Source: an uncultured Pseudomonadota bacterium
Lineage (GTDB): Bacteria > Pseudomonadota > Gammaproteobacteria > Methylococcales > Methylomonadaceae
Assembly: GCA_903875455.1 (NCBI GenBank)
Contig: CAIQWF010000004.1
Span: forward strand, 1 to 43,225
Length of the DNA: 43,225 nt
Direction of reading: 5' to 3'
Part shown: positions 1 through 43,225 of the stretch, piece by piece
Layout: every line of letters starts with the position of its first letter
Numbering within the stretch: position 1 is the first letter of the stretch
The notes under the pieces: model-generated
Databases searched by the model: none
The model's input: only the letters and a program-made list of their open reading frames with translations
Told to the model about the DNA's origin: nothing
Program-made: the position numbers and the translations under genes

Positions 1-84
1 CAGGTGGCCGAGTTACAAATTCGTGCCGCTCTATTAAATCGTTTCACTTATCTTGGCACACCCATGACAGTTGCTATAGCATAA
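1..84 (+). CDS. C-terminal end of an unidentified protein (5' truncated by window edge)
   Basis: Frame 1 is open from the first base to a TAA at 82-84 and encodes 27 residues ending in LGTPMTVAIA. The gene begins upstream of the window. The fragment is too short to assign to a family, and I see no motif in it. It could also be a chance open frame, although it runs straight to the stop and the following spacer has no other gene start. Confidence 0.4.
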   Translation, partial: QVAELQIRAALLNRFTYLGTPMTVAIA

Positions 85-125
85 AACTGTTTTGGGGTTG
101 GGGAGGCTTGGAACAAATTTGATTT

Positions 126-353
126 GTGCAACAAAGCCATAGAAATGGTAAATTCGATATTTATCGCACCTTGCCTTCGTTAAAAGAATATATTTTGGTA
201 AGTCAGGATAAAATCCAAATTGAACATTTTAATAAACTGGCTGAAAAACATTGGGAAATGTACGAATATAATGAAGCGGATAGTCATTTTTCACTAGCTA
301 ATTTTCCTGTAGAAATTGCTTTAAAAGAAATTTATGAGAACGTAACGTTTTAA
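126..353 (+). pseudogene. Uma2-family (DUF820) putative endonuclease, C-terminal fragment
   Basis: The 75-residue frame starts with GTG and has an in-frame TGA directly before it (120-122). It contains the pattern FDIYRTLPSLKEYILVSQDK followed by a W...Y region and a final LKEIYENV. This resembles the C-terminal third of Uma2/DUF820 proteins, which belong to the PD-(D/E)XK nuclease fold and are usually about 180-200 residues long. The N-terminal part carrying most catalytic residues is absent, so this is probably a remnant left by deletion. The stretch looks AT-rich compared with cmoM next to it. Function as an independent protein is unlikely. Family assignment rests on remembered motif similarity only. 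Confidence 0.65.
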
Positions 354-392
354 AGTTCTTTTTAATTTGATAATACGTCCTGACTATTCTCA

Positions 393-1166
393 ATGAAGAT
401 TCTTTCGCAAGACCAGAATTTCGACACCCTCATCGATAAATTTGAACAGCGCGTTTATGACACCCGCAAAGGCGACTGGCGACTAAAACTGCTAAAAGAA
501 GACCTGCAACAGTTTTATCAAACCTCTGAACTATTAAGCATTTGGGATGCAGGTTGTGGCTTTGCGCAAATCAGTTTATGGCTGGCTGAAAAAAATCATC
601 AACTCACCTTGTGTGATTTGTCAGAAAAAATGCTGCATCGCGCCCGACAACAATTCGCCGCTGCTGATTTAAAGGCAGAATTTCATCATCAAGCCGCACA
701 AAACCTTGCTCCGCAATTACCGGAATTTGATTTGGTACTCTTTCACGCAGTTTTGGAATGGTTGGCCGAGCCGTTGCCAAGTTTAGAAATTGTTGCCAAG
801 AAAGTGAAACGCGGTGGCTATCTTTCCCTGCTTTTTTACAATCGTAACGCCATGGTTTATACCAATACCTTGAAAGGCGCATGGCGCTGGAAAAATCTGT
901 TAAACGATAGTTATATGGGCAAAGGCAGCAAATTAACCCCGCCGAATCCGCAATATCCGCATGAAGTTATTGAACAATTGCAACAATGGGATTTTACTGT
1001 TACCGCCCACACCGGGATTCGGGTGTTTCATGATTACCTGAAGAAAGACACACTGGCAGAAAGTTCGGAATCTGAATTATTTGAGCTGGAATATCGTTAT
1101 TGCCGAATGCCAACTTATCGCGACATGGGCCGTTATGTGCATGTCCTGGCTCAACGTGCCGCTTGA
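393..1166 (+). CDS. cmoM: tRNA 5-carboxymethoxyuridine methyltransferase CmoM
   Basis: A class I SAM-dependent methyltransferase of 257 residues. CmoM methylates cmo5U at the wobble position 34 of certain tRNAs to the methyl ester mcmo5U, acting in the cytoplasm. Visible features are the N-terminal NFDTLIDKFEQRVYDTRKG segment, the SAM-binding glycine motif DAGCGFAQISLWLA at about residues 52-65, the acidic strand end LCDLSEKM, the motif LVLFHAVLEWL, and the C-terminal block GIRVFHDYL...ELEYRYCR...GRYVHV. All of these match E. coli CmoM (SmtA) in order and spacing, and the length is normal. There is no clear Shine-Dalgarno before the ATG; the sequence TTTGATAAT about 25 bases upstream could be a -10 element. 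The next gene follows after 38 bases, but the two are functionally unrelated. Confidence 0.93.
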   Translation: MKILSQDQNFDTLIDKFEQRVYDTRKGDWRLKLLKEDLQQFYQTSELLSIWDAGCGFAQISLWLAEKNHQLTLCDLSEKMLHRARQQFAAADLKAEFHHQAAQNLAPQLPEFDLVLFHAVLEWLAEPLPSLEIVAKKVKRGGYLSLLFYNRNAMVYTNTLKGAWRWKNLLNDSYMGKGSKLTPPNPQYPHEVIEQLQQWDFTVTAHTGIRVFHDYLKKDTLAESSESELFELEYRYCRMPTYRDMGRYVHVLAQRAA

Positions 1167-1204
1167 GCATTTTTATACCAGATAATAATTTGTGTTAAAA
1201 AATC

Positions 1205-2170
1205 ATGGATAGTTTTAATCAATATGACTTTGATCCCACTTATGGCTATTCGCTGGCGCAATTATTAGCTGTTGTCCCGCCAACCAAAGAGCCGGCGGAT
1301 TTTGATCGGTTTTGGCAAACTCGCTATCAAAAAATGCTGGATTTACAGCCGCAAATACGTCTAAAAGAATCTCCACAAACTATTGCAGATTGGCGGGCGT
1401 TTGAAATCAGCTATGTTTCTACCGATGAATTCTTGATTCGGGGCTGGTTATTGCTACCTTGTTCCGGCATCATCGAACGCGGTTTTATTATCGGGCATGG
1501 CTATGGCGGACGCGATGCGCCGGATTTTCATCTGCCGTTTAAAAATTCTGCGTTGCTGTTTCCCTGTTTTCGCGGTTTGTCGCGAAGTTCCCGCCCCGAT
1601 ATTTCCACCGAACCTTACTGGCATATTCGCCATCATCTTGATAGCGTTGATAACTATATTTTAGGCGGATGCGTTGAGGATGTCTGGATGGCAACCAGCG
1701 CCCTGCTTAAGCTATATCCCCATCTGGCCGGACATTTAGGCTATTTGGGGATTAGCTTTGGCGGCGGGATTGGCGCGTTGGCGTTGGCCTTTGAAAAACG
1801 CATCGCCCGAGGCCATTTGAATATTCCCACCTTTGGCCATCAATTATTGCGCCTACGTTTGAAAACACTCGGTAGCGGAAACAGTGTGCAACAATTTTAT
1901 CTTTGTCACAAAAAAAACACTATCAAAGTGTTACGTTATTACGATGCAGCGATTGCCGCCAAACGTATTACGGTGCCGATGCACTGTGCCTGTGCAAAGT
2001 TTGACCCCTACGTTGCTCCGCCCGGACAGTTTGCCATTTTTAACGCCCTTGCCGGTGAAAAGCGATTGTATGTGCGTGACGCAGGACATCATTGGTATCC
2101 CCAAGAACAGAAACAGGAACAGGAATTGCTTGCTGAACTTGACAGTTTTTTTAAGCTGCTCAATCAGTGA
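1205..2170 (+). CDS. Acetylxylan esterase / cephalosporin-C deacetylase family alpha/beta hydrolase
   Basis: A protein of 321 residues without a signal peptide, so probably cytosolic. It resembles the AXE1/carbohydrate esterase 7-type hydrolases. The nucleophile elbow GISFGGG places the serine at S184. The likely acid is D267 in AKFDPYVAPPGQF, and the catalytic histidine is H295 or H296 in DAGHHW. The phrase GHGYGGR near residue 98 would form the oxyanion region. The block VPTFGHQLLR-like (IPTFGHQLLRLRL) and the VLRYYDA segment are also typical. Known members remove acetyl groups from small oligosaccharides or antibiotics, but the substrate here cannot be told. A second, unrelated esterase follows after 47 bases on the same strand, so the two may be co-transcribed. 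Confidence 0.8.
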   Translation: MDSFNQYDFDPTYGYSLAQLLAVVPPTKEPADFDRFWQTRYQKMLDLQPQIRLKESPQTIADWRAFEISYVSTDEFLIRGWLLLPCSGIIERGFIIGHGYGGRDAPDFHLPFKNSALLFPCFRGLSRSSRPDISTEPYWHIRHHLDSVDNYILGGCVEDVWMATSALLKLYPHLAGHLGYLGISFGGGIGALALAFEKRIARGHLNIPTFGHQLLRLRLKTLGSGNSVQQFYLCHKKNTIKVLRYYDAAIAAKRITVPMHCACAKFDPYVAPPGQFAIFNALAGEKRLYVRDAGHHWYPQEQKQEQELLAELDSFFKLLNQ

Positions 2171-2217
2171 AATTGAAAGTTTTAGAGCTAAATAGCCAGT
2201 CAAATTGAGGAAAAAGC

Positions 2218-2946
2218 ATGAACCGCGAATATCACAAATGGCGGAGCCATCATTTGCAACGTGATATGGAGTTGTTGGTGTTCGGACACAGTGGCGCAAA
2301 AGTATTGGTTTTTCCTACCCGCTGTGGCCGGTTTTATGAATACGAAAAAATTGGCATGATTGAGGTATTGCGTGACAAAATCGAGGCCGGATTATTACAG
2401 TTTTTTTGCGTGGATAGTGTTGATGCCGAAGGGCTTTATTGTGCAAAAATTTCTCCTGAACAACGGATTGCCCGGCAACAGGCTTTTGAACGATATATTC
2501 TGGATGAGGTTTTAGGCTTTATCCAGCGCAAAAACCCAAACGAATGTCTGATTTCACATGGTTTGAGTTTAGGTGCCTTTCATGCCGCGAATGTGGTGTT
2601 TCGTCATCCGCAGCATTTTAAAAAATTGATCGCTTTTTCCGGGCGCTATGATTTAACCCTAAGTGTGGAATGTTTTTCCGATTTGTTTGAAGGTTTTTAC
2701 AGCGAAGATATTTATTTTCACACGCCGACGCACTTTTTGCCGAATTTAAACTGTGAACTGCAATTAGGGTCTTTAAGACAAATCGAGATAACGCTGGTGA
2801 TTGGCAATGAAGACCCGTTTTTGCAAAACAATCAGCAACTCAGTGATATTTTATGGGGAAAAAATATCGCCCATCAGCTGATACTTTGGCAGGGCAGGGC
2901 GCATAACGGCGAGTATTGGAGGCAGATGGCGCCGTTTTATCTTTAA
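2218..2946 (+). CDS. Esterase-D-like alpha/beta hydrolase
   Basis: A protein of 242 residues with the start at ATG 2218, preceded by a good AGGAAAAAGC Shine-Dalgarno spacer. The core GLSLGAFHA places the nucleophile at S117. [12 protein letters not shown] near the N terminus and NEDPF plus GRAHNGEYW near the C terminus supply the other conserved points, with the catalytic histidine probably in RAHNGEYW. This matches the small PF00756-type esterases often annotated simply as esterase. There is no signal peptide. The stop codon shares bases with the stop codon of the convergent icd gene (4-base overlap), so there is no room for a separate terminator between them. The substrate is unknown. Confidence 0.75.
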
Positions 2947-4172
2947 TAGCTTAAGCGCCGCTCCAGGCTATCGCGCACGGTATCGAGAAAATCTTCAGTG
3001 GTTAGATAATGCTCCTCAGTGACCTGATTGCCATAAACGCAAACTGCCAAATCTTTAGTCATTTTTCCTGACTCTACCGTTTCAACACAAACCTCTTCCA
3101 AGGCCTTGCAGAATTTGATTAAGTTCTGATTGCCATCCAGTTTGCCGCGAAATTCCAGACCACGGGTCCAGGCATAAATTGAGGCAATCGGATTGGTGGA
3201 AGTCTTTTTGCCTAGCTGATATTGACGATAATGGCGTGTTACCGTGCCATGCGCAGCTTCGGCTTCCATGATTTTGCCATCGGGAGTCACCAAAGTGGAA
3301 GTCATTAAGCCCAACGAGCCAAAGCCTTGCGCCACTGTGTCCGACTGCACATCGCCATCATAGTTTTTACACGCCCAAACAAATGCACCTTCCCATTTCA
3401 ACACGCTGGCGACCATATCATCAATCAGTTTATGTTCATAAGTCAGGCCCAATTCCTTAAACTGGGCTTGATATTCTTCCTCATAAACCTGTTGGAAAAT
3501 ATCCTTAAAGCGTCCGTCATACTGTTTCAGGATTGTGTTTTTAGTGGATAAATACAATGGCCAGCGTCTATCCAGTGCCACTTTAAAACAGCTGTGGGCA
3601 AAGCCGAAAATCGACTCGTCAGTGTTAAACATTCCCATCGCCACACCGTTGCCGTCAAAGTGAAACACTTCATGAGTTACAGGTGCGCTGCCGTCATCCG
3701 GGGTAAAACTGATTCGCAACGTCCCTTTGCCACGAGTTGTAAAATCCACCGCCCGATATTGGTCGCCAAAGGCATGACGGCCAATGCAAATCGGTTTGGT
3801 CCAGTTTGGTACTAATCGCGGAACGTTACGGCAGATAATTGGCTCCCGAAAGACTGTACCATCAAGAATATTCCGCAACGTGCCGTTGGGCGATTTGTAC
3901 ATCCGTTTTAAATTAAACTCTTTTACCCGTGCTTCATCCGGCGTAATCGTTGCGCACTTGATTCCTACCCCATGTTTTTTTATCGCATAAGCTGCATCAA
4001 CCGTGATTTGATCTTCATTGGCATCACGGCTTTGAATGCTCAAATCATAATATTCAATTGGCACATCCAGATACGGCAAAATCAGCTCATCTTTAATAAA
4101 ATGCCAAATGATGCGGGTCATTTCATCGCCATCTATCTCAACCACAGGATTTTTAACCGTTATTTTGCTCAT
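2943..4172 (-). CDS. icd: NADP-dependent isocitrate dehydrogenase, eukaryote-like (type II) homodimeric class
   Basis: A protein of 409 residues catalysing oxidative decarboxylation of isocitrate to 2-oxoglutarate in the TCA cycle. The N terminus ([18 protein letters not shown]), the substrate loop [19 protein letters not shown], the block [11 protein letters not shown], the metal-binding region [20 protein letters not shown] and [20 protein letters not shown], and the coenzyme region [12 protein letters not shown] are all those of the class containing human IDH1/IDH2. They differ from the E. coli Icd class. Length is typical (about 405-415). The ATG is preceded, on its own strand, by GGAATCAGCATC. 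It is single-gene and convergent with the esterase. The NAHGTVT-type coenzyme motif and a following histidine/arginine indicate NADP preference, which I infer from the family. Confidence 0.94.
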
Positions 4173-4350
4173 GATGCTGATTCCAAATTAAATGATGATA
4201 GGCTAACACTAACAGAATTCATCATGCCCGACCAGAGCAAAAACAGCTCAGACCGGGTTTTAAAACTTAACAACGCATTTACTCTGTACTAAACTACAAG
4301 CCTTCCCGCCTTGATAGACAAGGCATATACTTAAACAAGGGGATTCCTTG

Positions 4351-5400
4351 ATGAAAAATTATCATTTTGCGATTTTTATCGGTCGCTTCCAGCCTTATCA
4401 CAACGGCCATCATCACATCATCACGCAAGGATTGAAACAGGCGGAAAAAATCATTGTCCTGTGCGGTTCTTCGCATTTGCCGCCTTCGCATCGCAATCCC
4501 TGGTCGTTCAATGAGCGCAAGTCGATGATTCTAAATTCGTTTGCCAAGGAAGAGGCCGAAAGAATTACGGTGTTGCCGCTGATGGATTCGCCGTATAACG
4601 ATTCCTTGTGGATTCAGTCGGTGCAAACCATTGTCAGCGGCGTAGTGCAGGCTTTAAATGCTGTGCCGCATAACACGCCGAAAATCGCCTTGATTGGGCA
4701 TCAAAAAGATCACAGTTCGTTTTATTTAAAAATGTTTCCGCAATGGAAATCCATCGAAGTGGAAAATGTGGACGAGATTAACGCCACCGCGCTAAGAAAC
4801 GATTATTTTAATCAGGAAGATAATTTTGCGGATAGCGGGAAAACTTTTAATGCGGTCACGCCGAAAGGCACACAACAGTTTTTTGCCGAACATTTTAGTA
4901 AAGCTGCTTTCGATTATATTTTTGCCGAGCATGAGTTTGTCGAAAATTACAAACAACAATGGCAGGCTGCGCCTTATCCACCGGTATTTGTCACGACTGA
5001 CGCGGTAGTGATTCAGTCCGGGCATATTTTACTGGTGAAGCGTAAAGCCAGACCGGGCAAAGGCTTGGCGGCGTTGCCGGGTGGATTTCTCGACCAGCAT
5101 GAGCGCTTGCTGGACGGCTGTATTCGGGAACTGCGCGAAGAAACCAAGCTGAAAGTTCCAGACCCGGTATTGCGCGGCTGTATTAAACGCTGGCATACCT
5201 TTGATGATCCGCATCGTTCGGCGCGGGGGCGTACTATTACTCATGCGTTTTTGATTGAACTGCCGGCGGCTGAAAAACTGCCGAAAGTGAAGGGTAGTGA
5301 TGATGCGGAAAAAGCGTTCTGGATGCCGTTAGGGGAGATGAAGCCGGAAAAAATGTTTGAGGATCATTATTTTATTGTCAGATATTTGTTGGGTGAATAA
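4351..5400 (+). CDS. nadM: Bifunctional NMN adenylyltransferase / Nudix hydrolase (NadM-Nudix)
   Basis: A two-domain protein of 349 residues. The N-terminal half (1-180) is a nucleotidylyl transferase with the HxGH motif in GRFQPYHNGHHH and the C-terminal signature region INATALRNDYF. It should join nicotinamide mononucleotide and ATP to make NAD. The C-terminal half (about 205-349) is a Nudix hydrolase with the box G(x5)E(x7)REL(x)EET at about residues 244-269, probably an ADP-ribose or NAD-related pyrophosphatase. This fusion is known from Synechocystis and Francisella. A TTG lies directly before the ATG at 4351; I prefer the ATG because AAGGGG sits about 8 bases upstream of it. It is monocistronic here, with no other NAD-synthesis genes nearby. 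Confidence 0.92.
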   Translation: MKNYHFAIFIGRFQPYHNGHHHIITQGLKQAEKIIVLCGSSHLPPSHRNPWSFNERKSMILNSFAKEEAERITVLPLMDSPYNDSLWIQSVQTIVSGVVQALNAVPHNTPKIALIGHQKDHSSFYLKMFPQWKSIEVENVDEINATALRNDYFNQEDNFADSGKTFNAVTPKGTQQFFAEHFSKAAFDYIFAEHEFVENYKQQWQAAPYPPVFVTTDAVVIQSGHILLVKRKARPGKGLAALPGGFLDQHERLLDGCIRELREETKLKVPDPVLRGCIKRWHTFDDPHRSARGRTITHAFLIELPAAEKLPKVKGSDDAEKAFWMPLGEMKPEKMFEDHYFIVRYLLGE

Positions 5401-5459
5401 TTACAGATAGCCACAATTATTTTTTGAGTTTTCGGCTTTTTCGTGGACAATAAGAAACA

Positions 5460-5478
5460 GTTGTTGGCTGGCAACAAC
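5460..5478. promoter_or_regulatory. Inverted repeat in the 5' leader of the outer-membrane protein gene
   Basis: GTTGTTG-gctgg-CAACAAC is a perfect 7-bp inverted repeat with a 5-base loop, ending 25 bases before the ATG at 5504. It could fold in the mRNA leader or bind a dimeric regulator. The Shine-Dalgarno AAGGAA lies just downstream and is not sequestered by the stem. Its role is unproven. Confidence 0.4.
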
Positions 5479-5503
5479 AATCATTTAACGTTAAGGAAAT
5501 ATC

Positions 5504-6361
5504 ATGAGCATAAAAAATAAAAAAGGGCTAACGGCAATCTGCCTGTTAAGCCTTGGCTTAGGGGTAGTCTGCAATCCAGCAGCCGCAGACAACGCGGCAG
5601 AACCAGCGGTATCAGAACCTAACGCAAAATTTTCACTTTCCGGCCTCAGTCTGGACGGACGTGGCGCAACTGTCGCTCAAGGGCTTTTTACAGCACCACT
5701 CGGACATTCCTTCGGCATACAAATTGATGCCGAAGGCGGATTAGTCAACAGCGAAGCTTACGCAGGAACAGGAGCCCATTTATTTTGGCGTGATCCGAAT
5801 GTAGGTTTATTAGGTATTGCCTACAGTTACCAAAACTGGAATAACGCTAACTTCGGTTATCTCAATGGTGTCACCCCCATCATCAAAGATTTGACTCTAC
5901 ATAGAGGCGGGATTCAAGCTGAACTTTATCTTTCCCGTTTCACCTTGAGCGGATACGGTGGCTATCAGGATGGCACTGCCAGAGAAGGCGGCTTTGGACA
6001 TTTAGTTCTTAAATATTATGCAACCGATGATCTGTCGGTTAATATCACCGGCGATCATCTGGCTGGCACTAACCTGATTCGTGGCGGCGCAGAGTTCCGT
6101 CCCAATTTCAGCGCAATTCCCAATCTGGCTTTTTTTGCAGAAGGTGGCTATGGCAGCCATGACTTTGGTATGGCTCAAGCTGGAATTCGCTACTATTTTG
6201 GCAAGTCAACACCTACTTTGATTAACCGCGACCGCCGTAGTGATCCTATTGATTTGTTTGTAAGCAGTCCACAGCAGCTTATTCAACAGCAATCTACACC
6301 TGCACAGCCCGCTTGTTTTAAGATAGATGCTGAGGGGCAGTGCCTACCTGCGGACGGCTAG
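5504..6361 (+). CDS. Putative outer-membrane beta-barrel protein, family not recognised
   Basis: A protein of 285 residues with a clear Sec signal peptide: KNKK, a hydrophobic core LTAICLLSLGLGVVC, and a likely cleavage after PAAA-DN near residue 28. The body is rich in Gly, Tyr, Phe and alternating hydrophobic strands (for example LGIAYSYQNWN, FTLSGYGGYQDG, HLVLKYYATDDLSVNITGDH, LAFFAEGGYGSHDFGMAQAGIRYYFG), the texture of a transmembrane beta-barrel. The barrel appears to end at AGIRYYFGKS near residue 242. It is followed by a Gln/Pro-rich tail with two cysteines (ACFKIDAEGQC) that could form a small disulfide loop. The start is supported by AAGGAA before the ATG. It is monocistronic, with a leader inverted repeat upstream and a strong terminator downstream. 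I cannot assign a transport or adhesion role. Confidence 0.6.
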   Translation: MSIKNKKGLTAICLLSLGLGVVCNPAAADNAAEPAVSEPNAKFSLSGLSLDGRGATVAQGLFTAPLGHSFGIQIDAEGGLVNSEAYAGTGAHLFWRDPNVGLLGIAYSYQNWNNANFGYLNGVTPIIKDLTLHRGGIQAELYLSRFTLSGYGGYQDGTAREGGFGHLVLKYYATDDLSVNITGDHLAGTNLIRGGAEFRPNFSAIPNLAFFAEGGYGSHDFGMAQAGIRYYFGKSTPTLINRDRRSDPIDLFVSSPQQLIQQQSTPAQPACFKIDAEGQCLPADG

Positions 6362-6390
6362 TAAGATCATAAGCCGATCTAGCTTTTTCT

Positions 6391-6420
6391 CCCCGAAGTT
6401 TGCAAACTTCGGGGATTTTT
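6391..6420 (+). terminator. Rho-independent terminator of the outer-membrane protein gene
   Basis: A perfect 24-base palindrome (CCCCGAAGTTT-GC-AAACTTCGGGG, 6391-6414) is followed by ATTTTT. It lies 30 bases after the stop codon and also separates this gene from the convergent UPF0114 gene; the upstream AGCTTTTTC gives a weak T-run for the reverse direction. Confidence 0.9.
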
Positions 6421-6428
6421 ATCAAATA

Positions 6429-6938
6429 TTAATGCTTCTCCAGCTTTCCCAAATAGCCCATCAACAAGGCCGAAACCACAAACGTCATGTGAATCATCAC
6501 ATACCAGGCTAATTTGTCGTTATTAACTTTCTCTACATTCATAAAAACTTTTAGCAAATGAATGGATGAAATCGCCACAATCGAGGTGGCCAGTTTCATT
6601 TTTAACGAGCTGTAATCGTGGGTGCCAAGCCAACCTAACTTTTCGCCATCTTCAGCAATATCCAGTTGCGAAACAAAATTTTCATAACCGCTGAACATCA
6701 CCATCACCGTTAAACTGCCGACCAGCGCCAAGTCAATCAAACTGAGCAAGGCAAGCACTAAATCCGAGTCCGCGATGTCAAAAATATGTGGAACAACGTG
6801 CCACAATTCCTGAAAAAACTTTAAACCAATGCACAATAACGCCAAACTCAAGCCCAGATAAACCGGGGCAAGCAACCAGCGGCTGTTGTACATGGTGCGT
6901 TCAATCGAAAATTCGATAACCTCTAAAATTTTGTTCAT
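6429..6938 (-). CDS. UPF0114 (YqhA-type) inner-membrane protein
   Basis: A protein of 169 residues with about four hydrophobic spans (roughly 22-45, 62-85, 112-130 and 142-160). The N-terminal pattern [27 protein letters not shown], the block [24 protein letters not shown] and [31 protein letters not shown] are those of the UPF0114/YqhA family (TIGR00645). The biochemical function of this family is not established. The gene begins 9 bases after the stop of metH, and its Shine-Dalgarno AAGGTG overlaps the end of metH, so the two are almost certainly one transcript. Whether the pairing has functional meaning is unknown. Confidence 0.88.
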
Positions 6939-6947
6939 GTTTTCACC

Positions 6948-9900
6948 TTAATGATGCAAATGCGCTGACAACCAACGCTCGGCGACTTCTTTAATCATAC
7001 CTTTGCGTTGGGCGTAATCTTCCAGCTGGTCATCATTGATTTTACCGACGTTAAAATATTGTGATTCGGGATGGGAAAAATACCAGCCACTCACTGCGGC
7101 GGTCGGATACATAGCATAACTTTCAGTCAGCTCAATACTGGTGTTGGCGGTAACATCCAGCAACGCAAACAGTTTTTCCTTCTCGGTATGGTCTGGGCAG
7201 GCAGGATAACCAGGCGCCGGACGAATACCTTGATAAGCTTCAGAAATCAGCTCTTCCGGTGTATGGGCTTCATCGCCGGCATAGCCCCAATATTCTTTTC
7301 TTACTACCTGATGCAAATATTCAGCAAACGCTTCAGCCAGTCTGTCTGCCAAAGCCTTTAGTAAAATTGCGCTGTAATCATCAAAATCCGCTTCAAACTG
7401 GGCGACTTTTTCTTCAATGCCAATGCCGCTGGTGACTGCGAAGGCGCCGATATAATCGGCTTTGCCACTCTCAATCGGGGCAATAAAATCGGATAAACAA
7501 TAATTGGGGCGTCCGGGCGCTTTGACATTCTGCTGGCGCAAATGGTGCAGGGTTTCCAAAACCTCTGTGCGGCTGTCATCTCGATACAGCACAATATCAT
7601 CATCAACACTGTTGGCAGGGAAAAAGCCAATAACGGCGCGGGCGGTGAGCCATTTCTCATTAATCAGCTGATGCAGCATCACCTGGGCATCTTCAAACAG
7701 TTTGCGTGCATCTTCGCCGATTAATTCGTCATCAAAAATCGCAGGATAGCTGCCGGATAATTCCCAGGTGTGGAAAAAAGGAGTCCAATCTATAAACCAG
7801 ACCAAGGTATCCAGCGGGAAATTGTCGATGACCTTAACCCCCAAAAACGACGGTTTAACCGGCATACAATCGTCTGCCCAGGTAAATTTATTGGCACGGG
7901 CAGCTTCCAGAGTATGCTGTGGACTTTGGGCTTTGCGGCCTTTGTGATGCTCCCGTACTTGCGCATATTCAGTACGGGTTTTGGCGATAAATTCGTCTTT
8001 TAATTCCGGGCTTAACAAACTGCTGGCAACCCCGACGGCGCGGGAAGCGTCAGGCACATAAAGCGTGGCACCGTGATAATGCTCTTCAATTTTCACTGCG
8101 GTATGCGCTCTGGAAGTCGTTGCCCCGCCAATCATTAACGGAATATCAAATTTTTGCCGTTCCATTTCCTTGGCAATATGCACCATTTCATCCAGTGACG
8201 GGGTAATCAGGCCGCTTAAGCCGATGATATCTACATTTTGGTCGCGGGCAGTTTTCAAAATCGTTTCCGCAGGCACCATCACCCCTAAATCAACCACTTC
8301 GTAGTTATTGCATTGCAATACTACGCCAACAATGTTTTTGCCTATATCGTGGACATCGCCTTTCACCGTGGCCAGCAGAATTTTACCGTTGCGTTGCCGT
8401 TCGCTTTCTGCACTGGCATCCATAAACGGCATCAGATAGGCGACGGCTTTTTTCATCACCCGCGCCGATTTCACCACTTGCGGCAGAAACATTTTTCCCG
8501 CCCCGAATAAATCGCCAACCACGTTCATGCCGTCCATCAGCGGCCCTTCTATAACTTCCAGCGGTTTTCCAGCTTCGATACGTGCCTGTTCTGTGTCTTC
8601 GTCGATAAAGTCAGTAATCCCTTTCACCAACGCATGTTCCAAACGCTTACTGACTGACCAGCTACGCCATTCCAAATCCTCTTTTTTCGCGACATGACCA
8701 TCGCCGCGATATTTTTCAGCGATTTCCAACAGCTTTTCGGTGCTTTCAGGATTGCGGTTTAATACCACATCTTCAACTACATCACGCAATTCAGCCGGAA
8801 TATCTTCGTAAATTGCCAGCTGTCCGGCATTCACAATTCCCATGCTCATCCCGGCTTTCACCGCATGGTATAAAAACACCGCGTGAATCGCTTCCCGCAC
8901 CGGATTATTGCCACGAAACGAGAAGGATACATTCGAGACCCCGCCAGAAATCAGCGCATGTGGCAAAGTGCGCTTTATTTCTGCGGTCGCCTCTATAAAA
9001 TCCAGTCCATAGTTATTGTGTTCTTCAATGCCGGTGGCGATGGCGAAAATATTCGGGTCAAAAATAATATCTTCAGGCGGAAAACCAACCTGTTCAGTGA
9101 GAATTTTGTAGGCACGAGTGCAAATCTCGATTTTGCGTTCTTTGGTGTCAGCTTGGCCGATTTCATCAAACGCCATCACAATTGCCGCCGCACCGTAACG
9201 ACGGATTAATTTTGCGTGTTTGATAAAGTTTTCTTCGCCTTCCTTAATCGAAATCGAATTGACAATGCCTTTGCCCTGAATACACTTTAAGCCCGCCTCC
9301 AGGATTTCCCATTTTGAGGAGTCCAGCATAACCGGCACTTTGGCAATATCCGGCTCGGAAGCAATCAGGTTCAAAAACCGCACCATCGCTTCTTTTGAAT
9401 CCAGCATCCCTTCATCCATGTTGATGTCGATAATCTGTGCGCCGTTTTCAACCTGTTCTTTCGCCACCGCTAACGCCGCTTCATAATCTTCAGCAACAAT
9501 CAGGCGTTTGAAAATTGCCGAGCCGGTGACGTTGGTTCTCTCGCCCACGTTGACGAATAATGAACTGGGCGTGATGTTCATCGGTTCCAGGCCAGCGAGG
9601 CGACATTGTTTTTCCAAATCAGGAATTTTACGCGGTGGATATTTACTTACGGCACTGACAATTGCCCGAATGGTCGCAGGCGAGGTTCCGCAACAGCCGC
9701 CGATAATGTTCAGATAGCCATTTTTAGCCCAATCCGCCAACTCTTCCGCCATTTGTTCCGGGGTTTCGTCATATTCTCCAAACTCATTCGGCAAGCCGGC
9801 ATTTGGATGGGCGGAAACGTAAGTGTCAGCAATGCCGGATAATTCCTCAATATATTGCCGCAGTTCTTTTGCGCCTAAGGCACAGTTGAAACCAAACGAA

Positions 9901-10619
9901 ATCGGCTCAATATGGCGCAGTGAATTCCAGAACGCAGCTGCGGTCTGTCCCGACAATGTCCGTCCTGACGCATCGGTAATGGTGCCGGAAATCATCACCG
10001 GCAATTTATAACCGATGGTTTCAAAGTAGGAGTCCACCGCGAAAATCGCCGCTTTCGCATTCAAGGTATCGAAAACCGTTTCAATCAAAATAATGTCTGC
10101 GCCGCCGTCAATCAGACCTTTCGTTGCTAACGTATAAGTTTCGACCAGCTCATCAAAACTGATATTTCTAAAGCCTGGATCGTTTACATCCGGTGACATT
10201 GACGCAGTACGGCTGGTCGGGCCTAACACACCGGCCACAAAACGCGGTTTTTCCGGGGTTGCCAAGCTCATTTTGGCACAGACTTCTTTAGCAAGCCGCG
10301 CTCCTGCGACATTTAACTCATAGACCAAATCCTGCATCTGGTAGTCAGCCATGCCGATATTGTTAGAGTTAAAAGTATTGGTTTCGAGAATGTCCGCGCC
10401 CGCATCCAGATAGGCTTGATGAATCGCCTGAATAATTTTCGGTTGCGTTAGTGACAGTAAATCATTATTGCCTTTTAAATCGGAAGCCCAATCTGCAAAA
10501 CGGCTGCCACGATAGTCTTTTTCTTCCAGCTTGTAACTTTGAATCATGGTTCCCATTGCACCGTCCAAAAACAGGATGCGTTGGGCGAGTAAGTCTTTGA
10601 GTAAAGTATTGTTATTCAT
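6948..10619 (-). CDS. metH: Cobalamin-dependent methionine synthase MetH
   Basis: A protein of 1223 residues that transfers the methyl group of 5-methyltetrahydrofolate through cobalamin to homocysteine. Domain order is: homocysteine-binding with the zinc cysteines in [10 protein letters not shown] and GGCCGTSP (about 1-320); pterin-binding with [13 protein letters not shown] (about 350-610); the cap and B12 domains with the DxHxxG motif [10 protein letters not shown], whose His ligand falls at residue 757 and so aligns with His759 of E. coli MetH; and the SAM-binding reactivation domain with [17 protein letters not shown] (about 900-1223). I chose the ATG at 10619 ([11 protein letters not shown]...). 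The frame stays open 28 codons further, but those residues have no counterpart in the family. No cobalamin riboswitch is visible in the short upstream region. Confidence 0.96.
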
Positions 10620-10745
10620 AAATTTGATAGAAAACAGGGTGGAAAAAGTTACAAGGGAAACATGATAATCGCTGAATATAATCATTGCGTGAGGTCTAAT
10701 CAAGCGATATTGTTAGAGGTACTTTTTAATTTTCAGGAAAACATC

Positions 10746-10931
10746 ATGGCGCAACCATCTATTTTTCAAGTCATAAAAAGCGTTTTAGCCGCTTTTGCTG
10801 GCATACAAAGCAAAGAAAACAGGGAGTTGGATTTTACCGAAGGCAAGATGAGTCATTACATTGTGGTAGGAGCGATAGTCACGGTTTTATTTATTGCGAC
10901 TTTGGTTTTTGTAGTTTCCATGATTATTTAA
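10746..10931 (+). CDS. DUF2970 family small membrane protein
   Basis: A peptide of 61 residues starting at ATG 10746 (MAQPSIFQVIKSVLAAFAGIQ). The first half is an amphipathic stretch followed by QSKENRELDF, and the second half is a single transmembrane span (about 38-60, IVVGAIVTVLFIATLVFVVSMI) at the very C terminus. This matches DUF2970, a short proteobacterial family with no known function. The frame could be extended upstream to a non-ATG start at 10662, but those 28 codons run through the metH promoter region and lack family similarity. It is divergent from metH, with about 125 bases between the starts, and is followed by a strong terminator. Confidence 0.85.
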   Translation: MAQPSIFQVIKSVLAAFAGIQSKENRELDFTEGKMSHYIVVGAIVTVLFIATLVFVVSMII

Positions 10932-10937
10932 ACAAAA

Positions 10938-10970
10938 AAGCCCAAGCTTTAATTTAAACTTGGGCTTTTA
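10938..10970 (+). terminator. Rho-independent terminator after the DUF2970 gene
   Basis: AAGCCCAAG (10938-10946) pairs with CTTGGGCTT (10959-10967) across a 12-base AT loop, followed by TTTATTTT. The upstream run of A bases makes it usable from the opposite strand as well, where it would stop transcripts from the convergent 11013-11453 gene. Confidence 0.88.
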
Positions 10971-11012
10971 TTTTGAACCAGACAATTGCCTTAAGTGCGG
11001 CAAATCGTGGCG

Positions 11013-11453
11013 TTATTCTTCTTCTTTTGCAGATGTGCTTTTAAAGCTGCCACCAATACTGGCAAACATTTCACTAAGGCCGCTGAATAAATTAGCTGGA
11101 GTAAAAGCTGCTTTTAAAATAAATTTGACTCTGACTACGGCAACGGCAAGAAAACCTGCAACTGCCGGCATTAATTCAAAAAATGTTGATAAAAGAACAC
11201 CTTTGAAGCCTTCAAAGCCACCTTCATTTTTGCGGTCACCAACGCTCATCAAATCTCTTTCGTATCCTGGCGTACTTTCGCTGCCTCTAAACGACTCTAA
11301 AGTAGCTACATCGATGAAATAAAACAATCCTACCACTCCCAAAAAAACTACACCTGATACAGCTACCCAGAACAGCAAGTTTTCGGTTTTTTCTCTCAGC
11401 GCTGTTTGATAAACCCAAATCACAGCAAATACCATTATTATCCCACTAATCAT
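11013..11453 (-). CDS. Small membrane protein of unknown function
   Basis: A protein of 146 residues that I do not recognise. It has hydrophobic spans at about 1-17 (MISGIIMVFAVIWVYQT), 27-47 (LLFWVAVSGVVFLGVVGLFYF) and 86-112 (LLSTFFELMPAVAGFLAVAVVRV). Between the second and third lies a hydrophilic loop with SESTPGYERDL and a Gly/Asp-rich stretch. The C terminus is acidic (SAKEEE). The ATG has an excellent GGAGG on its own strand, 10 bases upstream. It lies 31 bases downstream of the exported-protein gene 11485-11862 on the same strand, so the two probably form an operon. The region looks AT-rich compared with metH. Confidence 0.6.
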   Translation of the reverse strand: MISGIIMVFAVIWVYQTALREKTENLLFWVAVSGVVFLGVVGLFYFIDVATLESFRGSESTPGYERDLMSVGDRKNEGGFEGFKGVLLSTFFELMPAVAGFLAVAVVRVKFILKAAFTPANLFSGLSEMFASIGGSFKSTSAKEEE

Positions 11454-11484
11454 TTTTTTATTACCTCCACTTAAATTGTTTTTA

Positions 11485-11862
11485 TTAATTTGATTTTTTC
11501 ATGAAAAAATATAAGCCTGGACAGCCAAGAATCATTTCTGCATCTTTTTTCTCAACAGTGCAACGATCAAATTTACCAGGGCGACCAGATCTTTCTTTCA
11601 TGATAGCACCATCTTCGATGTAATATTTTGTGGTTAAATCCAAAGTTTTGGTACGAGGATCTGTCGAAACTGCATGAAGCACTCCATCTGTTCTAAACTC
11701 CCACAAATTATCAATCATCTTTTTTTCTTTATCTTTGCTAGCACTTTCTGCCCACACTTTCCACTTGCCGACAACACCCAATGTGTCTTTGACTGCTTCT
11801 GCATTCGCAGCTGTTATAAACAAAAACGAGGACAGTGTCAGAATTGTTATTTTTTTAATCAT
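11485..11862 (-). CDS. Small exported protein of unknown function, possibly lipocalin-like
   Basis: A protein of 125 residues with a Sec signal peptide (MIKKITILTLSSFLFITAANA, cleavage after ANA near residue 21), predicted periplasmic. The mature part reads GVVGKWKVWAES...DNLWEFRTDGVLHAVS...KYYIEDGAIMKE. The sequence of a G-x-W opening strand, a W-x-F-x-x-D-G turn and Y-x-I-x-D-G-x-I is typical of short lipocalin-like (META/DUF-type) barrels. Two cysteines near the end (DRCTVE and LGCPGLYF) could pair. I chose the ATG at 11862 because GGAG lies 8 bases before it; a GTG three codons earlier overlaps that Shine-Dalgarno. It is the first gene of a probable two-gene operon, transcribed away from the 43-residue membrane peptide. 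Confidence 0.6.
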   Translation of the reverse strand: MIKKITILTLSSFLFITAANAEAVKDTLGVVGKWKVWAESASKDKEKKMIDNLWEFRTDGVLHAVSTDPRTKTLDLTTKYYIEDGAIMKERSGRPGKFDRCTVEKKDAEMILGCPGLYFFMKKSN

Positions 11863-11980
11863 GGTTATCACTCCAAAAGTAGCCAGTCACCATACTACTC
11901 ATATTCTGGCAATATGGCAATTTATGTGCTATTTTTACTTGCAGCAAGATTGGATTGTTCAAAGCTTATCGTGATTTAGC

Positions 11981-12008
11981 TTGACTTTAAATTCTTCTAA
12001 AGTAACAT
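11981..12008 (+). promoter_or_regulatory. Candidate sigma-70 promoter of the 43-residue membrane peptide
   Basis: TTGACT (11981-11986) lies 16 bases before TAACAT (12003-12008); a slightly shifted reading, CATATA, is also possible. Just downstream, TGCCA (12020-12024) and TGGCA (12031-12035) form a small inverted repeat in the leader. The 212-base divergent region 11863-12074 must also hold the leftward promoter, which I could not pin down. Confidence 0.45.
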
Positions 12009-12074
12009 ATAAATTCGGATGCCACAAAAATGGCACGTTCATTTACTTACAACACATAAAAAGGTAGGACACTC

Positions 12075-12206
12075 ATGGGAGCGATCTTAGACGTAACAGA
12101 AATGTTAAAAGAACCAGCAGGCATGATTACAGCATTAGTCGTTATCGCAGCTGGTTATTTTTTCGTAAAATGGGTTTTCGCTGAAGACTCTAGCGACGAA
12201 GAATAA
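12075..12206 (+). CDS. 43-residue single-span membrane peptide with acidic C terminus
   Basis: The frame MGAILDVTEMLKEP... encodes 43 residues and ends in AEDSSDEE. A short amphipathic N-terminal helix (residues 1-13) precedes one transmembrane span of about 19 residues (AGMITALVVIAAGYFFVKWVF), and the tail is strongly acidic. The ATG has AGGTAGGA five bases upstream, a candidate promoter lies further upstream, and a good terminator sits 25 bases after the stop. Together these make a complete one-gene transcription unit rather than a chance frame. It is divergent from the exported-protein operon. I do not recognise the family. Size and layout are reminiscent of filamentous-phage major coat proteins or of small membrane-complex subunits, but coat proteins have a basic rather than an acidic C terminus. 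Confidence 0.7.
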   Translation: MGAILDVTEMLKEPAGMITALVVIAAGYFFVKWVFAEDSSDEE

Positions 12207-12231
12207 GCTTTACCGATTTTATCTATACCGT

Positions 12232-12271
12232 AAGACCGTGGCAAAGTAATTTGCGGCGGTCTTTGTTTTTT
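12232..12271 (+). terminator. Rho-independent terminator of the 43-residue peptide gene
   Basis: AAGACCG (12232-12238) pairs with CGGTCTT (12257-12263), with an inner GGCAAA/TTTGC stem, followed by TGTTTTTT. Confidence 0.85.
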
Positions 12272-12344
12272 AAGTGTCCAGATTTCTTTAATTACCCCAC
12301 ATCCTCTATACTTTATATATTTTTGCCACGCTTTTCGTCCAAAA

Positions 12345-14249
12345 ATGTATAAATTAATCAGCTCCAAATTACTCGCCTCTTTAAAACTTCAAGTTCCTGC
12401 CACTGCTTTAGGACTATTCCGGTTGTTATTTGGACTGGTTACTTTGCAGGAAATTCTGTTTTTGCTCTATTTTAATCATTTGATTTTTGATCCCATTCCT
12501 TATCTGGATGTTGAATTTCCAATGATTCATTTTTTTCTGTGTTTATGGGCAGTGATTGCGGCTTTTGTTGTAGTCGGCTACCGCTACCAGACCAGCATTA
12601 TCGCCAATTATGTTTTCTGGCTGGTCTTTGTTAATTTCACCCCGATGCAGCGTGATTTTGATGGCGGTTTTGACCTGTTTATGACCGGGGCCAATCTGTT
12701 TTTGATTTTTTTACCGGCGGATAAAGCATTTTCAGTGGATAATTTACGCCGGAAATTAGCCAATCCTTTTGTGCATTATCAGCACTATCAAAAACCTACC
12801 GTCAGCGTTTTGGCTTATTCCCTGCCGGTTATCATTTGCCTGGGTTTTTTGTATTTTGACTCGGTGATTCACAAAATGTTTGCCCCTCATTGGCGTAATG
12901 GCTTGGGCGGCTGGTTGCCGGGAACCATGCCCTATTATGTTTCGGCAATTAATATGTCATGGATATTGAATATCGAAATTTTGCAAAAAATCATTGGCTA
13001 TACCATTCTGATTTTTCAATTTACCTTTCTGTTTTTCGTACATATTCGCCGTTTGCGGATGATTTATGTGCTGATTGGGGTGAGCTTACATCTAAGCATT
13101 ATTTTCACTCTGAATATTTATCCGTTCGGTTTTGGAATGCTGATTTTCTACACGCTGGTGATTCCATTTTCCTATTATCGCAAACTTGGAGAATGGCTCA
13201 CTGCCAAGCAGCCTTCCTTAACCGTGTTTTATGACAAATTGTGCCCGTTGTGTAATCGCACGGTGCTAACCCTAAATCATTTTGATATTTTTCACTGTAT
13301 CGACTTTAAAGACGCACAAACGTTTGCCAAAAACTACCCTGCCTTGCAAGCAATAAATGAAAAAACCTTGCTGACCGATTTATATGCTCTGGATGCTAAA
13401 AATCAGAGTTACGCCGGGGTTGCTACTTATGCACAGATTTTAATCAAGATGCGTTATCTGGCGTTATTCGGCTATTTATTAAAAATGCCTGGGGTGTTTC
13501 ATCTGGCTCAGCATTATTATCGAAAAATAGCCGACTCCAGAGCACGTCTCAATTGCGACAGTGCTTGCCAAATTGAAAAAGTTGTCATAAAACCAACCTT
13601 GTATGACAGTCTCTTCATGGTTTCTGACGAGAAAACATTAAAAAAACACAACCGCATTTTAAGCAAAATAGTGCTGATTTTGTGCCTGTTACAACTCAAC
13701 AGCTCGATTCATTATGGCTTGCTGTATCGTTTCAAAATAAATACCCAGCAAACTCCAATCACAGCAGCATTGGCGGCGGCAAGTAATGCGCTGATTATGT
13801 TCTCCGGCTCTTTTGCTGGTATTACGCCTCATGCCTTATATTTACATGATCATTTTCATGGATATAACCGGATTTTGGCAATTACTTATATAGATGCCCA
13901 AGGCAAAGAACAATGGCTGCCGTTTATAAATCAGGAAGGCCGGCTGCTTGCGCCGAATTGGGGGCGAGTACAATCAATGTGGGCAAATATTGCTGTCACC
14001 CCAAAAATTGACAGGCATCGTTTGAATAAATTTATTATGAAAGTCACTGCTTTTTGGGGAATCAAGTCAGGTCTTGCCTTGAATGCCACGGTTTTCAACA
14101 TCAAAATGAAAAAAATCCAGTCTTCAGATAAGTGGGTTTATGATCTGCGAAATCGGAACTTGTCAGGCAGCTGGACGACAGTGGGGACAGCAAAATGGCA
14201 GGATAAAGATGTTGATATTCAAATGGTTAAAGATATAGGTCAGCTTTAA
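12345..14249 (+). CDS. HTTM-like multi-pass membrane protein fused to a DCC (DUF393) thiol domain
   Basis: A protein of 634 residues. The N-terminal half (about 15-275) has some seven to nine hydrophobic spans and the texture of HTTM proteins, the domain shared with vitamin-K-dependent gamma-carboxylase, including the MQRDFDGGFDLFMTGANLFLIFLP segment and HKMFAPHWRNG. Residues about 292-400 form a DCC (DUF393) domain: the usual YDGxCxxC signature appears as FYDKLCPLCNR, with cysteines C300 and C303, suggesting a redox-active thiol pair. The last 200 residues contain one hydrophobic segment (near 440-458) and a presumably extracytoplasmic tail without recognised domain. The start at 12345 has no good Shine-Dalgarno, so it is uncertain by a few codons. 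The biochemical role is unknown; a membrane thiol oxidoreductase is possible. Confidence 0.7.
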   Translation: MYKLISSKLLASLKLQVPATALGLFRLLFGLVTLQEILFLLYFNHLIFDPIPYLDVEFPMIHFFLCLWAVIAAFVVVGYRYQTSIIANYVFWLVFVNFTPMQRDFDGGFDLFMTGANLFLIFLPADKAFSVDNLRRKLANPFVHYQHYQKPTVSVLAYSLPVIICLGFLYFDSVIHKMFAPHWRNGLGGWLPGTMPYYVSAINMSWILNIEILQKIIGYTILIFQFTFLFFVHIRRLRMIYVLIGVSLHLSIIFTLNIYPFGFGMLIFYTLVIPFSYYRKLGEWLTAKQPSLTVFYDKLCPLCNRTVLTLNHFDIFHCIDFKDAQTFAKNYPALQAINEKTLLTDLYALDAKNQSYAGVATYAQILIKMRYLALFGYLLKMPGVFHLAQHYYRKIADSRARLNCDSACQIEKVVIKPTLYDSLFMVSDEKTLKKHNRILSKIVLILCLLQLNSSIHYGLLYRFKINTQQTPITAALAAASNALIMFSGSFAGITPHALYLHDHFHGYNRILAITYIDAQGKEQWLPFINQEGRLLAPNWGRVQSMWANIAVTPKIDRHRLNKFIMKVTAFWGIKSGLALNATVFNIKMKKIQSSDKWVYDLRNRNLSGSWTTVGTAKWQDKDVDIQMVKDIGQL

Positions 14250-14309
14250 GTAAGCTTTGGTATTGCCTCGACACTTCAAATTATGATATAAATTTTAGTG
14301 TGCTTAATT

Positions 14310-14321
14310 CTTAGTACATTA
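14310..14321 (+). promoter_or_regulatory. Shared upstream element, copy 1
   Basis: CTTAGTACATTA occurs here, 49 bases before the ATG of the first lipoprotein gene, and again at 14657-14668, 45 bases before the second. A TGCTTA shortly upstream is also shared. The block probably contains a common promoter or regulator site duplicated with the genes. Confidence 0.55.
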
Positions 14322-14358
14322 TAAATAAATAACAAATGCAAAATTTTTGGAGGATATT

Positions 14359-14487
14359 ATGAAAAAATTAGCGTCATTGATCGCATTGGCTTTAGTGATT
14401 GTTGGTTTAACAGGTTGCATGGATAACCCAGATGGCTCTAAGCAATCAACCAGACCAGCTCCATCAAAAGATAGCAAAACTTACTAA
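14359..14487 (+). CDS. Tiny lipoprotein, tandem copy 1
   Basis: The frame encodes 42 residues: a lipoprotein signal peptide (MKKLASLIALALVIVGLTGC) with the lipobox LTGC and C20 as the lipidated cysteine, followed by only 22 mature residues (MDNPDGSKQSTRPAPSKDSKTY). GGAGGA lies four bases before the ATG. The residue after the cysteine is Met rather than Asp, which predicts sorting to the outer membrane by the Lol system (inference). The mature part is hydrophilic and disordered-looking. It resembles entericidin-like or other small lipoproteins only in size. It has a close paralogue at 14702-14833 and a decayed one directly after that. No function can be assigned. Confidence 0.85.
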   Translation: MKKLASLIALALVIVGLTGCMDNPDGSKQSTRPAPSKDSKTY

Positions 14488-14656
14488 ATTACACTTTCGC
14501 TTGGTTGTTTTCCAAGTGAGATGATTATCAAGAGTGTTGCGCTGAGAGTGTGGCACTTTTGATTTTGGTTTACGAAGAATGTAAAACGGTTGTAAAAGGC
14601 TTGTTATTGCTTTAGATAGTTTGAGCAATAATATTAGCTTTCGTAGTGCTTAAAGA

Positions 14657-14668
14657 CTTAGTACATTA
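14657..14668 (+). promoter_or_regulatory. Shared upstream element, copy 2
   Basis: The second copy of CTTAGTACATTA, 45 bases before the second lipoprotein gene. The rest of the 214-base space between the two genes is poorly conserved apart from the flanking TGCTTA, so this block stands out. The same space also holds a G-U-tolerant hairpin (TCGCTTGG / CCAAGTGA, near 14499-14522) without a T-run. Confidence 0.55.
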
Positions 14669-14701
14669 ATAAAAAATATAAAACCTTTATTGGAGAATGT
14701 T

Positions 14702-14833
14702 ATGAAAAAAGTATTATCACTTGTTGCAATGGCCCTGATGTTTGTTGGTTTAACAGGCTGTATGGATAATCCAGACGGCTCTAAACAATCAACAAGAGAC
14801 CAACCATCGAAAGTAGAAAATCCTTATAAATAA
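14702..14833 (+). CDS. Tiny lipoprotein, tandem copy 2
   Basis: The frame encodes 43 residues: signal peptide MKKVLSLVAMALMFVGLTGC with C20 in the lipobox, then MDNPDGSKQSTRDQPSKVEN and PYK. Residues 16-32 are identical to copy 1 (GLTGCMDNPDGSKQSTR), while third-codon positions have diverged, showing that the protein rather than the DNA has been conserved. GGAGA lies five bases before the ATG. The C-terminal ends of the two copies differ most. It probably has the same location and a related role to copy 1; duplication with its own upstream element suggests dosage or separate control. Confidence 0.85.
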   Translation: MKKVLSLVAMALMFVGLTGCMDNPDGSKQSTRDQPSKVENPYK

Positions 14834-14943
14834 CGTTAAAACAGCTTATTCGTGTTTTTCTGATTGCTGGTTTTAGTAGATGTATTGATAATCCAAGCCA
14901 CTCTAAACAAAAAGTCAGCGAGCATGTTAAGAAAAACAACTAA
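14834..14943 (+). pseudogene. Decayed third copy of the tiny lipoprotein
   Basis: Immediately after copy 2, an open frame ends at TAA 14941-14943 and reads ...LIAGFSRCIDNPSHSKQKVSEHV and so on. The segment AGFSRCIDNPSHSKQ aligns with VGLTGCMDNPDGSKQ of the intact copies, including the cysteine at 14881-14883. There is no ATG/GTG start with a Shine-Dalgarno, the signal peptide is shortened by about four residues, and the lipobox Gly is replaced by Arg. It therefore looks like a degraded paralogue. It is followed by a strong terminator. Confidence 0.7.
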
Positions 14944-14966
14944 CCCAACATAATTGTTCGGTTGAA

Positions 14967-15005
14967 AAGAGGCTAGTAAATTTATTGACTAGCCTCTTTT
15001 TTTTT
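14967..15005 (+). terminator. Rho-independent terminator of the lipoprotein cluster
   Basis: AAGAGGCTAGT (14967-14977) pairs perfectly with ACTAGCCTCTT (14988-14998), followed by seven or more T. A textbook intrinsic terminator for the rightward transcripts. Confidence 0.95.
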
Positions 15006-15112
15006 GTCTGAAAGTTTTACAATCCCGATTGCCAATTTTGCTGTCATCGGATTTAAATGTGGGATAATGCCAGATTAGAAACTTTAACTACTCCGCCATT
15101 TTTTCCAACACC

Positions 15113-16642
15113 ATGATGCAGTCCTACATAGAAAAAATTCTACGCGCTAAGGTTTATGATGTAGCGGTAGAAACCCCTCTCGACTTCGCTCCGTTACTCT
15201 CCGCCCGTTTAAACAATGCTGTTTATTTAAAACGTGAAGATTTACAGCCGGTTTTTTCCTTCAAATTACGCGGCGCATATAACAAAATGACCTCACTGAC
15301 TGAGGCGGAACGTGCAAAGGGTGTTATTGCAGCCTCTGCCGGTAATCACGCGCAAGGGGTGGCATTATCTGCCAAAAAACTGGGGATTAAATCGCTAATC
15401 GTGATGCCCAGCACTACCCCGGAAATCAAAATCAACTCAGTCAAAGCCAGGGGCGCGGAAACGGTTTTATTTGGCGACTCTTACAGTGATGCCTACGAAC
15501 ACGCAAAAGAACTGGCTTTTGAAAAACAGATGACTTTTGTCCACCCTTACGATGATGCCGATGTCATTGCCGGGCAGGGCACCATTGCAATGGAAATTTT
15601 GCGCCAGAAAAATGATGCGATTGACGCTATTTTTGTTCCTGTGGGCGGCGGCGGTCTGATTGCCGGCATTGCGGTTTATGCCAAATTTGTGCGACCTGAA
15701 ATTAAAATTATCGGAGTAGAACCGGAAGACTCAAACTGCTTAGCCCAGGCTTTAGCCGCCAAACGACGGGTTGTTTTAAAGCAGGTGGGGCTGTTTGCGG
15801 ATGGTGTGGCAGTAAAACAAATTGGCAAAGAACCCTTTCGGCTTGCCCATCATTATGTTGATGAAGTCATTACGGTGAACACTGACGAAATCTGTGCAGC
15901 GATTAAGGATATTTTTGATGACACCCGCTCTATCGCAGAACCTGCCGGGGCATTGGCAATAGCGGGTTTAAAAAAATATGTCGAATTAAAACAAGCCACA
16001 GGGCAGACCCTGATTGCTATCGAAAGTGGCGCAAATATTAATTTTGATCGGTTGCGTTATGTCGCTGAGCGGTCGTTGGTCGGAGAGTATCGGGAAATTT
16101 TGCTGGCAGTGGCAATTCCAGAAGTTCCTGGCAGTTTTTTAAAATTTTGCAAACTGTTAGGCGGGCGCAGTTTAACAGAGTTTAATTACCGTTATTTCGA
16201 TGCCAAAATGGCGCAGGTTTTTGTCGGCATTTCCAGCAGCGGCAAAGAGTCAGACCGCGCCCAGCTGATTACGCTGTTACAGGATCAAGGTTTTTCTGTT
16301 ACCGACATGACCACTAATGAACTGGCAAAAGAACACATCCGCTATATGGTTGGCGGTCACGCCCCTTGCCAGTTGGGCGAGGTGATTTATAGCCTGGAAT
16401 TTCCTGAGCGGCCCAATGCCTTGCTGAATTTTTTAACCGCGTTGGGCAGCACCTGGAATATCAGCATGTTTCATTATCGCAATCATGGTGCGGCGTTTGG
16501 AAAAGTGCTGTTAGGAGTGCAAATGCCTAAGTCTGACCGCAAGGCTTTTCAGCATTTTCTGGATGCGTTAGGCTTTGATTACCGGGAAGAAAACAACAAT
16601 CCAGCTTATCGGCTGTTTGTCGGCGGCAGTGAGCAGAGTTGA
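15113..16642 (+). CDS. ilvA: Threonine ammonia-lyase (biosynthetic threonine deaminase)
   Basis: A PLP enzyme of 509 residues that converts threonine to 2-oxobutanoate, the first step of isoleucine synthesis. The catalytic lysine is K51 in FSFKLRGAYNK. SAGNHAQG binds the PLP phosphate region, and GGGGLIAGIA is the phosphate-cradling glycine loop. The catalytic domain covers about 1-320 and is followed by two ACT-like regulatory repeats (about 335-410 and 425-505), so this is the long allosterically regulated biosynthetic form rather than the short catabolic TdcB. Two adjacent ATG codons (15113, 15116) are both possible starts; neither has a strong Shine-Dalgarno. A hairpin follows 42 bases after the stop. 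No ilv attenuator peptide is visible upstream. Confidence 0.95.
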   Translation: MMQSYIEKILRAKVYDVAVETPLDFAPLLSARLNNAVYLKREDLQPVFSFKLRGAYNKMTSLTEAERAKGVIAASAGNHAQGVALSAKKLGIKSLIVMPSTTPEIKINSVKARGAETVLFGDSYSDAYEHAKELAFEKQMTFVHPYDDADVIAGQGTIAMEILRQKNDAIDAIFVPVGGGGLIAGIAVYAKFVRPEIKIIGVEPEDSNCLAQALAAKRRVVLKQVGLFADGVAVKQIGKEPFRLAHHYVDEVITVNTDEICAAIKDIFDDTRSIAEPAGALAIAGLKKYVELKQATGQTLIAIESGANINFDRLRYVAERSLVGEYREILLAVAIPEVPGSFLKFCKLLGGRSLTEFNYRYFDAKMAQVFVGISSSGKESDRAQLITLLQDQGFSVTDMTTNELAKEHIRYMVGGHAPCQLGEVIYSLEFPERPNALLNFLTALGSTWNISMFHYRNHGAAFGKVLLGVQMPKSDRKAFQHFLDALGFDYREENNNPAYRLFVGGSEQS

Positions 16643-16683
16643 CCTGCTGTGTAGATATTCTTGCAGATATCTCAAATATCGAA

Positions 16684-16720
16684 ACCACCAGCTTTAAATG
16701 GGATTGTCCTAGCTGGTGGT
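16684..16720. terminator. Hairpin between ilvA and the convergent phosphotransferase gene
   Basis: ACCACCAGCT (16684-16693) pairs with AGCTGGTGGT (16711-16720), a perfect 10-bp stem with a 17-base loop. No T-run follows directly, so it is a weaker terminator candidate or an mRNA 3'-end stabiliser for ilvA. Confidence 0.55.
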
Positions 16721-16769
16721 GTTCATAAGTTTCTGACTGCAAAGAAAGGATGGGAATTTGTACGGAACT

Positions 16770-18308
16770 TTAGGTTGCTACACCACTGCGGCTTGCACCA
16801 TTTTTGCCGCCGCTGCCACTATTTTCCAGTGCTTTTTCCAGTCTCTCACAAAAGGTTTTCAGGATTTTAATCCGGCCATATTTTTTGTCGTTGGCTTCCA
16901 CCAGCACCCAGGGTGCCGCTTTGGTACTGGTTCGCGTTACCATATCATTCACCGCGATTTGATAATCATCCCATTTTTCCCGATTGCGATAATCCTCTTC
17001 AGTAATTTTGTATTGTTTATAGGGAATCTGCTCCCGCTCTTTAAACCGGCGCAATTGTTCGTCTTTATCAATATGCAGCCAGAATTTCAGCAGAACAATC
17101 CCGTGGGCCACCAAAGCCTCTTCAAAATTGACAATTTCAGAATAGGCGCGTTGCCATTCCTGGTCGGTGGCAAAACCTTCCACCCGCTCCACCAGCACCC
17201 GTCCATACCAGCTTCTATCATAAATGGTCAACATGCCGGCGCGGGGAATGTGCCGCCAGAATCGCCATAAATAATGGTGCTGTTTTTCTTCATCGGTAGG
17301 GGCGGCAATCGGAATAATCTGATAAGCCCGCGCGTCCACCGCATGAGTCAGGCGGCGAATGGCCCCGCCTTTGCCGGCTGCATCCCAACCTTCAAACACA
17401 ATAATCGCCGAACGTTTTTGCAAATGGGCTTCACGCGCCAGTTTGTTTAATTTACCCTGATAAAAAGCCAGTTCCTGAGCGTAATCTTTTTTATCAATGG
17501 TCAAGTCCAGCTCCAAGGAATCCAGCAGATTTTGTTGCGCCAGCGGCATAATATGCTCTGGCGGCTTAACGGCTGCACGGGCAATTTTTTCTGCTTCGCG
17601 GCGTTTGATTTGTTGCTGAATGCGGTTATAGATATGTTTCCCGACCGTCAGACTGCTATAGCGCAAATCAGCGCCTTCAACAATCAGCCAGGGGGCATCA
17701 CCGGTACTGGTATCGGTTAAAACCCGCTCAGCCACCAGCGCAAAATCATCATACATTTTTAAATGTTTTCTATCCCTCTCGGTTACCATCCAGCTGGTTT
17801 CCGGGTCTTTTTCCAGCGCTTTCAGACGTTTTTTCTGCTCGTCTTTTTTCAAATGCAGCCAGCATTTAATAATCAGCATCCCGTCATCAATCAGTTCCTG
17901 TTCCAGCTGACGAATCTGCATCAGCTCAATTTGCAGGGCGTTATCGTCAATTTGCCCGGAAACCCGTTTCGCCAACGGTTCGGTATACCAGGAGCTGACG
18001 TTAATTCCGGTTAAACCTTTTGGCGGCAAGGTGCGCCAGAACCGCCAAAATTTCGGACGTTCTTTTTCTTCATCACTCGGGGTGCCAAAAGCAAAAGTGC
18101 GGATATAACGCGGGTCCATCCATTCGTTAAGCAAATTAATCACATCACCTTTACCGCCGCCATCAACACCGGAAATTAAAATCAGCACGGAAAAATCACA
18201 GCTTCTAAGCTGTTGCTGCACGGTGAGAAGTTGGGTTCTTAATTCCGGTACCTGTTCGTTATAATCCGCTTTGCTTACGGTATGACCTAATTCAGCAATT
18301 TCAAACAT
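16770..18308 (-). CDS. pap: Polyphosphate:AMP phosphotransferase (two-domain PPK2)
   Basis: A protein of 512 residues with two tandem PPK2-type kinase domains. The first (about 10-250) has the P-loop SGVDGGGKGD and the lid-region RFWRTLPPKGLTGI; the second (about 275-495) has FEGWDAAGKGG, RFWRHIPRAG and DRSWYGRVLVERVE. This tandem layout is that of class II PPK2 enzymes, which phosphorylate AMP to ADP using polyphosphate (as in Acinetobacter Pap), whereas single-domain PPK2s act on nucleoside diphosphates. The first domain has the changed P-loop and lacks the WYGR motif (it reads SSWYTEPL), suggesting that the second domain is the catalytic one. AGGAG lies upstream of the ATG at a normal distance. 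It is monocistronic. Confidence 0.92.
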   Translation of the reverse strand: MFEIAELGHTVSKADYNEQVPELRTQLLTVQQQLRSCDFSVLILISGVDGGGKGDVINLLNEWMDPRYIRTFAFGTPSDEEKERPKFWRFWRTLPPKGLTGINVSSWYTEPLAKRVSGQIDDNALQIELMQIRQLEQELIDDGMLIIKCWLHLKKDEQKKRLKALEKDPETSWMVTERDRKHLKMYDDFALVAERVLTDTSTGDAPWLIVEGADLRYSSLTVGKHIYNRIQQQIKRREAEKIARAAVKPPEHIMPLAQQNLLDSLELDLTIDKKDYAQELAFYQGKLNKLAREAHLQKRSAIIVFEGWDAAGKGGAIRRLTHAVDARAYQIIPIAAPTDEEKQHHYLWRFWRHIPRAGMLTIYDRSWYGRVLVERVEGFATDQEWQRAYSEIVNFEEALVAHGIVLLKFWLHIDKDEQLRRFKEREQIPYKQYKITEEDYRNREKWDDYQIAVNDMVTRTSTKAAPWVLVEANDKKYGRIKILKTFCERLEKALENSGSGGKNGASRSGVAT

Positions 18309-18465
18309 GATAGCTCTCCTGAAGTTTCTTGTGTGTAGTCAAAGTGTACGACAACTGACGATAGGCGTATAGCTTAAAATTTTTTTGTTCTGGTTTTATC
18401 AAACCGATGTTTTCAGGTTGCTTGAGCGACAGCTGGATAATTTGGCTGCTGAATTATCCAGCTTT

Positions 18466-19221
18466 CTAGTTTGCCGCTTTCAGCCAGCGTGGAATCAGAG
18501 CTTTAAATCCCTGTGTCTCTGATTCAAAGCTGATCTGCGCTCCATTTGCTGAAGTTTTTCGTTGCCAATCAGCCGCTGTCACTGCCGTTGCCTGACAGTG
18601 TTGCGGGCTGACTTTTTTCCAGTCTGGAGAGGGTTTCAAACTGTTGCTTACACTGGTCGCCCAATACTCTACCGGGGTGTCATCCAAGCCGGTAAATTTA
18701 AGCTGAATTTGTGAGTTGTTGAGGCAAACCTGTTTCAGATATTGAAAACAGCAATCAATTTTCCGCTCTTTCGGCAAACTGATTTCCTGCCAGTTTATCC
18801 CATCGATACTACGCTGTAGCACCGGATAAACGCCTTCAATTTCCCAGTGACTGGCCAGCCAAAGCTGTTGACTGCTATCGGTGAGCAGAAAAGTCGGATA
18901 ATTTTCAAGCACTGCGCCCGCATCCCAATGTCCCTGTTTATCAATCGTCACCGGCATAAAACTGCTGGCGTTGCAAAAATAATCCGGCAAAGCAATCAAC
19001 AGTAGCAACTTACCGTTCAAGGCATAAAAATGATTGCTGCCAAATTCGCGCTGTTTTTGCTCACATTCCCCGCGTTGACGCTGCTCAGTTTCCGCTTTTA
19101 GGCGATTAACCAGAGCGGCTGGCATTGTATAAACCGGAATCTTGGGCTGAGCATAAAGCGCAGGCAAACAGAGTAGATTTAGCAGCATAAACACCTTATT
19201 CAGAAACAGTTTCCGACTCAT
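18466..19221 (-). CDS. Exported cysteine-rich protein of unknown function
   Basis: A protein of 251 residues that I do not recognise. A signal peptide is evident (MSRKLFLNKVFMLLNLLCLPALYA, cleavage after LYA near residue 24). The mature part contains six cysteines (in RGECEQ, YFCNAS, DCCFQ, QVCLNN and QHCQA), which points to disulfides and a periplasmic or secreted location. The strands QLWLASHWEIEG and VLQRSIDGINWQEISLP have the look of a BNR/sialidase-type beta-propeller repeat, where SxDGxxW is typical, but I see only one clear unit. GAGGTG sits seven bases before the ATG. It is divergent from the first hybrid kinase, with a 171-base shared upstream region, so co-regulation or a sensor-partner role is conceivable but unproven. 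Confidence 0.55.
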   Translation of the reverse strand: MSRKLFLNKVFMLLNLLCLPALYAQPKIPVYTMPAALVNRLKAETEQRQRGECEQKQREFGSNHFYALNGKLLLLIALPDYFCNASSFMPVTIDKQGHWDAGAVLENYPTFLLTDSSQQLWLASHWEIEGVYPVLQRSIDGINWQEISLPKERKIDCCFQYLKQVCLNNSQIQLKFTGLDDTPVEYWATSVSNSLKPSPDWKKVSPQHCQATAVTAADWQRKTSANGAQISFESETQGFKALIPRWLKAAN

Positions 19222-19287
19222 TGAAAATCACCTCAGTTTTTATTTATTTGAATGTATTTAACACACTTTAAAATTTATATCTTATCG

Positions 19288-19301
19288 TATAATCCTAGGA
19301 T
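19288..19301 (+). promoter_or_regulatory. Candidate -10 box with overlapping palindrome upstream of hybrid kinase 1
   Basis: TATAAT (19288-19293) matches the sigma-70 -10 consensus exactly. It overlaps the 10-base perfect palindrome ATCCTAGGAT (19292-19301), a possible operator at the transcription start. No good -35 element is visible at the expected distance (ACTTTA near 19265 is weak), which would fit activator-dependent expression. This is an inference from sequence only. Confidence 0.4.
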
Positions 19302-19392
19302 ATAGATTCTGTGTTTTAAAAAATGCTATTTGAGAAATAACCATAGTCTGAACGCATCAGAGGTTTAAATCTGCGCCATTATAAAGATAAAG

Positions 19393-22300
19393 ATGTTGTT
19401 AAATATTGATTTGCTGCAACCTAGAACAAAACCTAACCTCAAGGCTTTTTTGCAAAGCGTGGCGTTGTTATGTTTGCTTGTCTGTTCGTTGCCGTTGCTG
19501 GCAGAGACAAAACCGCCTTTGGAAAAAGTTTCATTGCAGCTGAAATGGCTACATGCGTTTCAGTTTGCAGGCTATTACGCCGCTAAAGAAAAAGGCTTTT
19601 ATGCCGCAGAAGGGCTGGATGTTGATATTAAACAACGAACGCCGAATCTTAATAATATTGAACAACTCATTCAAGGCAACTCCGAATATGGAATAACGGA
19701 CGCAAGCCTGTTGCTGGAAAGATTAAATGGCAGGCCGGTGGTGATTCTGGCGACTATTTTTCAACACAGTCCGGTAGTGTATATCAGCCTGAAAAGTTCC
19801 GGGATTATTAGCCCGTATGAAATGAAAGGCAAACGGGTGATGGATGGCATTTCAGCCAAAGCTACACTACATGCCATGTTGTACGAGGCAGGTGTTGAAA
19901 CACAAGAATTCAGCCATGTAGATCAGAATTTTAAGGCAGAAGATCTGATTAATGGCAAAGTCGATGTTATAGCTGCTTATCTTACCGATCAGCCGGATTA
20001 TTTTAGACAGAAAAAAATCGAAATTAACATTATTGACCCGCGCAATTATGGAATCGATTTTTTAGGTGACAATTTGTTCACCAGTGAGCAGGAAATCCGC
20101 CTGCATCCTGAACGAGCGCAGAAATTTTTGCGGGCTTCGTTAAAAGGCTGGGATTATGCTCTGAAACACCCTGAAGAAATCATTCAGCTTATTCTGAAAA
20201 AATACAATCCAGAAAAACGCTTAACAGAGCAACATTTGCGGTTTGAAGCGGCTGAAACCGCGAAAATGATTTTGCCGGATATTATCCCGATAGGCAGTGC
20301 CAGCATTGGTCGTTTCCAGCGCATTGCAGAAATCTATTTGCAACTGGGGATGGTGAAGTCGCTGGATAATCTGCAAGGTTTTATTTATCAGCAATCACAA
20401 AGCAGCCAGTTAAAACTGACTCAGGAAGAAAAAGCCTGGCTCCAGACACATCGAGTGATTCGGGTCGGGATTGACAGAGATTTTCCGCCATATGAATGGC
20501 TCGACAGTAACGGCAATTATCAAGGTTTGAGTGCTGATTACCTTAAACAAGCCGAACAAGCGTTAGGGGTAAGGTTTGAGATTATCAAGGATAAAAGCTG
20601 GGTCGAAATACTGGAAATGGCCAGGCATGAAAAGCTGGATATGCTCACGGACCTCAATCAAACCAAGGAGCGCAGCCAATATTTAAAATTTACCCAACCC
20701 TATATTGAAATACCTGTCATTATCGTCAGTCATGAAAAAAACGGCTTTATTGGCAATCTGAAAGCTCTAAAAGGTAAGCGCGTGGCCATTGAGCGCGGCT
20801 ATTTCATGCAGGAAATACTCGCCAGCTCTTATCCTGAAATTCATTTGACTCCAGTCAAAAGTACCTTGGAAGCCTTGCTGATGGTAAATAACGGTCAAGC
20901 CGATGCCTATGTAGGTGATCCGGCTGTCGCAAATTACACCATTAGAAAAGCAGGGCTGATAAATCTTATCTATGCCGGTGATAGTGGTTATAAAAGTCAG
21001 CATCGGATGGCGGCAACCAAAGCTAGTCGGCCTTTGACAGGCATTTTGACTAAAGTGTTGAGCAAAATTCCCGAATCTGAAAAGCAGGCCATTCAAAACC
21101 ATTGGATGAGTTTGCAGGTTGAACAGGGAGTAAAAACTGAAACCTTGGTTATTTACGCAGAAATCATACTTGCGGTATTTTTTTTGGCGCTGATTTGGAA
21201 TATAAATTTGCGACGTGAAATAAAACACCGTAAACAGATAGAGGCGGCGCTGCGCGAAAGTGAAAACGCTTTTTATCATCTGTTTGAATATTCTAAAGAC
21301 CCAACCTTACTCATCAAAAACGGTCGTTTCATCGACTGCAATCTTATCGCAGTAACCATGCTGGGCTACCAGTCAAAATCCGAGCTTATTAGCCGCAGTC
21401 CTGGCGAATTATCACCTGAATACCAGCCGGACGGCAGGCTTTCCAAAGAGAAAGCGGCTGAAATGATGGAAATTACGGTGCGGGAAGGTTATCACCGCTT
21501 TGAATGGATGCAAATCCGCGCTGATGGCTCAACTTTCCCTATCGAAGTTTCATTAACGCCGATGACAATGAACGGAGAACTTATTCTCCATGTCTGTTCA
21601 CGCGATATTACTGAGCGCAAGCAAATAGAAGCGGCATTAATTAAAAGTCGCGATGAATTATTGCATTATTTCGAGCAACCGCTTATCGGAATGCTGACTT
21701 CCTACCCTGATAAAGCAACGCTCAACGTTAATCAGTGTTTTTGTGACATGTTTGGCTATAGCAAAGAGGAAATGCAGTCTCTCAATTGGGCAAAAATTAC
21801 CCACCCCGACGACCTGGGAGCAGATGAAAGTTATTTTCGCCGGACATTACGCGGCGAGATTGATTCCTATCAAATGGAAAAACGCTATATTCACAAAGAT
21901 GGGCACACTGTTTATGCACATCTAGCAGTGAACTGCGTACGCAATGCCCAGAACCAGGTGGAATATCTGATTGGTATGGTGCTGGATATTAGCAAGCGCA
22001 AACAGGCAGAGCTGGCACTACAGCAAAGCGCAGAACAATTGAAACTGGTTCTGGATGGTGGATATATCGGTTTTTGGGACTGGAATATTCTCACCAGTCA
22101 GGTGGAGCGCAATGCAATCTGGGCGCAAATGCTGGGCTATACATACGAAGAGATTCAACAGACTACTCAGCAGTGGACAGATTTTATTCATCCTGATGAC
22201 CGCGAAAAAGCCTGGCAGTCCATCTATGAGGTTTTGGAAGGGCAGCAAACCTATCATGCTGTCGAATACCGGATGTTGCATAAAGATGGCAGCATTCGCT

Positions 22301-24744
22301 GGATATTCGACCATGCCAAGATTGTGCAACGCGACGCTGAGGGCAAGCCTGTTCGGATGAGCGGTATCCATATCGATATTACCGAGCGTAAAAAAATAGA
22401 GGAAATATTGCAGCGCAAAGAGCAGATGCTGTCTGAGTCTCAGCGCATCGCCCATATTGGCAGTTGGGCTATGGACCTGACAACCGGCCAGCTTAGCTGG
22501 TCGGATGAGATGTATCGAATTTATGGCGTAACAGCAGAAATCTTTGGCCACTCGGTGCCGGCATTGGTTGAGTTGATTTATCCCGATGATAGACCCTTGA
22601 TGGAAAAATGGATAGGCGACTGTTTGGCAGGAAAGAAACCGGCTGAGCTGGATTTTCGGATAGTGTTGGCAGACGGCAGCATTCGTTTTATTCGTGGCAG
22701 GGGCGAAGTGCAACGGGACAAAGACGGCAAAGCTTTGCGGATGGTGGGTAGTGCACAGGACATTAGCGAACGCAAACAGGCTGAAACTGAGCTACGCATT
22801 GCGGCGATTGCCTTTGAGTCGCAGGAAGGGATTATCATCACGGATGCCGAGCATACTATTTTGCGGGCAAACCAGGCTTTTAGCCGAATTTCCGGCTACA
22901 GCGCCGAAGAGGTGATAGGCAAAACCCCCGGCATGTTTGCTTCAGGTTTGCATGATGAAGAATTTCATGCGGCCAAGTGGAGGACTATTGAGCAAACCGG
23001 TAGCTGGGAAGGCGAAATGTGGAACCGGCGCAAGAATGGTGAAATTTATCCTGAATGGCTGACAATTGCCGCAGTCAAGAATGATAGCGGTATTATCACT
23101 CATTATGTTGCTACCTTTATTGATATTACCGAACGTAAGCTAGCAGAACAGGCCATGCAGGAAGCCGAACTAAAAGCCAATCTTGCCAATCAGGCCAAAA
23201 GTGAATTTCTGGCCAACATGAGCCATGAAATCCGTACCCCGATGAATGCGATTATCGGCATGGCGAAATTGGCGCTGCGCACGGAATTAACCCCGAAACA
23301 AACCAACTACCTGAATAAAATTACTTATGCCTCGCAATCCTTGCTGAGTATCATCAATGATATTCTGGACTTTGCCAAAATTGAAGCAGGCAGGCTGGAG
23401 CTGGAGTTATTACCGTTTTCACTGGATGAGTTGCTGCATTATCTTTCCGACATTATTGATTTAAAAGCCAAACAGAAAAATATTGTGGTGGTAACTTTGG
23501 TGAATGAAAAAACGCCGCGCTGGCTGATTGGCGATACCTTGCGTCTGGGGCAAATTCTGATTAATCTGGTTAGCAATGCGGTGAAATTTACCGAAAAAGG
23601 CCGGATTATTGTCTCGGTTACGCCGGAAGAACTTAACCCGGAAACAGTACGGCTGCGCTTTTCCGTGCAGGATAGCGGTATTGGCATGAGTTCAGAGCAG
23701 ATAGAGAGGCTGTTTCAGGCTTTCTCACAGGCGGATAGCTCCATTACCCGCAGATATGGCGGCACAGGTTTGGGATTGTCTATCAGCAAATCACTGATTG
23801 AAATGATGGGCGGAGAGATTCGGGTGGAAAGTACGCCAGGGCAGGGCAGTACCTTTAGTTTCACCGTGCTGTTGGGTATTCCTGAAGCACCGCCGCCGTT
23901 GATTACCAGAGCCAGCAGAGAAAATAGCGCCAATATTTCAGCCTGCTTAAGCGGACGCAAGGTGTTGCTGGTTGAAGATAACGACATCAATCGTGAGCTG
24001 GCAATCGAACTTTTGAGCGGGCTTGGGATTAAGGTGGAAGTTGCCGAAAATGGCCGGGAAGGGGTAGAGCGGGTTTTCTCGGAACCGTTTGATCTGGTGA
24101 TTATGGATGTGCAAATGCCGGAAATGGATGGTTTGACTGCGACCCGATTGATTCGCGCTAACGGTCGGTTCGCCAGTTTGCCGATTATTGCCATGACCGC
24201 CAACGCCATGACCGGCGACCGGGAAATTACTTTGGCGGCGGGGATGAATGATTACCTGGCCAAGCCGATTATGCCGGAAAAACTGACCGAACTCCTGATA
24301 AAATGGCTGGACGGGGCAACCGGGCGGGCAGAATCATCTCCACAATGGCCAGAACAAAAGCGACAGGCCGTTGCCGAAGTTGAACTTCCTCAGCAGTTGC
24401 CACCCTTTGACATACCGGCAGCGATGTTGCGGGTCAGAAATAACGCTACATTACTCTATAAACTGTTGACCATGTTTCGGATTCAGTACACGGAAGCACT
24501 GCCAAAACTAAAAAAACTGCTTCAGGATGGAGATTATCATGAAGCCAAAAGGTTTGTGCATACCCTGAAAGGGGTCGCCGCAAATTTGGAAAACCGCGAA
24601 CTGGTTGAAGCCGCATCGGCTTTGGAGCACACTTTGCACGAAGAAAATTTTTCTGCACTTCCTTTGTTGCTGGAAGGATTGGACAAGGCGTTAACGCCTG
24701 CTATCCAGGCGGTGCAGTCATTGAAAAAAATTGATGAAATTTAG
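19393..24744 (+). CDS. Giant hybrid histidine kinase 1: NMT1/THI5-like + SBP_bac_3 sensor, five PAS, HisKA, HATPase_c, REC, HPt
   Basis: A membrane sensor of 1783 residues. After a signal/anchor segment (about 18-37) comes an NMT1/THI5-like periplasmic binding domain (about 43-330; VSLQLKWLHAFQFAGYYAAK), then a second binding domain of the SBP_bac_3 family (about 352-575; VGIDRDFPPYEW). A transmembrane helix spans about 584-602, followed by five PAS/PAC units (from about 623, 752, 878, 1012 and 1134). The kinase core has the phospho-accepting H1278 in MSHEIRTP, N-box NLVSNAVKFT and G2 box GTGLGLSIS. The receiver has VLLVEDN and phospho-acceptor D1572 in MDVQMPEMDG, and the HPt has H1723 in HTLKGVAANL. 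All relay residues are present, so a full His-Asp-His phosphorelay can run on one chain. It overlaps the start of kinase 2 and is probably co-transcribed. The ligand is unknown. Confidence 0.9.
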   Translation: MLLNIDLLQPRTKPNLKAFLQSVALLCLLVCSLPLLAETKPPLEKVSLQLKWLHAFQFAGYYAAKEKGFYAAEGLDVDIKQRTPNLNNIEQLIQGNSEYGITDASLLLERLNGRPVVILATIFQHSPVVYISLKSSGIISPYEMKGKRVMDGISAKATLHAMLYEAGVETQEFSHVDQNFKAEDLINGKVDVIAAYLTDQPDYFRQKKIEINIIDPRNYGIDFLGDNLFTSEQEIRLHPERAQKFLRASLKGWDYALKHPEEIIQLILKKYNPEKRLTEQHLRFEAAETAKMILPDIIPIGSASIGRFQRIAEIYLQLGMVKSLDNLQGFIYQQSQSSQLKLTQEEKAWLQTHRVIRVGIDRDFPPYEWLDSNGNYQGLSADYLKQAEQALGVRFEIIKDKSWVEILEMARHEKLDMLTDLNQTKERSQYLKFTQPYIEIPVIIVSHEKNGFIGNLKALKGKRVAIERGYFMQEILASSYPEIHLTPVKSTLEALLMVNNGQADAYVGDPAVANYTIRKAGLINLIYAGDSGYKSQHRMAATKASRPLTGILTKVLSKIPESEKQAIQNHWMSLQVEQGVKTETLVIYAEIILAVFFLALIWNINLRREIKHRKQIEAALRESENAFYHLFEYSKDPTLLIKNGRFIDCNLIAVTMLGYQSKSELISRSPGELSPEYQPDGRLSKEKAAEMMEITVREGYHRFEWMQIRADGSTFPIEVSLTPMTMNGELILHVCSRDITERKQIEAALIKSRDELLHYFEQPLIGMLTSYPDKATLNVNQCFCDMFGYSKEEMQSLNWAKITHPDDLGADESYFRRTLRGEIDSYQMEKRYIHKDGHTVYAHLAVNCVRNAQNQVEYLIGMVLDISKRKQAELALQQSAEQLKLVLDGGYIGFWDWNILTSQVERNAIWAQMLGYTYEEIQQTTQQWTDFIHPDDREKAWQSIYEVLEGQQTYHAVEYRMLHKDGSIRWIFDHAKIVQRDAEGKPVRMSGIHIDITERKKIEEILQRKEQMLSESQRIAHIGSWAMDLTTGQLSWSDEMYRIYGVTAEIFGHSVPALVELIYPDDRPLMEKWIGDCLAGKKPAELDFRIVLADGSIRFIRGRGEVQRDKDGKALRMVGSAQDISERKQAETELRIAAIAFESQEGIIITDAEHTILRANQAFSRISGYSAEEVIGKTPGMFASGLHDEEFHAAKWRTIEQTGSWEGEMWNRRKNGEIYPEWLTIAAVKNDSGIITHYVATFIDITERKLAEQAMQEAELKANLANQAKSEFLANMSHEIRTPMNAIIGMAKLALRTELTPKQTNYLNKITYASQSLLSIINDILDFAKIEAGRLELELLPFSLDELLHYLSDIIDLKAKQKNIVVVTLVNEKTPRWLIGDTLRLGQILINLVSNAVKFTEKGRIIVSVTPEELNPETVRLRFSVQDSGIGMSSEQIERLFQAFSQADSSITRRYGGTGLGLSISKSLIEMMGGEIRVESTPGQGSTFSFTVLLGIPEAPPPLITRASRENSANISACLSGRKVLLVEDNDINRELAIELLSGLGIKVEVAENGREGVERVFSEPFDLVIMDVQMPEMDGLTATRLIRANGRFASLPIIAMTANAMTGDREITLAAGMNDYLAKPIMPEKLTELLIKWLDGATGRAESSPQWPEQKRQAVAEVELPQQLPPFDIPAAMLRVRNNATLLYKLLTMFRIQYTEALPKLKKLLQDGDYHEAKRFVHTLKGVAANLENRELVEAASALEHTLHEENFSALPLLLEGLDKALTPAIQAVQSLKKIDEI

Positions 24745-27700
24745 CGTTAAGCCCACGTTTAATCTGAGCCATTTGCTGCCGGTGCTGGTGTTATGCCTGT
24801 GCCTGGCGGTTACTTACTATTTGTGGAGTCTGGCTTATCAGTTTTCCAAACAAGAGCTGCAACAGCAGTTTGACTTTCGTGCTAATGAAATAGAAATTCT
24901 GATTAAACAGCGGCTACGGGCTTATGCTGAAGTTTTGCACGGTGGCCGCGGCTTGTTTATTGCCTCCGACACCGTTTCGCGTGATGAATTTAAAGTTTAT
25001 ATCAATGAACTGGATATCGAAAAATTTTATCCGGGGATTCAGGGAGTGGGTTTTTCAATCTTGATTCCCGCCGGGAAAAAACAACAGCATCTGGCTGCTA
25101 TTCGCAGTGAAGGCTTTTCTGATTACAACATTCGCCCGGAAGGTGTGCGCGAACTTTATTCGGCAATCATTTATATAGAGCCGTTTTCTGACCGCAACTT
25201 ACGCGCCTTTGGCTTTGACATGTACTCGGAAACGGTGCGTCGCACTGCCATGGACAGAGCCTGGCGCAATAATGAAATTGCTTTTTCCGGCAAGGTAACG
25301 CTGGTGCAGGAAAGTGGCAAAAATGTACAGGCCGGTTTTTTAATGTATCTGCCGGTTTACCGCAAAGGCGCTGATATTTCAACTCTGGCACGGCGATTGG
25401 CCAATTTTCGCGGCTGGATTTACGCCCCTTTCAGAATGGATGACTTTATGCAGGCGGTGCTGGAAAAAGAGAGCAAAATCAATCCTGATGTAGACCTGGA
25501 CATTTATGATGGCAAACAGCCTTTGTTTCAGGCTTTACTTTATAACCGCAATAACGACAGCCTGACAGAAAGCCAATCTGTTTTTAGTACCCGGAAACAA
25601 ATTGCTATTGCCGGGAATTCCTGGCTGCTGCATATCCACTCACACGCCGATTTTGAAAAGCAGATTGACTTAAGACAGGCTTATTTGACTGCCGGTGTCG
25701 GCATAGTGATTACCCTGATGCTGACCACCATTACCTGGCTGCTGGCGAATAGCCGCAGACGGGCATTTGCACTGGCGCAAAAAATCAGTGCCGACCTGAT
25801 AGAGCGGGAAACCCGCTATCAGCAAATGTTTGAAGGTAGCAGCAGTATTGCGGTGTTAATCGATTTGAAAAATGGCAACATTATTGATGCGAATCCAGCA
25901 GCCAGTTCTTTTTGGGGCTATAGCATCGAAAAACTGCGGACCATGAATATCGGCGAGATTGATACCCGACCGATAACCGAAGTATTGCCGCTGTTTGAGC
26001 TAATTCTATCAAAGTCGCAACATGTGTATGCCCAGCATCGCTTAAGCGACGGGCAGATAAAAGAGGTTGAAATCTATGCCAATGCCATTGTTTATCAAGG
26101 TCAGATGGTGATTCACTCGATTGTGCATGATATTACTACCCGCAAGCAGCAGGAAGAGGAAATCAGACGCTTGAGTGATTCGGCACTTAACAAGGCCAAG
26201 CTGGAAGCTGAAAAGGCCAATCGGGTCAAAAGTGAGTTTTTAGCCAATATGAGCCACGAAATCCGCACCCCGATGAATGCCATTACCGGTATGCTGCATC
26301 TGGCCCTGAAGACTGAGCTGACGGCGAAACAGCGCAATTACCTGAATAAAATCAGCTACGCAGCGCACTCCTTGCTCAGCATTATTAATGACATTCTGGA
26401 TTTTTCCAAAATTGAATCCGGCAGGCTGGAGCTGGAAACCGCGCCGTTTTCGCTGGATGAGGTTTTGCGTTATATCGCGGATATTGTCGAGATGAACGCC
26501 AAACAAAAAAACATTGTGGTGGCGACGCTGGTTAATGAAGGAACCCCGCGCTGGTTAATAGGCGATACTCTGCGGCTCAGTCAAATTTTGATTAATCTGG
26601 CAAGCAATGCCGTCAAGTTTACCGAACAGGGCAAGATTATTATTTCCGTGAAACCGGAACTGCGTGATGCAGAAGCCGTGGTGTTACGTTTTTCCGTGCA
26701 GGACAGCGGCATCGGCATGACCTCAACGCAAATAGAAAAACTGTTTCAACCTTTTTCGCAAGCCGACTCTTCAATCACCCGCCGATATGGCGGCACAGGA
26801 TTGGGACTGACTATCAGCAAACAACTTGTGGAAATGATGGGTGGGAAAATCCGTGTGGAAAGTGAGCCTGGAAAGGGCAGCACTTTTATTTTTACAATAA
26901 AACTTGGCATTGCCCAAAAGCCGGTTGCTAGTCATAAAACCGGACAAAGCCAACAAAATACCGTTGAAGATTTTAGTTGTTTAACCGGGCGGAAAATTTT
27001 GCTGGTTGAAGATAATAATCTTAACCGCGAACTGGCAACGGAATTGCTGACTAATCTGGGAGTTGTGGTTGAGATTGCCGAAAATGGCAGGGAAGCGGTA
27101 AAACGGGTTTTCAAAGAACCGTTTGATTTGGTGTTTATGGACATTCAGATGCCTGAGATGGACGGCTTGACCGCAACCCGCCTGATTCGTGCTGATGTGC
27201 GGTTTTCCAGGCTGCCGATTATTGCCATGACCGCGAATGCCATGACTGGCGACCGGAAAAACAGCTTGGAAGCAGGGATGAACGATCATATTAGCAAGCC
27301 GATTATGCCGGAAAAACTGGCGGCGGTTTTAAAGTTCTGGCTGACAAATGCAATCCCGGAAAAACTGCTGAAAAATCCTGTGCCGGCTCAAAAAACGCAA
27401 CAACCGCCGCCGCAGTTAAACTCCGGCATTCAACTTCCTGATTATTTGCCCTCTTTCAATATTGCTGTGGCATTGCAGCGGGCCGCTGACAGCCCGGAAT
27501 TGCTCAGGAAACTGCTGTTTATGTTCAATGACGAGTATCAAAATCTCATGCCCGAATTCAAAAAATACCTACAGGCCGGCGATTATGAAGAAATCAGACA
27601 AAAGGCCCATTCACTGAAAGGCGCGGCTGCAAGTCTGGAGGCAACCGAGGTAGTGGCAGTGGCCGCAGCCCTTGAAAAAGCCTGTTTTAACAAAGAAATA

Positions 27701-27781
27701 ACGGCAATCAAAGTGCTGGTGGATGAACTGGATAAAGCTTTAACGGCGGCCCTGCAAGCGATTCGGTCATTGAAAAACTAG
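24734..27781 (+). CDS. Hybrid histidine kinase 2: CHASE sensor, PAS, HisKA, HATPase_c, REC, HPt
   Basis: A membrane sensor of 1015 residues. I chose the ATG at 24734 (MKFSVKPTF); a TTG lies directly before it. It starts 11 bases inside the end of kinase 1, implying translational coupling. Transmembrane helices at about 14-34 and 315-338 enclose a CHASE domain (about 70-290; [18 protein letters not shown]). One PAS domain follows (about 365-470), then HisKA with H508 in [11 protein letters not shown], HATPase_c with [10 protein letters not shown] and GTGLGLTIS, a receiver with D803 in [10 protein letters not shown], and HPt with H959 in [10 protein letters not shown]. From HisKA to HPt it is closely similar to kinase 1, evidence of a tandem duplication followed by exchange of the sensor half. 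The extracellular ligand is unknown; CHASE domains in other proteins bind small molecules. Confidence 0.92.
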
Positions 27782-27817
27782 CGTATTGGTATTGCTAAAA
27801 TCAAACGAGGCGTTGTT

Positions 27818-29353
27818 GTGAGTTTAATCCAGTCACTGCTAAATCCTGCTGCTTATCCGCACCCTGTGGTAAAAATCGAGCTGATTGAAACCCATATTTC
27901 CTGGGTATTATTAACTGGCAGCTACGCCTATAAAATTAAAAAGCCGATTCAGTTTGATTTTCTGGATTTTTCTACCCTGGAAAAACGTCATTTTTACTGT
28001 GCAGAAGAAATTCGCCTCAATAGCCGCCTTGCTCGTGATTTATATTTACAGCTTGTGCCGATTACCGGAAGTGCTGAACAAGCCAAAATCAACGGTGGCG
28101 GTGAAATCATCGACTATGCGGTGCAAATGCGGCAGTTTCCGGGCGGACAGCTGTTGAGTGAAATTGCTGCTCATGGGGATTTAGATACGGCAAGCATTGA
28201 TGAACTCGCCGACCTTACTGCTGATTTTCACCGCCATGCGAAAACCGACAGATCCGATAGCCATTATGGCACTGCGGCAGAAATTCACCGCTGGTTTTCC
28301 GGCAATTTTCTCCATATCCGCCCCTTGCTTGAGAATGGGGAGTTCCTGCAACAAATTGAAAAACTGGCGCAATGGGGAGAGCGGGAGCGGGCAAAAATTT
28401 CCACTTTGATCCCACAGCGCAAGCAACAAGGCTTTATCCGCGAATGTCACGGCGATTTGCACCTGGGCAACATCGCCTTGATTGATAATAAAGTCACGCC
28501 GTTTGACGGCATTGAATTCAACCCGGCTTTGCGCTGGATAGATGTCATCAGCGAAGTGGCGTTTGTGCTGATGGATTTGCAAAAACGCGGAATGGCGGAT
28601 TTTGCCTATCGCTTTTTAAATCGTTATTTGAGCCAGACCGGTGATTATCAGGGTCTGAGTTTATTGCCTTATTATCTGGTTTATCGGGCATTGGTGCGCT
28701 GCAAAGTCGCTTTGTTGCGCTGGCAGCAACATAAAAACGGCCAAGATTTTCAGGAGGCCGAAAGCTATGCCAATCTGGCGGAAAGTTTCAGCGCGGCCAA
28801 ACCGCCGCTATTGATGATTACCCACGGCTTTTCCGGTTCAGGGAAGTCGACCCTGGGCGCACAACTGGCTGAAAAGCTGGGCTTGATTCATTTGCGCTCC
28901 GATGTGGAGCGGCAACGCTTGTTTGGCAAATCAAAACAAGGTACAGACAGGGAGATTAATCAGGCTATTTACAGCCCAGAAAATATTCAGTTGATTTATC
29001 AAAAGCTGGCTGATTTCAGTGCAACAATGCTGGATGCCGGTTTTTCTGTGCTGATTGATGCGGCATTTTTGAAAACTGGGCAGCGCGGTTTGTTTCAGCA
29101 ACTGGCGGCTGAAAAACAGCTAAAGTTTTTGATTCTGGATTTTTACGCCCCGGAAGCGGAATTAAAACAGCGGATTATGCAGCGATTAGAACATGGAGAG
29201 GATGCGTCAGAGGCGACCTTGGCGGTGTTGGAACATCAGCTTAAAACTGCACAGGCCTTTACTGCGCAGGAACAGGAGAGGGTGATTCAGGTTGATAGCA
29301 GTGCAGGCGATGCTTTGGATTCCTTGCTTAAAAAGTTGCAAGGACAGTGTTAA
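27818..29353 (+). CDS. Aminoglycoside-phosphotransferase-like domain fused to a P-loop kinase domain
   Basis: A cytosolic protein of 511 residues starting with GTG. The N-terminal part (about 1-320) has the protein-kinase-like APH fold: YAYKIKKPIQFDFLDF as the ATP-lysine strand, the catalytic loop H211-G212-D213 in HGDLHLGNI, and DGIEFNPALRWID as the metal-binding segment. The C-terminal part (about 328-505) is a P-loop kinase with Walker A G337FSGSGKST, LRSDVERQR and a predicted small-molecule kinase fold of the gluconate/zeta-toxin-like type. This two-part architecture (COG2187 plus COG0645) is widespread in proteobacteria, commonly annotated as a bifunctional aminoglycoside phosphotransferase/ATP-binding protein. 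The true substrates are not known to me, and there is no reason to infer antibiotic resistance. It lies 36 bases after hybrid kinase 2 on the same strand and may belong to that transcript. Confidence 0.85.
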   Translation: MSLIQSLLNPAAYPHPVVKIELIETHISWVLLTGSYAYKIKKPIQFDFLDFSTLEKRHFYCAEEIRLNSRLARDLYLQLVPITGSAEQAKINGGGEIIDYAVQMRQFPGGQLLSEIAAHGDLDTASIDELADLTADFHRHAKTDRSDSHYGTAAEIHRWFSGNFLHIRPLLENGEFLQQIEKLAQWGERERAKISTLIPQRKQQGFIRECHGDLHLGNIALIDNKVTPFDGIEFNPALRWIDVISEVAFVLMDLQKRGMADFAYRFLNRYLSQTGDYQGLSLLPYYLVYRALVRCKVALLRWQQHKNGQDFQEAESYANLAESFSAAKPPLLMITHGFSGSGKSTLGAQLAEKLGLIHLRSDVERQRLFGKSKQGTDREINQAIYSPENIQLIYQKLADFSATMLDAGFSVLIDAAFLKTGQRGLFQQLAAEKQLKFLILDFYAPEAELKQRIMQRLEHGEDASEATLAVLEHQLKTAQAFTAQEQERVIQVDSSAGDALDSLLKKLQGQC

Positions 29354-29374
29354 AAATAATCCCTATTTTCTTAT

Positions 29375-29432
29375 CCGTTCATCCTGAGCTTGTCGAAGGA
29401 TGTTTGTGGTTCGACAAGCTCACCACGAACGG
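29375..29432. repeat. Inverted-repeat element of the GAGCTTGTCGAA / TTCGACAAGCTC type
   Basis: CCGTTC and GAACGG form the outer arms (29375-29380, 29427-29432). GAGCTTGTCGAA (29386-29397) and TTCGACAAGCTC (29410-29421) form a perfect 12-bp inner stem. This is a REP-like dispersed repeat seen in many bacteria, often readable as the peptide HPELVEG. It sits in the 122-base space between two convergent genes and may also serve as a bidirectional terminator or mRNA end. Confidence 0.8.
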
Positions 29433-29475
29433 AAGAGGGATGTTATTGTTAATCATATTCTCAGAGCAGCCGACA

Positions 29476-32400
29476 TCAGTTTTTTTTCACAATCAAGCCG
29501 ATTTGCAGCTTTGCGCTGCACTGTTTCAAAATATCTGCGGCCAGTTCCAGGTCAAAGTTGTGCACGGCGGCATAGAAAGGCTGAAACTGTTCGGCAAAGG
29601 CTATTTTTAGCAGGGCCTTGTTTGCTTCTATCTTATCCACGGCTTCAGAATTATTTTCCTCAAGCAACTGGGCAATCTGGAAAATAAAATTCTCAAGCGC
29701 TACCCGGTCGATTTGCACAGGCGGTTCTGGTTCCGTTTGCTCAGGCTGCTGCAAGTTTTCTTCAATTTGGCTGACCAGGTTTTGCAAATTTGTGCTTAAG
29801 GATTGCAGGAACGGTTGCAACTGCATGGCCAGCGGAATTTGATGCGCGTGTAAGATGCCTTCGATAGTAGCGGCATCTTTTTTCAGCTGTTCTGCGCCAA
29901 GATTACCGGCCAAACCTTTCAGCGTGTGCGTTAAGCGTTCAGCCACTTTCATTTGCTCTGTCGCCAGAGCATGATCCAGCTGCTGCGAAAATTGTTTTTG
30001 CGTCTCGGCAAATTTACAGAGCAAGGATAAATAAAGGCCCTGTTTGCCCAGGCAGTGGTTTAATCCGGCGTTGATATTCAGTCCTTCAATTGCCTGAACC
30101 TTGACAAAGTTAGGGTCTGGCTCATGCTGTTGCGGCCCGGCAGACAAAGATTGGCCATTGGCTGAGGCTCGCGGTTTTATCCAGCGCAACAGCTTGTTCC
30201 ACAGCTCTTCCGGCTCAATCGGTTTGCCGATATGGTCATTCATTCCCGCCGCCAGACAGGTATTACGGTCAGACAGCATGGCGTTGGCGGTCATCGCCAC
30301 AATCGGCAGTTCGGCAAACTCACCGCCTAACTCACGAATGGCAAGCGTTGCCTCAATACCATCCATCACCGGCATTTGCATATCCATCAACACAATGTCG
30401 TATTGATTTTCCTGCACCATTTGCACGGCCACTTCGCCATTTTCTGCGACATCTGTGATTAACCTGGCCTCTTTTAGCAGTTCTGTTGCCACTTCCTGAT
30501 TTAGGGCGTTATCTTCCACCAGCAAGACATGAGCCCCTTGAATGGTGTGCAGCAGCGAAAACACCGAGGTTAAATTTTCATTGTCTGCAAGTTTGCGGCG
30601 GTCTTCACCGCGCAATAACCACAAGGCGGTATTAAACAAAGTGGAAGCGTTGACAGGTTTCAGCAGCACTTCGGCAATGCCAACCTGCTCGGCTTGGGAG
30701 GTCAGCTCTTCCCGGTCAAACGAGGTTGCCATCACCAGATGCGGCGGTTTTTCCAGCCCCAGTTTCAAGATATGCCCCGCCATTTCAATGCCGTTCATGC
30801 CCGGCATATCCCAGTCCAGAAACACAATCTGAAAAGGCCGGTTTTCACCGGCAGCCTGTTTAATCGCTTCCAGCGCCTGAGCTCCTGAAGATGCCTGCTG
30901 AGGGGCAAAGCCCATATTTTTAAGGTAAGCCGATATAATTTCGCGGGTGTAATCGGCATCATCCACCACCAAAATCTTGCAGCCCTGTAAATTCGGCTCC
31001 AAAAGCCGGTTTTTCTGTTTTTGACTTTTATCAAGGCAAGCCGTAAACCAAAATGTTGAACCTTGGCCATATTCACTGTTTACGCCGACGTCCCCGCCCA
31101 TTAAGTTGGCAAGTTTTTTGGCAATTGCCAATCCCAGGCCGGTTCCGCCATATTTGCGGGTGGTGGAACTGTCCGCTTGCTGAAACGATTGAAATAACTT
31201 TTCAAGCTGTTCTTTGCTCAGGCCAATGCCGGTATCATGCACGGCAAAATACAGCTCTACTTCCCTGCCTTTGTCGGTGTTAAGGTGTGCTTCAATTACA
31301 ATTCGGCCCTGTTCGGTAAATTTGACCGCATTATTGGCATAGTTGATTAAAATTTGTTTCAGGCGCACCGGATCGCCAATCAGATAATCAGGAATGGCAG
31401 GATCAACCTTAAATACCAGTTCCAGCGATTTTTCGACGGTTTTTTCCCGGATTAGGGTGACAACGCTGTCCAGTACACTTTCCAAATCAAATTCAACCTG
31501 CTCAAGAGTCAATTTGTTGGCTTCAATTTTGGAAAAATCCAGAATATCGTTAATGATTTCCAGCAGGTGCTGGCTGGAAAGCTGAATTTTTTCCATAAAC
31601 GTTTGCTGACGCGGGGTCAGTTCGGTTTTTAGGATCAGATGGGTGAGGCCGGTGATGGCATTCATCGGGGTGCGGATTTCATGGCTCATATTGGCCAAAA
31701 AGCCTGATTTAGCCTGATTCGCCTGCTCTGCAACCAAGCGTTGCTGGGTTAGTTTATTTTCCTGACGCAGCAGATCATAAATGTGTTGTTCGCTGGCTTT
31801 GCGCTCGGTGATGTCCTGTACGATACCCACCACATGTGACGGCATGTTTTTTTCGTCTATCAGATATTCACCGGCTCCCCATATCCAGCGGATTTCGCCG
31901 TCAGTCCGGCGGATTCTGCATTCAACGGTCCAGCCTGACTGTTCTTTGATGCCGATTTCAACCTGGCGGGCTACTTCGGCTCTGTCCTCCGGGATGACAT
32001 GCTCAAGAAACACCGGGTAGCTCCACTCAAGCTCTAATGAGTTGTAGCCAAAAATCCGGGCATGTTCCTGGTTTCGGGAAACCTTCAGGGTTTGCAAATT
32101 CAAATCCCAGATGCCTATGTGTGTTGCTTCCAGGATGAATTGCAGCCGGTTCTGGTTATCCTGCAACGCCTGCTGTGCTTCTTTGAGAGTATGAATATCG
32201 GTGCAGGTGCCAAACCATTTATGAATGTTGCCGTTGTCATCAAAAGACGGAATACCGCGAACCAGCCACCAGCGATAAACCCCGTCATGGCGGCGTAGTC
32301 GGCATTCGAGAGCATAAACGCCATTGTTATTAACGGCATTCTGCCAGGCATCCCAGGCGCGTTGCTGGTCGTCGGGGTGAAAAGGTTTATTCCAGCCATC

Positions 32401-34482
32401 CCCGTGACTTTCTTCCATTGTTAGGCCGGTATAGTCCACCCATTGCTGGTTGAAATAAGTATTTAAGCCGCCTGTATCACAAGTCCAGACGATTTGCGGC
32501 ATGGCTTCCGCCAGCAGGCGAAACTCTCTGTTGCTTTTATTCAGAGCTATTTCAGATTCTTTAATCTCGTAAATATCGGTGCAGGTACCAAACCATTTGG
32601 AAATCTCGCCGTTTTCATCAAAGATCGGCACAGCCCGAACCAGCCACCAGCGATAAACGCCATCATGGCGGCGGAGTCGGTATTCTTGGGAATATTCACT
32701 CTTGCTACTGAGGGAATTTTGCCACTCATCTAAAGCGTGTTGCCGGTCATCGGGGTGAAAAGGTTTAATCCAGCCAAGCCCATAACTTTCAGCAAGACTC
32801 ATGCCGCTATAATCTGCCCATTGCTGGCTTATATAAGTATTCCAGCCGTCTGGACGAGCCACCCAGACGATTTGCGGCATGGCTTCGGCCAGCAGGCGAA
32901 ACTCTCTGGTGCTTTCATTCAGAGCTATTTCAGATTCTTTAATCTCTTCAATATCGGTGCAGGTACCAAACCATTTGTAAATTTCGCCGTCGCTATTAAA
33001 TACCGGCACCCCGCGCACCAAAAACCAGCGATAAACCCCGTCATGGCGGCGGATTTGGCTGGCCTGGCTATAAGGATGCTTATTAATCACCGCATCCTGC
33101 CAATTATCCAGAGCGCATTGCTGGTCGTCAGGATGAATCGCTTTAAACCCGCCCTTTCCATAGCTTTCTTCCAGAGTCATGCCGGTATAATCCAGCCATT
33201 GGCGGTTAAAATAGGTCGTATCCCCTGCGGCATCAGCAATCCAGACGCTTTGCGGCATGGATTCTGCCAGCAGACGAAATTCTGCTTCACTGGCTTTGAG
33301 CTTATCTTCGATGCGTTTACGTTCGCTGATGTCTCGCGCAGAAACTACCGCACCAACAATTTTGCCGTCCTGATTGTGAATCGGGGCAAAGTTGAAGCTG
33401 CCAGTCCATGTTTCGCCGGTGTCTGTGCGGCGTAAATTCAGTTCTAAATCGCTGACTGTCTCGCCTTGCAAGGCACGCGGTATCGGTCTTTGTTCTGGGG
33501 GGAGCTGTTTCCCGTCCACCGAGTACAGATCAATGAAATTACGAAGCTCATTGAGGGTGTGACAACAGCATTGTTTGTTTTTAAAGCGGTGGAATGTGGC
33601 AAAGGCATCGTTAAACTCAAGCAGCATACCTTCGGCATCAGTGACATAAACCGCATCGCTCATGCTGGCTAAAGCCGCTTCCAGTTTTACTTTAGCTGAT
33701 TTAATTTCCATTTCAGCCTGCTTGCGTTCAGTGATGACCTCAGAGAACAGGATGAGGCCGCCGATTTCCCCTTTGCGGGTGAACCAAGGCCGCGTTTCCC
33801 AGCGTACCCAGTCAACCTTGCCATCCGCACGAAAAAACTGTTCTTCCTCATTCTTTTCCACCGCTCCAGCCAAAGTACGTTGATGAATCTTTTTCCATCG
33901 TTCAGGAATATCAGGAAAGATTTCATAATGACTGCGGCCTCTCAGATCCAGTTCCGTTAAACCGTAATCAGCAAGCCAACGGTCGCTGTAAGCCATGTAA
34001 CACATGTTCCGGTCAAACATGGCAATCGAGGCCGGGGCATAATGAATAAACAAGCGCAGCTGTTCTTCGCTCTCGCGCAGTTTGAATTTGATTTTTTTGC
34101 GCTCAGTGATATTTTCGTGACTAATCACCGCGCCGCCAGCTGAGTTTTGCAGCGGGGTTACGGTCATGGAAAACCAGCGTTCCTCATCAGGGCTATGACA
34201 CGGGTATTCCAGCTTGAAGATAGGTTGTTCTCCGTTTAAAACCGCCTGAATTCCTTTTAATGCGGCTTCAGCCTCAGCACCATGAGGATAATTAAGCGCA
34301 TTTTTACAAAGCTCCAGATAGTTTGTGCCGACATCATGGCTGGTATCGGCCAAACTGTTTTTCTCACCAAACTGCCGCCAGGCCTGATTGACGCCGACAA
34401 TAACGCCTTGTGCATCCAATACCGCGATATGAGACGTGAGTGAATCTAATACATCGAAATTGAAGTTGTTTCTGTCGGACAT
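29476..34482 (-). CDS. Giant cytosolic hybrid histidine kinase 3: seven PAS, HisKA, HATPase_c, two REC, HPt
   Basis: A protein of 1668 residues with no signal peptide or transmembrane span. PAS/PAC domains begin at about 9, 135, 262, 394, 520, 646 and 778; units four to six are a tandem triplication. The kinase core has H934 in [13 protein letters not shown]-box [10 protein letters not shown] and G2 box GTGLGLAIA. The first receiver has D1223 in [11 protein letters not shown] and the second D1367 in [10 protein letters not shown]; both also keep the acidic pair (VVDD, VEDN). The HPt has H1519 in [10 protein letters not shown], and a further helical tail of about 90 residues follows a Glu/Pro linker. 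The layout is like BarA/TorS-type hybrid kinases with all relay sites intact. The signal is intracellular. It is convergent with the phosphotransferase fusion gene, whose end it faces across a repeat element. Confidence 0.92.
32170..33303 (-). repeat. Tandem triplication inside hybrid kinase 3 (378-base period)
   Basis: The string atatcggtgc (plus strand) recurs at 32195, 32573 and 32951, each exactly 378 bases apart, and is followed each time by aggt(g/a)ccaaaccattt. Each unit encodes one PAS-PAC domain containing EFRLLAE(A/S)[12 protein letters not shown] and KWFGTCTDI. The exact 126-codon period without any insertion or deletion points to duplication by unequal recombination. Confidence 0.9.
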
Positions 34483-34955
34483 TTTATTGCGGGGGCGTTA
34501 ATTTTATGATAGCGGCAGAGTGGATAGGAAACAGTCTATATTATCTAGCATTTAAAAACTGTGACCTATATTCTACTTGATATTCCAACGCCTCTTCTAG
34601 CATATTTATTTTATTGAAATAAGATTCAGATTGCTTGCTGTGTGCGGGCGGAAGCTAGGTTAAGTAAAAAATGCAGTAGTTAAAATAACAGCTTTTAATT
34701 GTAGAATGGCCAGAATTATAAAGATTTGACTCTAACAGTAAAGTTTTGCATCAGGCTGGATAAACTTTGTTATGTACAGAGCATTTTTTGACGGGGGGAG
34801 CACATTCAAAGAGGCAGATCTGACGGTTTTAGAGCTGTCTGTTTTCGCCGCCAGAAATTCGGCGAAGGCGTTAGCTGAGTGATTGCGGGTTTTGTGTCGC
34901 TGCGATTTAAGTTCAGTGACTTTTGCAGGACTTTTGAATTTTTCAGAAAAAAGCT
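34483..34955. other. Intergenic region between hybrid kinase 3 and rpsT, no convincing gene
   Basis: This space of about 470 bases must hold the leftward promoter of hybrid kinase 3, which I could not place with confidence. It contains an inverted repeat TTCGCCG-ccagaaatt-CGGCGAA (34844-34866) and the palindrome CAGATCTG (34815-34822). A 36-codon frame from ATG 34772 to a TGA (MYRAFFDGGS...) covers both but has no Shine-Dalgarno, so I do not call it as a gene. Confidence 0.5.
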
Positions 34956-34991
34956 ATAAAAAAAAGGCCAAAGCACGAAACTTTGACCTTT
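34956..34991 (-). terminator. Rho-independent terminator of rpsT
   Basis: Read on the minus strand, AAAGGTCAAAG pairs with CTTTGGCCTTT (one G-U pair) across TTTCGTG, followed by about eight T. It lies 29 bases after the rpsT stop codon. Confidence 0.88.
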
Positions 34992-35019
34992 CTGTTATTC
35001 AGGTAAGTGCTGTTAGCGT

Positions 35020-35283
35020 TTAAGCCATTGCACGAACTTTTTCGTTTAATCTGCTTTTACTACGCGCTGCCTTATTTTTGTGAATAAGACCTTTGGTAAC
35101 TGCTGAATCAATAACAGGCATCGCGGTTTTAAAAGCTGCTTGGGCTTTTTCCTTGTCACCTGTATTAACGGCAGCGATTACTTTCTTGATAAAAGTGCGT
35201 AAGTTGCTACGTTGACCCGCGTTGCGAATACGGCTTTTTTCTGCCTGACGCGCTCTTTTTTTAGCTTGTGCTGTATTAGCCAT
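35020..35283 (-). CDS. rpsT: 30S ribosomal protein S20
   Basis: A basic protein of 87 residues that binds 16S rRNA in the small subunit. The start MANTAQAKKRARQAEKSRIRN is closely similar to the usual MANIKSAKKRA-type opening; the helix FIKKVIAAVNTGDKEKAQ and the closing KGLIHKNKAARSKSRLNEKV are diagnostic. Length is normal (86-89). It is divergent from murJ, an arrangement common in gammaproteobacteria. The start codon is ATG at 35283, and its transcript ends at the adjacent terminator. S20 autoregulates its own translation in E. coli; nothing visible here tests that. Confidence 0.97.
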   Translation of the reverse strand: MANTAQAKKRARQAEKSRIRNAGQRSNLRTFIKKVIAAVNTGDKEKAQAAFKTAMPVIDSAVTKGLIHKNKAARSKSRLNEKVRAMA

Positions 35284-35376
35284 AGTTACTCGATTCTTGC
35301 TATGCGTTATAAAAACCGTGTATTATCTTTTCAAAGTTTAGTATTGTCAATAAATTAGCTAATTATTTGGAGCCGC

Positions 35377-36921
35377 GTGAGCAAGCAACTTTTTAAATCC
35401 ACCGCAATTGTTGGCAGCATGACGCTGTTATCGCGGATTTTGGGATTTGTGCGCGACATGCTTATCGGACAGATTTTCGGGGTGAACGCAGGCACGGATG
35501 CGTTTTTTGTCGCCTTTAAAATCCCCAATTTTTTACGGCGTTTGTTTGCAGAAGGCGCGTTTGCACAAGCTTTTATTCCGGTGTTGGCTGATTATAAAGA
35601 ACAGGGCAGTCAGCAAGCTTTAAAGCTGTTTATTGATAAAACCGCCGGAACTTTGGCGGCAGTGCTATTTTTGATAACCGTGATAGGCATATTTGCCGCC
35701 CCGCTGCTGATTCTGCTATTCGCCCCCGGATTTGCCTGGCAAGGCTCACAGCATGATTTGGCCGTGCAAATGTTGCGCATTACCTTTCCTTATCTCCTGT
35801 TTATTTCGCTGGTCGCCTTTGCCGGGGCGATTTTAAATTCGCACGGCAAATTTGCCATCCCCGCCGTTACGCCGGTGTTACTGAATATTTGCATGATAGC
35901 AGCGGCGATTTATTTGGCGCCGTTAATGCCTGAGCCTGTGACAGCATTAGCGTGGGGTGTGTTGGCCGCAGGTGTTGTGCAATTGCTGTTTCAGTTTCCC
36001 GCTTTGAAAAAATTAGGGTTGTTGCCGCGCCTGAAAATTGATTTTAAAGACTCAGGCGTTAGGCAAGTGATTCAGTTGATGATTCCTGCGCTTTTGGCTT
36101 CATCGATTTCACAAATCAGTTTGTTATTAAACACCCTGCTGGCCTCGTTTTTAACCGCAGGCAGCGTTTCATGGTTATATTATTCCGACCGGTTAGTTGA
36201 GTTTCCGCTAGGGATTTTCGGGATTGCCCTGGCGACGGTAATTCTGCCGAGTTTATCCAAAAATCATGCCGCAGAAGATAAAGCCGCTTTTTCAAACGCG
36301 CTGGATTGGGGCTTGCGTTTTGTGTTGCTGATTGGCATCCCTGCTACATTGGGCTTACTGTTGCTGGCGGAGCCGATTCTGTCAACCTTGTTTCAATATC
36401 ACGAGTTTAGCACCCATGATGTGCAAATGGCGGGCAGAAGTTTAATGGCGTATTCATTAGGTCTGGTCGGTTTTATTTTGGTGAAAGTGCTGGTGCCGGG
36501 CTTTACCTCGCGCAAGGACATGAAAACTCCGGTGCGCTTTGGTTTGTACACGATGCTGGCAAACATGGTTTTTGGTTTGCTGCTGATTTTGCCATTGGCT
36601 CATGCCGGATTGGCCTTGGCAACTTCGTTAGGGGCGCTGTTTAATGCCGGATTATTATTATGGCGGCTGTTGAAAGAACAGGTTTATCAACCGGTGGCAG
36701 GCTGGGGCTGGTTTTTAACAAGGCTGATTCTTGCCAATGCCCTGATGGCTGCCGGACTGATTTATTTTGTTGATAAAAGCTTGTGGTATCACTGGAGCGC
36801 CAGTGAACGGCTGATACATTTGGGGGCTTATGTTTTTGCCGCAATAGCTGTTTATGGATTGAGCTTGTTCCTGCTGGGTTTGCGGCCCCAACAATTGTTG
36901 GCGAAAGGAAGTTCTGTTTAA
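35377..36921 (+). CDS. murJ: Lipid II flippase MurJ (MviN)
   Basis: An integral membrane protein of 514 residues that moves lipid II across the inner membrane for peptidoglycan synthesis. The opening STAIVGSMTLLSRILGFVRDMLIGQIFG, the segment FFVAFKIPNFLRRLFAEGAFAQAFIP (conserved charged residues in the central cavity) and the block RLVEFPLGIFGIALATVILPSLS are highly characteristic. About fourteen hydrophobic helices are present. The start is GTG at 35377, supported by TTGGAG about five bases upstream. The frame runs without interruption to 36921. The neighbour ribF downstream (after a small exported Dabb protein) is the usual gammaproteobacterial context, since murJ, ribF, ileS and lspA are often consecutive. 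Confidence 0.97.
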   Translation: MSKQLFKSTAIVGSMTLLSRILGFVRDMLIGQIFGVNAGTDAFFVAFKIPNFLRRLFAEGAFAQAFIPVLADYKEQGSQQALKLFIDKTAGTLAAVLFLITVIGIFAAPLLILLFAPGFAWQGSQHDLAVQMLRITFPYLLFISLVAFAGAILNSHGKFAIPAVTPVLLNICMIAAAIYLAPLMPEPVTALAWGVLAAGVVQLLFQFPALKKLGLLPRLKIDFKDSGVRQVIQLMIPALLASSISQISLLLNTLLASFLTAGSVSWLYYSDRLVEFPLGIFGIALATVILPSLSKNHAAEDKAAFSNALDWGLRFVLLIGIPATLGLLLLAEPILSTLFQYHEFSTHDVQMAGRSLMAYSLGLVGFILVKVLVPGFTSRKDMKTPVRFGLYTMLANMVFGLLLILPLAHAGLALATSLGALFNAGLLLWRLLKEQVYQPVAGWGWFLTRLILANALMAAGLIYFVDKSLWYHWSASERLIHLGAYVFAAIAVYGLSLFLLGLRPQQLLAKGSSV

Positions 36922-36968
36922 GCTTGCCGACCGTATTTGTTAGTTAAACGCAAAAGAGGAAAATGATT

Positions 36969-37370
36969 ATGAAAATTCGGTCATTATTTGTTTTATCATT
37001 TTTATTGACAGTCTCTGTTGCCCCTGTCCATGCTGAAAACAATCCTGCGCCGCATAAGGCTCATCATCTGGTTGTGGTCTGGCTAAAACAGCACGGTGAC
37101 AAAAATATCCGTAACCAATATATCGAAGCCAGTAAAGGTCTTGCCAAATTGCCGGGCGTTTTATCCTATAACATCGGCACACCGGCGATGATGAAACGTG
37201 ATAACCCCAGTCCTGCATTGGATGATTCTTTTGATATTGCCATTTCCAGCACTTTTGAAAGCCTGCAAGCTCTGGAGAATTATTCAAAACATGCAGAGCA
37301 TCAAAAAGTGATTCAGGATGTTTTAAAACCCTTGGTTGCAAAATATAAAGTTTATGATTTTGTTGAATAA
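36969..37370 (+). CDS. Exported Dabb (stress-responsive A/B barrel) domain protein
   Basis: A protein of 133 residues with a signal peptide (MKIRSLFVLSFLLTVSVAPVHA, cleavage after VHA) and one Dabb domain (HHLVVVWLKQHGD...LAKLPGVLSYNIGTP...FDIAISSTFESLQALENYSKHAEHQKV). The His-rich start, the PGV turn and the F.S...L..Y..H..H pattern are typical of this dimeric ferredoxin-like barrel family, most members of which lack signal peptides. I prefer the second ATG (36969) because AGAGGA lies eight bases before it; the first ATG (36963) would be only two bases away. It sits between murJ and ribF, which is not a standard location, so it may be an insertion into the block. The function is unknown; periplasmic location is inferred. 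Confidence 0.8.
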   Translation: MKIRSLFVLSFLLTVSVAPVHAENNPAPHKAHHLVVVWLKQHGDKNIRNQYIEASKGLAKLPGVLSYNIGTPAMMKRDNPSPALDDSFDIAISSTFESLQALENYSKHAEHQKVIQDVLKPLVAKYKVYDFVE

Positions 37371-37422
37371 GCTGTTTGAAAATCCGGTAAAATTGACAGC
37401 TTTTATTTTTTAAGTTTCGCTG

Positions 37423-38355
37423 ATGCAGATCATTAGAGGATTAGCCCATACAATACCGCTGGAACATGGCTGCGTTTTAACAATCGGCAATTTTGACGGT
37501 TTGCATTTGGGGCATAAAGCGGTCATTGAAAAACTGGCGCAACAGGGAAAGTTATTAGGCTTGCCGGTGGTGGTGATTATTTTTGAACCGCAGCCGCTGG
37601 AATATTTTTTAGCAACAAACGCGCCCTCACGGTTGACCCGATTGCGGGAAAAAGTGATACAGTTCAGTGGATTGCCGGTTGATGAGCTGGTTATTTTGCG
37701 CTTTAGCCGCGCCTTTGCCAATTACGATGCTGAAGATTTTATCGAGCAGATTCTAGTCAAAAAGCTGAATGTAAAACATTTGGTGATAGGTGATGATTTT
37801 CACTTTGGCAAGTCGCGACGCGGCAATTTTGCAATGTTGCGTGAAAAAGGCAAACTGTTTGGCTTTAAAGTCGAAAATACCCAGTCTTACCAGGTGCAAG
37901 GTTTGCGGGTGAGCAGCACCCTGATTCGTGATGCGCTGGGGGATGGCAATTTAAAGCTGGCGGCAAAATTATTGGGACGTTCGTACTCGATTTGTGGACG
38001 GGTGGCACATGGCAATAAACTGGGGCGGACCTTAGGCTTTCCTACTGCGAATATTCAGTTACTGCGAAAAAATACCCCGGTTAATGGTGTGTTTACGGTG
38101 ACGGTGACCGGTGTGAGTAATCAGGAATTGCATGGTGTGGCAAATGTTGGCACGCGCCCGACTGTTGACGGTAACGCCAAGGTAATTTTGGAGGTTCACC
38201 TGTTTGACTTTAATAAGGAAATTTATGGCCATTATGTGGAGGTGCATTTTAAGCATAAAATCAGGGATGAGATTAGGTTTGAATCGATTGAGCAGTTAAA
38301 AAGTCAGATTGAACAGGATGTGATTGAGGCGAAGGCGTTTTTTGAAAATTTATAG
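37423..38355 (+). CDS. ribF: Bifunctional riboflavin kinase / FAD synthetase
   Basis: A protein of 310 residues making FMN from riboflavin and then FAD. The N-terminal adenylyltransferase domain (about 1-185) has TIGNFDGLHLGHKAVI (the HxGH-type motif), VIIFEPQPLEYF, GDDFHFGKSRRGN and the closing VSSTLIRDAL. The C-terminal flavokinase domain (about 186-305) has GRVAHGNKLGRTLGFPTANI, GVANVGTRPTVDG and LEVHLFDFNKEIYG. All known catalytic motifs are present, and length is typical. There is no recognisable FMN riboswitch or strong promoter in the 52-base space after the Dabb gene, so it may be read from upstream. Confidence 0.96.
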   Translation: MQIIRGLAHTIPLEHGCVLTIGNFDGLHLGHKAVIEKLAQQGKLLGLPVVVIIFEPQPLEYFLATNAPSRLTRLREKVIQFSGLPVDELVILRFSRAFANYDAEDFIEQILVKKLNVKHLVIGDDFHFGKSRRGNFAMLREKGKLFGFKVENTQSYQVQGLRVSSTLIRDALGDGNLKLAAKLLGRSYSICGRVAHGNKLGRTLGFPTANIQLLRKNTPVNGVFTVTVTGVSNQELHGVANVGTRPTVDGNAKVILEVHLFDFNKEIYGHYVEVHFKHKIRDEIRFESIEQLKSQIEQDVIEAKAFFENL

Positions 38356-38367
38356 AAGAAATAAACT

Positions 38368-38556
38368 ATGCAAACTATTCAGGTGACTCTCAACGATTCG
38401 CTGCTGGAGCAAGCGGTGTTGCGTTTGGCAAAAGAGCAGCACCAGAATTTGCAGGAGTTTGTGATGGCAGCGTTTTTCACAAGAATTTGTGAAAAAGTCA
38501 TTTTTGGAGCTGATAAAAAGATATGGGTAAGAAATAGATTAAGCGCGGCAGAATAG
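38368..38556 (+). CDS. Small ribbon-helix-helix-like protein, possible antitoxin-type regulator
   Basis: A peptide of 62 residues starting 12 bases after ribF. The first 38 residues, MQTIQVTLNDSLLEQAVLRL followed by AKEQHQNLQEFVMAAFF, have the strand-helix-helix pattern of MetJ/Arc-type (CopG-like) DNA-binding proteins: an alternating hydrophobic strand, a short helix, a turn and a second helix. The remaining tail (TRICEKVIFGADKKIWVRNRLSAAE) has no recognised pattern. In toxin-antitoxin pairs such a protein would bind DNA and neutralise its partner. No classical toxin is adjacent; the next gene is a PD-(D/E)XK-like protein. The assignment is by pattern only, and the tail could reflect an old frameshift. 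Confidence 0.5.
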   Translation: MQTIQVTLNDSLLEQAVLRLAKEQHQNLQEFVMAAFFTRICEKVIFGADKKIWVRNRLSAAE

Positions 38557-38634
38557 GTAGAGTGATAATGAAACCTGTCGCCCCAAATAATTAAAGGTGA
38601 AAATATGAGCGCAACAAATTTTAAAGGATAAAAA
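38557..38634 (+). other. Spacer with two nine-codon mini reading frames
   Basis: ATG 38568 to TAA 38594 encodes MKPVAPNN. ATG 38605 to TAA 38631 encodes MSATNFKG, preceded by AAAGGTG. The AAAGGA inside the second frame is the Shine-Dalgarno of the next gene, whose ATG comes three bases after the mini-frame stop, a layout suited to translational coupling. Short frames like these also arise by chance. Confidence 0.35.
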
Positions 38635-39243
38635 ATGTCATACAGCGATTTTGACCTGAAAAAAGTAAAACAAAATCTTGGTGTTCATGTCATTGAAGCT
38701 GAAGGTCTTTTTTCTTTGCTGGAAAAAACAACTATTTCCCCCGTATTAGAAGAAATATTAGCGGAAAACGTACCTTTAGCTCGAGCTATTAATACCGAAA
38801 AAGCCCGTTCAGAACTGATTATTTCGCCAATCTTGGTTGAATTACGCAAAATTTTAAAACATAAAATCAGCCTTTTTTCAGGAATTGAATTTAATGTTGA
38901 TAAAGAAAAAGGTTTGAATGGATTTTGTGGTTTTATTATTAGTTCGGCACAAGAACAATTAGAGTTAGTTAGTCCGGTGATTGCAATCGTTGAAGCAAAA
39001 AATGAAAATTTAATTTCAGGTTTAGGACAATGTATTGCCGAAATGGTTGCGGCAAAAATTTTTAACGAAGCCGAAAATCAGCAAACAATAAAAAAAATAT
39101 ACGGTGTGGTGACGATTGGAACAGTATGGAAATTTTTGAAAATGGACTGCTTAAATGTCAGCATTGATTTAGATGATTATTCCATTGAACATCCCGATAA
39201 AATTATCGGCATTTTGTTGGCGATGATTGCTCAAAATGCTTAA
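38635..39243 (+). CDS. PD-(D/E)XK-like protein of unknown function
   Basis: A protein of 202 residues. It has a conserved opening (MSYSDFDLKKVKQNLGV), then NTEKARSELIISPILVELRK and LFSGIEFNVDKEKGLNGFCGFIIS. A candidate nuclease-type core has E-rich and G-D/E-type strands followed by VIAIVEAKNENLISGLGQCI and AEM. The E-A-K motif after an acidic strand, plus the GLGQCIAEM helix, is what I expect of a PD-(D/E)XK fold, as seen in related hypothetical proteins that are plentiful in cyanobacteria and some gammaproteobacteria. The start has AAAGGA six bases upstream. The gene and the one before it are AT-rich by eye and sit inside an otherwise housekeeping block, suggesting horizontal gain. Nuclease activity is inferred, not shown. 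Confidence 0.6.
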   Translation: MSYSDFDLKKVKQNLGVHVIEAEGLFSLLEKTTISPVLEEILAENVPLARAINTEKARSELIISPILVELRKILKHKISLFSGIEFNVDKEKGLNGFCGFIISSAQEQLELVSPVIAIVEAKNENLISGLGQCIAEMVAAKIFNEAENQQTIKKIYGVVTIGTVWKFLKMDCLNVSIDLDDYSIEHPDKIIGILLAMIAQNA

Positions 39244-39294
39244 AGCGAATAAATAAAGATAGATTTTAAAACTTATGAATTTGAATGAGCCATC

Positions 39295-42120
39295 ATGGAT
39301 TACAAAAACACCCTGAACCTACCGAAAACCGCCTTTCCAATGAAAGGCAATCTGGAACAAGCCGAACCCGAACGCCTGAAACAATGGACGCAAAAGCAGT
39401 TGTACCAAAAAATCAGGGAAATCGCCGCCGGTCGTCCAAAATTTGTGCTGCATGATGGCCCTCCTTACGCCAACGGCGAAATCCATATCGGCCATGCGGT
39501 GAATAAAGTGTTAAAAGATTTTATTCTGAAATCAAAAACCTTAAGCGGTTTTGATGCGCCTTACGTTCCCGGCTGGGATTGTCACGGTTTGCCGATTGAA
39601 TTGCAGGTGGAGAAAAAAATTGGTAAAGCGGGCGTGAAAGTCACACCGGAAGTGTTTCGCAAAGAATGCCGCAGTTATGCCGCCAAGCAAGTCGCGATTC
39701 AAAAAGAAGCGTTTATCCGCTTGGGGATTTTGGGCGACTGGGAAAATCCGTATTTGACGATGGATTACAAATTTGAAGCCGATATTGTGCGTTCACTGGG
39801 AAAAATTCACGCCAATGGTCACTTAAGCCAAGGTGCAAAACCGGTGCATTGGTGTACCGATTGCGGTTCAGCCTTGGCGGAAGCGGAAGTGGAATACGAA
39901 AACAAACATTCTCCCGCTATTGATGTGCGTTTTAAAGTGGTTGATACCAATGCGTTTATGAAGTGTTGTCATCGCGTTCCGCAACATGAAGGACACGGTA
40001 AATTATCGGTGGTGATTTGGACGACCACCCCTTGGACATTGCCCGCGAATCAGGCGGTGGCGTTAAATCCGAAACTGGAATATGCGGTGGTGCAGGTTGA
40101 AAAAGACGGTCATCAGGAGCGTTTATTGATTGCCGAAGCCTTATTAAAAGATGCAATGGCCCGTTATGACATCGAAAATTATCATGTCATCGCTTATTGC
40201 AACGGTGCGGCGTTGGAGGGGCAATTACTGCATCATCCGTTTTATGAGCGGCAAGTGCCGATTATTTTAGGCGACCATGTCACCACCGATGCTGGAACCG
40301 GTGCAGTGCATACCGCCCCAGGTCATGGTCAGGAAGACTATGTGGTCGGGCAAAAATACGGCTTGTTGGTGGATAATCCGGTCGGCAGCAACGGCGTGTT
40401 TTTGCCGAATACTGAATTGTTTGCCGGTGAGCATGTGTTCAACGCCAATCCGAAAGTGGTGGACGTGTTAAAACAACGCGGCAAACTGTTGCATCACGAA
40501 GCGATTTTCCACAGTTATCCGCATTGCTGGCGACACAAAACCCCGATTATTTTCCGCGCCACCGCACAATGGTTCATTTCGATGGATCAGAAAAGCTTAC
40601 GCGAAACGGCGTTGAATGAAGTGAAAAAAGTTGAGTGGATTCCTGATTGGGGGCAAGCACGAATTGAAAGCATGATGGATAATCGTCCTGATTGGTGTAT
40701 TTCCCGCCAGCGGACTTGGGGTGTGCCGATTACCTTTTTCATTCATAAAGAAACCCGCGCCTTACATCCGAACACCGATGAGCTAGTGGAAAAAGTCGCG
40801 TTACTCATCGAGAAAGAAGGCATTGAAGCGTGGTTTGCGTTGAAGGCCGAAGATTTGCTCGGTGAGGAGGCGGCGCAATACGAAAAAATGTCTGATACGT
40901 TAGACGTTTGGTTTGATTCCGGTGTCACACATGAAGCGGTGTTGAATCGTCGTGATTACTTACATTTTCCTGCGGATTTATATTTAGAAGGTTCAGATCA
41001 GCATCGCGGCTGGTTTCAATCGTCATTACTGGCTTCCACCGCGATGAACGATGTTGCACCTTATAAAGCCGTTTTAACACACGGCTTTACCGTTGATGCG
41101 CACGGCAAAAAAATGTCGAAATCGGCAGGCAACGTGGTTGCACCGCAAGCGGTGATGAAAGAACTGGGTGCAGATGTATTGCGTTTGTGGGTGGCGGCAA
41201 CCGATTATCGCGGCGAAATGAATGTGTCGGATGAAATTTTAAAACGCACCTCTGACGGTTATCGGCGCTTGCGCAATACTGCGCGTTTCTTGCTGTCGAA
41301 TCTGGACGGCTTTAATCCTGCGACTGACCTTGTTGCACCAGCGGATATGCTGGCTTTGGACCGTTGGGTGGTAGACAAGGCCTATCAATTGCAGCAAGAA
41401 GTGATTGCACTGTACGAAACCTATCAGTTCCAGCCGATTTATCAAAAAATTCTGCATTTTTGTTCGATTGAACTGGGCGGTTTTTATTTAGACATTACCA
41501 AAGACCGCCAATACACGGCGAAAACTGATGGCTTGGCCAGACGTTCTGCGCAAACCGCGATGTATCACGTTATCGAGGCTTTAACCCGTTGGCTGGCGCC
41601 GATTACCAGTTACACGGCAGATGAATTGTGGCAGTTTATTCCGGGCGAACGGGCTGAATCAGTATTTTTGGAAACCTGGTATCAAGGTTTATTTCCCTTG
41701 GATGAAAATGCAACCATTACGCGCGAAACGTGGGATAAAGTCACCGAAGTCCGTGCTGCGGTCAGCAAAGAGTTGGAGCAGTTGCGCGGTAAAGGTGAAG
41801 TCGGCTCATCATTAAATGCGGAAGTCGCGTTGTATGCGAATGAAGCGAATTTTGCGGAATTAAATAAAGTTGCCAGCGAATTGCATTTTGTTTTCATTAC
41901 TTCAAAAGCCACACTGGCACCATTGTCAGAAAGACCGGACGATGCAATTGCCAGTGAATTGAGCGGGTTAAAATTAAAAATTGCAGCTTCAGCACATCAA
42001 AAATGTGTGCGCTGCTGGCATCAACGGCCTGATGTTGGCACTCATGCCGAGCATCCTGAGCTTTGCGGTCGTTGTGTGGAAAATGTGGCAGGTCACGGTG
42101 AAGTACGACATTATGCTTAA
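39295..42120 (+). CDS. ileS: Isoleucyl-tRNA synthetase
   Basis: A class I aminoacyl-tRNA synthetase of 941 residues that charges tRNA-Ile. It opens with [18 protein letters not shown] and has the HIGH motif in [13 protein letters not shown] (about residue 65) and the editing (CP1) domain with [14 protein letters not shown] and [26 protein letters not shown] and the KMSKS loop in [13 protein letters not shown] follow, with the anticodon-binding region after that. A C-terminal zinc finger has four cysteines (CVRCW...CGRC). This is the bacterial, zinc-containing, mupirocin-sensitive-type IleS with complete length. It overlaps the start of lspA by eight bases, so the two are translationally coupled, as in many gammaproteobacteria. 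No T-box is present, as expected outside Firmicutes. Confidence 0.98.
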
Positions 42121-42598
42121 ATGGTTATGGGTTTCGTTTCTGGCTTTGGTTTTAGACCAAGCCAGTAAAGTCGCGGTGGATAGTTCGATGCGTTTGTATG
42201 AGTCTATCGCAATTATGCCGTTTTTTAATCTGACGTATGTTCACAACACTGGTGCGGCGTTTAGTTTTCTGGCCCATGCCGGTGGCTGGCAACGCTGGCT
42301 GTTTGCAGGATTGGCGTTGATTATCAGCATCGCAATCGGGGTATGGATTTCACGGTTAAGAGAGCGGGAAGTCTTATTGGCAGTGGCGTTATCGCTGGTT
42401 TTAGGCGGGGCGGTAGGAAATTTAATCGACCGTGTGGTGTATGGTTATGTGATTGATTTTCTCGATGTCTATTATCAAACCTGGCATTGGCCGGCGTTTA
42501 ATATTGCTGATTCGGCGATTTGTGTGGGCGTATTTTTAATGTTGCTGGAAAGTTTTGGCATTGGTCGGCCTGTGGAAGAGCAGCCTGCTTCAGAGTAG
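42113..42598 (+). CDS. lspA: Lipoprotein signal peptidase (signal peptidase II)
   Basis: An inner-membrane aspartyl protease of 161 residues that removes signal peptides from prolipoproteins. The start at ATG 42113 ([20 protein letters not shown]) lies inside the end of ileS. Four transmembrane helices are visible. The active-site aspartates lie in [15 protein letters not shown] and FNIADSAI, and the DQASK and [15 protein letters not shown] motifs are also conserved. Earlier in-frame start codons exist but lie within ileS and would add residues foreign to the family. The enzyme would process the tiny lipoproteins at 14359-14833. A terminator follows 22 bases after the stop. Confidence 0.97.
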
Positions 42599-42620
42599 TT
42601 TTGCAGAATCTGCAACCGAG

Positions 42621-42665
42621 GCAAATTCCGCCGAATGGGATAACAAACTCATTCGGCGGTTTTGC
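42621..42665 (+). terminator. Rho-independent terminator of ileS-lspA
   Basis: CCGCCGAATG (42628-42637) pairs with CATTCGGCGG (42650-42659). An outer GCAAA/TTTGC pairing extends the stem and supplies the T-run. Confidence 0.9.
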
Positions 42666-42921
42666 ATTGTAAAGATTACTTTACGTGCTTGTAATATCCA
42701 TTAAATATTTGCTTAAGCTGTTGAAATATAAAATATTTAAAACTCTTAAAATTCTGATGTGTACTAAAAAATGTACTAAAAATAAAAAGTTTTTAAAAAA
42801 CAGCTCTGGATTTTATAGGAAAAACTATTTTAATTTAGGGTTATTTTTTTAGCGGTTCCTCAGAATTTAACCGGCAAAGCTTGCGCTTGATTTTTCCCTG
42901 ACATAAATTCCAGCAAGGCAT
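42666..42921. other. AT-rich non-coding stretch
   Basis: About 250 bases with no supported gene, RNA or repeat family. Two close TGTACTAAAAA copies (near 42760-42781) form a short direct repeat. Nothing else stands out. Confidence 0.4.
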
Positions 42922-42950
42922 AAAAAAGGCAGTGGTTAGCTGCCTTTTTA
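42922..42950. terminator. Bidirectional hairpin terminator
   Basis: AAAAAGGCAG (42923-42932) pairs with CTGCCTTTTT (42940-42949), flanked by A-runs on one side and T-runs on the other, so it works in both directions. On the minus strand it lies directly after the stop of the small frame 42951-43064. Confidence 0.8.
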
Positions 42951-43064
42951 TCAGTGCCTCTCATCGTTTGGTCTTTCTGTAATAGCCGGGGGTTTCTCGT
43001 TTATTTTTCCAATGATATCGGCAAGAAATTCATTAGCGGCGGTTATAGTGCGGATATTCTGCAT
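42951..43064 (-). CDS. Short leftward reading frame, small protein or 3' gene remnant
   Basis: MQNIRTITAANEFLADIIGK followed by INEKPPAITERPNDERH gives 37 residues. The frame stays open a further 13 codons upstream (LNLESSRAENALK) to a TGA, without another ATG. Composition and helix-like patterning look protein-like, and a terminator starts at the next base after the stop, which suggests a once-complete transcription unit. There is no Shine-Dalgarno before the ATG, so it may be the truncated end of a longer gene, for example a phage-type small regulator. No family recognised. Confidence 0.35.
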   Translation of the reverse strand: MQNIRTITAANEFLADIIGKINEKPPAITERPNDERH

Positions 43065-43121
43065 TTTAAGGGCATTTTCAGCGCGGCTTGATTCAAGATT
43101 GAGTCAGGCGGCTTAAATAAA

Positions 43122-43152
43122 AAAGCCCCGAAGGAATTAACCAACTGGGCTT
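43122..43152 (-). terminator. Leftward terminator near the window edge
   Basis: On the minus strand, AAGCCC (18-base loop) GGGCTT is followed by TTTTATTT. It would end a leftward transcript entering from beyond the right edge. Between it and the edge (43153-43225) only a 14-codon frame (MNNLKSIRQICIDS, 43155-43199) is seen, which I do not support as a gene. Confidence 0.5.
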
Positions 43153-43225
43153 AATCATGAGTCAATGCAAATTTGTCTTATGCTTTTTAAATTATTCATA
43201 AGGTTTTCTTATACAGTAATTCCCC

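Follow-up and report, generated by a model that had tools for sequence, protein, structure and literature searches.

LptM (YifL; PF13627 / NF047847) is a small lipoprotein that acts on an outer-membrane barrel from beside its anchor (PMC10567701). The lipoprotein family described here shares with it a very short length, a conserved segment directly behind the lipidated Cys, a variable C-terminus and a predicted sorting to the outer membrane, but has a mature motif of its own, D/N-x-P-D-G-x-K-Q. The entericidins EcnA/EcnB are likewise tandem lipoproteins of ~40 aa found in gammaproteobacteria; unlike them, our family is mostly present as a single copy with a hydrophilic mature part, and shows no sequence match to entericidins. 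With Lpp, the Braun lipoprotein, it has in common a short monocistronic gene that has strong signals and ends in a terminator of its own, whereas it is less than half as long, has no zipper repeats and mostly lacks a C-terminal Lys. At the RNA level, 5' stem-loops stabilise bacterial mRNAs (PMC7509114). The hairpin preceding our genes is like the ompA-type stabilising stem-loop in lying at the predicted extreme 5' end, far 5' of the Shine-Dalgarno sequence (PMC7509114), but the two are not homologous, and a stabilising role would be by analogy.

The lipoprotein genes of the window

The window, that is, the whole 43,225-nt stretch of DNA analysed, is a single contig of a 3.49 Mb genome (94% complete). 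It carries two intact tandem genes, whose products are MKKLASLIALALVIVGLTGCMDNPDGSKQSTRPAPSKDSKTY (copy 1) and MKKVLSLVAMALMFVGLTGCMDNPDGSKQSTRDQPSKVENPYK (copy 2), and a decayed third copy (Table 1). Both products begin with MKK...GLTGC, which has the short charged n-region, the hydrophobic h-region and the lipobox [LVI][ASTVI][GAS]C of a lipoprotein, the lipobox being LTGC in each. Their mature parts comprise 23 and 24 residues including the Cys, in agreement with an earlier note on this DNA, which had described two tandem lipoprotein genes with mature parts of 22-23 residues, once the Cys is counted. Over 32 codons, the copies differ by 12.0 synonymous and 8.0 nonsynonymous changes (dS 1.01, dN 0.116, dN/dS 0.115), such that 12 of the ~22 synonymous sites are changed and only 8 of the ~74 nonsynonymous ones. 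The two intact copies are therefore under purifying selection, as the note had supposed from their synonymous differences.

Copy 3 has lost its promoter, its hairpin and its ATG; its reading, ...LIRVFLIAGFSRCIDNPSHSKQKVSEHVKKNN*, has no in-frame start codon, and the lipobox glycine, whose loss had also been pointed out earlier, is replaced by R, while the mature CIDNPSHSKQKVSEHVKKNN is still in frame. A congener (G001) has an intact third gene (L054:5073-5213, MKKVLSVVSVALMIVGLAGCMDNPDGSKQTTK...), to which copy 3 can be aligned from the hydrophobic stretch through the stop to the terminator; from this alignment, the window has lost ~160 bp with the promoter region and start of the third gene. 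Judged by these lesions, copy 3 is a pseudogene. Window copy 2 resembles the congener's copy 2 in its core and the congener's copy 1 in its C-terminus (L054 4464-5213 vs 14359-14943), a mixed likeness that suggests gene conversion inside the array.

Table 1. Coordinates of the features at the lipoprotein locus (positions in the window).
Feature	Position	Strand	Remarks
GGCX-fold membrane protein with inserted DCC1-like thioredoxin domain (residues ~287-404)	12345-14249	+	association only
Predicted sigma-70 promoter, copy 1	14263-14292	+	-35 TTGCCT (14263-14268), 18-nt spacer
Extended -10 of copy 1, TGATATAAAT	14287-14292 (TATAAA)	+	predicted
5'-terminal mRNA hairpin, copy 1	14300-14317	+	arms GTGCT/AGTAC
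Shine-Dalgarno GGAGGAT, copy 1	14349-14355	+	from sequence; kept in relatives
Lipoprotein gene copy 1, intact	14359-14487	+	42 aa; predicted lipidation site Cys20
Terminator-like weak stem 3' of copy 1	14527-14563	+	consensus scan only
5' hairpin, copy 2	14646-14664	+	arms GTGCT/AGTAC
Lipoprotein gene copy 2, intact	14702-14833	+	43 aa
Decayed copy 3	14836-14943 (about)	+	alignment to the congener's intact third copy, L054:5073-5213
Intrinsic terminator ending the array	14967-15005	+	AAGAGGCTAGT / ACTAGCCTCTT, then T-run; strong

Distribution and conservation of the family

A single-copy query detected homologues in all 36 sampled genomes of the window's family (E 8e-19 to 2e-7), which excludes a chance ORF, and a family profile matched 225 of the 251 Methylococcales genomes at E<=0.05; the homologues on which the earlier note had made its reading depend are thus widespread, and the genes are real. 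Most other families of the order gave matches as well; there the sequences are more diverged, mostly MKK...VGCGNSPDGDKQ with the core form CGNSPDGDKQ, and symbionts of gills, sponges and snails have homologues too. Across the class (369 genomes), no match outside the order was better than E 1e-4, and the weak matches at or beyond that value lie nearly all within longer ORFs and are signal-peptide-like. When 84,980 species genomes were scanned, 80 loci matched, labelled as Methylococcales, as symbionts that are methanotrophs or as unclassified Gammaproteobacteria. In families f7 and f8, pmoA is present but a lipoprotein homologue was not detected; the lipoprotein is therefore not strictly needed for methanotrophy, and a strict coupling to methane monooxygenase is ruled out. 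As far as sequence searches can recognise it, the family is specific to the order Methylococcales and absent or unrecognisable in f7 and f8. Most genomes carry one copy, and tandem duplication and decay are recurrent. A comparison with plasmids gave no match, and we discarded a mobile element on that basis.

Throughout the order, the first ten mature residues keep the pattern C-x-[DN]-x-[PQ]-D-G-x-K-Q and are under purifying selection (family-wide median dN/dS 0.156). The signal peptide, of the lipoprotein type, has 19 residues, and the lipobox Cys is aligned throughout the family. In a set of 96 different sequences, mature parts are 16-27 residues long (34 in one) and contain a single Cys. 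They are hydrophilic, at a mean GRAVY of -1.0, include Pro and Gly, and lack aromatics in 86 cases; their C-terminal half is variable and ends in Leu in 74. Position +3 is D or N and position +6 is D in 95 of the 96, both being partly set by the search pattern, such that the order-wide alignment is the fairer evidence. The residue at +2, on which lipoprotein sorting depends by the established +2 rule, is M, L, G, I or N and never D, and the product is accordingly predicted to reach the outer membrane. Across families the mature core is kept and the signal peptide has diverged, which places the function most likely in the ten lipid-adjacent residues.

No Pfam family matched the lipoprotein at E<=1, NCBIfam gave only sub-threshold matches to the signal-peptide part, and we found no earlier description in open-licence papers. 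By these searches the family is undescribed, and Pfam and NCBIfam have no model for it, in line with the earlier note, whose author knew of no family with this mature sequence. The LptM model NF047847 scored 15.9 bits against a cut-off of 27.7, over the signal peptide only, and PF13627 had no hit; since PF13627 scores over its cut-off at a separate LptM-type gene of the same genome (G000:C20:32694-32753), a gene of this type being present in most relatives too, identity with LptM is ruled out. S-layer anchoring was set aside as well, as the papers on methanotroph S-layers that we consulted described no matching small lipoprotein.

A private, structured leader

Upstream of nearly every copy lies the series TTGCATC, 17-18 nt, TGATATAAAT, a few bases, GTGCTT, a loop of 4-12 nt and AAGTAC or GGCGCAC, and most family members have the layout TTGCAT-N17/18-TGATATAAAT, as at the copy 1 promoter. 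Copy 2 has kept the hairpin but, in contrast to relatives, has a degraded -10 upstream of it. The CTTAGTACATTA block, at 14310-14321 and 14657-14668, starts 49 and 45 bases 5' of the respective ATGs, exactly as the earlier note had reported; its reading as a stand-alone motif did not hold, because the block includes the 3' arm of a hairpin that is conserved at the predicted mRNA 5' end. Its extended form, GTGCTTAA-N-TAGTACATTA, occurs at only two sites in the 3.49 Mb genome, both at the window copies, with 0 matches for the controls.

When 111 upstream regions were folded, 104 reached -4 kcal/mol or lower no more than 34 nt from the predicted start, and the mean hairpin energy was -6.1 kcal/mol vs -2.1 for shuffled sequences. 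Swapping arms among 30 diverse representatives (<60% alike) changed the mean from -6.61 for own arms to -4.84 (sd 0.32, z = -5.5; 0/20,000 permutations). In 25 sequences picked by eye for diversity, both partners have changed in four of the five stem pairs (U-A to C-G, G-C to A-U, C-G to U-A) and 95.1% of the cells are paired; the covariation score was reached by 0/500 shuffles, and only 20-62% paired when the partners were slid. The leader is thus a structured 5' UTR with compensatory changes in its stem. Searched in 37 genomes, the pattern TATAAA..GTGCTT..AGTAC gave 10 matches, all at lipoprotein loci, so the leader is private to these genes, and a regulon site was ruled out.

Terminators lie directly 3' of most single-copy units, and the congener has one at the same position as that closing the array, with paired changes. 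The typical unit consists of a sigma-70-like promoter, the covarying 5' hairpin, a Shine-Dalgarno sequence, 37-43 codons and its own terminator, a layout that we read as a design for high steady output, the expression level being a prediction.

A candidate role at the outer membrane

We tentatively favour, at somewhat less than an even chance, an order-specific minimal outer-membrane lipopeptide that acts on an envelope partner and is LptM-like in mode. The lipoprotein is probably an abundant component of the envelope, as predicted from its gene and signal peptide. The 5' hairpin would shield the 5' end of the short mRNA, and this protection would yield much lipopeptide, constitutively; each of the window's two intact copies probably yields its product. 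Lgt, Lsp and Lnt would mature the lipoprotein and Lol would carry it to the outer membrane. There, by analogy with LptM, the lipopeptide would dock onto an envelope protein through its conserved anchor-proximal segment and serve as a small subunit of a structural or chaperone-like kind, and the variable tail would matter less. The observation made in the earlier note is confirmed and its interpretation partly supported, "partner of a larger envelope complex" being the best of its guesses. The family is an unnamed addition to the list of envelope components in organisms through which methane release is controlled; it is near-universal in gammaproteobacterial methanotrophs, reduced symbiont genomes included, and genes of 37-43 codons are easily missed in annotation.

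The same high-output design, the recurrent tandem duplication and the variable C-terminal half would also suit a bulk role resembling that of Lpp, in which an abundant acylated peptide, tuned by copy number, packs or spaces the outer membrane with no specific partner. We consider this possible but rather unlikely, since the order-wide core D/N-x-P-D-G-x-K-Q exceeds the needs of a spacer. Moreover, we found no heptad or alanine-zipper pattern, the C-terminal Lys needed for peptidoglycan linkage of the Lpp type is mostly missing (74/96 end in Leu), and the Lpp model NF040598 scored 15.0 bits against a cut-off of 43.

The upstream gene with a predicted GGCX fold

A 634-aa membrane protein, which combines a predicted GGCX (vitamin K-dependent gamma-carboxylase) fold with an inserted thioredoxin-like DCC1 domain, is encoded upstream of the lipoprotein on the same strand in 33/36 genomes of the window's family, no more than 700 bp away at 30 loci and typically at 102-168 bp, while the downstream neighbour varies among more than 35 gene clusters. 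Its AlphaFold (AF2) model (pLDDT 84) superposes on 9wfc with Z 24.0 (311 residues, 3.8 A) and gives Z 15.9-24 to 16 GGCX entries vs 7.0 for the best non-GGCX entry, and Foldseek also matched GGCX (E 4.5e-5), so that the predicted model has the GGCX fold. Pfam at E<=10 reported DCC1-like alone, with no HTTM or VKG_Carbox, and a search against PDB sequences at E<=10 found none, hence no GGCX chain. An invariant Lys177 lies within YFDS-x-[IV]HK, a segment that may resemble the one around K217/K218 of human GGCX (catalytic K218).

The lipoprotein could be a client modified or processed by this neighbour, with loose parallels in GGCX acting on tethered peptides and in SdpAB maturing the SdpC peptide; the frequent adjacency and the strong fold match to GGCX only speak for it. 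So does the near-confinement of the architecture to Methylococcales (4/274 class genomes, three of them Methylococcales), with f7 and f8 lacking both genes. Against it, the two genes are unlinked in f3, f4 and f6 and lie apart in G003 and G016, the lipoprotein having other neighbours outside the window's family; in G425 and G040 the enzyme is present but no lipoprotein was detected, and in G037 it is the other way round. Where draft genomes, including those of f1, lack both, assembly gaps may be the cause, the adjacency may reflect only a shared terminator, and the conserved core has no Glu (10/96 sequences have one within the first 12 residues). We regard a client relationship as improbable: the tie is a weakly supported lead, in which adjacency and fold show no action on the lipoprotein. 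It nevertheless offers a concrete candidate client for bacterial gamma-carboxylase relatives. A variant in which the enzyme modifies the D-x-P-D-G core itself, for example by carboxylating Asp, to yield an abundant modified and perhaps metal-binding lipopeptide in the outer membranes of methanotrophs, is more doubtful still.

In the draft genome G027 (C54:8894-10767), the GGCX-fold gene is broken by a frameshift and stops, while the lipoprotein gene is intact. The block 6948-14249, kept in many genomes of the family, comprises metH, a 146-aa membrane protein (11013-11453), a 128-aa secreted protein (11485-11871) and the GGCX-fold gene; neither of the two small proteins had a confident family.

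Less probable readings and further context

It is also quite improbable that the active product is the signal peptide or a released peptide, as in pheromone-type signalling. Within the window's family, conservation of the signal peptide comes close to that of the core (mean dN 0.26 vs 0.20), but the signal peptide diverges across families where the core is kept, and no exporter or receptor gene is consistently linked. An entericidin-like bacteriolytic lipoprotein or toxin/antidote pair, one of the earlier guesses, has slightly less in its favour: it is suggested by the small tandem lipoproteins of ~40 aa and by the position of the f6 gene near epmB/efp, the E. coli ecnAB genes likewise lying close to efp (a lead only). 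Set against this, most genomes have one copy, entericidin models are missing from the Pfam and NCBIfam matches, and the short, hydrophilic mature part, with Pro and Gly and mostly no aromatics, is not an amphipathic lytic helix. That the main conserved product is a regulatory RNA and the ORF is secondary is barely credible, as the short predicted transcript and conserved 5' hairpin are outweighed by coding constraint (dN/dS 0.12-0.16), the invariant lipobox Cys and the conserved Shine-Dalgarno sequence, and no Rfam family reached its gathering score.

The downstream neighbours include ilvA, whose identification was confirmed, and others that we take, by recognition of their sequences, to be rimO, pmoB and trkH-like genes. 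In several genera, a convergent pmoCAB operon lies 2-5 kb 3' of the lipoprotein (L132, L133, L164, L171, L172, L187, L189; genomes G007, G012, G030, G033), and ilvA lies there in the window's genus. In family f6 (L044, L052, ~4000) the lipoprotein gene adjoins an epmB-like gene, divergent from efp. Elsewhere in the window, 19393-27781 and 29476-34482 encode three very large sensor kinase-like proteins, two of them in tandem, with repeated PAS-type and receiver-like regions as recognised by eye.
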